Source of the DNA: Artemia franciscana
Taxonomy: Eukaryota; Arthropoda; Branchiopoda; Anostraca; Artemiidae
Direction: 5' to 3'
Assembly (NCBI RefSeq): GCF_032884065.1
Contig: NC_088866.1
Span: 52,956,068 to 53,020,067 of the forward strand
DNA: 64,000 nt
Numbering within the stretch: position 1 is the stretch's first letter; each line of letters begins with the position of its first letter. This document shows, in pieces, positions 1-64,000 of the stretch. A program made the position numbers and the translations under genes. The notes beneath the pieces were generated by a model that was not told where the DNA came from, did no database searches, and saw nothing but the letters and a program-made list of their open reading frames with translations.

Positions 1-108
1 TAATCAATATCCTTGCAAAATCCATTTTTAACCTTTTAATTGACATCTTGTTCCTTGTTGTTTTGCCTGTAGAGCTAAAATTAAAACACAGACTTTGATT
101 CAGAATAT

Positions 109-1622
109 AATTAAAATTAAAAAAACAAGTTTTTTCAACTGAAAGAAAGGAGTAATATTAAAACTCAAAATAAACTGGAATTATTCCATATATGAAGGTG
201 TTGCCCCCTCCTCAATATCTTGCTCTTTGTGTTAAAGTTTTGAGCACTTTTAAAAAAGCTTCCTACTCTAATTAAATGGCCTTAGTGTTTGAGGAGTTGC
301 TCTTAAAATTTGAGACAATCATTCAAACTTCAGTTTAAAGAGCAAGGTATTGAGGAGGGGGACAACCTCTTCATATACAGAATAATTTCTGTTCGTTTTG
401 TGTTTTATTTTTGCTCCTTACTCTCAGTTGAAAAAACCTGTTTTTTAATTTAACTTTTGATCATTTTTCAAACAATGCCAGTAAATATGGCTTGCCTTAA
501 TAAAAATTATCTCCCCTCATTGTAAACTCCTCTGTGGGAAGTTCCTCCTAAGTAAAATACACCCCTCCCTGTAAAATTTCATCCTCACTGAAAATCCCCT
601 GTGTAATATTTCTTGTGGACAATTTAGCCTGAAAAAATTACCTCAGCATGCTTTGATTTGAAAAATACTTTCTCTAATCATTTTTCTGATCACTCCAGAA
701 ATCCCTGTTTTCTTGGAAATTTTTTCCCCTGAAATCCTAACCTGTTGAAAATATCCCCTGGAACATCTCCACATGCAAAATTGAGTTGGCAAAGGCAAAA
801 TACAACAAATGAAAAGAATATTGTATTTGAACTCTGTCAAATCCTTCCAGTGTAAAATTTCTCCTGGAAAGCTCACCCTTGAAAATTTCCCTGCCCAAGG
901 AAAATTCTCCCTATGGAAACCTGCCCCAAGCACACACCCCCCCCCCCCCCCCGAAAAATATCTGTATACTTCCAAATAACAAAACACTATCCACAAGCAA
1001 TGGGCAAATTTCATAGCTTACAGACCTTTTCCAATGGGCTGTGGGGGTCATGTTACCCCTATAGGCATAGTTATTGGTTTTTTTCAGCTATGCTGAACAA
1101 AATGAGTATCTCCAAATTTTCATCAGTCTGATTTTGGGGAAAAAGGGGCATGGGAGGGGTTAGTTGTCCACCAATCTTTTCAGTCATTTAAAAGGGCACT
1201 AGAACTTCCAATTTCCATTCAAATGCACCCTCTTCCAATCTTCTTAGACAGTTACTTTGATACAATTACCCCTGGGAAAAACAAATAACACATCCATTAT
1301 CTTTCTTCTGGCAAAAATAAAAAATTCCACATTTCTGTGTAGGAGATTAAAACTTCTACAGTATGGTTCTCAGATATGCTGAATCTGATGGTATGGTTAT
1401 CATCAAGATTCCTTGACTTTTAGGGTTTTTTTCCCCTTTTTTAAAAATCAGGCAAATTTTCTCGGGTTTGCAACTTTTGATGGGTAACACTAAACTTGAG
1501 GAATCTTATATATTTGGAATCAGCAGAATAATTCAGTTCTTTTGTTTTTCTGTTTTGTAAAGTTTCGGTTACTATTGAGCTGAGTTGCTCCTTACTTACA
1601 GTTTGTTACCGTGAACTGTTTT
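109..1622 (+). mobile_element. Family-1 interspersed repeat, copy A (diverged)
   Basis: The element starts near an attaaa/aaaaaacaagtttttt motif followed by actgaaagtaaggag-like sequence and ends in a gttactattgagc...ctccttac...gaactgttt motif. The same two ends and the same internal order recur near 11.47, 21.96, 42.90 (inverted) and 52.35 kb. The first 340 bp fold back on themselves, the right arm near 340-450 being the inverse of 110-240. No protein is encoded; the short reading frames inside are not conserved between copies. It is a non-autonomous element of uncertain class, and this copy is one of the more diverged. Confidence 0.75.
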
Positions 1623-1857
1623 ATACTGATTTCATAACTGGCAATCATCAGTTACTTTCACTTTAAAAATCTGTTAACTCCACTGCTTTGAATGCTGCCA
1701 ATATTGCATGTTTTTTTTTCCATTGTGAATGAGAGACAAATTAGAAATTGATGTTTGTTCAATAAAATTGATGTGAAACCAGCCAAGTTACAAATTCCTT
1801 TACCTCAGCTTAAGTTACCTTAAATCACATATCCAGCAAGATAAAGTGATGTTGAAG
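1623..1857. other. No recognisable feature
   Basis: AT-rich spacer between the family-1 copy and the LINE fragment. I see no gene-like reading frame or repeat here. Confidence 0.5.
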
Positions 1858-2570
1858 ATGTTGTAGAAAAATCTTGCTGGGGGCGTTTTCTGGCTGTGAC
1901 TTGACAACCCAGTTTAGCCTCTTAGCCTGACAACCTCCATTCAGCATTGACCTTGTCTTGATCAAATCCTTTCTTAAAGGCTTCTAGGATTTGAAACTGG
2001 ACGGTGGCTGTGGACAAGCTGTTCCAGAGCAGGACAGAATGGACAGAGAAGAAGTGTTGGTGCTGTCACCTGGTGCAATGGGGACCTGGAGCTTTCTAGT
2101 TTGTCCTCTTGTGGTAGTTAATAGGCAGGAGAGAAGACATGACTTCATAGGTCACTTTCCAGCAGCTTACGAGTCGTTATTATGTCTCTTTTTTTCCTTC
2201 AGTGTGCTAAAAAAGGCAGTTGAGTGAGGTGAGACGTTATTTGTAAGTTTTGTCTTGTAGCGTTGGAATAAGCTTTGTTCCTTTTCTTTGAACACTTTCC
2301 TGAACATTCACATTATCTTATAGCTGGAAGCTTATCACATTATCTTATAGCTAGGGCCATGCCAAATTCCAGTTAAGGGAGATCCATGGTGTTAAGCCTC
2401 ATTATCATGCATGGCTTTCTGATGGAGAGTGTTCGTTTTATGAGGCCATGGGTTCGGTTTGCTTTTGGAACTTTAGCTTGTATAGGACACTAAAACTTCA
2501 ACTTTTGGTCAACAATGACCCCCAGGTCATTCTCCTCTCCAACTGCCTCCAGCTGGCTGTTTCCATGAAG
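1858..2570 (-). pseudogene. CR1-like LINE ORF2, 3' fragment
   Basis: Read on the minus strand, the segment gives pieces of the C-terminal part of a CR1-superfamily reverse-transcriptase ORF. Near 2500-2550 it reads DLGVIVDQKLKF, the usual 'DLGV.vd..LkF' block. Near 1930-2060 it reads HFFSVHSVLLWNSL followed by AFKKGFDQ, the classic 'FFS.R....WNSLP...FK..lD' tail of these ORFs. The frame is broken by several stops and shifts between the two blocks, so this is a dead 5'-truncated copy. Nothing suggests host function. The clade (CR1 versus a relative) is not settled. Confidence 0.7.
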
Positions 2571-2579
2571 TGATAAAAT

Positions 2580-4840
2580 TGAATCAGAGCCAACGCTCAG
2601 GTGTTGACTGTCAGAGGTAATGCCCTACCAATGCTCATAGTAAAAATAATAATAAAAAGCCATAAGGCTCCAATGTGTTGTTATTCTCCCCCCCCCCCCC
2701 AAAGCCAATTCATATGTAAGAAGTGGTTGTATAAACTTCAGAAGGGGCCTATTTCATTGGATATTGAAAGTTCTTGTGTTTTTTTAGAGTCAAAGTGATC
2801 AGAGGGCAACCACCCTCTCCCATGCCCTCTTTCCCTCAAAAACATCCGATTAAAACTTTGAGATAGCGATTTTGTTCAAAATACTCCAAAGGTCAAATGA
2901 TTATGCCTCTGGGGTTGGTGCTTCATCCCAAAACCTCCAGAGTAAAGGTTGTAAGTTATGTAAGGGGCCCATTGTTGACATATAAAGTTTTTATCAGGAA
3001 AAAGGGAATGTTTGATCTTGGATCCACAAAAAGGCTTAGGGTGTTTAGGTTAAACTTTAAGGAAACGTTGAGAGGGATGTTGAATACAATCAAAACGCAC
3101 TATGTGCATGCTGGTTGTCAAATGAGCGTCTCAACAATAGCTAAGGAACAGTTGAAAGAATTAAGTTGAAACATTCAGGGTATGTTTGGGAGGATATTAA
3201 AGAGTTACTTAATGGTAACTCCTGTCACTCTTTTTAGATGGCTCTCTCCTCAACAATGGTAAAAAAAACACACTTTGTTAAAAATAGTCCACAAGTAATG
3301 CTATGCCCATAACAGCCCTGGCTATTGTTTACATGACGGGTTTATCATTAGGAAAAAGGGGGATGTTTGATTCTGGTTGTGTCCAAGAAAAGCTAAGGGC
3401 ATTAATGCAAAACTTTGGGGAATGTTGAGGGGCATTTACAACTAATCCAAAGGGACTGTGAGAATCCATTTTATCAAAAAGTGTATATACGATATATTGA
3501 GAACAGCTGAGGATGTGCATAGTTAATTTTTCCGGGCAAATTGAGGGGAATGTTGAAAAGTGGCCAGGGGGCATCCCACTTCCTTCCATGCCGTTTTTGG
3601 CTGCAGTCCCCCCAAAGACATCCAATAAAAAATTTGAAGATAGCCGTGCTCTTCAAAATAGTCTAAAGGTTAAATAACTGTGCCCCCAGAAATGACATAT
3701 TCCCGCATAGCCTGTGGGGCAAAGGTTTTGAGTTGTGCAAACTGCCCATTGTTTATATTTATGGTTGGTTATTGGAAAATGTAGCATGTTTGACCCTGGG
3801 TCTCCAAAAGAGGTTTAAGGTATTGAAATGAAACTTTCAGGAAACGTTGGGAGGGTTTCAAACAAGATCAAAACACACTATATACAGGCTGGTTACAAAG
3901 CAGAAAATCTAAGCATCAGCAAAATCCAATGAATGGCTGAGGATATTAAGTTGAAACCTTCAAGATATGTTACAGGGGATAATGAAGAGTGGCCAGAGCG
4001 CAGTCAGCCCTCCCCTTTTTCCAGTTAGATGCTCCTCTCAACACTGATAGAAACTAAAAACCATTTCGTTAAAACAGTCAAAAGATCTAACAATTATGCT
4101 TCCAGGTGTGCTATACCCCCAACAGCCTCCAGGGCAAGTAACGTAAATTCTTCAATTTGCCATTTTTACATGCTGGATTTATCATTTATAATGAGAGATG
4201 TTTGATCCTGGGTTTGTCTTACAAAACTAAGATAATTGAGGTGAAATTTCAGGGAATGTGGAGGGGTATGTCGGACTAAATCAAAAGACCTTGTGTACAT
4301 CCAGGGTATGAAAAAGGCATATATGCAATATGCTAGGCATATATGCTTAGCAACAGATATGGGTATTAACTTAAAGCTTTTAGGCCACTTCAAGTTCAAG
4401 TTCTTTTTTTCTTTGACTATACATATTTAAAACTATTCACATAACATGCACTGTAGCTATAACTAAGACTACTTGTGACTGTTGCTGTGACTTCGACTAA
4501 GATTACTTGCAATCGCAACTATGTAAAATTGAGACTACTTGTGGCTTCAGCTACAACAACATGCGACTGCAACTGTCGCGACTATGACTGCACCTGTGAC
4601 TACTCGCAATGTGACTGCAACTGCTTGCAACTACTTTTGGCAAATTTGGGGGAGATATTAGACAAAATCAAAACACACTATATGCATTATGGCTGTTAAA
4701 AGGCAGTATCTCAGGGATGGTTGACCGGATCAAGCTGAAACTTCCAGGACATGTTCAGGGGATGCTCAACAGTGATTGGAGAGCATCCAAACCCTACTCC
4801 ACTTGTCGTATTTAAATCTCCCCCCCCAACGCTCATTGGA
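2580..4840. repeat. Diverged tandem repeat, unit about 355-425 bp
   Basis: The phrase atgtttgat/acc-ctgg recurs at about 3008, 3363, 3787 and 4197, and a companion phrase, caaaacacactatatgcat with variants, recurs at about 3091, 3871, 4281 and 4669. The order of the phrases is constant, which indicates four to five old tandem units. Identity between units is low. No conserved reading frame runs through them. The block lies just upstream of the FASTKD-like exon. Confidence 0.6.
4460..4640 (+). repeat. Degenerate gact/gcaact simple repeat
   Basis: A 180-base stretch of imperfect short words (acttgtgact, gcaactg, tgcgactgcaactgt) within the larger tandem block. It gives a cysteine/threonine-rich shadow reading frame that I do not believe is coding. 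Confidence 0.5.
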
Positions 4841-5152
4841 AAATTGTGGTTATTATAGCTTAGTTCTGCCAGATTTTTTTTTACCTTGCCTACTAACGGT
4901 GACGTGGAGGAGGGGGTATTTGCGCCCTTTGTTGGGATATTTGTATTGAAAAATACTTTTTTTGTATTTCATGGGAAAAATGAAAAACGCTAATCCCCTC
5001 CCTAGATTTTGAAGTATGCTCTCCCTAAATTCCTGAATTGACACCACTGTCTACTAATCAAACTATAGTAAGCACTGAGACACTCTATGCTTTCCAACTG
5101 AATAACAAAATTACACGTGTTCTTGATGCTATTGAAAGTTTATTCTTTTCAG

Positions 5153-6099
5153 GTTTTTTAGAAGAATGAATTCAATATTTAGAAAGAGAGCCTCAAAAAT
5201 AATTATCCAGGATTGGCTTTGGAAAAATCTATCCACAGTTCCTGAATCGAATACTGTATTGAGGAAGTATAGACAGTATCTTCAGTCAAAAAGTAGGCAT
5301 CAATCCGTTCAGCAAAGGGTGAAAGAGTTAATGTTTGAAAATCGTCTTGTAGTACTAAAAAAAGATCAAGAACTTAGTTTTTTAATAAAAAATTCTTCTG
5401 CTGATGAATTGCCTTATCTATCATACTTAGTCTACAAAGCATATGATAAAAAATTATTGGAGGCTTATAAACAACGATTAGAAATGTTGGAGGATATATC
5501 TAATTTATCTTTAAAGGATGTCAGTATTATGTGCAATACTGCATTTACTTCTAGTTTGAAAGTAAACAATTATATTCTTTTTGAAAAAATTTCAGAGAAA
5601 TTGAGACTTGGCATTGAAAAAAATAATTTGAAGATGGAGTATATCCCAGTAGTGAAGTTTTTACGGTTGTCTAAATACTATGACAGGGACTGTCTGGATC
5701 TAATACATATGAAAGTGAATGAAAACTGTTTGTATATGAGCTTAACTGATTTGTGCCATTTTGTTGCATGGCTTGTTGACTCGGAATATTATATTAATCC
5801 ATTAAGTGATGAAGCCATTGGATTAATTACTGAAAAACTGGACAAACTTTCTGAAATAGAAAGTTTAAGAATTAAAGATGTTGATAGGCTGTTGTGGATT
5901 TTGAGCTTTCATGATAATGTCCCCAGAAATATTATGGAGAAACTGTCATTGAGGATTTGCAATGAAGTGAGAAAGGAAGATTTAGGTGTGTTACTGCTGG
6001 GTAATATGCTGCTATCTTTAGCAATTCTTAAGTTCTACAATCATAAACTCTTGACCATTCTATGTAATGAAGGACGTTTTCGTGAAATTAACAATTTAG
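5153..6099 (+). CDS. FASTK-domain (FASTKD-like) protein, large 5' exon
   Basis: The exon opens after a good acceptor (tattcttttcag) and runs open from the ATG at 5166 through 311 codons to the donor G|gtaagg at 6099/6100, leaving phase 1. The protein is helical and lysine/leucine-rich, with repeated blocks of the type 'LxDLCHFVAWLVDSEYY...I...L..L....IKDVDRLLWIL' (residues about 195-255). This is the octotricopeptide-like style of FASTK-family proteins, which bind and process mitochondrial RNA. The FAST_2 and RAP domains expected downstream are not in this exon. Met1 is the first methionine, but an upstream coding or leader exon may exist because the frame stays open back to the acceptor. The next exon in phase is 15524-15721. 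Family assignment rests on pattern recognition only. Confidence 0.62.
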
Positions 6100-7499
6100 G
6101 TAAGGTCAACTACTTTGTATTTATAGGCTTTTGGGAAGTTTTTATCAGAGAACCCTACATATCTTAAACTTCCATAGTATTTAACATAAAGATCAAATAA
6201 ATATTTCTACAGACTACACTGCTCTTCTATGTATAATTAAAATAAGATTCAAATTGTATAAAAAGAAAAAAAAAACATAATATTTTGATAAGACAGTGGA
6301 ACAGTAAAAAAATATTTTCTATCTTTAATTGAGTAATTGTTGTTTTTATATATATTTATTTTTCTCAAAAACAGCAAAAAATTTTATATGAAAGTTGGCT
6401 TTTTTTTTATGAAACATTTTTCGGTATGAAGAAGCTATCAAGATAGATCACAGTTTTGGAAAAATTCTTTTCACCTAGCGCGATTAATATATTTCGCTCA
6501 AATCGTCTGCTAATTGAAATTACAGCAAAACGACCAAAAAAACCCAAAAATGAAGTTGGGCAAGGGTGATTGAATACCAATCACGTCATTACCTCTTAAA
6601 AGTTTTCAACTGGGTTAATTTCGTGTTGTGTTTGATGTATCAAATGATATATTTGTATCAAATTCTTATGCAGTGATTATTTCATTAATTAGCCATCTTG
6701 CAGGTCAATTGAATCTTAAAAATGGACAGGTTAAATGAACGTTATCAAGATGTTCAAAGCTAATATATCATTTGGACAAAGTTTTCACTTTGTTTTTTTT
6801 TTCTTTGCATAGTTCAAGGGGACCAATTCACGAATTGAAAAAAAAATGGATCTCAATACAACTAAATCTAGGTAAATTACTGAAGGTTTTGTCTTCTGTG
6901 AATCAGGGTGCTGGGTAATTGCATTTCTGGAGAAGGGGAATTCTTTTGCGGTAGAATACAACTGATGCTGTTTTTATCTCTAAAATTTACTTCACCGAGC
7001 GAAGTTCAGTACGCTGGCACTAATAATAAGGGTCTGAATATTTCTGTTTCACACCCAAAAGCCTTTTTCTATGAAAAAAAGGAAGAAAAAGAAAAAAAGA
7101 ACACACAATACTAAATTAAGAAGAAGCAAATAACGAAAAGGGAAAAATAACGAAGCAAATCCCTAACAATAAAAGATTTGTATTAATAGTGTTCAATATG
7201 ATAATTATCACCATTTCGGTAAGGCTCCAAAGCGACAAAGCAGGACATTAGAAAGAGTCAATGTGCTATTTATCAGATACAATAATGTTCTCTTAATCTG
7301 TATCGAAGTTTGAGAAAATCTTTTAGTCCCTGTCCTCCACCAGTTCTCTGACCATTGCTTTTCCTGGGGCCATAATAATTTCAATGTTTTAAATAATATG
7401 AAAATCACAACTTCGAATGTTACAACGTTAAAAACAACTATGGCCTAGTACTGACATTTTGTCTGACAAATTGAGATGTTTTCAACTGGACTTGTTAGG

Positions 7500-7765
7500 T
7501 GTTTCAGAAACTTGTATCAGCAGATGAAGACAGATTGTCAAAGATCATCCTTTTCGGCCAACCATCTAGGGCCAAACGAAAAGCAGGTCTTAACCAATGG
7601 GGTAGGATGAGTTCATAAGGAAGGCCTTAATGGAAATTGAAACTTTTTGGGAGGGTGTTAAAAGGGAGGCTGTGAACGAATTGTGATGGAGGAGGAACGT
7701 GCTTAGCTGTGTTTGCCTCAGGTGTCTGGGAGCCACATTGAGTTACTAGTATTAGTATTGATTTA
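7500..7765 (+). pseudogene. LINE ORF2 3' terminus, RTE-like family (copy 1)
   Basis: Plus-strand reading gives RLSKIILFGQPSRAKRKAG followed, after frame breaks, by a KLFGRVLK-type segment and a gatggaggaggaacgtg stretch. It matches block for block the segments at 15935-16175 and (inverted) 13507-13600: '..gatggaggagga.cgtg...gtt..ct....gtct.ggagccac'. It ends in a ttactagtattagtattg tail, a short-word 3' tail of the kind RTE-type LINEs carry. Truncated and inactive. Confidence 0.55.
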
Positions 7766-8994
7766 TAACTAACGTAGGGTAAATGTAAAATTTTTGAAAT
7801 AAACAAGACTTTTGTTTTGGCATATTTATATCAGTCAAACAAACAGCTATGGCATGTTTTGTTGTCTTCTTACCTTGTTTGTTTTGTTATATTTTTTTTC
7901 ATCAGAAAGATTATATAAATTATTCATCATTGTCGTTTTACTACCTTCATACATTGGTAATAATTATAATATTGAACATTATGAAAATGCGAGTTTCATC
8001 GTTTGTATTTTGTTTTCTCCTTTTCCTTTTCATTACATGTCTTGGTTTAACTTAGTTTTGAGAGTTCCTTTTGTTTTTTGAGTTTCATCGTTTGTGTTTT
8101 GTTTTTACTTTTCCTTTTCTTTGTATGTGTTTGTTTAACTTAGTATTATCTTGTTCTGTTTTTCTTTGCTTCTTCCTTTTGGTTTCTGTCTATAACGACT
8201 TCTGGATCTGAAACCGAAATATTTGGACCTTCATAGTAATAAGTTAAAAAAAAAATTGTTATTTCCGACTGTCTCATTAAAATACTTGTAATTATCATTT
8301 TTGTTTTTAATTATAAAATAAAAGCCCAAATTGAAATTTTTCTTTGTCGAGCGGGGTCAAGCACTTTTCCATGGAAGGTCGGAGGGAGGCAATAAAAAAG
8401 AAGAACGCTATTTCCTTCCACCCCCATTTTGTTGACCTATACCTTATTTTGGCCTATATTTTTTATATATATTGAACTTTAGAGAAAAGGTCTTTAGTTG
8501 GGGGGGGGGGTGATTCCCTCCCACCTGAGCTCTAAAGGAGCCTACTGCAAAATTTGGTTCAATACAGAAACCAAAGTTAAAAGTCTTGAGTTCATTTGTA
8601 TTAGTCTGTTATCAAACATTTCTTTTACCATTTTTTATTGCTTCTTCTTGCATTTGATAGGAAATTGAATGTCACAGGTGATATGTGCTGTCAAACAAAA
8701 ATTAAAATATAACATAACTGTAGAAGAGGGCCAAGGGAATCTTGCATGCGGTTTATTGTTTTGCAACAGTTTGGAACTGTTGCTACTACTTGCCACATTC
8801 ATTCGCATTGGTTCCACAGTGATCAAAAAGTAAAGGTAGGGGATGGGCAAGGGAAAATAAACTTATTTCAGGGGCCCAGTCCTTGTTATTAATAGCCCTT
8901 TTTTAAGGATGAGTATTTCTTCACTTGTACTCTCTCGACGCAAGAAGTCTATATGGCTAGAAAATACTTTATGTGCCGTTGTTTGCTAAGCTAC

Positions 8995-9465
8995 TGCAAA
9001 AAGAATGGAAACAGATGAGAAAGGTGTAAAGAGTATGGGGTGCAAAGTCTGGTGTAGAGTATGGGAAAGCTGACCAGGAAGATGCAAAGACTAAACGGTG
9101 CAAAAGAGTTTGAAAAACTGATAAGGAAGGTGCGAAGTTTGTGAGGTACAAAGAGCATTGGAAACAAATGAGGAAGGTACAGAGATGAGTGATGTTAAAA
9201 GTACGAGAAACTAATAAGAAAGATGCAAAGAGTGTGAAGTGTAAAGAGCATGGGGAACTGACAAGAAAAGTACAAAGAGCGTGGGGAACTAGTGAGGAAG
9301 GTGCAAAGAGTGTGGAAAACCTGACCAGGAAGGTGCAAAGACTACGATGTGCAAAGAGTATGAGAAATGGATGAGGAAGGTACGAAGAGTATGAGCTGCA
9401 AAAATAGATAGAGAAAGAGAGATGGAGGAAGGGACGGAGAGAGATGGGGGGAGAGAGAAAGAGAG
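8995..9465 (+). repeat. Minisatellite, unit about 46 bp
   Basis: The word aggaaggtgcaaagag with variants recurs at about 9076, 9123, 9171, 9217, 9263, 9294, 9328 and 9373, giving spacings of 46-48 with two short units of 31-34. The block is purine-rich on the plus strand and ends in a gagagaga tract. Reading frames across it are artefacts of the repeat. Confidence 0.75.
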
Positions 9466-9514
9466 GCGCAGCATGTACATTTGCATATGTTCAACTTTTC
9501 TACTGACCTATATA

Positions 9515-9830
9515 CCGAGGTGCTGGCGTATTGGACTTGCAATCCTGTGTCCTTCAGGGCAATTGACCGATTCCTGGTGTTGACAATTATTTGGTTAGAA
9601 ATGTGGTCAGTGGCGCGACACTGTAAGCTCAACCAGAGACAATCCGTCTTCAAATGGGGAATAGGGAAATTTGGGAGAAAAACATGGGAAGTGTCAGATG
9701 ATTTGCCCCCAACTACGCAGAGCACTCCCAGCCGCAAAGGATTAAGAGATCGGTACCTTCGCTACGTGGATTATAGCGCTAAATGTGAGAAAGTTTTTTT
9801 TATGTGCTGCATGATAAGATATCCCCAACT
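9515..9830 (+). mobile_element. tRNA-derived SINE (copy 1, diverged)
   Basis: The segment contains a tRNA-like head (ggtgctggcgtattggacttgcaatcctg) and a body with acaattatttgg and gtgacactgtaagctcaa-ccagag. The same head-body order with the same words is found inverted at 33960-34320, where the B box is intact. Here the B box has decayed (attgaccgattcctgg). It lies inside the FASTKD-like intron. Confidence 0.6.
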
Positions 9831-11468
9831 ACTTTCCCCAACCATGAGAAGTAGAAAGACAAAACAATCTTGAGGAAACTAATTACTTGAGAAAAAAAAT
9901 TCAAACAAAAATTTCCTTTTCAAGATTCAAAAGATCTTAATTTTAATCAGAACTCTGATTTAACTAAAAAAAAAAAAAAAATTAGTTTGAATTAAAATTT
10001 TGCAAGTTGGCTTACATTTTGTCTTGTGGGTTTCTATTTATGGAAGGCAATGCTCCGCTGTTTTTTTTTTATTTTATTTTTTTTTTTTTGTTTACAAGAG
10101 CCTAATGTATTTAATTTACATCAATTCTTGATGAATTAAAACACAAGTTTTCTTAAATGTTTATAGTTATTTTTAATTTTATGTATTTATTAATACCAAG
10201 TGAAGTAAGCTTTACATAGCTTGTTGCACAAGTTATACTAGGCAGTGATTTGCTGGTCGCTTGTTGCTTTTAATCCGTGTTAAACCTATATCAGAAACAC
10301 TTCAGTTCCTCTTATAAGTAGGTTATAAGTTATAAGTAGTTTGTAGTTATAAGTCTCTTTTTTCTCTTTGATCTAAAGACGAAAAAGTAATTTTGTGGTC
10401 CCAGGAGTTGAAGTTGATCATCTTCAGTCAAAAAGGAGTGATGTCAATTGAAACTAGGGGGTTGTCCTCCTAGATTCCCCCTCTAAATTCTTAAAAATGT
10501 TCTTTTTGTGGTAATTTGGAAAGTCCATTTTTTTGTATTTTCATTGAAAAGATTGAAAGAACGACGAATTTGCCACCCTAGATATTGAAAAAAATACATT
10601 TTCCCCTTCCTTAAATGTTTGTGAATTGAACCAGCTGCAAAATTGAAGAAAAGAATTTCAAATTAAAATTCGGTTCTGGACTGATTTCTAAGCTTTATTA
10701 GTAAATGATCTCTAATTGCCAAGATAGTAAGGTTTCCAATTATGCAAGCTAATTTATTGCATTCTGGGGATCTTTTACTTTTGTTTTTGATTAGTCAGGC
10801 TGCATTGAATCGTAGCCTAAAAACCATGTTTCAGCAGTTGAGATTAGTTTGTTCGTACACCTCCTCCCCTGCTCTTCGCTTTATTCTGATTGGGACAACC
10901 TATCAGTTTCCCCACAGAGGACAAGGCGTCTGGTCTGTATTTGGAGACCTTCTGATTCCATAGCCTTCAGAAAGAACCTCCATAGCCTTCAGACTACATA
11001 GACTTCAGCTTCCATTGCCTTCATCTTCAAAGAGGTAGATCAGAGAAGGTTTGTAGATCACACAGGTCTAAGGAGAAGACTGCTGGTCTGTCAGAGAAGA
11101 CAACTTTGTAGATCACACAGATCTGGAGCCTTTTGAGGAATCAGAATATTTTCAAGGACAATGGGTCTTATAAAAACAGATAAATTAGGTGCCCGAATCC
11201 GATTTAAAGTTATGGAGTAATGAGACTGAATTGAAGATTATTATTGGGAAAAAGTTTTTTTTTATTTATTTTTTGTCTAATTTTTCTTGAAAAAGATCTA
11301 ATTGATTCATTTACTCCTGATTTTGATTTTAATCTCGATTCCGCCTCAATATTTTTGGCTCCAGTTTAAGGCTTGATTCTGAATCCAGGAATAAAAGTCC
11401 TTTTTATTTTATGAATAACCTTTAATGTCGCTATAACAATTAAAAGACTTTGGGCGGTCCCATTATCT

Positions 11469-13137
11469 AATTAAATAAAAAAAGAAGGTTTTTTCAACTG
11501 AAAGTAAGGAGCAACATTAAAGCTTAAAACAAACAAAAATTATTTCGTATTTGAAAGGGGCTGTCCCCTCATTAACGCCCCGCTCTTTACGTTAAAGTTT
11601 GACCCTTTCTCACAACTCTACTTTTTAAAACAATAAAGTAAAACTTTAGCGTGAATAGCAGAGCATTGAGGAGGGAACAGCCTCTTTCGTATACGTAGTA
11701 ATTTCTGTTCGTTTTAAGTTTTAATGTTGCTCCTTACTTTCAGTTGAAAAACCTTTTTTTTAATTTAATTTCTGAACGTTTTGAATTATTGCATGTTTCG
11801 ATTTTGGCTCTCTGCACATGAATAATTAAACGAAATTTGCATATTTTTTTTTTCTAAATGGCTTTCTCAAAGTTTTGATTGGACGATTTTTAGAAAAAAG
11901 GGTGGGGGAGGAGGCCTAGTTGCCCTCCAATTTTTTGTTTACTTAAAAAGTTAACTAGAGCTTTTCATTTTTTTACGAATGTTTTTATTAGTAATGACGT
12001 AACTTACGAAATAACTTACGTAACGAACTTCTATATTCGTATATTTTTATTACGTATATGAGTGGCTCGTCCCTTCGTCAATACTTCGCTCTTTACACTA
12101 CAGCTTAAATTTTATCCCAATTCTTTAAGAATGACCCCTAAATCACAAAGGCCGTAGAATAAATAGTCGAAATTACTAGAAATACTATAGCATAAAGAGT
12201 GAGGTATTTAGGAGGAGATGAACCCCCTCATATGCATAATTTCTGTTCGTTTTAAGATTGAATGCTGCTTCTTACTTTCAGTTGAAAAAACCTTTTTCAT
12301 ATTTATTTTTTCACTTTTTTTTTAAATAATGCTAGAAAATCCTTCACCCTCTTGATGGAATTCTCTTCCCCTATGATAAATTCTCCATCGAAAGATCATC
12401 CCACGTAACCCCCTCCCCTCGACCTCCAATCAGAAAAATCCCCTGAAAACGTCTCAACACTTCCCAATAATCAATACTACATGTAAACAATGATCAACGT
12501 TTGTAATTTGCAGCCCCTTCCCTGGGGACTTCGGGGGCGTAAGTCATCCCCAAAGACATAGTTATTAGGTTTTTAACTATGCTGAACAAAACGGATATCT
12601 CAAAATTTGATCCGGTGACTGTTGGAAAAAATGAGCGTGGGAGGGGGCCTAGGTGCCCTCCAATTTTTCAGTCACTTAAAAAGGGGATAGAACTTTTAAT
12701 TTTCGTTAAAATGAGCCCTTTCGCGACATTCTAGGACCACTGGGTTGGTATGATCACACCTGGAAAAAAAAACAAACGAACAAACACGCACCCGTAATTG
12801 GTCTTCTGGCAAAAAATACAAAATTCCACATTTTTATAGATAGGAGCTTGAAATTTCTACAGTAGTTTTTTTTATAACACGCTGAATGTGATGGTGTGAT
12901 TTTCGTTAAGATTCTATGACTTTTATGGAGTGTTTCCCCCTATTTTCCAAAATAAGGCAAATTTTCTCAGGCTAAATTTGGCTAAGACTAAATTTGGTTA
13001 AACTTATTTATTTAAAATCAGTATAAAACTCCGATTCTTTTTATGTATCTATTAGTATCAAAATTCCGTTTTTTGGAGTTCTGGTTACTATTGAGCCGGG
13101 TCGCTCCTTACTACAGTTCGTTACCGCGAACTGTTTG
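11469..13137 (+). mobile_element. Family-1 interspersed repeat, copy B
   Basis: The element runs from attaaataaaaaaagaagg to cgttaccgcgaactgtttg. The 5' 300 bp form a foldback with arms near 11469-11600 and 11640-11765. A second weaker foldback lies near 12060-12250 (tacttcgctctttac and its inverse). The 3' end carries the short hairpin cagttcg/cgaactg. No reading frame is conserved with other copies. Confidence 0.85.
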
Positions 13138-13506
13138 ATCATATATGTGTTAGACGAGTTTCTGGTGAAAAATTTGACCATCAATAATTTGCTATTTCTA
13201 AATCTCAGGCTCAAAAACTAATACAAGAATAAATACTTAATTTTTTTCTGTCAGGCAGTTTGTTTTCGTCAGTTGTATAACTAGGAAAATCACAAGCCTA
13301 GGTTTGTTATCCGTCAAAATAGAAAACTATTTGGCTCTCTCAAAGAAAACCAACTTTAGATTCACTTAATTTGGTAAATTAAATCTTTTTATTCCACTGC
13401 TTAAACAAGTTTTATTCGACCCTCTTAAAACAAGGAAGCCTAAGGGTAAGATTCGTTATTTCAAGCACGGGGCTGCAAACAGCTATTTGTAAAAATCCAG
13501 TGATTT

Positions 13507-14440
13507 ACTCACTGCTACTGCTACTAACAACTCACTGCAGCACCAAGACGGTCAAGGCTAAGTCAGCTGTACACGCTCCTCCTCTGTCCAAATCTATTCT
13601 TGGATTCACTCTTTACCCTCTCTCAAGAAGTTCTATTATCCTTTAAATTATACTTTATGAACTTTTCTCACTTCATTCGGGGACGTCCCGTCAAAAAGTA
13701 CGATCTCTGGCAATCTGCATCACAGTTTGTAAAACTTTTTGTTTAATATATCGTAAGTCAAAAGGGTACCGAAAACTACTCATGGACAATTGCTCTGAGG
13801 AAAATCTAACAATTCCTCCTGTGTATTCTGAAATTCCCACGTTTCTTAACCATACTTGATACTGTCATCATTGTTGCTTCCAATATTCTAGTCTTGATTC
13901 GCAGACTCATCTTCATATTCTCCTAAACTTTTTTATCTGTGAAAAAACACCCCGATGTATTTTACTGAGGTGTTTTACGCCCGGGGCTGTACTTTTTACA
14001 TGTTCACTTCATCCACCGTCTTTACTATTTATGCTACCCAGGTAAGGGAAGTTACCCACCTGTTCGATCTTCTTCTTGTCCAAAATTACTCACCACCCTC
14101 ATTTCTTCCTAGTTGAAGTGACATTCTTAATAACATTATTTTTAAGATTGTCCTTGCACCCTGAACTCTCAAATCTCAAAAACTCATTCATTTTGCTTAC
14201 ATTTGCATCTAGAATACTCAAATCATCTTGATTGAGTCCAGGAGGTTTTATCTCCCCATTCTATACTCTCCCATAGCCTTTGCCTGTGTCCTTACGACAC
14301 AGTCCATCAAAATGATCCACATATGTAGGGATAGAACACAACCCCAATTAACTCAACTCAATTCTAAATCAGTTACTAACCTTATTTCCTACCTTAACCG
14401 CATCAATATTGTTATCTCAAATACCCTGAAGGGGCAACTT
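13507..14440 (-). pseudogene. RTE-like LINE ORF2 fragment with 3' end
   Basis: On the minus strand, near 14050, the segment reads GKFPYLGSINSKDGG, the 'YLGS.....DGG' block downstream of the RT catalytic core. Further on it reads LEYWKQQ-like sequence in place of the 'LLYG.E.W' block. It ends in ggaggagcgtgtacagct...gttgttagtagcagtagcagtg, the same terminus as the plus-strand copies at 7.6 and 16.1 kb. Many stops and frame shifts make it a pseudogene. Confidence 0.6.
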
Positions 14441-14629
14441 TTCGAAAGATATGTGTGTTAAATCATCCTGTATATAAAGATACAGTTTTTGTCGAAAATT
14501 GCATTCTATTTTATCATTATATTTTGCAAATTACAGAAGACACTGTATGTAGCAATTTTTTTTTCAAACGAGCCCTTAGGCATACTTTTAGGATGTTTCA
14601 GCGCCTCACTACCAGTTACCAAAAAAAGG

Positions 14630-14990
14630 GAAAAAGGGGAGATACTGCGTTCCATGTGAAAACATGGTTTTCCTTGTTGTTCAAGTTGGAGTACTGTAAT
14701 TATTTAAATTAGGTTTTTGACTATGGTCATCCCAATGGCGTAATTTTGTTTTGATCCAACACCGGTTTGTAGGATTCGCGGTGTTTTTTGAAATTCTACA
14801 AATTTGGTTTTGCAACGAACTTTATCACTAAGACAAATCTAAGTAATAGTTACTATTCCTGAATCAGCTTCAAATGGTGATTCTTGCCCACATGAAATTT
14901 TTAAAATATGTTTAAATTTTCGGTTTATGCGGGTTAGAGTTTGTTATTTACTAGGTTGCCCCTGAGGGGGCAAGCATAGTATCGCTACAT
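14630..14990 (+). mobile_element. Family-2 interspersed repeat, copy 1
   Basis: It shares the ordered words tccttgttgttcaag..ggagtactgtaatt, ttttgactatggtcatccca, gatccaacaccggtttg and gagtttgttatttactaggttgc with 20915-21250. It is also the inverse of the sequences flanking the 92-bp array at 35200-37385. No coding capacity. Confidence 0.6.
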
Positions 14991-15523
14991 CACGGACAAT
15001 ACTTCTACTAATGAAAACTCACTTTAGCTCCTAGCCGCCAGCACCAGCACTGAATACCAGAGATAATCCTCAGTTTAAAATTGGGAATTTATCATTGTGT
15101 GTTTTATGAAGTCAGTGGATTTGGAGAGTAAAGAGTCCACACAAGTATTTATGCACACAGGTAATATTTTCAGGGGAAGGTTATGGGTGAAAAATATTCT
15201 AATGGTATAATCTTTGGCTACAAATTTATAATCTTATTGTTCATTGGAGCCATCCCAGGAGATAATTTTGTTCTTTCTTGCAGTTGCATAGGTAACACAG
15301 GTCGATTTACCTTGGTGTGTAGGGTGGAATTGACGATTTTTCTTTGGAAGGAGGGGGGTTGAAAACATAAAAAAGTGTATTCTTAGGCCACTGTTTTATT
15401 ATTTTCCAGAAGGTTCTTTGGACCAATTTCAGCAGGATATTTCCCCCCTGTCAGTCATCCTTTCTGTAAATTGGTTTAGTGTAAGCCCTTCTCAGTTCTA
15501 GATATATTAGTTTTTCCCCATAG

Positions 15524-15721
15524 GAAGCAATAAATCAAGAATGTTGAGTCGACTTGGATTGTTTCTAGAAGCTACGAAAATTGAAGGGAACTTTGGTCAA
15601 GATTCAGTTAGGCAGATAGAACAAGGGAGCTCCATACTTAAGTTGAAAAGGATACAAGAAATGGACATTTCTGAAGAGCTGAAATTTAAAAAAGGATTGG
15701 CCAAAGTTTACGAAGTTGCAG
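15524..15721 (+). CDS. FASTKD-like gene, internal exon
   Basis: The exon is bounded by a pyrimidine-rich acceptor (gtttttccccatag) and the donor CAG|gtcggt. It enters with two bases that complete the split codon left by the exon ending at 6099 (G|GA, glycine) and stays open throughout. The joined peptide reads ...CNEGRFREINNL-GSNKSRMLSRLGLFLEATKIEG..., which resembles the FASTK-family stretch where a helix is followed by an acidic 'lE.p.y.G' segment. It leaves phase 1. Because intron phases agree and the reading is contiguous in style, I assign it to the same gene. The following exon was not found with matching phase. Confidence 0.55.
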
Positions 15722-15934
15722 GTCGGTTTATATAATTTCCTTTTGCTGTTAGAGCTTAAGTCTATTTTTAGTGGATTTTTATACTCTAGAATCTCACTCT
15801 ATATCATAGAATCCATGTTACAAATATTAAATAGCTTACCACTATCCCCAATAGGCTCCTACTGTTTTTTTGGTGTCATTTATTTTTTTTAATTTCAATT
15901 TTGATCTTTTATTTTATATTTTACGTTTCATTAA

Positions 15935-16175
15935 TTCCTTTATGGCTAAACAAAAATGTGGTCGGCCGCGGTTGCGATTGGAGGTTGTCATAAAGAAAGA
16001 TTTAAAGGAAATGGGAACTTCCTGGACAATATAAGGAGAGAGCCTTTGAATAGATTGGGACGGAGGAGCGGAGCGAATAGATTGGGACGGATTGGGACGG
16101 AGGAGGAGCATGCGTAGTTGTGTTGCTCTGGCGGCTTGGTGCTGTGGTGACTTGTTAGTAGCAGTAATTGAATAT
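15935..16175 (+). pseudogene. LINE ORF2 3' terminus, RTE-like family (copy 2)
   Basis: It reads AKQKCGRPRLRLEVVIKKDL then KEMGTSW, and, after breaks, RRRSMRSCVALAAW, the usual RTE-type ORF2 tail. It ends in a gttagtagcagtaattg tail. A 20-25 base internal duplication (attgggacggaggag / attgggacggattgggacgg) sits at 16055-16105. Confidence 0.6.
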
Positions 16176-16309
16176 TCTCTTGAATGGGTACTACATTGTT
16201 CATATATTATTTACATTTTTAGTTGTAATTATATTCGTATGTCTAGTTTTAATTAAGAATGTAAAAGCTAACATTTCTCTGGTGTTTTTAGCAGGTTTGT
16301 CTCCTTCTA

Positions 16310-17255
16310 AACCTGATTTGAAATTGTATCTTTTTCAGAGTTGTATGAAGCTTATGGTCTTAGATCTAGTCTCTGAGGTTGAGATAACCCGACTTTTTAA
16401 TAGGTTAAAAGGTTCAATGTCTTCTGTTCCTTATTGTATACCCATCAAGGTAGTCACGTTTATTTTTCTTTCTATTATATTTCCTTTTACTGTACTGATA
16501 AACCTGTATTTCGGCAGTGGAATTTACCTCGATTCACTGCAGCCAGCTTGAATAATTTTTTACATAAAGGTGGGCCTTGGTGGGATCTAATTACCGATCA
16601 ATATATTTACTGTCTATGTCTAGCAACGGCTTTGTTTACTTGTCTACTTGACTTTTAAAAGTAATTTTTTTTTATGAATTTCAGTGCGGCTTCCGAGCTA
16701 AACACACAACGAAGCACTTGTGTGCTACTCTTTTAAATTTTCGGCGTTCGGCTCTTGATTTCAGTCTGATTCCTGCTGCGGCAGTGTATTGAACAGAAAA
16801 CCTTTCGACTCACTTGTTCACCAAATTTCTACTCTCTAAATTATTTTGTCACTGTATATGAGGGAATATTACTCCTTTGTGTGGCTCCTATTTGTCTTGT
16901 AGGGATGTCTTCACGGATTCTCTTTTCTACTCGCCATTTCAAGTTGAGTTTGATGCCTCACAATACATAGTTCTAAGGCCAGCTATGTTCTTAACTTATG
17001 CTAATAATCTTATTTCGCGATTACGAATCAAAACCAGTAGTTTCGTCTTGTAGAAATATCTTCATGGATCCTCTCTTCACCTCACCATTTCAGGTTGAGT
17101 TTGGTGCCCCGCAAGGCTCAGTTATAAGCCCAGTCCTGTTCTTAATTAATGCTAATGATCTTATTTTTCAATTAAGAACCAACAGTTGCTGTCGTCTATT
17201 TCACCCCCAATTTTCCAATGCTCAAAAACTTAGATCTCCAATAATAGATTAGTAC
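16310..17255 (+). pseudogene. Decayed non-LTR reverse transcriptase fragments
   Basis: Separate frames give pieces of a Jockey/CR1-type RT: SEVEITRLFNRLKG near 16375, QCGFRAKHTTKHLCATL near 16680 (the 'QfGFR.khsT' block) and FGAPQGSVISPVLFLINANDL near 17100 (the 'GvPQGSvLgP.LFl.yinDl' block). The frames are shifted relative to each other. The PQGS block is present twice: a more decayed version lies at 16900-17010. There is no YADD block. Confidence 0.65.
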
Positions 17256-17469
17256 ACTCTAGTTGCTTTTGCTAGTAGACATTACTGCTATCATAACAGA
17301 GCCTGTGATCCGTATCAAATCGATTGTTTTGTTAAAAAGCTTAATTCCACAGTTTAACTCCAATTCACTGGCCTGTTTCCAGCCCTTATAAGGTCACTTA
17401 AAACGGTTAGTTTTTTTCGCTGTCTAGTTTTTTGTCACGTTGTCACACTTGTCATACTTGTTTTGAAAA

Positions 17470-17950
17470 ATTGAAGATTTTTATAGATGAAGAAGTTTAT
17501 ATTAAATAGTTTAACGAGCAAAAACTGGTAATTGCAAAAATATTTGAATAAATTTTGACAAGGGATTACAAAACTGCCAAACATAAAAAAAAGCTAGGGG
17601 CAATTGTTGTCAGAAATCTGACTTGCTTTAATAATCATTTTATCTTTGAATGGACTGGAGTATGAAAATACATTAAATTGTATAAAGGCAAAAAAAAAAA
17701 AATGGTAATTACAAAAATAGTTTTATATATTTTAACAAGGGATTACAACAAATCAAAAACCTTGACAAAGAAAACCAAAAGTTTGAAGCTTAGTAGAAAT
17801 CGTTGTTAGAAAAACATCATTGCCGAATTTCTTTTCTTTTAAGTAAAAGCAGTGTCTTTTTAAGACATGAAAAAAAGTACAATTTTTTTTTTTACTTCAG
17901 TTCGGAATCGCTAAAGCTATTATAATGAAAAAAGAAATCACCAATGTAAC
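17470..17950 (+). repeat. Diverged relic of the 5' flank of the satellite unit
   Basis: The sequence ggtaattgcaaaaatatttgaataaattttgacaagggattacaa is recognisably the sequence at 44600-44650 and its copies. It occurs twice here, at 17525-17575 and 17702-17755. The tttgaagcttagtagaaatcg and ttcagttcggaatcgctaaagc words match those at 44680 and 46485. This relic lies far outside the tandem array and lacks the phosphatase reading frame. Confidence 0.55.
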
Positions 17951-18048
17951 AACACAAACACATAAATAAATATACAGTTCCTGAGCAACAATTTTAATCT
18001 TTTAATTCAAACCAGAAAAGTACCCGAAAATTTTATTTTTTTTTGGAT

Positions 18049-18367
<319 letters not shown>

Positions 18368-18388
18368 ACTCGTCTTCTTGCAAATAGT

Positions 18389-18488
18389 NNNNNNNNNNNN
18401 NNNNNNNNNNNNNNNNNNNNNNNNNNNNNNNNNNNNNNNNNNNNNNNNNNNNNNNNNNNNNNNNNNNNNNNNNNNNNNNNNNNNNNNN
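18389..18488. other. Assembly gap (100 N)
   Basis: Exactly 100 Ns, a conventional length for a gap of unknown size. The order and distance of the sequence on the two sides therefore cannot be trusted. Confidence 0.99.
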
Positions 18489-18973
18489 AAAAGTGAACAG
18501 AACATCCCTCTTCTCTTCTTTTATTATTTTAGTTTCTCTTCTTTTATTATTTGTTCCTATGTTGCCTATGTTACATTTTCAGTCTTTTCCTTTTCTTATG
18601 TTTCGGTTAAATGAAAATATTGCTTTTACGTATGTTAACAATGTTTACCGGTTTTTTAACCTTTTAACCGATTTTGCTTGACCTTTTTTTTCAGTCTGTT
18701 GTTTTTTTTTACCTCAAAATTCATAAATTTCAACATCATCCCTTTGGCCTTGTGATAGAAAATTTCTGACATAAGCATCTTATATATTATCTCAAAATAC
18801 ATTAAGTAATTTAATAACATAAAGTAAAATAAAAAAAGACAAAAATACTACTCAAATTTCCTGAATGTTTTTATATTGATTTATTTGTGACAATCTACTG
18901 CTTTGATTTCACCCCCCTCCTCCCGTCAAGGGTGTACCTGAGTGACTTACGACCCTATATCTACTTGGTTTAC

Positions 18974-19161
18974 CTCACAAGTGCATATATTCCAACTGCA
19001 ATTTGAAAATTTTCTCCAATTTGGAAATTTATTTTCGCCCTTGGTCTTCTTGATCGGGACAAAGTTACGACTTGGTTTAGCAAGGTATCCAATTTCCCTT
19101 TTACTGTTGGTGGTTTCCAAAGATTTTCACTTTCTTCTTCTCCAGGCAAAACGACCAAATC
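18974..19161 (-). CDS. XRCC6: Ku70 (XRCC6), exon after the vWA segment
   Basis: On the minus strand the exon starts after gttggtgtatttag and ends at the donor GTGAG|gtaaac. It is 188 bases, entering at phase 0 and leaving after two bases of a codon. It encodes DLVVLPGEEESEN...KLDTLLNQVVTL...KINFQIGENFQIAVGIYALV. In Ku70 the corresponding stretch follows 'F-Y-R-D-I', continues 'KLEDLL.kV', and ends 'i.vGiY.Lv' at the start of the Ku core beta-barrel. The exon at 37862-38033 ends in ..FDFLPFYK at phase 0, so the join FYK|DL reproduces the family sequence. Ku70 binds broken DNA ends with Ku80 in non-homologous end joining. Later exons (beta-barrel, SAP) were not found to the left. Confidence 0.8.
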
Positions 19162-20727
19162 CTAAATACACCAACAACAGTAAAAATGAGATCTGATTGT
19201 CTACATCAGATACACCTTAATACATCTTAATACATATTTTACATCAGATACATCTATACACGTCTTAATAAATTAGAAAAATGAGGATTCACAATTTAAT
19301 AAAAAAGGGGAAAAATAACAAAAAGCAATATAAAGATATAATACATTAAGAGACTTAGTTTCCTTTCGATGAGTATTTGTCTTTGAGAATCAACAGTTAT
19401 TTAATTTCGAATTCTTATGGGCTAAAAGCGTTACCAAGTTTAACTAGTTAGTTCTGGTTATTTATTTTAACTATTCAACGTGGCAACACTGACAAAAATG
19501 TGGTGATGCCCCAAAAAATTACAATTTTTTAAATAAATAAAATACTAATCTTAGAAGTTTTTCGGAGTTTTTTCAAATATGAAGATGCCTAAGATGGATA
19601 AGCGGGGGGGGGGGGGCAAAAATGTTTATATTTTGATGTTCTAGATGCATGAAGAAAACAAAAATGTTAAAACAAAAATCTTATTTCAATTAATAGGTTG
19701 ATATTTGACAAAACATACAACAGAGAAAATAAACTAGTGTCTAAGTTTTTTAATTCTTTTATTTTTATTGGTATGGTGGTTTTTGTTGTTGTTGTTTAGT
19801 TTTTTCTTCTTGTTCTTCTGTTTATTTTAGTGCTATTATTGAAAGGTATGTGTCGTCTCCCACTCTCACAGGCCAAAGAGCCTTTGTGGAGATCTAAAGT
19901 TTGAAAAAAAAATATCTGTTTCTTTCAAATAAATTGATGGATTGATTGAAATTCCTGGGAGAAATTTCTCAATTTCTAGAAGCCAACGAAGAGCTGAATA
20001 GAGAAGAGTTTATTCGAAAAATGAGTACAAACATTCAAATTTCCTTAAAATTTTCCCTGAATCTAATAGTTGATTAGGAATATAATCCCGGTTAAGAAAA
20101 CAAATCTTATCCCAATTGGGACCCCACAGATAGTTAACGTTAATTCTTATTTTGCTACGTTAATATTTTTAAGTTAATTTTGACGGAGAAGAAGCTTTGT
20201 TAAATTCAACTAATTAGTTTTATTAATTAGTTTTATTGATTTAATATATTTTCTACATTTTTTAAACTTTTTGTAACGCAGACAAAACTGTTCAGGATTA
20301 TTTCATTTAATATTTTAGATGTAATTAGAAGTAGTTTGATATTATAGCCCTGACAAATATGAAACAGACCCTCCCCTCCCAAGGAAAACTAAAGACAGAA
20401 GATGAAAAAGAATTGGAGGAAGCCTTGTAATTACTCAGTTTTTGGCTACAGTACATGCAGAAAGGCCAACCCTCTTGTCAGGGTGATTTTACCGGGCCAA
20501 AAAGAAGAGTTTATTAGAAAAAATAAATACACAAATGAAGCGAAAGCTTGCTTAGATATGAGAACTTATTAGTGTCGAAGAAGAAGAAGAAGAAAGAAGA
20601 AACAACGAAATTGTGGAGAAGAAAGAAAGGATCTGGAGGCACTCGGAGGCATTTTGAGATCCGAAGATCCAAATTTGAAAATCTTGCAATAACAAATCTT
20701 GTTTCTTGGTTTCTGGTTGCAATTACA
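19162..20727. other. Ku70 intron, no recognised feature
   Basis: AT-rich intronic sequence with short homopolymers, a g-run at 19603-19613 and a gaagaagaagaag stretch at 20577-20600. I see no exon or transposon protein. Confidence 0.4.
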
Positions 20728-21250
20728 AAAAAAAAACACATTTTTTTTACTGACAGAAAGGAGCGACATCAAAACTTAAAACGAACAAAAATTACTCCGT
20801 ATATGAAAGGGGCTTTTCCTCCTCAACGCCCCGCTCTTTACGCTAAAGTTTGACTCTCTCTTAACTCTACTTTTTAAAACAGTAAAAAACCTTAGCCTAA
20901 AGAGCGGGATTCGAAGGGGGTGGACGTGCGTAAAACAATTCTCCTTGTTGCTCAGGATGGGGGACTGTAATTGTCATTTGTCGGGTTTTCAACCATGGTA
21001 ACTCCAAAGGTACCGCTTTCATTTCGATCCGACACCATATTCAAAGGATTTTAGACTATTTCTTGAAACCACTATAAATTATTTTTGCAATAAACCTTTA
21101 CTAGTATGATTAGCCAAAATGAGAGTTATCATTCATTAATGAGCTCCACGCATCAGTTTTTCTTCACTTGAGATTTTTTAACAGAAAATTTTATGTTTTC
21201 GGTTACTATGGGATTGAGTCCGTTCTTTACTAGGTTGCACCTTACGCTGC
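20728..21250 (+). mobile_element. Family-1 5' fragment fused to family-2 repeat
   Basis: The first 180 bases are the family-1 foldback region (gaaaggagcgacatcaaaac...ccccgctctttacgctaaag and a partial inverse). At about 20915 the sequence switches to family 2 (caattctccttgttgctcagg...ctgtaattgtcatttg) and ends near ctttactaggttgcacctt. Either family 2 naturally begins with a family-1-like foldback, or this is a nested or chimeric copy. Confidence 0.6.
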
Positions 21251-21410
21251 CGCCATAATTTCATCTTCTGTCTAAACACTAGGTCAAAGAACTCCCTAAT
21301 CATTATGACTAAACCTGTACTCCAAAATTAGAATACCTATAAAAAAAAACCACGCTTACTTTCCATCGAAATGAAGAACGTAAGGAAATGGAAGATATAA
21401 GTGAGAAATA

Positions 21411-21474
<64 letters not shown>
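21411..21474 (+). repeat. Poly(A) tract
   Basis: An almost pure run of about 60 adenines. No upstream retrotransposon body could be identified to which it would be the tail. Confidence 0.95.
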
Positions 21475-21475
<1 letters not shown>

Positions 21476-21959
21476 AGAATCTAATGGAAAATACTGCTTG
21501 AATTTGAGACCACCCAGTCCAGCTTCTGAAACTGATGGTTAAGGCCCCATTTTTGGGGGGATTCAAAATAGTGAAATAGTTCAAAATAGTGAAATTGGTG
21601 TGTTCTTTTTAAAGTTACCTTAAGAATAGGTGAACTACTTAAACCCCTCTGCAAGGCCTCGAAAGTAATGATACCTCAGAGAATATTACCGGGGCCCACC
21701 CCCTTCGAATCCCGACCCCAACACTTTTTTAAACTTATCCAAGAAGCAAGTGTTTGTTACGTAGCAGGCGATTACTTGTTCACTTATGCAAACGTTTTCT
21801 TCAAGATTTCTTTGGTTACTAAGCTAAAGGTTTATAAACCTACAATGACCAGCGCAAAACCCAAAGGTTCCTCTAAAGTAAGGACATAGTCCAAATTATA
21901 AGAGCGCATTCATATAGGTTTTTTCTGCTTTACACACAGGGCCTTTGTTTTCGTTGTTG

Positions 21960-23757
21960 ATTAAATAAAAAAAAACTAGTTTTTTTTAAACTGAAAGTAA
22001 GGAGCGACATTAAAACTTAAAACGAACAGAAATTACTCCGTATATGAAATGGGTTGTCCCCTCCTCAACGCCTCGCTCTTTACACTAAAGCTTTTAATTT
22101 TTTTAAAAAGTAGAATTGTGGCAGAGTCAAACTTTAACGTAAGGAGCGAGGGATTGCGGAGGGGACAACCCATTTCATATACAGAGTAATTTCTGTTCGG
22201 TTTAAGTTTTAATGTCGCTCCTTACTTTCAGTTAAAAAAACTAGTTCTTTTAATTTAATTTCTGAATGTTTTTGAATTAATGCATTTTTGATTTTGGCTC
22301 TCTGCACGTAAATTATTGAAATGAAATTTGAATATTAATTTTTTTTTGGCTAAATGGCTTTCTCTTAGTTTTGATCAGATAATTTTGAGAAATAAAGGGT
22401 GGGGAAGGAGGCCTAGCTGCCCTCCAATTTTTCGGTTACTTAAAAAGGCTACTAGAACTTTTAATTTTTAACAAACGTTTTTATTAGTAAAAAATATGCG
22501 TAACATAAGAATTAACTTACGTAACATACTTTTATATTCTTATATTTTTATTATGTGTACGAGGGGGTTTGTACACTCGTTAATACCTCGCTCATTACAC
22601 TAAATCATAAGTTTTGTCCCAATTCTTTAAGAATGACCCCTGAATCAAAAAGGCCGTAGAATAAATAGTTGAAATTACTAAAAATACTTTAGCATAAAGA
22701 GCGAGGTATTTATCTCCTCCTAAATACCTCGCTCTTTATGCTAAAGTATTTTTAAACCCCTCATATGCGTAATAATCTCTGTTCGTTTTAAATTTCAATG
22801 CTTTTCCTTACTTTCAATTGAAAAAACGTTTTCATGTTAATTTTTTCATTGTTTTTTTTTTATAGTAATGCTAGAAAATCCTGCGCCCTTTTCATTGAAT
22901 TTTTCTTCCCCCATGACATATTGCTCCAAGGAAAGATCCTCCCACATAGCCCCCTCCCATCAACCCCACCCCCAAACAAAATCAACCTGAAAACGTCTGT
23001 ACACTTCCCAACGATCATTACTATATGTAACCCCTGGTCAAAGTTTGTAACTTGCAGCCCCTCCCCCAGGGATTGTGGGGGAGTAAGTCATTCCCAAAGA
23101 CATAGTTATTATGGTTTCGACAATGCGGAACAAAATGGTTATCTAAAATTTTTAATCCGTTGACTTTTGGAAAAAAATGAGCGTGGGAGGGGGCCTAGGT
23201 GCCCTCCAATTTTTTGATCACTTAAAAAGGGCACTAGAACTTTTCATTTCCGTAAGAAAGAGCCTTCTTGCGACACTCTAGGACCACTTGGTCGATACGA
23301 TGACCCCTGGGAAAAAAAAAAAACAAAACAAACAAATAAACACGCACCCGTGATTTGTCTTCTGGCAAAAAATACGAAATTCCACATAGGAGCTTTTTAA
23401 GATAGGAGCTTGAAATTTTTGCTGTAGGGTTCTCTGATACGCCGAGTGCGATGGTCTGATTTTCGTTAAGATTCTATGACATTTAGGGGATGATTCCCCC
23501 TATTTTCCAAAATAAGGCAAATTTTCTCAGGCTCGTAACTTTTGATGACAAAGACCAAATTAATTGAAACTTATATATTTAGAATCAGCGTGCAAATTCG
23601 ATTCTTTTGATGTATCTTTTAGCATCAAAATTCCCTTTTTTAAAGTTTCGTTTACTATTGAGCCGGGTCGCTCCTTACTACAGTTCGTTACCACGAACTA
23701 TCGTGGTTCGTTACTATCGTTACTATATTCGTTACTATAGTTCGTTACTATCAAACA
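21960..23757 (+). mobile_element. Family-1 interspersed repeat, copy D, inside the foldback's left arm
   Basis: The element starts ttaaataaaaaaaaactag. Its 5' foldback arms, 21963-22090 and 22135-22260, share the words ggttgtcccctcctcaacgc and its complement. A second foldback lies at 22690-22760 (taaatacctcgctctttatgc). The 3' end is expanded by a local duplication of gttcgttactat units (23690-23757). The matching position in the right arm (near 32595) is unoccupied. Confidence 0.85.
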
Positions 23758-25214
23758 GATAGTAAAAAAAAAGGATTTGCTGTTATTTCTAAGAGCAAAA
23801 GGCGAGCTGTTACGTGAACCTATATTGATTTTTCATGAACAAAGACGATCCGTTATACTAGAGTTTGTTTTGCGCAGTATTATATTGCACTAATATGTTA
23901 TATGGTGTTATAGTACACAGGATTATTATTGTATAGTACACTTGTATGTCACGTAATACAATAGTATACCTGTTTTTTTACGTAATAGGGAATGTTTGCC
24001 TATGTCGTGAATGACTTAATCTTGCGTGACTACTTAGATTTTTTTCGAATGAAGTAATTTCACGAGAGTTGTTAGAGCTCAGGGATTCATGGGGAACACC
24101 CGTTTGTAAATGAGGACGGCATATAAATGGGAGTTACGTAATATCAGCGCACACATGACCGTTGCATGATGACGGTGCACACGTGGAATTATAAGTAATA
24201 CTTTAAGAGATGTTTTTTTCCTTCAAGAATTAACTTTCTTTAAGACGTTTTTACTTCAAGATTCCTTTTCTCTTTCAATGTGTTTTTTCGGGAAATTTTC
24301 TTCAAGATTGTCCCTCAGGGAACCAAGATCTAAAGATTTTTGTCCACTTTAGGAACTAAATTTAAGACCAGAGATTTACCCCAATGGAACAGTGCCTTGG
24401 ATATATGGACCAACAAGCAGTTAATGTTACTATATACCGAGAAATAGATTTTACGTGACAAGCTGTTCCCCACTCGAAGTATTCTCTGTACAGTTTCTAC
24501 ATGGATCTAGAAACTTCAGGCATAGACCTGTGGATTATAACCCATAGGTTTTTGTCGGCTTTAAGAGTCAAATGTAATAATCGAGATTTCCTTTAATGGA
24601 ACTGTAACCTGGACAACTAGACCAAGAAGCAATTGATGTTATTATGTCCCGAGAAATAGATTCTACGTGACAGGCTGTTTGCCCGATCGAAAAATTGTCT
24701 GCACAGTTTCTCGACCGATTAAGCAATGGATCTCCTGTTTCCAATCCTTTCCCCTCGAAGGCAAGCAAGTATCCGGGTAATTGACGCCAGCGTGGCACAG
24801 CGTGGCTACCCGATGGTACCCTCTGGTACCCGCCTTCACCGCTTGAGCGTTATTGATGTTTGAATATCCCAATAGATTTTTTTTGACAGTGAAAACCTGC
24901 CATTGTAATATTATATCGTGATACTCTGTGGGAATTCACGCCATCGTGGTACTCAATGGTTGGCTTACGGCACCCTTTCGCGTGCATTATCAAACCTAAA
25001 GTATTTTCAGATATTTGAACTAAAATAATAACAGATTACATTAGAATCAAAGGAAAATTGTCAATTCCATTTCTTGTGATGACTCCTAGTAATTGGCACA
25101 AACGTGGCACAATATCCCTAAAGATATTTTTTAGTTAAACATTGGAAACATACCATTTCATTGTCAGATCGTGATGGCCCAAGGCAATCCACGCCACCAT
25201 AGCCCTCAAAAAAT

Positions 25215-26892
25215 GGCGCGCGTCAGGTGCACAAACATAAAAAGACAGGCACGGAGCCTAGCAGAAACAAAGGCATGGTGAGAGAGAGAAAAAACACGCA
25301 TACACACCGTGTCAAACACACAAACAAAGACACAGAGACAGGAAAACACAGAGTCGAACACACAGGAACGGTCAGAGAGAGAGAGAGAAAAAAAAAACAA
25401 AGAGTTAGACACAGAAACACAAAAAAGCACATAGACTGGCAAACACACACTCAGATACAAAGGAACGGTGAAAGAGAGAAAAAACAACAAAACACGCAGT
25501 TAGATACACAAACACAAAAACAGACACAGAGACATGAATACACACAGTCAGAAACACAAGTACGATGAGAGAGAGACAAAAACAAACGCAAAAACAGAGC
25601 CAGGTACACAAACACGCAAAGATAGGCACAAAGACAGGCAAACACACTGTCAGACAGAGAGACATGGTTAGAGGGAGAGAACACACACAAACACACGGAA
25701 TTAGACACATACACGCACTAAGACAGTAAAAGAAACAGGCAAACACACAATCAGCCACAGAGGCACGGTGAGAGAGAGACAAAAACAAACGAGCTCAGAG
25801 AGTCAGACACACAGACAGGAGCAGAGACATGCAAATACACAGTCATACACACAGGTACGGTGAGAGGGAGAGAGAGAGAAAACAGTCAAACACACAGATT
25901 CAGCCACACAAACACATACGAATAGACAAAGAGACAGGCAAAACAAAAGCACACTGAGAGACAGAGAAAAACTCATGCAAACACGAAGAGTCAGCTAAAC
26001 AGACACAAAAAGACAGAGACAGGCAAACACATGTGCACATTGAGGGAGAGAGAGAAAGAAAGAGAGAGTCAAACACATACAAATACAAGGAGTGAAATAC
26101 ATAAAACACATAGACAGACACAAAGACAGGCAAACAAATAATCTAACACACAGGCACAGTGAGAGAGAGGAAGAAAAACACACAATCATACCGAGTCGGA
26201 TACACAAACAAAAAATGATAGACACAGACACAGGCAAATACACAGTGAGACATATAGGCATAGCGAGAGAAGGAGAATAGCACAAACACACAGAGTCAGA
26301 TACACAAACACAAAGACAGGCAACCATACAGTCAGACACAGAGGCACGTTGTGAGAGAGAAAAAATCATAAAAAAACATAGTCAGACAGACAGGCACGGC
26401 GAGAGAGAGACAAAACGCACACAGTAATAAGATAAGTCACTAGATAGTCAAAGAGACAGGTGAACACACTGTCAGACACACAGGCATGGTGAGAGATAGA
26501 GACGAAGCATAAAAAAACATGGAGTCAGAAAAAATAACACACAAAGGCAGACACAAAGACAGGCAAACAAACAGTCAGACCCGTAGGCATGGTGAGGTAG
26601 AGAGACAAAACACACATAAAAATACACAGGGTCAGGCACCAAACACATAAACACAGGCAGAGAGACAATTAAACATACAGTAAGACACAGAGGCACAGCT
26701 ACAGATAGACAAAAAACACACGAGCATGCAGAAAACAAACACACAAGAGAGAGGAAGACGAACACACAGAAACAGAGGTGCGGTGAGAGAGAGACAAAAC
26801 ATAAACAAACACAAATAAACACGACACAGAGAAAGGCAAACATACAGTCAGACGCATATGAAGGCAAACACACAGCAAGAAACAGAGGAGTA

Positions 26893-26955
<63 letters not shown>

Positions 26956-27349
26956 GGAGAGAGAGGGAGGGAGGGAGAGAGAGAGGCGAAAATAAACACA
27001 AATACATAGAGACAGACAAACAAACACAACAAGACAGGCACCTGGACAGAAAAACACAGACACGGTGAGACAGAGAACCAAAGCACATAAAAACACAGAG
27101 TCACAAAATAAGTCACTAGATGAACAAAGAGACAGGTAAACAAACAGTCAGGCAAACAGGCACGGTGAGAGAGAGACAAAACACACAAAAAAAATACAGA
27201 ATCAGACACACAAAAACGAGGGAAGAGACAGGTATACACACAGTCAGACATACAGGCACGGTGAGAGAGAAAGACAAAACGCACAAACAAACACACAGAG
27301 TCAGATAAAAAAAAATACAAAAAGACAGGGACAGAGACAGGCAAACGTC
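25215..27349 (+). repeat. CA/GA-rich tandem repeat, left inner arm
   Basis: Degenerate tandem units of about 94-104 bp. Each contains acaggcacggtgagagagag, then aaacacacaaacacac, agagtcagacacacaaacac and agacaggcaaacacac. Anchor words fall at about 26393, 26487, 26588, 26692, 27063, 27161 and 27257. A pure (GA)n run lies at 26895-26980. Translations in all frames are low-complexity and not genes. Confidence 0.9.
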
Positions 27350-29213
27350 GTGCCTGAGTGTTTAACTTTGTGTTTGCATGTTTCTGTGCAGGTCTTTGTG
27401 TGTCTAACTCATTGAGTTCGTGTGTGTTTTCGCCTCTCTCTCACCATGCTTTTGGGGATGAGAGTGTGTTTGCCTGTCTCTGTGACTGTCTTTGTGTGTT
27501 TCTCTGCCCAACTCTGTGTGTTTTTTCTCTCTCACTGTGCATATATCTGACAGTGTGTTTGCCTGTGTTTGTGTACCTGGCTCTGTTTTTGTGTTTGTTT
27601 TTGTCTCTCTCATCGTGCCTGTGTGTCCAACTCTGTATGTTTCTGGGGGTTTCTCTCTCTCTCCCCTCTCTCTCTCACTGTGCTTGTGTGTCTGCCTTTG
27701 TGTGTTTTTGTCTCTCACTCCCACCTTGCCTGTGTGTCTGACTGTGTGTTTGCCAGTCTCTGGGTCTATTTTTGTGTGTTTGTTGATTAGCTCGGTGGGT
27801 TTTTGTTTCTGTCTCTCTCTCTGACCCTGCCTTAAGGCTGACTGTTTGTTTGCTTGTATCTGTATCATTGTGTGTCAGACTCGGTTTGTTTGTGTGTTTT
27901 TCTCCCTCTCTCTCACCGTGCCTGTGCATCTGATTATATGTTTGCCTGTATCTGTGTCTGTCTTTACGTGTTTATGTGTCTGACTCTGTATGTTTCTATC
28001 TGTTTTTTTTCTCTCTCTCACCTTACATGTGTGTCTGACAGTGTGTTTCCTTGTCTCTGTGCCTGTCTTAGTGTGTCTGATTCTCTGAGTTCACGTGTTT
28101 TTGCCTCTCTCTCACCTTGCCTGTGTGGCTGAGTGTGTGTTTGCCAGTCTATGTGCCTTTTTCGTGTGTGTTTGCCAGTCTATGAGCCTTTTTAGTGTGT
28201 GTGTGTGTGTCTAACTCTGTGTTTTCTCTCTCTTTCACCTTTCCTGTGTGTTTTACTGCATGTTCGGCTGTCTCTCTGTCTGTCTGACTCTGTGCTTTTG
28301 TGTGTTTGTTTGTGTCTCTCTCAACAAGCCTGTTTGTCTGACTGTGTGTTTGCCTGTCTCTGTGTCTATATTTGGGTATTTGACTCTAAGTGTTATTGTG
28401 TTTTGTTTCTCTCTCTCTCTCTCTCACACACTCTCTCTCACCGTGTTTGTGTGTCTGGCTGCGTGTTTGTTTGTCTCTGTGTGTCTGACTCTGTGCGATT
28501 ATGTGGGATTTTGTCCTTCTCATCGTCATTGTGCGTCTGATTTTATGTTTGCTTGTCTCTGTATCTGCCTTTGTGTATTTATCTTGCTGACAGTGTGTTA
28601 CGTGTTTTTTCTTTCTCGTGTTCCTGGATGTCTGACTTTGTATTTGCCTGTGTCTGTGGCTGTCTATGTTTGTTTTCTCTGTGACCGAACCTGTGTGTTT
28701 GAGGGTGTGTATGCTAGTCTCTGTGCCAGTCTTTGTCTTTGTGCGTCTTACTGTACGTTTACCTGTCACTGTGTCTATCTTAGTGTGTTTGACTTTAAGT
28801 GTTTGTGTGTTTCTGTCTCACTCTCCGGTAGTACCAATGTGTCACAGTGTCGGTTTGCCTGTCTCTGTGTCAGTCTTTGTGTGTTTGTTTGGCTGACTTT
28901 TTGTGTGTGTGTGTTTTTCCCCTCTGTCTCACCTCACCTGCGTGTCTGACTGTGTGTTTGCCTATCTCTGTGTCTGTCTTTCTGTTTGTGTGTCTGACTG
29001 TGTTTTCTTTGTCTCTCACCCTGCCTATGTATCCGAGTGTGTGTTTGTCTGTCTTTGTGTCTGTGTGTTTACGTGTCTGACTCTGTGTGCTATTGAGTGT
29101 TTTTTTCGTTCTCTCTCTCTCTCCCTCTCTCTCTAGCCATGCCTGTGTGTTTGGTTGTTTCAGTGTCTGTCTTTGTGTGTTTGTCTGAAACTGTGTGTTT
29201 CTGTTTTTATTTT

Positions 29214-29250
<37 letters not shown>

Positions 29251-29871
29251 GCCTTAGTGTCTGACTGTGTGTTTTCTGTCTCAGTGTCTGTCTTTGTGAG
29301 TTGGTTTGTCTAACTATGTGTGTTTGTGAATTTCGTTGACTTTATCTCTCTCACCGTACCTGTGTCTCTGACTTTGTGTTTGCACGTTTCTTTGCCAGTA
29401 TTTGTGTCTCAAACTCTATGAGTTTCGTTTGTGTTATTGCCTCTCTGTCATCGTGCCTTTGGGGCTGAGCGTGTTTGCCTGTCTCTGTGACTGTCTTCGT
29501 GTGATTCTATGTTTCTCTCTCTCTCTCTCACCATGCCTCTGTCAGATAGTGTGTTTGCACATCTATGTGCCTGTTTGTGTGTACCTGGCTTTTTTTGTGT
29601 TTGTTTCTCTCACCGTGTCCAACTCTGTATGTTTGTGTACGTTTCTCCTTATCTCTCTCTCTCTCTCGGTGCCTGTGTGTATTTTCGTCTCTTGCTCTCA
29701 CCTTGCCTGTGTGTTTACCTGTCTCTGGGTCTATATTTGTGTGTTAGTTGTCTAGCTCGGTGCGTTTTTGTCTCTCGCATTCACCTTGCCTGTGTGTCTT
29801 ACTGTGCGTTTACCTGTATCTGGGTCTATATTTGTGTGTTTGTTGTCTAGCTCCATGGGTTTCTCTCTCTT

Positions 29872-29969
<98 letters not shown>

Positions 29970-30134
29970 GTACCTTAGTGTCTGACTGTGTATTTACTTG
30001 AGTCTGTATCTATCTTTGTGTGTTTGTGTGTCAGACTCGGTAAGTTTGTATGTTTTTTTCCTCTCTTTCACAGTGCCTATGTGACTGATTATATTTTTGC
30101 CTGTCTCTGCGTCTGTCTTTGAGTGTTTCAATTT

Positions 30135-30171
<37 letters not shown>

Positions 30172-30317
30172 GTACCTGTGTGTTTGCCTGTCTCTATGTC
30201 TGTTCTTAAGTGTTCGTGAGTCTGGACTGTTTTCTCTCTCTCCAACCGTGCCTGTGTGTCTGACTGTATTGTTGCATGTCTCTGTGCCTTTCTTAGTGGG
30301 TCTGACTCTGTGAGTTC

Positions 30318-30357
<40 letters not shown>

Positions 30358-30713
30358 GTGCCTGTTTGGCTGATTTGTTTTTGCCTGTTTCTATGACTGC
30401 CTTTGTGCGTTAATGTGTACAACTCCGTGTGTTTTCTCTCTCCTTCTAACCGTGCCTCCCTGTCTGACAGTGTGTTTGCCTGTCTCTGTGTCTGTCTTTG
30501 TGTTTATGTGCCTTGCTATGTGTTTTTCTGTTTGTTTTTGTCTCTATCTCTCTCCCTCTCTCTCTCACCATGCCTTTTTTTCTGACTCTGTGTTCGCTGT
30601 CTCTATGTCTGTCTTTGTTTGTCTAAATGAGTGTTTCTCTCTTTCTCTCACCGTTCCTGTGTATCTGAGTGTGTGTTTATTAGTCTAAGTGCCTTTTCGT
30701 GTTAGTGTGTCTG

Positions 30714-30749
<36 letters not shown>

Positions 30750-30895
30750 CCTCCCTGTGTGTTTGTCTTTATGTATTTCTGTCAGTGTGGGTCTTTTGGT
30801 TTGTGTTTGACATGGTGTTTATGTGTGTGTTTTTCTCTCTCACCATGTCTGTGTATCTTCTAGTCTCTATGCTTGTCTTTTGTGTTTGTGCACCT
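27350..30895 (+). repeat. GT/CT-rich tandem repeat, right inner arm
   Basis: This is the inverse complement of the left inner arm: units of about 95-105 bp with ctctctctcaccgtgcctgtg, tgtctgactgtgtgtttgcc and tgtctctgtgtctgtctttg. It is about 1.4 kb longer than the left inner arm. A pure (CT)n run lies at 29870-29966. Ser/Leu/Cys-rich reading frames are artefacts. Confidence 0.9.
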
Positions 30896-32985
30896 GATGC
30901 TCACCAGCTATTGAGTGTCATGGTGGTGTAAATTGCCTTGGGCCATCCCGCTCTGACAATGAAATGGTATACTCCCAATGTTTAAATCAAAAATATCTAC
31001 AGGGATATTCAAATGTTAGAAAATGCTCAAGTAATGACGACGGGTACTGGAGAGTGCCATTAGGCAGGCACATTGTTCTACGTTGCTACCAATTGCTACG
31101 AGTGATCACAAGAAACGCTATTGAGAATTTTCCTTCGATTCTAGTGTAATCGGTTATTTTTTAGTTAAATATCTGAAAATACTTCAGGCGTTATAATGCA
31201 CGTCAAAGGGTGCCATAAGCCAACTATTGAGTGCCACGGTGGCGTGAATTGCCATAGATTATCACGATATAATATAAAAATGGTATGTTCCCACTGTTCA
31301 AAAAAATATCTATCGGGATATTCAAACATCTGTAACGCTAAAGTGGTGATGATGGGTACCAGAGGGTGCCACCGGGTGGCAACGTTCTGCCACGCTGGCG
31401 TCAATTACTAGGAGTCATCAGAATGAACACTATTGAAAGTTTTGCTTTAAGTTTAAACTATCGAATTCTAATGTAAACCCTTATTTTGGCAGGACAATGT
31501 CTGATAATGCTTTAGGTGTAATAATGACAGCCTGAGGAAAATGCTTTAGGTGTGATAATGCACACCAGAGGGTGCAGTAAGCCAGCCACAGTATGCCACA
31601 GGTTGGAAATTTATAGAAAATAATACCAACAAAGAATGAACAAAATATGGAATTAATTACTTTATTAATGAAAATTGTATGTACGATAAAAAGTCCGTGT
31701 CTTACAAAGCCATTTAAGAATAAAGACATTCATTCTCAGACATTGAGTATTGTCTAGCTCGTGTTAGAAAATTAACACATCGTAGCAATAAGGTGTGTCT
31801 AAAAGACAAAAAATCAATAGCATTGGGGTACTTGCATGCCCACGAGGGGATATGATTGGAAACACGCAATTCATGTTTAATCGATCGAAAAATTGTGCAG
31901 ATAATTCTCCGAGCGGGCAAAGAGCCTGTCACGTAGAATATATTTCTCGGGACATAATAATAATAATTGCTTGTTGGTCTAGTTGTCCAGGGAATAGTTC
32001 CATTGGGGGAAATCTAGGATCTTACATTCGATTCCTCAAGCGGACAAAAACCTTTGGATTGTAAAGTTTCCCAGAGGAAAAAATCTTAAAAGAAAATGTG
32101 TCGAAGAAAAAACACGTTCAAAGAAAAAAGGTAACTCGAAGGAAAAAATGCCTTGAAAAAATGAAATCCTGAAAAAAACATATGCTAAGGCATTACCTAA
32201 CATCCCATATGTGCACCGTCATTACGTAATAGTCACGTACGTGCGCGTGTGCCCTCCTCTCTTACAAATAAGGGTTTCCCATGGGTCCTTAGACACGAAC
32301 AAGTTTCACGAGATTACGGCATTCTCAACAAATCTAACAAGTCACGCAAGATTACGTCATTCTTAAAACAGGTAAACATTCCCTATTACGTAAAAAACAG
32401 GTTTATTATAGTATTACGTGATATACAGGTTTACTAGACTATAACAGTCAAGTGTCAATACCATTGCATAACATATAGATGTACTATAGTAGTGCGTAAA
32501 CTAAATCTTATCAAATCGTCTTTGTTCTTGAGCAATGAATACAGGACCACGTAACGCCTCGCCTTTTTTCTTGGAAATAACTGGAAATTCTTTTGTCTGA
32601 TATCGACAATGAAAACAAAAGCCCTGTGTGTAAGGCAGAAAAAAACCATTGTTGATAGGCCATGATCATTTTTGACTATGTTCCTACTTGGGAAGGCTCT
32701 TATGGTTTTTCCCTGGTCCTCGTAGTTTTTTATACATTTCACACAACAACCAAGGAAATATTGATAAAAAACATTTGCATAGGTTAACAAACAATCCCTT
32801 ATAACGTAACAAACACCTGCATCTTGACAAAGTTTTAAAAAAGTATCACGATTCAAAGGGGGTGGGATCCGGTAATATTCGTTAAGGCATCACTACTCTC
32901 AAATGGGCTCAGTTGGAAAGTTTTCTATTTTTCATGGTTATTTTTTTTTCTATTGGATTTATGAATGAAACATTTTATAATTCAG

Positions 32986-33159
32986 GCTTCTTACGGTTTG
33001 TTCCTCAACTGGAAATTTGATAATCTGATCCATGGATGTAAATCCCTATGCCTGGGCAGTGACGACTATAGCGGTATAAACCCAAAGCAATATAAATTCT
33101 ATATGAGAGAGCTTATTTTTGAGTTACGTAACTACCATCCTAGGGTTTATCTTAATTAG
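32986..33159 (+). CDS. Possible exon, FAST_2-like sequence (uncertain)
   Basis: After a reasonable acceptor (cattttataattcag) a frame opens reading ASYGLFLNWKFDNLIHGCKS... and stays open to a stop at 33157-33159. 'YGLfLn.kFdnL' resembles the 'pYG..idfE.vLd' block of the FAST_2 domain, and codon composition looks coding. It enters at phase 0, whereas the exon at 15524-15721 leaves phase 1, so at least one exon would have to lie between. No strong donor is visible near the end. It would sit inside the Ku70 intron on the opposite strand. It may equally be a chance open frame. Confidence 0.3.
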   Translation, partial: ASYGLFLNWKFDNLIHGCKSLCLGSDDYSGINPKQYKFYMRELIFELRNYHPRVYLN

Positions 33160-33429
33160 AAATATTTAGCCCTATTTTTTCAGATTTAAAAAAAATGACT
33201 CAGAAACTTTATATAAAAATAACTGAACTAAAATTTTAATTATTTCTATGAAATTCTGATGTGTAATATTCAACGCCGTTAAGCTGGAAGTCAAAGTTCA
33301 GGCACCAGGTCCTAGACAACTTCCAGGATTCAGTTCTGGTCAAGGTCGTATCACAGAGAGGGAAGGTACAGGGTTTAGCCCCTCTCCCGAAATTCTGTTT
33401 GGCACGTAAAAACCGAACAAAATACATAT

Positions 33430-33955
33430 AAACAAATTTTTATATGTTTTTGGATTTTTTTTTTTTTGTAAACCCAAGCCAAAATCCTGGATGTACCCTG
33501 GTTCTAGACTCTTATTCCTGAATTTATAGAAAAAGTTTCCTTCAGCTCTAATTATTTGAAAATTAGATGTGACATAAAAAGTTTCTGGTCAAGCCCGCAG
33601 CAAGGATGTTCGTTGGCGCGGGAGAGGGGGGTACAAAAAACTTTTCAAAATGCTTATGGGCATTTTTTACATTTTTACTGGTCGGATAAAATTTGAAGGG
33701 GGGTCAAATCCCCCAGCCCCCCCCCCCTCCAACTACAAACGGTCTTGTTACTGTTATGCAAATCGAACTTGAGTTGCATTTATAGTTTCTACTTTTTCAA
33801 CGAACTGATCTAAAGTGGCAAAAATACGACGCAAAACAAGGCTAACCCTAGAACGAATAGACCGAGAAAATGTTTATTTTGTTGCCAAAAACCCATTTAA
33901 ATTGCAAATTTTTTTCAGAATTTTAAAACTATTCTGGACTATTTAACCAAATTTC
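33430..33955. other. Intronic sequence, no gene seen
   Basis: AT-rich with t-runs and a c-run (33711-33727); no coding or repeat assignment made. Confidence 0.4.
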
Positions 33956-33959
33956 TTTA

Positions 33960-34320
33960 AAAATCAGCTTCAAACAGCATTGTCGTTACTGTCCTAAAGC
34001 TAAAGAATACGGCATTGGACTTTACAGTTCCTAGCGGCAATACTAATCTCCACTTCTTGGCTCTCCAGCCAGGAAATGCAATGGAGATTGGAGGCCAACC
34101 ATCCTGTGTTTTCACACACCATTCCCGTTTACTTTCACCAGATTTCTCCTGGTACCCAATTAGAGTTGGGTTGACTCTGGCTGAGCTTACAGTGTCACAC
34201 CACGGACCCCCGTCCCAAGCCAAATAATTGGGTACGCCAGGATTCGAACCCTCGCCCTCTCGGACAAAGGATCCTAAATCCAGCGCACTAATCCAATCCA
34301 CTGTCCTAAGGCTTCTCCAA
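33960..34320 (-). mobile_element. tRNA-derived SINE (copy 2)
   Basis: Read on the minus strand it starts with cttaggacagtggattgg, followed by an A-box-like tggattagtgcgctgg and a perfect B box GGTTCGAATCC (34240-34250). These are the two internal RNA polymerase III promoter elements of a tRNA head. The body continues acccaattatttggcttggga...gtgacactgtaagctcagcc. The head-body order matches 9515-9830. A cttaggacagt-like word recurs at the 3' end (33990-34005). Confidence 0.75.
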
Positions 34321-34904
34321 TTAATCAATAACAACTCAGCATTACATTTCACAGCATATTCCCAGCAAAATAGAAGTTTTTTGGTAGAAGTCACGACATT
34401 CACCAATTTAGCCATAAGTCGAGCATGAACTGAGGACTTAAATCCCGTTTGAATTACATTTTTAATAATTTCCCCGACGAAGGAAGAATATCCCCTAATA
34501 TAGATTTTATTATTCCCCATGTTCTTTAGAATATCCCTCCCTTACATCCCCAGCAAAGATGCTGACTGACCTTTTCTCATTCAGTAGTGACATACAAGAC
34601 TGATGCTCTGAGAGCAGCGAAAAGAGCTTGTTTGGGAGCACCGGAAGCAGAACGGTGGGAGAAGTGCTATGGTTGAAGTACCATCTGGAAATTATGGGAA
34701 TTTTGGGTCTAATCCTGCATCTCACAAGGCTTTCTCTTCAAGGAGAAAATCCAAAATATTATGCATCTGGAATCAAGCCTTCTTCGTTAAAAATTGAAAG
34801 CGTATGTAGCCTGGCAGGATTTGTAGAACTTGATACATCTAATTTCGATAGAAAACCTATGTCAATCTGCATATGACTTTTGACATATACTTAAAATTCT
34901 CGTC

Positions 34905-35110
34905 AAGTGATTCCGTTAAGAATTATCCCAAGAACATATTTCTTAAGACAATAGCGGCTCAAATACTTGTGGTACGGTGTCATACAATATTGTGAAGTAC
35001 ATGCTTGGTGATTCCTGATTGCTCAGTGATTCCTTAGGAATTCTCACACGAACATGATTCTAAGGCTGCTAGTGGCTCACGTACTTGTACTATGGTATCA
35101 TGTGCTACGT
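34905..35110 (+). repeat. Diverged tandem duplication, about 110 bp
   Basis: gtgattccgttaagaatt...aacatatttcttaag...gcggctcaaatacttgtggtacggtgtca is followed by gtgattccttaggaatt...aacatgattctaag...gtggctcacgtacttgtactatggtatca. Two old copies, no coding content. Confidence 0.65.
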
Positions 35111-35199
35111 TTACTGGAGTATCGGAAATCCAAGGCTTAACAAACACTTCGCATAGTAACTTAGATTTGCTTATTAAGTTTATTTTTTTAATATTCGTT

Positions 35200-37385
35200 G
35201 CAGCGTCAGATGCAACCTAGTAAAAAAACAAACTCTAGCCCATAGTAACCGAAGATTTAAAAACACATCTTGGAAAAAAAAACTGTCAAGTGGTAAATAT
35301 TCGCCATTTGAAGCTGCTTTAGGATTGGTAACTGTTATTTCGGCAAACCTTAATGATTAAAGTCTATTGCATAAAAAAAAAACATTTAAGAGAACTTCAA
35401 CAAATACTCCAAAATACCCAAAATAGCTGCACAATTGGAATCAATGTAGCTGAAAACTCCATATAGGAGAAAAACAGTTAAGAGAATTTCAACAAATACT
35501 CCAAAATACCCAAAATAGCTGCACAATTGGAATCAATGTAGCTGAAAACTCCATATAGGAGAAAAACAGTTAAGAGAATTTCAACAAATACTCCAAAATA
35601 CCCAAAATAGCTGCACAATTGGAATCAATGTAGCTGAAAACTCCAGATAGGAGAAAAAAAATTAAGAGAATTTCAACAAATACTCCAAAATACCCAAAAT
35701 AGCTGCACAATTGGAGTCAATGTAGCTGAAAACTCCATATAGGAGAAAAACAGTTAAGAGAATTTCAACAAATACTCCAAAATACCCAAAATAGCTGCAC
35801 AATTGGAATCAATGTAGCTGAAAACTCCATATAGGAGAAAAACAGTTAAAAGAATTTCAACAAATACTCCAAAATACCCAAAATAGCTGCACAATTGGAA
35901 TCAATGTAGCTGAAAACTCCATATAGGAGAAAAAAAATTAAGAGAATTTCAACAAATACTCCAAAATACCCAAAATAGCTGCACAATTGGAGTCAATGTA
36001 GCTGAAAACTCCATATAGGAGAAAAACAGTTAAGAGAATTTCAACAAATACTCCAAAATACCCAAAATAGCTGCACAATTGGAATCAATGTAGCTGAAAA
36101 CTCCATATAGGACAAAAACAGTTAAAAGAATTTCAACAAATACTCCAAAATACCCAAAATAGCTGCACAATTGGAATCAATGTAGCTGAAAACTCCATAT
36201 AGGAGAAAAACAATTAAGAGAATTTCAACAAATACTCCAAAATACCCAAAATAGCTGCACAATTGGAATCAATGTAGCTGAAAACTCCATATAGGAGAAA
36301 AACAGTTAAGAGAATTTCAACAAATACTCCAAAATACCCAAAATAGCTGCACAATTGGAATCAATGTAGCTGAAAACTCCATATAGGAGAAAAACAATTA
36401 AGAGAATTTCAACAAATACTCCAAAATACCCAAAATAGCTGCACAATTGGAATCAATGTAGCTGAAAACTCCATATAGGAGAAAAACAATTAAGAGAATT
36501 TCAACAAATACTCCAAAATACCCAAAATAGCTGCACAATTGGAATCAATGTAGCTGAAAACTCCATATAGGAGAAAAACAGTTAAGAGAATTTCAACAAA
36601 TACTCCAAAATACCCAAAATAGCTGCACAATTGGAATCAATGTAGCTGAAAACTCCATATAGGAGAAAAACAGTTAAGAGAATTTCAACAAATACTCCAA
36701 AATACCCAAAATAGCTGCACAATTGGAATCAATGTAGCTGAAAACTCCATATAGGAGAAAAACAGTTAAGAGAATTTCAACAAATACTCCAAAATACCCA
36801 AAATAGCTGCACAATTGGAATCAATGTAGCTGAAAACTCCATATAGGAGAAAAACAGTTAAGAGAATTTCAACAAATACTCCAAAATACCCAAAATAGCT
36901 GCACAATTGGAATCAATGTAGCTGAAAACTCCATATAGGAGAAAAACAATTAAGAGAATTTCAACAAATACTCCAAAATACCCAAAATAGCTGCACAATT
37001 GGAATCAATGTAGCTGAAAACTCCATATAGGAGAAAAACAGTTAAGAGAATTTCAACAAATACTCCAAAATACCCAAAATAGCTGCACAATTGGAATCAA
37101 TGTAGCTGAAAACTCCATATAGGAGAAAAACAGTTAAGAGAATTTCAACAAATACTCCAAAATACCCAAAATAGCTGCACAATTGGAATCAATGTAGCTG
37201 AAAACTCCATATAGGAGAAAAACAATTAAGAGAATTTCAACAAATACTCCAAAATACCCAAAATAGCTGCACAATTGGAATCAATGTAGCTGAAAACTCC
37301 ATATAGGAGAAAAACAGTCCCCCATTTTGAGCAACAAGGCAAATAACTTTTTCGCATGGGAGGCAGTGATGCGTCCTCAAAAATA
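35200..37385 (-). mobile_element. Family-2 repeat carrying a large internal satellite
   Basis: The left flank (gcaacctagtaaaaaaacaa...actctagcccatagtaaccg) and the right flank (tcccccattttgagcaacaaggc) are the inverse of the family-2 sequences at 14630-14990 and 20915-21250. Where those copies have about 150 bp of internal sequence, this one has the 92-bp tandem array. Confidence 0.6.
35386..37317 (+). repeat. 92-bp satellite, 21 complete units
   Basis: The unit runs from ttaagagaatttcaacaaat to ccatataggagaaaaacag. Starts at 35386, 35478 and 35570 and the end at 37317 give exactly 21 x 92 = 1932 bases with almost no indels. Variants are shared between units: gaaaaaaaatt at the end of units 3 and 6, ggagtcaatg in units 4 and 7, gttaaaag starting units 6 and 9. 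This shows that units 3-5 and 6-8 were duplicated as a 276-bp block. The unit resembles the middle of family 2 (tttcaagaaatagtctaaaat). Confidence 0.97.
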
Positions 37386-37861
37386 CAATACTGAACAAAA
37401 TACAATTTTTTATAAAACTATATCTTCATATACAAGATGATATATACGACAATGTCTGAAAATAGTATTTAAGTGTGACTTTCAGACACATATAAAAGTT
37501 TCTTTTTCTTATACCTTCCTTATTTTAAATTCAAAACATAATCTACCTTCTGGATAGGCCACCAAAAGACAGTTTCAGGGAAAAATCAACATTTTGGAAT
37601 TAAATTTCCAAGTTACTAAGCTTTAAAAAGTTCGAAAAAAAAGTCCTTGAAAAACAACTTAAGAGCGCATAGAAACAGAGATTTTACATGCATCAAATAT
37701 AGAGACTTGGGATATTTTTAGGATAATGAATCAGGTGAAGATTAACTTTTTGGACTTTCTTTTTTTAATGTTCTTTTTACTGGCTTAATTTTCGTTTACA
37801 GAGAAATGCAGGTGAACCAAAAGAGGAAAAAGAATCAAATAAACACAAACATAACACACAC
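37386..37861. other. Ku70 intron next to the vWA exon
   Basis: AT-rich sequence with no repeat or exon recognised. The donor of the Ku70 exon (gtgtgtgt on the minus strand) begins at 37861. Confidence 0.4.
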
Positions 37862-38033
37862 CTTATAAAATGGAAGAAAATCGAACTGTTGGGACAGTCC
37901 AACAACTTCAATACGAGTTCCTGCATCCATAAGGTCACTTGCCCGTAGCTCAGCCTGCTTCCTCTCCTCCCGAGTCATTTGTGGCTCGCTATCTGCAGTG
38001 AAGAGCAACACAGTCGAGTTAACGTTCTTACCA
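37862..38033 (-). CDS. XRCC6: Ku70 (XRCC6), vWA-domain exon
   Basis: The minus-strand exon lies between an acceptor ending ttcggttttag and the donor AAG|gtgtgtgt. It is 172 bases, one leading base plus 57 codons. It encodes GKNVNSTVLLFTADSEP then ...AELRASDLMDAGTRIEVVGL then SQQFDFLPFYK. Ku70 proteins have 'k.i.LfT..d.P' (end of a vWA strand), '..a.DL.d.Gi.ld...L' and 'FD.s.FYrdi' in the same order and spacing. The N-terminal vWA-like domain mediates contacts outside the DNA-encircling core. The preceding exon, expected to the right, was not found and may be beyond the window or lost among the repeats. Confidence 0.78.
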
Positions 38034-39184
38034 CTAAAACCGAATTTTTAATAAATCAAATATTATATATATAAGACAAAAGTACCAATGTCCTAATGTA
38101 AAAAAAAGCAAAAAAAAAAAGACAACACAAGCAATCCGATGTCGATTTATAAAATTATTTTACAGATATATACCGTAGCTATAATGAATTTGCTTTAAAC
38201 CGCAAAAAACATTAATTTTTTTTCTCCCTCATCCAATTTAGGTCTTGTCTGTAACTTAAAACCAAGATTTTCTTCTTTTTTTATTATGTAGTTCATAGAG
38301 TAGCATCACATTTTCGTCAGTGTTGCCCGTCGAACGTGAGAATACATATGGGAAGCTAATTAGTAAAAATTGGCAAAACTTTACTTCCGCAATAATTCAA
38401 ACATTGATAATTATGTAGATTTGCAAAGACCTTGCAAATTATACACCTTGAAAAGAGAGTGACACCTACTTAAGCAGTTTGGTGCCACATGATCTTAGAA
38501 TGTTTTTTAGCTGGTTTTTCCACCCACGTTTCTTTTTTTTAAGATTGCCATCGCCTATTAGCAAAAAGTGTATAACTGCATTTTGAGGTCTTTTTATTTG
38601 GAAATTACAGGTCAATTTTTTTTTTTTTTTTTTTTAATATACTTGTACAAGTTTCCACTTGAACGATTTAAACAGTCACAAGTAATTTCTTATGTTCCTG
38701 CTACTTCGAACATTAAAAAGGATTAATTTTTGACATTAATAATGTCTTAATGAAAGTCAAAATAGAAAATTGAAAGTTCAAAAGCTGAATCTATCTCCCT
38801 TATCTGTGTTCTAGCTTTACAGTAGAACACGCCAAAACTCAATTCGCAGTTTTTATATGATATCTGGCAACAGCATCTTTAAATGATATCTGACAACAGC
38901 GACATACACAATGTAGTGAGATGGCAAAATTTAATAAAAAAAACTTGCAAAACACCATATTTATACAGCTTTCAATTCCTCCTATTATTTTCTCTTAATA
39001 CCTAGCAATGATTTCTTTCTAACTAGGATTGGACATTACCATCTTATAACAATCTTTTCGGTAAATTTAGTCATAATGTAAGAGAATATTTTGGAGGAAT
39101 AAATATTTTTGTTATACAGAGTAACTCTGCCCAGTTTACTTATGTTTACCTCTCTTATGGTCGTTAGCAAAAGATTATTTCACA
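38034..39184. other. Sequence upstream of the Ku70 exon, nothing recognised
   Basis: AT-rich, with a t-run (38616-38635) and a local duplication (tatctggcaacagc / tatctgacaacagc at 38860-38900). I could not find the upstream Ku70 exon here. Confidence 0.4.
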
Positions 39185-39520
39185 TTAGCACCCCCTAAAA
39201 GATAGAATGGCCAATTTATAATGAAAGAAGGATAAAAGGAAGAAGAATAAATCCACATAAAAACCAACTAAGAAACAGAATGGCCAATTTTATAATGGGA
39301 GAAGGATAAAAGAAAGAAGGATAAACTCACATAGACACCACCCAAGATACAGAATGGCCAATTTTATAATAGAAGAAGGATAAAAGGAAGAAGGATAAAT
39401 CCACATAAACACCACCTAAGAGACAGAATGGCTAATTTTATAATAGGAGAAGGATAAAAGGAAGAAGGATAAATTCACATAAACACCACCTAAATACAGA
39501 ATGGCAAATTTGTTAAAATA
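39185..39520 (+). repeat. Tandem repeat, unit about 74 bp, four and a half copies
   Basis: cagaatggccaattttataat followed by agaaggataaaaggaagaagg and acataaacaccacctaag recurs at about 39204, 39277, 39351, 39425 and 39498. Non-coding. Confidence 0.9.
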
Positions 39521-39574
39521 TCCGGATTTGATAGTGCGTTAAAGTTCATTAAATAAAAATTCACAGTCTATGAT

Positions 39575-40436
39575 ATGAATTATCCAACCCTCTCAGATTA
39601 CAGTTCTAGGAAACCCATTGAAAAACAAGCTACTATCGTTATTTCGAAAATTCCGATTAATTTGTACAAGCCAATTAATCGTATGGGTGCAATTACCAAA
39701 ATCCGCGGTCATGAAGCTATTCATAGTGTCAAAGCCTTGGGCGATAAAATTTTCGTTCAGATTGATACTACTGCAGCAAAATATTTTTTGTGACGCTACT
39801 TCTTACTAGCTGTGACGTCAGACTTAAAGTCTGTTTGACGTTCTTGATTTTAGAGGTTGATCAGGTAGAATGTCACGGTGCTCAGATTTAGAAAGTAAGA
39901 ACTTTCCAAAACTCATTATTAGAGTTTCGTACCGGTTTTGGAGTGACGGCAGTCCTAGCACTTCCAGAGCCTTTTCGTAGGGGATCTCACAGCCAGACTT
40001 AAAGAATACAAATTGTTTGGAATTGTGAAAGGCGTATATAAAGCTTGTGCAGCGGAGCTGTTTATTGGTCGCGATGGTATTGTTGATGCAAATAGGATTG
40101 ACAACTCAACCTCAGTGAAAGTGTCTTTCCAAGATGCTATTGCGCTCTCTAATGCTCTCCGATTGGGCTTAAAAATGGGATATGAAATATTCCAAGTTTT
40201 AAATATATATGGCCTCCTCGTCGCTCCACAAACTTCGATCACCGCATCGCCTAGCAGTAAAATGCAACCAAGCTATAAAATGTCCTAGATGTGCTGGTTC
40301 CCATGTGTCTACAAAAAACACTCCCTGCCAAGACATCCCGAAGTGTGCTAACTGCGGGGATGCTCGTTTTGCTTTCTGTCTTAAGTGTCGAGTCATTCAT
40401 GATGTTCTCAAAAAGAGCCAAAAGGTAAAGAAATGA
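39575..40436 (+). pseudogene. LINE ORF1 (gag-like, zinc knuckles), frame-shifted
   Basis: Three frames carry the pieces in order. 39575-39793 encodes IVISKIPINLYKP and RMGAITKIRGHEAIHSVKAL-like sequence. About 40010-40210 encodes FGIVKGVYKACAAEL...LRLGLKMGYEIFQV. 40209-40436 encodes a cysteine-rich tail with CPRCAGSH and CANCGD...CLKC, the degenerate zinc knuckles of non-LTR ORF1 nucleic-acid-binding proteins. The cysteine-rich frame ends at 40436, overlapping the ORF2 start (ATGA). Frame shifts make it inactive. Confidence 0.65.
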
Positions 40437-42660
40437 CTGCCAATATCGACTTAACCGAATTCAACATTAATTGCAGAAAGGACAAAGATCATTCAATTAG
40501 CCAAAAATTAAACGATCTCGATGTCTTGCTTCTCCAAGAGCATCTTCTACCACAAGTCAGAATCAATTCGCTCCGTAGATGTGACGATCACATTGTTTAT
40601 TCAACAAACACTCGTAAAACCAGAGGGATAACCTCGGGTGGACTTGCTTGCCTAGTTGAACGATCCTTGCCCCCCACTCCTGTATTGTACCACTCGGCTG
40701 ATAATTTTTTGGCTATTAGAATTAGTAATGTTGCATTGGTAAATTTTTACCTTCCTCATAATCAGAATTCACTGTCTTCTCTGATGAAATTTGCTACCAT
40801 GTGCTCCTACATCCACAGTCTCATAAAAAACATTGAAAGTCATGGATACGATTGGGTTCTAATGGCGACTTCTACTGTGATTTATGCAATATGTGAAGCC
40901 ACGCTGAACTTATTTTAGAGCCTTTACCTGCTGGCTTCCGTATTGTTCCAAAAGATGCCAGACACAGGTAGATTCATATCAGCAGAACGCTGCAGAACAT
41001 TGACTATTGTGTATCCTCTGCAACAGTGATTTCTTCGGATGTACATGTGGACGAGGAATAGCGTGATTACGACCATCTCCCAATAGCCTTAAGCGTCTCC
41101 ATTTCTTTTCACAACCCCGATTGCCCGTAACTGACAGCCAGATTGATAAGAAGTGGTGTTATAAGAGTGGATGGAGGTAGACCTTCCATTATACATTTCT
41201 ACCCTTGCTGCTCTCCTGTCAAATATTCAGATCCCGTTCAGCTTGCTGTGCACTAGTGTTTATTTACCATATGCTTGCTCCCTGTTAAACACATTACCTC
41301 TAAATTGTTGCCTGTTTGAAACAAGAAGAATCTGCTGTCGTCTCTCGTGTCCGAGTTCGTTTAAAAACTCGTAGTTCCATTTGGAAAAATATCTCCGAAT
41401 TAAAAGGCATTAAGAATCGAGCGAAGTTCTGGCTTCGTATCTGGATCACCTACATTTGGTTGCCCAAATGTAGCCCATGTTTTTGATATTAAAAAGAAGA
41501 CTAAAAAAGAATTTAAGGGGTATCTGCGTAGTGTACGGTATAATGGTTTGGAATTTCCCAAAACTGATTCTCAATGGAGACAAGAAATCAATTTCTCTAA
41601 GCTGGAACCCTCTGCTTCTAGTGATTTTATTCCAGTGACTTCTTGGATTAAGCACTATTCTAGTATTTTCCCTGTCATTAACTATGCTGTGCACTCTTGT
41701 TTTTCGTATCTTGTTAGTAATTTAGTTCCCTTGAAAATGAAGCAGAAACATATAATCCCAGTCTCCTGTGAACACGTGCTTAAAAGTATTAAACAACTTA
41801 AATTGAAATCTGTTGATCATGATGGTATTGCTGTCTGCCATCGTCGAACGGAGTCGCAAGATTTAGTGTTCCACCTATAGCTGCTTTTCCAAATGTGCTT
41901 GGCATCCGCTCTGGTGCCTGACTCCTTTCTAAGCGGTGCAGTAACCTCTATGTTAAAGCGTGGAAAGGACCCTTTTATTTGTGATTCCTTTAGATCCGTA
42001 ACTGTCGTCTCCAATGTTTACAAATTTGTGACTGCGTTTTGTTACCTTTGTTACCTGTGACAGAAACAATGGATAACAGTCAAAATCACTTTGGATTCAG
42101 GCGCCACATTGGTTGCCAGCATACCCACAATGTTTTAACTTCTATCCTTTTAAAAGATCAAGCCAATGGCTCTGAGGTCTATTTTATTGCCCTGGACCAG
42201 TCTAAAGCTTTTGATATTGTTTCTCATGCTCAAGTTATATTTTCCCTTGTCAGTTCTGGAGTCAACGTTTCTGTTCGGGTTCTTCAGTTTTGGTAAATTA
42301 ATTCCCATGTTCGGTTAAAGTTTGACTCTAATTTTTATGAGAATATTCCAATCCGTTCGGGAGTGCGTCAAGGTGGTGTTCTTTCATCGTATCTTTTCAG
42401 TATTTGTATCCACAGCATGCTATCCAAAACTATTTACTCCCTTTTTAGTGATTTTGTAGATGTCTATTATATTGCATATGCGGATAATATACTTATTTTA
42501 AGCCATTTTAGATGCAAATCCTCTCCTGTTTTTCGGAATACCCTACGCTTCAGTCCCCCCCTTAGACCAACAAGGCCCCCAATTATTACTATATTCGGTA
42601 TACTTTCTGCACTTACAATATTTAGGAGGATAATGAAAAAATACTTACGCAGAATCTAAC
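40433..42660 (+). pseudogene. LINE ORF2: endonuclease and reverse transcriptase, broken
   Basis: 40433-40918 reads as the apurinic-type endonuclease domain: FNINCRKDKDHS, LDVLLLQEHLL, GGLACLVER and VNFYLPHNQ, breaking down at the 'GDFN' position (VLMATST). The RT follows in several frames. 41760-41830 gives VLKSIKQLKLKSVDHDGI, and 42070-42296 gives NHFGFRRHIGCQHTHNV and ALDQSKAFDIVSH. Then 42355-42490 gives RSGVRQGGVLSSYLFS and IAYADN, where the catalytic YADD has become YADN. The C-terminal end is missing. The block order fits a Jockey/CR1-superfamily LINE. It is dead. Confidence 0.75.
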
Positions 42661-42902
42661 AATTTACTGCATAGCCAAAATCCTTCTGCAAGCTTTAACG
42701 AAGAATTGGATAACTCTTTACTGGATACCTTTATACCTTTCAGTAGAGAATCTGCGGTAAAAAAAAAGATATAAATATATATTTATACTATCTTTAGAAA
42801 CGACCAATAGTTATTGGTCGCATGTGTTTTTTCTTGAATACGGCTCTTTATTTTTCTTTCTTTTTTTTATAGCAAACATTGGCATCCTGGGATACTCTGA
42901 TA
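42661..42902. other. Spacer between the LINE and family-1 copy E
   Basis: AT-rich; contains atatatttatac and a ctttctttttttt run. No feature recognised. Confidence 0.4.
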
Positions 42903-44408
42903 AAACAGTTCGTGGTAACGAACTGTAGTAAGGAGCGACCCGGCTCAATAGTAACCAAAACTCTAAAAAGTGGAATTTTGGTACCAATAGCTACATCAAA
43001 AGAATCGCATTTTAATGCTGATCTTAAATATATAAGTTTCATCACGTTTAGTCTTACCCATCCAAAGTTACGAGCCTGAGAAAATTTGCGTTATTTTAGA
43101 CAACAGGGGGAAACACCCCCTAAAAGTCATAGAATCTTAACGAAAATCCCACCATCAGATTCAGCGTATCAGAAAACCCTACTGTAGAAGTTTCAAGCAC
43201 TTATCTACAAAAATGTGGAATTTTATATTTTTTGCCAGAAGGCAGATGTTTTTTTTTTTTGTTTTTTTTTCCCAGGGGTGATCGTATCGAACCAGTTGTC
43301 CTAGAATGTTGCGAGAGGGCTCATTCTAACGGAAATGAAAAGTTCTAGTTCCCTTTTTAAGTGACCACAAAATTGGAGGACACCTAGGCCCCCTCCCACG
43401 CTAATTATTTTCCCAAAGTCAACGGATCAAAATTCTGAGATGGCCATTTTATTTAGCGTAGTCGAAAAACCTTATAACTATGTCTTTGGGGACGACTTAC
43501 TCCCCCACAGTCCCCGTGGGAGGGGTTACAAGTTCAAAACTTTGACCAGTGCTTACATATAGTAATAGTTATTGGGAAGTGTACAGGCGTTTTCAGGAGG
43601 ATTTTTTTGGTTGGAGGCAGGGGTTGAGAAGAGGGGGATATGCTGGGGGAACTTTCCATCGAGGAATTTCTCATGGGAGAAGAAAATTTCCATGAAGGGA
43701 GCGCAGGATTTACTAGCATTACTTAAAAAAAAACAATGAAAAAATAAATATGAAAAAGTTCTTTTTTTCAGCTGGAAGTAAGCAGCAGCATTAATACTTA
43801 AAACGAACAGAAATTATTACCCATACGAGGGGCTCACCTCCTCCTAATACCTCGCTCTTTACGCTAAAGTATTTTTAGTAATTTCAACTATTTATTCTGC
43901 GGCTTTTGTGATTCAGGGGTCATTCTTAATGAATTGGGACAAAATTTAAGCTTTAGTGTAAAGAGCGAGGTACTGACGAGGGGGCGAACCCCCTCATATA
44001 TGTAATAAAACATGAGAATACAAAAGTTCTTTACGTAAGCTAATTTATAAGTTACGTATATCTTTTACTTATAAAAAGATTCGTAAAAAATTAAAAGTTC
44101 TAGTTGCCTTTTTAATTAACCGAAAATCGGAGGGCAACTAGGCTTCCTCCCCCACTCTTTTTTTCTCAAAATCATTCGATCAAAATTATGAGAAAGCCAT
44201 TTAGCCAAAAAAAATAAGTACACAAATTTCGTTTTAATTATTCCTCTGTGGAGAGCCAAAATCTCAGAGAAAGAGTCAAACTTTAGCGTAAAGAGCGGGG
44301 CGTTGAGAAGGAAAAGCCCCTTTCATGTATGGAGTAATTTCCGTTCGTTTTAAGTTTTAATGTCGCTCCTTACTTTCATTTAAAAAACTTGTTTTTTTTT
44401 TATTTAAT
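42903..44408 (-). mobile_element. Family-1 interspersed repeat, copy E (inverted)
   Basis: It begins with aaacagttcgtggtaacgaactg, the inverse of the family's 3' hairpin, and ends with cttgtttttttttatttaat, the inverse of its 5' end. Only one arm of the 5' foldback remains (44280-44408); the other arm and loop are lost. The weaker second foldback is present at 43800-44000. Confidence 0.85.
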
Positions 44409-45006
44409 CTAAAAAATAGATAGGTCAGAACTTTGAGAAAATTCGTTAAGAGCCTTACTTTTTGAAAAAATATTTATGTGAGTGACATCATTTTTATATA
44501 CATCAGTATTGCAATGACGTTGCCACGCATTATATGAAAAAACTGAAGGTCTTCATGCATGACGAAGTTTAAATTATATCAATTTAAGAGCAACAAACCG
44601 GTAATTGCAAAAATATTTGTATATATTTTAACAAGCGACTACAACAATTCAAAAACCTTGAAAAGAAAACCAAACGTTTGAAGCTTAGTAGACAATCGGT
44701 GTTACAAATCGTACTTGATTCGATAATCAAATATCTTTGAAAATTCGAAGTATGAAGATATAACTAATTTAAAGGTAGCGCCAAAAGACGAAAAAAAAGA
44801 AAAAAACGAAAATGGAAGAAAAAGAAATTTTTGTCCCTCAACCTGAACAATTAACAAATCCATACCTGGAACATCATGTAAGACTAGACCAATAAGGGCA
44901 GCTAAAGAAAATGGCATTGGCATCGAATTCACAATGGGTGAAAATCAACAACCTGCACCACCAAATGAGACAAGACCCAATAAACAATAATAATAACAAT
45001 AATAAA

Positions 45007-45820
45007 TCTATATATGTATAAAAATAAGTTGTTTGTCTGTGTGTCTATCTACTGACGTCATGTTTGTGTGTCGACTGACGTCATGTTTGTCGACTGACGT
45101 CATTATAAGGATTGAGCTGTGTGTCGTCATGAAGTTGTTTGTCGTCTGACGTCATGTTTGTCGACTGACGAAATTACAGACCGGGACACCGGGACACAAA
45201 TGATGACCGGGACACAGGGAATATAAATGACGACCGGGACACATCATATACCAATTCAAAAACGAATGTATTCAAGCCGAAGTAGCTGAGTTTGTAAAGC
45301 GTTATGTTCCAGGTCCAAGAGGTTCCAGGTTCGAACCTTGGCTTTAGCATTAATACAAAAGAAGAAAAAAAACTAAAAAGAAAATACTAAAAAAACTAAA
45401 AAAAGGTAAAAACTAAAAACAAAAAAAGAAAAAAAAACTAAAAAAAAAAAAACTAAAAAAAAGATAAAAACTACAAAAAAACTAAAAAGAAAAAAAAACA
45501 AAAAACAAAAACTAGAAAAAACTAAAAAAACTAAAAACTGAAAAAAAAACTAAAAAAAGAAAAAAACTGAAATATAAAGGAGAAAAAGAAAACTAAAAAC
45601 CGAGACACAGGGAATATAAATGACGACCGGGACACTCAAAGAGAAATTACAGACTGGGACACTGGGATACAAATAATGACCGAGAGATATAAATGACGAC
45701 CGGGACACTCAAAGATAAATTACAGACCGGGACACCGGGACACGGTCGTCATTTGTGTCCCACAAAAAAACATACAAAAAAACAAACATGCCTACAACTT
45801 GTTTTTATATATATAGAGCT
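45007..45820 (+). mobile_element. Small inverted-repeat element within unit 1
   Basis: The ends are inverted copies: TCTATATATGTATAAAAATA then AGTTGT at the left, and, complemented, TCTATATATATAAAAACAAG then TTGT at the right. Inside are several TGACGTCA palindromes (45055-45105), repeated gaccgggacac words at both ends, a tRNA-like sequence and an (A)n-ct-rich stretch (45360-45590). No protein is encoded. Left ends of the form TCTATATATA...AAGTT are common on Helitron-type elements, but no CTRR terminus is seen, so the class is open. Confidence 0.6.
45276..45349 (+). tRNA. tRNA-like sequence, probably pseudogene or SINE head
   Basis: It has an A box (TAGCTGAGTTTGTAAAGCG), a B box (GGTTCGAACCT), a T arm CCAGG/CTTGG and an acceptor stem GCCGAAG/CTTTAGC with one mismatch and one wobble. 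The anticodon stem does not pair convincingly, so no anticodon is assigned. It is followed by an A-rich tail, as in tRNA-derived SINEs. Confidence 0.5.
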
Positions 45821-46682
45821 GCCGTGTCCGAAACCTCTATACAAGAATCTTACAATCTCTTAGCTTGAAGAACAAAGAAAATATGTTGACTGGAAAAACA
45901 AGATAAGTGACTTGAACTACGATATTCTAGTTCAAAGGTTTCTTTTTTTCCATTCTTTCTCCTCAGCTAGTAGGGGACTGGAACATCATAGATAGCCATT
46001 TTAAAGGAAATTGATGTATTTCCTTTCATTACCTTTCATAATTAAATTTTTTTAAAATTAAAATCAATTTCTTACAAAAACTGTGTTTTTTCATTAACAC
46101 TTTAGCAGCAAATGTTTTAAATATCTTCTTGCATACAAAGATAAAAATGGGAGTGGCTCCGACGCAAGGACCTTAGTAGTCAAGAAGCGTCGTTAATTCT
46201 TAAATAATAAAAATGGGATTTTTAAAATTATCAAAAGCATATAGATATAGTTGTATAAAATGAAATATCTTTTTTAGGGTTTAACAAAAATCGGATTTGT
46301 CCAATGAAACTAGAATTTTAAATAAAATAATTTTATTTCATCTCTCAGTTCAAATTTATAATTGTGTCCTAGAACCAAGCTTTTCTTTGGCTTAACTCCA
46401 AAACTGAGGATCTCTATGACGGCGTGTTTTATTTCTATAGAAAAAAAAAAATCAAAATGAATTTTATTTTCGTTCTCAGTTCAGAATCGCTAAGGTTATT
46501 ATGTAAACTGCAAAAATATTTAAGTTGTCTTAGTAATAATTATGATTTTTCAGTTCCAAATAAAAAAAATACTTTAAAATGTTAAAGTTAGCTTTGTTTT
46601 TGTTAGGTTCTTGCTATTCGACGCATGACTTTAACTCTCAAGTCATTTTATGAGAAGAATTTTATACAATCAAAAAGATATT

Positions 46683-47633
46683 ATGGCCGCAAATCAACAA
46701 AGTAAAACAACCCTTCAAATTCGCATAGCAGCATGTTCGTACAACGTAAAGAACAAAAGCAGTACAGATGTTGTATCTATGCCATTAGAAAATTGGCTCC
46801 TTGGTGACAAAGAAACAATCGATTCAAAAAAAAAGGAAGCATACAAAGATGTTGATATATATGCCGTGGGATTCCAAGAAGTAGATGATCCTACCATCGG
46901 AAGCATTATAGACGATAAAAGTCTAGGCCATATGGTTCTACAAAATTCAATTCAAAAAATCCTAACAAAGGTGGGCATCTATAAATGCTTAATCTCAGTA
47001 GAGCTACAGAAAAAGCGTCTGTACATTTTTATAAAAGAGTGTTTATTTAAATATGTTGCCAACGTTTCAGCAGACGCAATCGATGTAAGCCCTAGGACAA
47101 CACCAAGCTCTAAAGGTGCCGTATTTGTCCGATTCCTTTTGCATTCAACATCATTTGCTTTTGCGTGTAGTCATCAGACAGCTTTCGAAAATAGACTGCT
47201 TGAGAGAAATAAAAACATTATTGAAATCGCTAAAAACCTCTCTTCCCCATACGCAATAGACCTTCATTCTCATGATTACGTAATTTGGCTTGGCGATCTC
47301 AATTATCGCTTGGAAATGCCTAAAGAAACAGCAGAAAAACTAGCTGTGCATACAAACTGGCCAGAACTGTTAAAATACGATCAATTGGAGAGATCCCGTG
47401 AACCAGATGGCATTTCCCAAGATTATCAAGAAGCTAATATTACGTTTCTTAGTCAGGAGCAACGTGTCTTAGTCAGGAAACGAAAAAAGAACTTGACTTA
47501 TAATTCAATATATTATGGATCGGCTAAATTAAGAACGAGTGATCATCGGCCAGTTATATTAATTTTTGACATTGATGTCCTCCCACTTGACGAATCGAAG
47601 ATCCAGGTTGCAGCAGTAGCCACTAACTCCTAA
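46683..47633 (+). CDS. Synaptojanin-like inositol 5-phosphatase domain protein, copy 1
   Basis: An intronless frame of 316 codons. I chose the ATG at 46683 (attATGG, good context); the frame stays open to an ATG at 46650. Motifs in order: YNVKN (20-24), LENWLLGD (35-42), FQE (64-66), SKGAVFVRF (143-151), CSHQTA (162-167), LERN (173-176), SHDYVIWLGDLNYRL (196-210), YYGSAKLRTSDHRPV (277-291), DIDV (296-299). This is the order of the type II inositol-polyphosphate 5-phosphatase fold, closest in my reading to synaptojanin. Enzymes of the family remove the 5-phosphate from phosphoinositides at membranes. The domain stands alone, without Sac1 or proline-rich regions. About 20 residues and the W-x-D-R motif are missing between 255 and 270, so activity is doubtful. 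Whether it is expressed is unknown. Confidence 0.8.
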   Translation: MAANQQSKTTLQIRIAACSYNVKNKSSTDVVSMPLENWLLGDKETIDSKKKEAYKDVDIYAVGFQEVDDPTIGSIIDDKSLGHMVLQNSIQKILTKVGIYKCLISVELQKKRLYIFIKECLFKYVANVSADAIDVSPRTTPSSKGAVFVRFLLHSTSFAFACSHQTAFENRLLERNKNIIEIAKNLSSPYAIDLHSHDYVIWLGDLNYRLEMPKETAEKLAVHTNWPELLKYDQLERSREPDGISQDYQEANITFLSQEQRVLVRKRKKNLTYNSIYYGSAKLRTSDHRPVILIFDIDVLPLDESKIQVAAVATNS

Positions 47634-47639
47634 GTCAAT

Positions 47640-48130
47640 AATTAGACATCTGCTAATTGTTCAGGTGGTGGAAGAATTTTTTTTTCTTCTAACGAATTAT
47701 CATTTATAACGCTCATAAATTTCCGCTTTTTGGGTCTTGTCTCATTTGATGGTCCAGGTTGTTGATTTTGACGCATTGTCAATTCAATGCCAATGCCCAT
47801 CCCTTTAGCAGCCCTTATTGGTCTTGTCTTGCATGACGTTCAATGTTGTAGATTGTTAATTCTTCAGGTGGTGGGACAAAAACTTCTCTTTCTTCCAAGG
47901 AATTACCGTTTATAAATCTTGTAAGTATTCGTTTTTTAGGTCTTATTTGATTTGATGGTCCAGGTTGTTGATTTTCACCCGTTGTGAATACAATGTCAAT
48001 GCCATTTCCTTTAGCTGCCCTTATTGGTCTAGTTACATGATGTTCCAGGTTTTAGATCTGTTAATTGATCAGGTGGTGGGACAAAAACTTTTTCTTCCAA
48101 CACTTTATCTATTCCAGGTTCTTGATTTTC
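47640..48130 (-). repeat. Three diverged copies of a 204-bp peptide-like motif
   Basis: On the minus strand the words ENQQPGPSNETRPKKR, SLEEKKILPPPEQL and RAAKGMGIGIELTM recur in shifting frames; plus-strand anchors caggtggtgg lie at 47663, 47866 and 48070. A fourth copy lies in the opposite orientation at 44800-44990 (GIGIEFTMGENQQPAPPNET). It looks like an old repeated coding sequence now broken by frame shifts. The source protein is not recognised. The same block follows the ORF in units 2-4 (54901-55395, 59876-60370, 63082-63576). Confidence 0.6.
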
Positions 48131-48139
48131 AAAGATATT

Positions 48140-50055
48140 TTATATATAAGCTTTCTATTTGATATAGAAGGTACGGAGGTATTTGGTATTATTAAAATTC
48201 ATATCACTGTGAAGGAATACTCATGATTTTGAAGGTTTTGTCCTAATTAAGCTCTGTTGCACTAATTTGGAAATTATGTTGTTAGTTTCATATATTAACT
48301 TTCTATTTGATATAGAAGGTATTAAGGTATTTGGTATTATTAAAATTTATATCACTGTGAAGGAATACTCTTGATTTTGAAGGTTTCGTCCTAATTAAGT
48401 ACTGTTGCACTAATTTGGAAATTATGTTGTTAGTTTCATATATAAACTTTCCATTTGATATAGAAGGTATTAAGGTATTTCGTATTATTAAAATTAATAT
48501 CACTGTGAAGGAATACTCTTGATTTTGAAGGTTTCGTCCTAATTAAGTACTGTTGCACTAATTTGGAAATTATGTTGTTAGTTTCATATATAAACTTTCC
48601 ATTTGATATAGAAGGTATTAAGGTATTTCGTATTATTAAAATTAATATCACTGTGAAGGAATACTCTTGATTTTGAAGGTTTCGTCCTAATTAAGTACTG
48701 TTGCACTAATTTGGAAATTATGTTGTTAGTTTCATATATAAACTTTCCATTTGATATAGAAGGTATTAAGGTATTTCGTATTATTAAAATTTATATCACT
48801 GTGAAGGAATACTCTTGATTTTGAAGGTTTCGTCCTAATTAAGTACTGTTGCACTAATTTGGAAATTATGTTGTTAGTTTCATATATAAACTTTCTATTT
48901 GATATAGAAGGTATTAAGGTATTTGGTATTATTAAAATTCATATCACTGTGAATGAATGCTCATGATTTTGAAGGTTTCGTCCTAATTAAGCACTGTTGC
49001 ACTAATTTGGAAATAATGTTGTTAGTTTCATATACAAACTTTCTATTTGATATAGAAGGTATTAAGGTATTTCGTATTATTAAAATTCATATCACTGTGA
49101 AGGAATACTCTTGATTTTGAAGGTTTCGTCCTAATTAAGTACTGTTGCACTAATTTGGAAATTATGTTGTTAGTTTCATATATAAACTTTCTATTTGATA
49201 TAGAAGGTATTAAGGTATTTCGTATTATTAAAATTCATATCACTGTGAAGGAATACTCATGATTTTGAAGGTTTCGTCTTAAGTACTGTTGCACTAATTT
49301 GGAAATTATGTTGTTACTTTCATATATAAACTTTCTATTTGATATAGAAGGTATTAAGGTATTTGGTATTATTAAAATTCATATCACTGTGAATGAATGC
49401 TCATGATTTTGAAGGTTTCGTCCTAATTAAGCACTGTTGCACTAATTTGGAAATAATGTTGTTAGTTTCATATACAAACTTTCTATTTGATATAGAAGGT
49501 ATTAAGGTATTTCGTATTATTAAAATTCATATCACTGTGAAGGAATACTCATGATTTTGAAGGTTTCGTCTTAAGTACTGTTGCACTAATTCGGAAATTA
49601 TGTTGTTAGTTTCATATATAAACTTTCTATTTGATATAGAAGGTATTAAGGTATTTGGTATTATTAAAATTCATATCACTGTGAGGAATACTCTTGATTT
49701 TGAAGGTTTCGTCCTAATTAAGTACTGTTGCACTAATTTGGAAATTATGTTGTTAGTTTCATATATAAACTTCCTATTTGATATAGAAGGTATTAAGGTA
49801 TTTGGTATTATTAAATTCATATCACTGTGAAGGAATACTCATGATTTTGAAGGTTTCGTCCTAATTAAGCACTGTTGCATTAATTCGGAAATTATGTTCT
49901 TAGTTTCATATATAAACTTTCTATTTGATATAGAAGGTATCAAGGTATTTGGTATTATTAAAATTCATATCACTGTGAGGAATACTCATGATTTTGAAGG
50001 TTTCGTCCCAATTAAGCACTGTTGCATTAATTCGGAAATTATGTTCTTAGTTTCA
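48140..50055 (+). repeat. 148-bp internal repeats, 13 units
   Basis: The unit contains tatttgatatagaaggtatt, aggtatttggtattatt, atatcactgtgaaggaatac and aaggtttcgtcctaattaag. Successive atgttgttag words at 48276, 48424, 48572 and 48720 give 148 bases; later units are 137-148. Long frames over it are repeat artefacts. Equivalent blocks end each array unit. Confidence 0.95.
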
Positions 50056-50572
50056 TTTTTATATACATCAGTATTGCAATGACGTTGCCACGCATTATAT
50101 GAAAAAACTGAAGGTCTTCATGCATGACGAAGTTTAAATTATATCAATTTAAGAGCAACAAACCGGTAATTGCAAAAATATTTGTATATATTTTAACAAG
50201 CGACTACAACAATTCAAAAACCTTGAAAAGAAAACCAAACGTTTGAAGCTTAGTAGACAATCGGTGTTACAAATCGTACTTGATTCGATAATCAAATATC
50301 TTTGAAAATTCGAAGTATGAAGATATAACTAATTTAAAGGTAGCGCCAAAAGACGAAAAAAAAAGAAAAAAACGAAAATGGAAGAAAAAGAAATTTTTGT
50401 CCCTCAACCTGAACAATTAACAAATCCATACCTGGAACATCATGTAAGACTAGACCAATAAGGGCAGCTAAAGAAAATGGCATTGGCATCGAATTCACAA
50501 TGGGTGAAAATCAACAACCTGCACCACCAAATGAGACAAGACCCAATAAACAATAATAATAACAATAATAAA

Positions 50573-51363
50573 TCTATATATGTATAAAAATAAGTTGTTT
50601 GTCTGTGTGTCTATCTACTGACGTCATGTTTGTGTGTCGACTGACGTCATTATAAGGATTGAGCTGTGTGTCGTCATGAAGTTGTTTGTCGTCTGACGTC
50701 ATGTTTGTCGACTGACGAAATTACAGACCGGGACACCGGGACATAAATGATGACCGGGACACAGGGAATATAAATGACGACCGGGACACATCATATACCA
50801 ATTCAAAAACGAATGTATTCAAGCCGAAGTAGCTGAGTTTGTAAAGCGTTATGTTCCAGGTCCGAGAGGTTCCAGGTTCGAACCTTGGCTTTAGCATTAA
50901 TACAAAAGAAGAAAAAAAACTAAAAAGAAAATACTAAAAAAACTAAAAAAAGGTAAAAACTAAAAACAAAAAAAGAAAAAAAAACTAAAAAAAAAAACTA
51001 AAAAAAAGATAAAACTACAAAAAAACTAAAAAGAAAAAAAAACAAAAAACAAAAACTAGAAAAAACTAAAAAAACTAAAAACTGAAAAAAAAAACTAAAA
51101 AAAGAAAAAAACTGAAATATAAAGGAGAAAAAGAAAACTAAAAACCGAGACACAGGGAATATAAATGACGACCGGGACACTCAAAGAGAAATTACAGACT
51201 GGGACACTGGGATACAAATAATGACCGAGAGATATAAATGACGACCGGGACACTCAAAGATAAATTACAGACCGGGACACCGGGACACGGTCGTCATTTG
51301 TGTCCCACAAAAAAACATACAAAAAAACAAACATGCCTACAACTTGTTTTTATATATATAGAG
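50573..51363 (+). mobile_element. Small inverted-repeat element within unit 2
   Basis: Copy of the 45007-45820 element with the same ends and one fewer tgtcgactgacgtcat word. Confidence 0.6.
50823..50896 (+). tRNA. tRNA-like sequence, unit 2
   Basis: Identical to the unit-1 copy except tccgagagg for tccaagagg in the anticodon/variable region. A and B boxes are unchanged. Probably not a functional tRNA. Confidence 0.5.
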
Positions 51364-52227
51364 CTGCCGTGTCCGAAAGCTCTATACAAGAATCTTACAA
51401 TCTCTTAGCTTGAAGAACAAAGAAAATATGTTGACTGGAAAAACAAGATAAGTGACTTGAACTACGATATTCTAGTTCAAAGGTTTCTTTTTTTCCATTC
51501 TTTCTCCTCAGCTAGTAGGGGACTGGAACATCATAGATAGCCATTTTAAAGGAAATTGATGTATTTCCTTTCATTACCTTTCATAATTAAATTTTTTTTA
51601 AATTAAAATCAATTTCTTACAAAAACTGTGTTTTTTCATTAACACTTTAGCAGCAAATGTTTTAAATATCTTCTTGCATACAAAGATAAAAATGGGAGTG
51701 GCTCCGACGCAAGGACCTTAGTAGTCAAGAAGCGTCGTTAATTCTTAAATAATAAAAATGGGATTTTTAAAATTATCAAAAGCATATAGATATAGTTGTA
51801 TAAAATGAAATATCTTTTTTAGGGTTTAACAAAAATCGGATTTGTCCAATGAAACTAGAATTTTAAATAAAATAATTTTATTTCATCTCTCAGTTCAAAT
51901 TTATAATTGTGTCCTAGAACCAAGCTTTTCTTTGGCTTAACTCCAAAACTGAGGATCTCTATGACGGCGTGTTTTATTTCTATAGAAAAAAAAAAATCAA
52001 AATGAATTTTATTTTCGTTCTCAGTTCAGAATCGCTAAGGTTATTATGTAAACTGCAAAAGTATTTAAGTTGTCTTAGTAATAATTATGATTTTTCAGTT
52101 CCAAATAAAAAAAATACTTTAAAATGTTAAAGTTAGCTTTGTTTTTGTTAGGTTCTTGCTATTCGACGCATGACTTTAACTCTCAAGTCATTTTATGAGA
52201 AGAATTTTATACAATCAAAAAGATATT

Positions 52228-54894
52228 ATGGCCGCAAATAAACAAAGTAAAACAACCCTTCAAATTCGCATAGCAGCATGTTCGTACAACGTAAAGAACA
52301 AAAGCAGTACAGATGTTGTATCTATGCCATTAGAAAATTGGCTCCTTGGTGACATTAAATAAAAAAAACAAGTTTTTTCAACTGAAAGTAAGGAGTGACA
52401 TCAAAACTTAAAACGCACAGAAATTACTTCGTATATGAAAGAGGCTGCTTCCTCATCAACGCCCCGCTCTTTACGCTAAAGTTTGACTTTCTCTCAATTC
52501 TTCTTTCTAAAACAGTAAAAAACTTTAGCGTAAAGAGCGGGGCGTTGATGAGGAAGCAGCCTCTTTCATATACGAAGTAATTTCTGTGCGTTTTAAGTTT
52601 TGATGTCACTCCTTACTTTCAGTTGAAAAAACTTGTTTTTTTTATTTAATTTCTGAACGTTTTTGAATCAATGCATGTTTTGATTTTGGCTCTCCGCATA
52701 GGAATGATCAAAACGAAATTTACATATTTTTTTTTTGGCGCAATAGCTTTCTCATAATTTTGATCGAATGATTTTGAGAAAAAAAGAGCGGGGGACGAAG
52801 CCTAGTTGCCCCCCGATTTTTTGGTTAATTAAAAAGGCAACTAGAACTTTTAATTTTTTACGAATCTTTTTATTGGTAAAAGATTTACGTAACTTATAAA
52901 TTAGCTTACGTAAAGAACTTTTGTATTCTCATGTTTTTATTACATACATGAGGGGATTCGCCCCATCGTCAGTACCTCGCTCTTTACACTAAAGCTTAAA
53001 TTTTATCCCAATTCATTAAGAATGACCCCCTGAATCACAAAAGCCGTAGAATAAGTAGTTGAAATTACCGAAAATACTTTAGCGTAAAGAGCGAGGTATT
53101 AGAAGGAGGTGAGCCCCTCATATGGGTAATAATTTCTGTTTGTTTTCAGTTTTATTGCTGTTCCTTACTTCCAGCTGAAAAAGCTTTTTCACTTTTATTT
53201 TTTAATTGTTTTTTTTTTAATAATGCTAGTAAATCCTGCTCTCCCTTCATGGAAATTTTCTTCTCCCATTACAAATTCTCGAAGGAAAGTTCCCCCAGCA
53301 TATCCCCCTCTTCTCAACCCCTCCCCCAAACCAAAAAAATCCTCCTGAAAACGCCTGTATACTTCCCAATAACCATTACTATATGTAAGCACAGGTCAAA
53401 GTTTGTAACTTGTTGCCCCTCCCACGGGGACTGTGGGGGAGTAAGTCGTCCCCAAAGACATAGTTATAAGGTTTTTCGACTACGCTGAATAAAATGGCTA
53501 TCTCAGAATTTTGATCCGTTGACTTTGGGAAAATAATTAGCGTGGGAGGGGGCCTAGGTGCCCTCCAATTTTTTTGGTCACTTAAAAAGGGCACTAGAAC
53601 TTTTCATTTCCGTTAGAATGAGCCCTCTTGTAACATTCTAGGACAACTGGGTCGATACGATCACCCCTGGGGAAAAGAAAAAAAAAACAAAAAAACAAAA
53701 AAACAAATAAACACGCATCCGTGATCTGCCTTCTGGCAAAAAATGCAAAATTCCACATTTTTGTAGATAGGAGCTCGAAACTTCTACAGTAGGGTTATCT
53801 GATACGCTGAATCTGATGGTGTGATTTTCGTTAAGATTCTATGACTTTTAGGGGACGTTTCCCCCTATTCTCTAAAATAACGCAAATTTTCTCAGGCTCG
53901 TAACTTTTGATGGGTAAAACTAAACTTGATGAAACTTATATATTTAAAACCAGCATTAAAATGCGATTCTTTTGATGTAGCTATTGGTATCAAAATTCCA
54001 TTTTTTAGAGTTTTGGTTACTATTGAGCCGGGTCGCTCCTTACTACAGTTCGTTACCACGAACTGTTTGAAAGAAACAATCGATTCAAAAAAAAAGGAAG
54101 CATACAAAGATGTTGATATATATGCCGTGGGATTCCAAGAAGTAGATGATCCTACCATCGGAAGCATTATAGACGATAAAAGTCTAGGCCATATGGTTCT
54201 ACAAAATTCAATTCAAAAAATACTAACAAAGGTGGGCATCTATAAATGCTTAATCTCAGTAGAGCTACAGAAAAAGCGTCTGTACATTTTTATAAAAGAG
54301 TGTTTATTTAAATATGTGCGCAACGTTTCAGCAGACGCAATCGATGTAAGCCCTAGGACAACACCAAGCTCTAAAGGTGCCGTATTTGTCCGATTCCTTT
54401 TGCATTCAACATCATTTGCATTTACGTGTAGTCATCTGACAGCTTTCGAAAACAGACTGCTTGAGAGAAATAAAAACTATTTTGAAATTGCTAAAAACCT
54501 CTCTTCCCCATACGCAATAGACCTTCATTCTCATGATTACGTAATTTGGCTTGGCGATCTCAATTATCGCTTGGAAATGCCTAAAGAAACAGCAGAAAAA
54601 CTAGCTGTGCATACAAACTGGCCAGAACTGTTAAAATACGATCAATTGGAGAGATCCCGTGAACCAGATGGCATTTCCCAAGATTATCAAGAAGCTAATA
54701 TTACGTTTCTTAGTCAGGAGCAACGTGTCTTAGTCAGGAAACGAAAAAAGAACTTGACTTATAATTCAATATATTATGGATCGGCTAAATTAAGAACGAG
54801 TGATCATCGGCCAGTTATATTAATTTTTGACATTGATGTCCTCCCACTTGACGAATCGAAGATCCAGGTTGCAGCAGTAGCCACTAACTCCTAA
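52228..54894 (+). pseudogene. Synaptojanin-like phosphatase, copy 2, split by insertion
   Basis: The first 42 codons (52228-52353) end in LLGD exactly where the family-1 element begins. The remainder resumes at 54070 with KETIDSKKKEAY and runs to the stop at 54892-54894. Read through, the element supplies stops within a few codons, so the full protein cannot be made. The 3' part differs from copies 1, 3 and 4 in a cluster between about 54225 and 54490: YVRN for YVAN, FTCSHLTA for FACSHQTA, NYFEIAKN for NIIEIAKN. These variants are nearer to the family consensus. Confidence 0.85.
52354..54069 (+). mobile_element. Family-1 interspersed repeat, copy F, 1716 bp, in the phosphatase ORF
   Basis: Comparison with unit 1 defines the insertion: the uninterrupted sequence ggtgac|aaagaaac is split by attaaataaa...gaactgtttg, with no target duplication (or one base, if the first a is counted). 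Its 5' end is a perfect-looking inverted repeat: left arm 52354-52484, loop 35 bases, right arm 52520-52650. The 3' end has the hairpin cagttcg-ttacca-cgaactg. No transposase. Confidence 0.93.
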
Positions 54895-55399
54895 GTCAAT
54901 AATTAGACATCTGCTAATTGTTCAGGTGGTGGAAGAATTTTTTTTTCTTCTAACGAATTATCATTTATAACGCTCATAAATTTCCGCTTTTTGGGTCTTG
55001 TCTCATTTGATGGTCCAGGTTGTTGATTTTGACGCATTGTCAATTCAATGCCAATGCCCATCCCTTTAGCAGCCCTTATTGGTCTTGTCTTGCATGACGT
55101 TCAATGTTGTAGATTGTTAATTCTTCAGGTGGTGGGACAAAAACTTCTCTTTCTTCCAAGGAATTACCGTTTATAAATCTTGTAAGTATTCGTTTTTTAG
55201 GTCTTATTTGATTTGATGGTCCAGGTTGTTGATTTTCACCCGTTGTGAATACAATGTCAATGCCATTTCCTTTAGCTGCCCTTATTGGTCTAGTTACATG
55301 ATGTTCCAGGTTTTAGATCTGTTAATTGATCAGGTGGTGGGACAAAAACTTTTTCTTCCAACACTTTATCTATTCCAGGTTCTTGATTTTCAAAGATAT

Positions 55400-56728
55400 T
55401 TTATATATAAGCTTTCTATTTGATATAGAAGGTACGGAGGTATTTGGTATTATTAAAATTCATATCACTGTGAAGGAATACTCATGATTTTGAAGGTTTT
55501 GTCCTAATTAAGGTCTGTTGCACTAATTTGGAAATTATGTTGTTAGTTTCATATATTAACTTTCTATTTGATATAGAAGGTATTAAGGTATTTGGTATTA
55601 TTAAAATTTACATCACTGTGAAGGAATACTCTTGATTTTGAAGGTTTCGTCCTAATTAAGTACTGTTGCACTAATTTGGAAATTATGTTGTTAGTTTCAT
55701 ATATAAACTTTCCATTTGATATAGAAGGTATTAAGGTATTTCGTATTATTAAAATTCATATCACTGTGAAGGAATACTCTTGATTTTGAAGGTTTCGTCC
55801 TAATTAAGCACTGTTGCACTAATTTGGAAATTATGTTGTTAGTTTCATATATAAACTTTCCATTTGATATAGAAGGTATTAAGGTATTTCGTATTATTAA
55901 AATTAATATCACTGTGAAGGAATACTCTTGATTTTGAAGGTTTCGTCCTAATTAAGTACTGTTGCACTAATTTGGAAATTATGTTGTTAGTTTCATATAT
56001 AAACTTTCTATTTGATATAGAAGGTATTAAGGTATTTGGTATTATTAAAATTCATATCACTGTGAATGAATGCTCATGATTTTGAAGGTTTCGTCCTAAT
56101 TAAGCACTGTTGCACTAATTTGGAAATAATGTTGTTAGTTTCATATACAAACTTTCTATTTGATATAGAAGGTATTAAGGTATTTCGTATTATTAAAATT
56201 CATATCACTGTGAAGGAATACTCATGATTTTGAAGGTTTCGTCTTAAGTACTGTTGCACTAATTCGGAAATTATGTTGTTAGTTTCATATATAAACTTTC
56301 TATTTGATATAGAAGGTATTAAGGTATTTGGTATTATTAAAATTCATATCACTGTGAGGAATACTCTTGATTTTGAAGGTTTCGTCCTAATTAAGTACTG
56401 TTGCACTAATTTGGAAATTATGTTGTTAGTTTCATATATAAACTTCCTATTTGATATAGAAGGTATTAAGGTATTTGGTATTATTAAATTCATATCACTG
56501 TGAAGGAATACTCATGATTTTGAAGGTTTCGTCCTAATTAAGCACTGTTGCATTAATTCGGAAATTATGTTCTTAGTTTCATATATAAACTTTCTATTTG
56601 ATATAGAAGGTATCAAGGTATTTGGTATTATTAAAATTCATATCACTGTGAGGAATACTCATGATTTTGAAGGTTTCGTCCCAATTAAGCACTGTTGCAT
56701 TAATTCGGAAATTATGTTCTTAGTTTCA
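55400..56728 (+). repeat. 148-bp internal repeats, 9 units
   Basis: Same unit as at 48140-50055; tatagaagg anchors near 55416, 55571, 55718, 55866, 56013, 56162, 56306, 56454 and 56602. The number of units differs from the neighbours, as expected from unequal exchange. Confidence 0.95.
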
Positions 56729-57244
56729 TTTTTATATACATCAGTATTGCAATGACGTTGCCACGCATTATATGAAAAAACTGAAGGTCTTCATGCATGA
56801 CGAAGTTTAAATTATATCAATTTAAGAGCAACAAACCGGTAATTGCAAAAATATTTGTATATATTTTAACAAGCGACTACAACAATTCAAAAACCTTGAA
56901 AAGAAAACCAAACGTTTGAAGCTTAGTAGACAATCGGTGTTACAAATCGTACTTGATTCGATAATCAAATATCTTTGAAAATTCGAAGTATGAAGATATA
57001 ACTAATTTAAAGGTAGCGCCAAAAGACGAAAAAAAAGAAAAAAACGAAAATGGAAGAAAAAGAAATTTTTGTCCCTCAACCTGAACAATTAACAAATCCA
57101 TACCTGGAACATCATGTAAGACTAGACCAATAAGGGCAGCTAAAGAAAATGGCATTGGCATCGAATTCACAATGGGTGAAAATCAACAACCTGCACCACC
57201 AAATGAGACAAGACCCAATAAACAATAATAATAACAATAATAAA

Positions 57245-58054
57245 TCTATATATGTATAAAAATAAGTTGTTTGTCTGTGTGTCTATCTACTGACGTCATG
57301 TTTGTGTGTCGACTGACGTCATGTTTGTCGACTGACGTCATTATAAGGATTGAGCTGTGTGTCGTCATGAAGTTGTTTGTCGTCTGACGTCATGTTTGTC
57401 GACTGACGAAATTACAGACCGGGACACCGGGACATAAATGATGACCGGGACACAGGGAATATAAATGACGACCGGGACACATCATATACCAATTCAAAAA
57501 CGAATGTATTCAAGCCGAAGTAGCTGAGTTTGTAAAGCGTTATGTTCCAGGTCCGAGAGGTTCCAGGTTCGAACCTTGGCTTTAGCATTAATACAAAAGA
57601 AGAAAAAAAACTAAAAAGAAAATACTAAAAAAACTAAAAAAAGGTAAAAACTAAAAACAAAAAAAGAAAAAAAAACTAAAAAAAAAAACTAAAAAAAGAT
57701 AAAAACTACAAAAAAACTAAAAAGAAAAAAAAACAAAAAACAAAAACTAGAAAAAACTAAAAAAACTAAAAACTGAAAAAAAAAACTAAAAAAAGAAAAA
57801 AACTGAAATATAAAGGAGAAAAAGAAAACTAAAAACCGAGACACAGGGAATATAAATGACGACCGGGACACTCAAAGAGAAATTACAGACTGGGACACTG
57901 GGATACAAATAATGACCGAGAGATATAAATGACGACCGGGACACTCAAAGATAAATTACAGACCGGGACACCGGGACACGGTCGTCATTTGTGTCCCACA
58001 AAAAAACATACAAAAAAACAAACATGCCTACAACTTGTTTTTATATATATAGAG
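57245..58054 (+). mobile_element. Small inverted-repeat element within unit 3
   Basis: Copy of the 45007-45820 element, same ends, including the full set of TGACGTCA words. Confidence 0.6.
57514..57587 (+). tRNA. tRNA-like sequence, unit 3
   Basis: Same as the unit-2 copy (tccgagagg form). A box, B box, T arm and most of the acceptor stem kept; anticodon arm unpaired. Confidence 0.5.
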
Positions 58055-58918
58055 CTGCCGTGTCCGAAACCTCTATACAAGAATCTTACAATCTCTTAGC
58101 TTGAAGAACAAAGAAAATATGTTGACTGGAAAAACAAGATAAGTGACTTGAACTACGATATTCTAGTTCAAAGGTTTCTTTTTTTCCATTCTTTCTCCTC
58201 AGCTAGTAGGGGACTGGAACATCATAGATAGCCATTTTAAAGGAAATTGATGTATTTCCTTTCATTACCTTTCATAATTAAATTTTTTTTAAATTAAAAT
58301 CAATTTCTTACAAAAACTGTGTTTTTTCATTAACACTTTAGCAGCAAATGTTTTAAATATCTTCTTGCATACAAAGATAAAAATGGGAGTGGCTCCGACG
58401 CAAGGACCTTAGTAGTCAAGAAGCGTCGTTAATTCTTAAATAATAAAAATGGGATTTTTAAAATTATCAAAAGCATATAGATATAGTTGTATAAAATGAA
58501 ATATCTTTTTTAGGGTTTAACAAAAATCGGATTTGTCCAATGAAACTAGAATTTTAAATAAAATAATTTTATTTCATCTCTCAGTTCAAATTTATAATTG
58601 TGTCCTAGAACCAAGCTTTTCTTTGGCTTAACTCCAAAACTGAGGATCTCTATGACGGCGTGTTTTATTTCTATAGAAAAAAAAAAATCAAAATGAATTT
58701 TATTTTCGTTCTCAGTTCAGAATCGCTAAGGTTATTATGTAAACTGCAAAAATATTTAAGTTGTCTTAGTAATAATTATGATTTTTCAGTTCCAAATAAA
58801 AAAAATACTTTAAAATGTTAAAGTTAGCTTTGTTTTTGTTAGGTTCTTGCTATTCGACGCATGACTTTAACTCTCAAGTCATTTTATGAGAAGAATTTTA
58901 TACAATCAAAAAGATATT

Positions 58919-59869
58919 ATGGCCGCAAATCAACAAAGTAAAACAACCCTTCAAATTCGCATAGCAGCATGTTCGTACAACGTAAAGAACAAAAGCAGTA
59001 CAGATGTTGTATCTATGCCATTAGAAAATTGGCTCCTTGGTGACAAAGAAACAATCGATTCAAAAAAAAAGGAAGCATACAAAGATGTTGATATATATGC
59101 CGTGGGATTCCAAGAAGTAGATGATCCTACCATCGGAAGCATTATAGACGATAAAAGTCTAGGCCATATGGTTCTACAAAATTCAATTCAAAAAATCCTA
59201 ACAAAGGTGGGCATCTATAAATGCTTAATCTCAGTAGAGCTACAGAAAAAGCGTCTGTACATTTTTATAAAAGAGTGTTTATTTAAATATGTTGCCAACG
59301 TTTCAGCAGACGCAATCGATGTAAGCCCTAGGACAACACCAAGCTCTAAAGGTGCCGTATTTGTCCGATTCCTTTTGCATTCAACATCATTTGCTTTTGC
59401 GTGTAGTCATCAGACAGCTTTCGAAAATAGACTGCTTGAGAGAAATAAAAACATTATTGAAATCGCTAAAAACCTCTCTTCCCCATACGCAATAGACCTT
59501 CATTCTCATGATTACGTAATTTGGCTTGGCGATCTCAATTATCGCTTGGAAATGCCTAAAGAAACAGCAGAAAAACTAGCTGTGCATACAAACTGGCCAG
59601 AACTGTTAAAATACGATCAATTGGAGAGATCCCGTGAACCAGATGGCATTTCCCAAGATTATCAAGAAGCTAATATTACGTTTCTTAGTCAGGAGCAACG
59701 TGTCTTAGTCAGGAAACGAAAAAAGAACTTGACTTATAATTCAATATATTATGGATCGGCTAAATTAAGAACGAGTGATCATCGGCCAGTTATATTAATT
59801 TTTGACATTGATGTCCTCCCACTTGACGAATCGAAGATCCAGGTTGCAGCAGTAGCCACTAACTCCTAA
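58919..59869 (+). CDS. Synaptojanin-like inositol 5-phosphatase domain protein, copy 3
   Basis: Encodes the same 316-residue protein as copy 1, with no difference that I can see in the translated sequence, including the loss of the W-x-D-R segment. Upstream sequence back to the AT-rich spacer is also the same. The near identity implies recent duplication or ongoing homogenisation. Function and expression unknown. Confidence 0.8.
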   Translation: MAANQQSKTTLQIRIAACSYNVKNKSSTDVVSMPLENWLLGDKETIDSKKKEAYKDVDIYAVGFQEVDDPTIGSIIDDKSLGHMVLQNSIQKILTKVGIYKCLISVELQKKRLYIFIKECLFKYVANVSADAIDVSPRTTPSSKGAVFVRFLLHSTSFAFACSHQTAFENRLLERNKNIIEIAKNLSSPYAIDLHSHDYVIWLGDLNYRLEMPKETAEKLAVHTNWPELLKYDQLERSREPDGISQDYQEANITFLSQEQRVLVRKRKKNLTYNSIYYGSAKLRTSDHRPVILIFDIDVLPLDESKIQVAAVATNS

Positions 59870-60374
59870 GTCAATAATTAGACATCTGCTAATTGTTCAG
59901 GTGGTGGAAGAATTTTTTTTTCTTCTAACGAATTATCATTTATAACGCTCATAAATTTCCGCTTTTTGGGTCTTGTCTCATTTGATGGTCCAGGTTGTTG
60001 ATTTTGACGCATTGTCAATTCAATGCCAATGCCCATCCCTTTAGCAGCCCTTATTGGTCTTGTCTTGCATGACGTTCAATGTTGTAGATTGTTAATTCTT
60101 CAGGTGGTGGGACAAAAACTTCTCTTTCTTCCAAGGAATTACCGTTTATAAATCTTGTAAGTATTCGTTTTTTAGGTCTTATTTGATTTAATGGTCCAGG
60201 TTGTTGATTTTCACCCGTTGTGAATACAATGTCAATGCCATTTCCTTTAGCTGCCCTTATTGGTCTAGTTACATGATGTTCCAGGTTTTAGATCTGTTAA
60301 TTGATCAGGTGGTGGGACAAAAACTTTTTCTTCCAACACTTTATCTATTCCAGGTTCTTGATTTTCAAAGATAT

Positions 60375-61850
60375 TTTATATATAAGCTTTCTATTTGATA
60401 TAGAAGGTACGGAGGTATTTGGTATTATTAAAATTCATATCACTGTGAAGGAATACTCATGATTTTGAAGGTTTTGTCCTAATTAAGGTCTGTTGCACTA
60501 ATTTGGAAATTATGTTGTTAGTTTCATATATTAACTTTCTATTTGATATAGAAGGTATTAAGGTATTTGGTATTATTAAAATTTACATCACTGTGAAGGA
60601 ATACTCTTGATTTTGAAGGTTTCGTCCTAATTAAGTACTGTTGCACTAATTTGGAAATTATGTTGTTAGTTTCATATATAAACTTTCCATTTGATATAGA
60701 AGGTATTAAGGTATTTCGTATTATTAAAATTCATATCACTGTGAAGGAATACTCTTGATTTTGAAGGTTTCGTCCTAATTAAGCACTGTTGCACTAATTT
60801 GGAAATTATGTTGTTAGTTTCATATATAAACTTTCCATTTGATATAGAAGGTATTAAGGTATTTGGTATTATTAAAATTCATATCACTGTGAATGAATGC
60901 TCATGATTTTGAAGGTTTCGTCCTAATTAAGCACTGTTGCACTAATTTGGAAATAATGTTGTTAGTTTCATATACAAACTTTCTATTTGATATAGAAGGT
61001 ATTAAGGTATTTCGTATTATTAAAATTCATATCACTGTGAAGGAATACTCATGATTTTGAAGGTTTCGTCTTAAGTACTGTTGCACTAATTTGGAAATTA
61101 TGTTGTTACTTTCATATATAAACTTTCTATTTGATATAGAAGGTATTAAGGTATTTGGTATTATTAAAATTCATATCACTGTGAATGAATGCTCATGATT
61201 TTGAAGGTTTCGTCCTAATTAAGCACTGTTGCACTAATTTGGAAATAATGTTGTTAGTTTCATATACAAACTTTCTATTTGATATAGAAGGTATTAAGGT
61301 ATTTCGTATTATTAAAATTCATATCACTGTGAAGGAATACTCATGATTTTGAAGGTTTCGTCTTAAGTACTGTTGCACTAATTCGGAAATTATGTTGTTA
61401 GTTTCATATATAAACTTTCTATTTGATATAGAAGGTATTAAGGTATTTGGTATTATTAAAATTCATATCACTGTGAGGAATACTCTTGATTTTGAAGGTT
61501 TCGTCCTAATTAAGTACTGTTGCACTAATTTGGAAATTATGTTGTTAGTTTCATATATAAACTTCCTATTTGATATAGAAGGTATTAAGGTATTTGGTAT
61601 TATTAAATTCATATCACTGTGAAGGAATACTCATGATTTTGAAGGTTTCGTCCTAATTAAGCACTGTTGCATTAATTCGGAAATTATGTTCTTAGTTTCA
61701 TATATAAACTTTCTATTTGATATAGAAGGTATCAAGGTATTTGGTATTATTAAAATTCATATCACTGTGAGGAATACTCATGATTTTGAAGGTTTCGTCC
61801 CAATTAAGCACTGTTGCATTAATTCGGAAATTATGTTCTTAGTTTCATTT
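60375..61850 (+). repeat. 148-bp internal repeats, 10 units
   Basis: Same unit as in the other array units, with ten tatagaagg anchors; it ends at the start of unit 4. Confidence 0.95.
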
Positions 61851-61852
61851 TT

Positions 61853-64000
61853 ATATACATCAGTATTGCAATGACGTTGCCACGCATTATATGAAAAAAC
61901 TGAAGGTCTTCATGCATGACGAAGTTTAAATTATATCAATTTAAGAGCAACAAACCGGTAATTGCAAAAATATTTGTATATATTTTAACAAGCGACTACA
62001 ACAATTCAAAAACCTTGAAAAGAAAACCAAACGTTTGAAGCTTAGTAGACAATCGGTGTTACAAATCGTACTTGATTCGATAATCAATCAAATCAATCAA
62101 ATTTTATACAATCAAAAAGATATTATGGCCGCAAATCAACAAAGTAAAACAACCCTTCAAATTCGCATAGCAGCATGTTCGTACAACGTAAAGAACAAAA
62201 GCAGTACAGATGTTGTATCTATGCCATTAGAAAATTGGCTCCTTGGTGACAAAGAAACAATCGATTCAAAAAAAAAGGAAGCATACAAAGATGTTGATAT
62301 ATATGCCGTGGGATTCCAAGAAGTAGATGATCCTACCATCGGAAGCATTATAGACGATAAAAGTCTAGGCCATATGGTTCTACAAAATTCAATTCAAAAA
62401 ATCCTAACAAAGGTGGGGATCTATAAATGCTTAATCTCAGTAGAGCTACAGAAAAAGCGTCTGTACATTTTTATAAAAGAGTGTTTATTTAAATATGTTG
62501 CCAACGTTTCAGCAGACGCAATCGATGTAAGCCCTAGGACAACACCAAGCTCTAAAGGTGCCGTATTTGTCCGATTCCTTTTGCATTCAACATCATTTGC
62601 TTTTGCGTGTAGTCATCAGACAGCTTTCGAAAATAGACTGCTTGAGAGAAATAAAAACATTATTGAAATCGCTAAAAACCTCTCTTCCCCATACGCAATA
62701 GACCTTCATTCTCATGATTACGTAATTTGGCTTGGCGATCTCAATTATCGCTTGGAAATGCCTAAAGAAACAGCAGAAAAACTAGCTGTGCATACAAACT
62801 GGCCAGAACTGTTAAAATACGATCAATTGGAGAGATCCCGTGAACCAGATGGCATTTCCCAAGATTATCAAGAAGCTAATATTACGTTTCTTAGTCAGGA
62901 GCAACGTGTCTTAGTCAGGAAACGAAAAAAGAACTTGACTTATAATTCAATATATTATGGATCGGCTAAATTAAGAACGAGTGATCATCGGCCAGTTATA
63001 TTAATTTTTGACATTGATGTCCTCCCACTTGACGAATCGAAGATCCAGGTTGCAGCAGTAGCCACTAACTCCTAAGTCAATAATTAGACATCTGCTAATT
63101 GTTCAGGTGGTGGAAGAATTTTTTTTTCTTCTAACGAATTATCATTTATAACGCTCATAAATTTCCGCTTTTTGGGTCTTGTCTCATTTGATGGTCCAGG
63201 TTGTTGATTTTGACGCATTGTCAATTCAATGCCAATGCCCATCCCTTTAGCAGCCCTTATTGGTCTTGTCTTGCATGACGTTCAATGTTGTAGATTGTTA
63301 ATTCTTCAGGTGGTGGGACAAAAACTTCTCTTTCTTCCAAGGAATTACCGTTTATAAATCTTGTAAGTATTCGTTTTTTAGGTCTTATTTGATTTAATGG
63401 TCCAGGTTGTTGATTTTCACCCGTTGTGAATACAATGTCAATGCCATTTCCTTTAGCTGCCCTTATTGGTCTAGTTACATGATGTTCCAGGTTTTAGATC
63501 TGTTAATTGATCAGGTGGTGGGACAAAAACTTTTTCTTCCAACACTTTATCTATTCCAGGTTCTTGATTTTCAAAGATATTTTATATATAAGCTTTCTAT
63601 TTGATATAGAAGGTACGGAGGTATTTGGTATTATTAAAATTCATATCACTGTGAAGGAATACTCATGATTTTGAAGGTTTTGTCCTAATTAAGGTCTGTT
63701 GCACTAATTTGGAAATTATGTTGTTAGTTTCATATATTAACTTTCTATTTGATATAGAAGGTATTAAGGTATTTGGTATTATTAAAATTTACATCACTGT
63801 GAAGGAATACTCTTGATTTTGAAGGTTTCGTCCTAATTAAGTACTGTTGCACTAATTTGGAAATTATGTTGTTAGTTTCATATATAAACTTTCCATTTGA
63901 TATAGAAGGTATTAAGGTATTTCGTATTATTAAAATTCATATCACTGTGAAGGAATACTCTTGATTTTGAAGGTTTCGTCCTAATTAAGCACTGTTGCAC
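61853..64000 (+). repeat. Tandem array unit 4 (internally deleted, cut by window end)
   Basis: The 5' flank is normal to gattcgataatcaa (62085), then jumps to aattttatacaatc, the sequence 24 bases upstream of the preferred ATG. This removes about 1.93 kb relative to unit 1, including the TIR element and tRNA-like sequence. The junction is padded with tcaatcaaatcaatcaa, a short-word duplication. The 148-bp block starts at 63581 and is truncated by the window. Confidence 0.92.
62125..63075 (+). CDS. Synaptojanin-like inositol 5-phosphatase domain protein, copy 4
   Basis: The 316-codon frame is as in copies 1 and 3; one silent change is visible (ggg for ggc at the VGIYK glycine). The deletion upstream puts the frame in phase with an ATG at 62035, giving a possible 30-residue N-terminal addition (MKLSRQSVLQIVLDS...) from former non-coding flank. 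The ATG at 62125 keeps its good context and is my preferred start. The usual upstream spacer is gone, so any promoter there is lost too. Confidence 0.78.
   Translation: MAANQQSKTTLQIRIAACSYNVKNKSSTDVVSMPLENWLLGDKETIDSKKKEAYKDVDIYAVGFQEVDDPTIGSIIDDKSLGHMVLQNSIQKILTKVGIYKCLISVELQKKRLYIFIKECLFKYVANVSADAIDVSPRTTPSSKGAVFVRFLLHSTSFAFACSHQTAFENRLLERNKNIIEIAKNLSSPYAIDLHSHDYVIWLGDLNYRLEMPKETAEKLAVHTNWPELLKYDQLERSREPDGISQDYQEANITFLSQEQRVLVRKRKKNLTYNSIYYGSAKLRTSDHRPVILIFDIDVLPLDESKIQVAAVATNS

Follow-up and report, generated by a model that had tools for sequence, protein, structure and literature searches.

Coding macrosatellites of the D4Z4 and RS447 kind vary in copy number between individuals and are expressed in the germline or the early embryo; the gene-carrying macrosatellites known so far are, to our knowledge, mammalian. 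As far as the cited portions of the literature go, D4Z4 is a tandem unit with DUX4, described as a retrogene, in each copy (PMC5849414, PMC2965761), and the RS447 megasatellite is a tandemly repeated sequence containing the DUB/USP17 gene family, whose proteins are described as deubiquitinating enzymes (PMC2874809). Kilobase-sized tandem units with an open reading frame (ORF) in each, which is what defines a coding macrosatellite, can also be found in Artemia franciscana, where the ORF encodes a 5-phosphatase domain. A sequence-only reading of this DNA had called the arrangement unusual, and gene-carrying satellites are indeed uncommon, though precedents exist. The history that we favor, with moderate confidence, is that of a coding macrosatellite produced by very recent tandem amplification at the DNA level and not that of a spreading mobile element.

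The window, i.e., the whole stretch of 64,000 nucleotides analyzed, lies on scaffold C4, and positions without a scaffold name or with the prefix w refer to it. The sequence-only reading had placed the array at 44488..64000; the start stands but the end does not, as the array reaches C4:53,073,709 and comprises, in the assembly, 15 ORF-bearing units of 3.2-7.2 kb in tandem, 14 of them with an intact 316-codon frame. Within the window, the four consecutive units that it had described (flank, TIR element with tRNA-like sequence, spacer, phosphatase ORF, 204-bp motifs, 148-bp repeats) were recovered in that order, as were the intact ORFs in three of them, the ORF of unit 2 being split by an insertion (Table 1). 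Position 44488 was also considered as a transposon terminus, an idea that was dropped because the matches begin there on account of the query beginning there.

Table 1. Coordinates, within the window, of the array units and their parts.
Feature	Positions	Strand	Remarks
Array unit 1, long type, 148-bp block longer than in other units	44488..50052	+	
Array unit 2, long type, ORF broken by insertion	50053..56725	+	
Array unit 3, long type, 5119 bp	56726..61844	+	
Array unit 4, short type, 3206 bp, runs on past window end	61845..64000	+	
Dispersed repeat in which the tandem duplication has its putative left break point; TCAT common with 148-bp satellite	44488..44815	+	
204-bp motif, sense copy, inverted relative to 47727-48099	44813..45006	+	84-85% inverted matches
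Short-TIR element, A-rich core; TIRs ~45007-45031 and 45795-45817	45007..45817	.	by eye
tRNA-like sequence within short-TIR element	45276..45349	+	RF00005, 35.9 bits, E 4.9e-5
Dispersed-family arm including 5' leader, ATG, and first 9 ORF codons	45818..46710	+	
Unit 1 ORF, 316 codons	46683..47633	+	
5-phosphatase domain PF22669, with motif 1 (WLGDLNYR) and SDHRP	46734..47558	+	
Site of missing TYKYD...PxWxD segment (motif 2); 11-bp filler TTAGTCAGGAG	47449..47475	+	
ORF C-terminal codons resembling a module of the arm repeat family	47602..47622	+	
204-bp motifs, antisense copies	47634..48130	-	
148-bp satellite block, unit 1	48138..50056	+	
Unit 2 ORF, 5' piece	52195..52354	+	
1.7-kb insertion splitting unit 2 ORF	52355..54069	.	
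Unit 2 ORF, 3' piece; sequence variant common to unit 15	54070..54894	+	
148-bp satellite block, unit 2	55399..56729	+	
Unit 3 ORF, intact	58919..59869	+	
148-bp satellite block, unit 3	60374..61848	+	
12-bp filler TCAAATCAATCA at 1.93-kb deletion of short unit	62088..62099	+	
Unit 4 ORF, intact	62125..63075	+	
148-bp satellite block, unit 4, cut by window end	63580..64000	+	

Two basic types of unit can be distinguished, a long one of 5.1 kb and a short one of 3.2 kb that lacks 1.93 kb of the long one and has 12 bp of filler at the deletion. The reverse reading, with the short unit as ancestor and the long one arising by insertion, is less likely: the junction shows filler and no duplication, and the spacer missing from the short unit is present in a truncated phosphatase copy at C4:52.777 Mb. 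Junctions in the array carry filler and microhomology. The amplification, already suspected to be recent, does appear so, several units being identical over 5.1 kb (unit 3 to units 7, 9, and 10); interior long units differ pairwise by 0-3 mismatches per 5.1 kb, versus 11-48 in pairs involving units 1, 2, or 15. Unit 15 lacks the 148-bp satellite block, and unit 5 has received an insertion. Helitrons are defined by a 5' TC, a 3' hairpin and CTRR, and insertion between A and T, and the unit 5 insertion shows all of these, its junctions reading, by eye, GATA/TCTATA... and ...GGGGTGGCGCGAAGCGCCACCCC...CTAG/TAGTTG. The tRNA-like stretch noticed earlier gives an Rfam tRNA match exceeding the gathering score (29 bits); no tRNA was reported by ARAGORN when run with bacterial settings. 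Apart from the ORF, the unit parts searched genome-wide are members of repeat families present elsewhere, with 988 first-look candidates for the 204-bp motif, 1519 for the left flank, and 2450 for the spacer arm (40 scored in each case). The 148-bp satellite family also occurs on C160, C1, and C226, with no phosphatase found adjoining there.

It is a real possibility, although we lean against it, that the assembly overstates the copy number, haplotypes or overlapping contigs having been joined at a 100-N gap within the array. The sequenced material is reported to have come from females that were pooled, with long reads from a 20-kb library (PMC11492255), and the same run of units, long-short-long(867C)-short-long, is present on both sides of the gap. 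Conversely, nine ORF-bearing units lie in one uninterrupted stretch left of the gap and units 1, 2, 5, and 15 have private differences, so that the array as such is no artefact.

Regarding the ORF itself, its assignment to a synaptojanin-like 5-phosphatase in tandem units was upheld, with a PF22669 score of 144.9 bits (cut-off 27) and synaptojanin-1 as the best PDB match (E 1.5e-44). The 316-codon frame begins at the second ATG (46683), as does the annotated QYM36_012721, which has the same length; an upstream in-frame ATG at 46650 is present in long units and missing in short ones. Motif 1 of 5-phosphatases is defined as (F/I)WxGDxNxR and motif 2 as (R/N)xP(S/A)WxDR(I/V)L. Motif 1 is found as VIWLGDLNYR, in which G204, D205, N207, Y208, and R209 are invariant among 29 aligned proteins, and the catalytic SDHRP as TSDHRPVIL, in which S286, D287, H288, and P290 are nearly invariant in the same set. 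Of motif 2, which reads PAWTDRVL in the C14 homolog, PSWTDRIL in that of C3, and, altered, PSYTDKVL in that of C63, the R-V-L tail alone remains: the TYKYD...PxWxD segment kept in the C63 relative is missing from the array, and the filler at this site resembles the sequence just 3' of it. Since motif 2 has been lost, though motif 1 and SDHRP are kept, the product is probably catalytically impaired. Domain scans of three array proteins returned PF22669 alone, with no SAC domain and no DUF1866, and these proteins thus lack the association of SAC and 5-phosphatase domains that defines a synaptojanin. No in-frame signal peptide was seen by eye in the ORF. A signal-peptide-like frame (MLKLALFLLGSCYS...) lies 5' of it, which raised the question of secretion, but it is out of frame and ends at the ORF start, and in the truncated copy it is likewise in a different frame. 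A viral origin was considered as well; a single scan, in which viral contigs were queried with the ORF, yielded 10 pattern matches, of which none was confirmed.

By its sequence, the ORF derives from RNA of the Artemia synaptojanin gene, whose 5-phosphatase domain it reproduces without introns. The parent gene on C14 contains introns, its exons (L033-L036) ending inside stretches where the array ORF runs uninterrupted, and the ORF has no introns at these sites, as a processed retrocopy should. The array, C63, C3, and C14 copies group in the tree with support of 98/95, the C3 and array copies being long branches. No poly(A) tract was seen by eye 3' of the domain in the unit sequence; the array copy is devoid of the parent's 3' end, as is an intronless gene on C3, which may be an intermediate. 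The sequence-only reading would have been given up had an intron-containing parent been found elsewhere together with broken frames in all copies; the parent exists, but the frames of nearly all array copies are open.

Outside the array, the genome-wide DNA search for phosphatase sequence found a broken copy on C63 and the truncated copy, which lies ~225 kb from the array; a further match, of 55 bases on C14, corresponds to the leader region. As the genome, by this search, holds the array plus two relics, three loci in all, spread of the phosphatase as a mobile repeat was rejected. Both origins proposed at the outset, capture of a retrocopy by a mobile repeat and tandem gene amplification, retain something: an intronless domain does lie inside dispersed repeats that donated its start, without mobile spread, and the copy number arises at one locus.

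The donated start is seen in the arm, whose homology to dispersed copies passes through the start codon and ends 28 bases into the ORF, so that the repeat supplied the leader, the ATG, and about nine codons. Among 28 scored dispersed matches, four reach exactly w46710, the remaining 24 ending at w46633-46661, short of the ATG; the four are not mutually independent, as all of them lead one related ORF family. In a separate comparison, L051 likewise reaches w46710. At the other end of the ORF, a C-terminal module gave ungapped alignments of 15-26 bp in three comparisons, and three of four comparisons beat shuffles; a previous test, on a longer stretch, had not exceeded the shuffles at any of the arm loci.

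These arms could belong to a putative gene-carrying, foldback-like mobile element with inverted repeats, the leader of which would serve various ORFs and which would have mobilized the phosphatase as cargo before the tandem amplification. We consider this unlikely, although several observations are consistent with it. Elsewhere, the arm family also occurs as inward-facing pairs, on C18 (10,409,500-10,415,500; 968-bp alignment, 75%) and C17 (4,062,500-4,067,500; 557 bp, 82%), the C17 arms enclosing an open frame of 242 aa. A leader resembling MVSREQ(S/N)KR runs into unrelated sequences in L058, in L051 and, with changes, in L052, and it is common to the C63 and C4 phosphatase copies. The L058 ORF, unrelated to the phosphatase, is one of two near-identical ORFs on C15; C368 carries a third, and C7 a divergent one. 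Domain searches gave no confident family for this ORF or the 242-aa frame; no solved relative was found for the former, and 231 residues of the latter, used as a protein query, gave one unnamed match. Against such an element, the frames behind the leader are broken in L051 and L052, the phosphatase is confined to its three loci, the C63 copy has by eye ~40 bp of arm followed by other repeats, and the array unit has one arm, not two.

With regard to selection, which had been suggested by the maintained frames, an older phase of purifying selection is supported by a dN/dS of 0.52 (0.38-0.75) between the array and the dead C63 relative, whereas no clear sign of constraint since the amplification was found when array units were compared, substitutions per base being at least as frequent in the ORF as in most of the non-coding parts compared. 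Quite unlikely, in our opinion, is the proposal that the amplification was retained by dosage selection for a new protein, e.g., a phosphoinositide-binding decoy of synaptojanin. The complete frames and the past constraint would suit it, as would the simulated probability (0.0125) that the frame stays free of stops through 100 random substitutions, the absence of indel runs in the ORF (versus 2, 2, and 6 in three other parts of the unit), and the placement of 15 of 16 polarized changes on the array branch, a polarization covering 97 codons only with one outgroup that is itself broken. In this polarizable stretch, the C4 array lineage changed faster than the truncated sister copy. However, the ORF is not the quietest part of the unit, with 15 of its 975 columns variable (14 units; unit 15 accounting for 11 of these sites) versus 5/496, 1/401, and 9/833 in non-coding parts, or 4/975 versus 1/496, 0/400, and 4/814 without units 2 and 15, and the array branch, on which 11 changes are nonsynonymous and 4 synonymous, fits near-neutral change. 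In the history that we favor, the open frames persist mainly because the amplification is very recent. A bolder combination, which we regard as improbable, would make the dispersed inverted-arm element a gene starter that provides a leader, an ATG, and an N-terminal tag (MVSREQSKR-like) to any coding sequence joined to it; the phosphatase domain, the lysine-rich C15/C368/C7 proteins, and possibly the 242-aa C17 protein would be its separate products, the motif-lacking phosphatase then having been multiplied as a phosphoinositide-binding decoy. A selfish Stellate-like system of testis-expressed, small-RNA-silenced amplified host-gene derivatives, to which analogy alone points (a protein derived from a host gene, a tandem array, and the loss of one catalytic feature), is highly improbable.

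In the tandem-amplification history that we favor, an RNA-derived copy of the 5-phosphatase domain first came, as the sequence shows, to lie inside a dispersed repeat, which gave the ORF its 5' end and, less surely, its last codons. The chimeric gene was then, on statistical grounds, under protein-level constraint for a time, before the C4 lineage lost, demonstrably, the motif 2 segment through an in-frame deletion with filler. One copy would subsequently have been duplicated in tandem, presumably by way of the 4-bp microhomology TCAT at a junction whose anatomy, a captured 148-bp satellite block, is apparent; unequal exchange would have spread long and short units, with later insertions in units 2 and 5. 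If translated, the many near-identical templates would yield an enzymatically impaired phosphoinositide-phosphatase fold without signal peptide. A young crustacean macrosatellite, together with its truncated neighbor and the broken C63 relative, makes the order of events readable, from the start codon donated by a repeat through constraint and the loss of a catalytic motif to amplification, and the leader shared by unrelated ORFs makes it possible to test directly if new genes can repeatedly receive their start codons from dispersed repeats.

Among known proteins, the synaptojanin 5-phosphatase domain (PDB 7a0v, 7a17) is the closest solved relative by sequence and has in common with the ORF the family, motif 1, and SDHRP; the ORF differs by its missing SAC and DUF1866 domains and its lost motif 2. 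Salivary nitrophorin of the bed bug, a secreted protein in which a 5-phosphatase-like fold is turned to other use, is weakly similar (PDB 4l1z and 1ntf; E 6.4e-6 and 1.2e-5) and differs by its secretion. Stellate of Drosophila, in the Stellate/crystal system (PMC7874207), is another comparison. It is likewise a tandem array of a host-gene derivative; sex linkage, a silencing partner, and expression are the features by which the Artemia array may differ from it. RS447/USP17, within the cited description, similarly places a gene family inside a tandem repeat, its proteins being deubiquitinating enzymes, in contrast to the array, where a catalytic motif is missing. The unit size and intronlessness of RS447/USP17 are also comparable to those of the array. 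As for D4Z4/DUX4, the portions cited above describe the same architecture, a tandem unit carrying a retrogene in each copy, whereas the crustacean array is distinguished by a phosphatase domain instead of a homeobox, a start codon from a dispersed repeat, and a 148-bp satellite inside the unit.

When the window (C4:52,956,068-53,020,067 in a genome of 1.27 Gb) is joined to the adjacent C4 scaffold sequence (up to C4:53,098,000), 16 unit starts can be found, and 15 of the units carry the phosphatase ORF, the remaining one being a 1369-bp piece with a 100-N gap. Apart from this piece, the start-to-start distances are 3205-3206, 5118-5119, 5565, 6673 and 7246 bp. The sequence-only reading had claimed a tandem array of phosphatase units with maintained open frames, and both claims extend to the whole array: 14 of the 15 frames are complete, the exception being unit 2, where an insertion follows ORF base 160. 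Units 3, 7, 9 and 10 are identical across 5119 bp, and interior long units show 0-3 mismatches in pairwise comparison, as against 11-48 in pairs including the edge units 1, 2 or 15. The order long, short, long with the base variant 867C, short, long is seen in units 3-7 and recurs as units 10-14 across the gap, so that joined haplotypes and a higher-order duplication are both possible. According to the assembly paper, the female A. franciscana assembly (~1.27 Gb, accession JAVRJZ; 21 chromosome-scale scaffolds, chromosome 1 being Z) was built with Peregrine from long reads of 14 females in 20-kb PacBio Sequel libraries (PMC11492255). Fifteen units is the assembly's number and is not taken as the animal's copy number.

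A whole-genome search with the unit, suggested along with the sequence-only reading, was run with separate pieces of unit 1. For the left flank, the 204-bp motif and the spacer, 40 matches each were scored, out of 1519, 988 and 2450 first-look candidates, respectively. For the 148-bp satellite, 36 of 37 candidates were scored, yielding more blocks (C160, C1 and C226) as well as weaker matches in other places, while pieces of the short-TIR element match four loci (L044, L045, L046 and L054). With the ORF, 19 candidates yielded 20 matching rows, of which 16 lie in the array (unit 2 counted as two pieces); outside it, only the broken copy on C63 (two pieces, 78% and 87%), one piece of 326 bases at C4:52,778,412 (94%) and, on C14, a match of 55 bases were found. 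The C4:52.77-Mb region also has the left flank at 95%, and the spacer with the ORF start at 94%; since its similarity to the unit ends at ORF base 326, it is related to the unit but truncated. In a separate search with COX1, 74 of 75 matching rows lay outside the 15.8-kb contig C6468, which looks mitochondrial, indicating abundant nuclear mitochondrial copies.

Locations of array components and of other features observed in the window and elsewhere in the genome (w, window position; otherwise scaffold and position)
Feature	Location	Observation
Array	w44488 to C4:53,073,709	
Unit 1 left flank	w44488-44815	
Unit 1 short-TIR element	w45007-45817	
Unit 1 spacer/arm	w45818-46710	
Unit 1 ORF	w46683-47633	316 codons
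Assembly gap	w18389-18488	100 N
Simple-repeat tract	w24001-32000	AT-skew jumps from +0.28 to -0.70 near 28000
Minisatellite	w35378-37318	92 bp, 21 copies, 98% matches
Open frame	w40433-40918	161 aa; resembles non-LTR endonuclease fragment by eye; no Pfam match
Intronless synaptojanin (L022)	C3:20918001-20928000	866-aa uninterrupted frame, SAC + 5-phosphatase; annotated synaptojanin-1-like [Artemia franciscana], 861 aa
OCRL-like 5-phosphatase (L017-L021)	C1:12.32 Mb, 15.46-15.49 Mb	777-aa uninterrupted frame; four partial copies within 30 kb, stop inside domain in two
Lysine-rich ORF (L058)	C15:33484241-33484540	family not recognised; behind the phosphatase's repeat leader
Lysine-rich ORF	C368:41766-42420	as L058
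Lysine-rich ORF	C7:61580279-61581235	as L058
Lysine-rich ORF	C5:38580800-38582107	family not recognised; related open frame of 585 aa, protein repeats inside it
Open frame in L053 (1666-2391)	C17:4064166-4064891	242 aa, family not recognised; flanked by two inverted arms; relatives at two sites on C11

The best protein match of the ORF is QYM36_012721 from Artemia franciscana. On C14, the canonical synaptojanin gene has exons (L033-L036) whose ends fall inside stretches that are uninterrupted in the array ORF. In a tree of 19 proteins, C14, C3, C63 and the array copies group together at 98/95 and the array with C63 at 100/100; C3 is paired with these two at 99/98, with a long-branch warning. 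The C3 gene, which retains phosphatase motifs 1 and 2, is apparently an intact intronless synaptojanin. Its single frame across the SAC and phosphatase domains ends just past the phosphatase, as the array ORF does, and a C3-like gene may therefore be an intermediate toward the latter, in which case part of the intron loss took place there.

The spacer belongs to a dispersed repeat family, found elsewhere as inward-facing arms (inverted alignments of 968 bp at 75% on C18 and 557 bp at 82% on C17). In a search with w46476-46720, 40 matches were scored: 11 belong to the array and one to the truncated copy, and 28 are dispersed. Of these 28, four (C368, two on C15 and one on C7; 77-79%) span w46490-w46710 and end there, 28 bases inside the ORF, as does the separately found L051; these four are not independent, because all lead one ORF family. 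The other 24 end upstream of the ATG, at w46633-46661 (22 of them at w46637). In a multiple alignment, ATTATGGTCTCAAGAGAACAAA is present in L051 and L058 and altered in L052 and L057, and the array and truncated copies have ATTATGGCCGCAAATSAACAAA. Past the leader, L058 continues in a different open frame through all 98 codons in the sequence examined. Near-identical relatives of this frame lie on C368 and, 3 kb off, on C15; C7 has a divergent relative and C5 weaker repeats. At the level of sequence, these alignments show that the predicted N-terminus of the array ORF comes from the repeat.

A repeat origin is likely for the C-terminus as well. A pattern search found a module similar to the last codons in L052, L053, L054 and L056, all of which had been fetched for arm homology; the score was reached by 0/2000 shuffles in three of the four comparisons and by 3/2000 in the fourth. 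When a longer stretch had earlier been aligned with ten targets, no arm locus stood above shuffles; only C63 did. In the window, the 21-base pattern occurs in the four ORFs only (expected 0.00), although, the pattern having been defined with the ORF already in view, its rarity means no more than that the word is uncommon.

Motif 2 is required for activity in the 5-phosphatase family. It reads PAWTDRVL in C14, PSWTDRIL in C3 and PSYTDKVL in the broken C63 copy. The array has ITFLSQEQRVLVRKRKK at this place, the part from TYKYD to PxWxD being missing, with an 11-base filler similar to sequence just downstream. Motif 1, the E of FQE, the H of CSH and SDHRP are kept.

The open frames had also been taken as a hint of recent amplification or selection; the latter is borne out for the time before amplification but not, by within-array variation, for the time after it. 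Between the array and C63 (296 codons; C63 stop codons and gapped codons left out), dS is 0.43 and dN 0.23, and the ratio of 0.52 (bootstrap 0.38-0.75) indicates that the ORF was constrained before amplification. Against the truncated copy, dN/dS is 0.75 (0.29-3.62) over 97 codons; with C63 as outgroup, 16 of the 19 differences could be polarised, of which 15 (11 nonsynonymous, 4 synonymous) fall on the array branch and one on that of the truncated copy. The simulated chance of a stop-free frame is 0.285, 0.096, 0.037 and 0.0125 at 25, 49, 75 and 100 random substitutions. Across 14 units, 15 of the 975 ORF columns vary, 11 of them due to unit 15, compared with 5 of 496, 1 of 401 and 9 of 833 in three non-coding parts; without units 2 and 15, the figures are 4 of 975 versus 1 of 496, 0 of 400 and 4 of 814. 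This comparison gives no clear indication of constraint after amplification. Indel runs number 0 in the ORF versus 2, 2 and 6 in the non-coding parts (2, 0 and 3 once units 2 and 15 are left out), a contrast that, with so few events, is a hint at most.

Adjacent units are joined at the boundary between the 148-bp satellite (AGTTTCAT) and the flank (TCATTTTTATATAC), with TCAT common to both. In unit 15, the sequence turns into unrelated flank at the very position at which the satellite begins in the others, which suggests that the first duplication junction is where the satellite block was most likely acquired. In the short unit, 1.93 kb are absent, with the filler TCAAATCAATCA in their place; filler here and at motif 2 suggests that both deletions arose through polymerase-theta-type end joining. 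Unit 2 carries an insertion and unit 5 another, a Helitron whose ends are typical of this element class, which the female assembly paper puts at 8.81% (PMC11492255).

Among the listed papers on Artemia and related topics, mostly outside subscription journals, no description of this array was found. Gene-carrying macrosatellites are already known, as described for D4Z4/DUX4 (PMC5849414, PMC2965761) and RS447/USP17 (PMC2874809). What sets the present array apart is the start codon supplied by a repeat, together with the loss of a motif before amplification.
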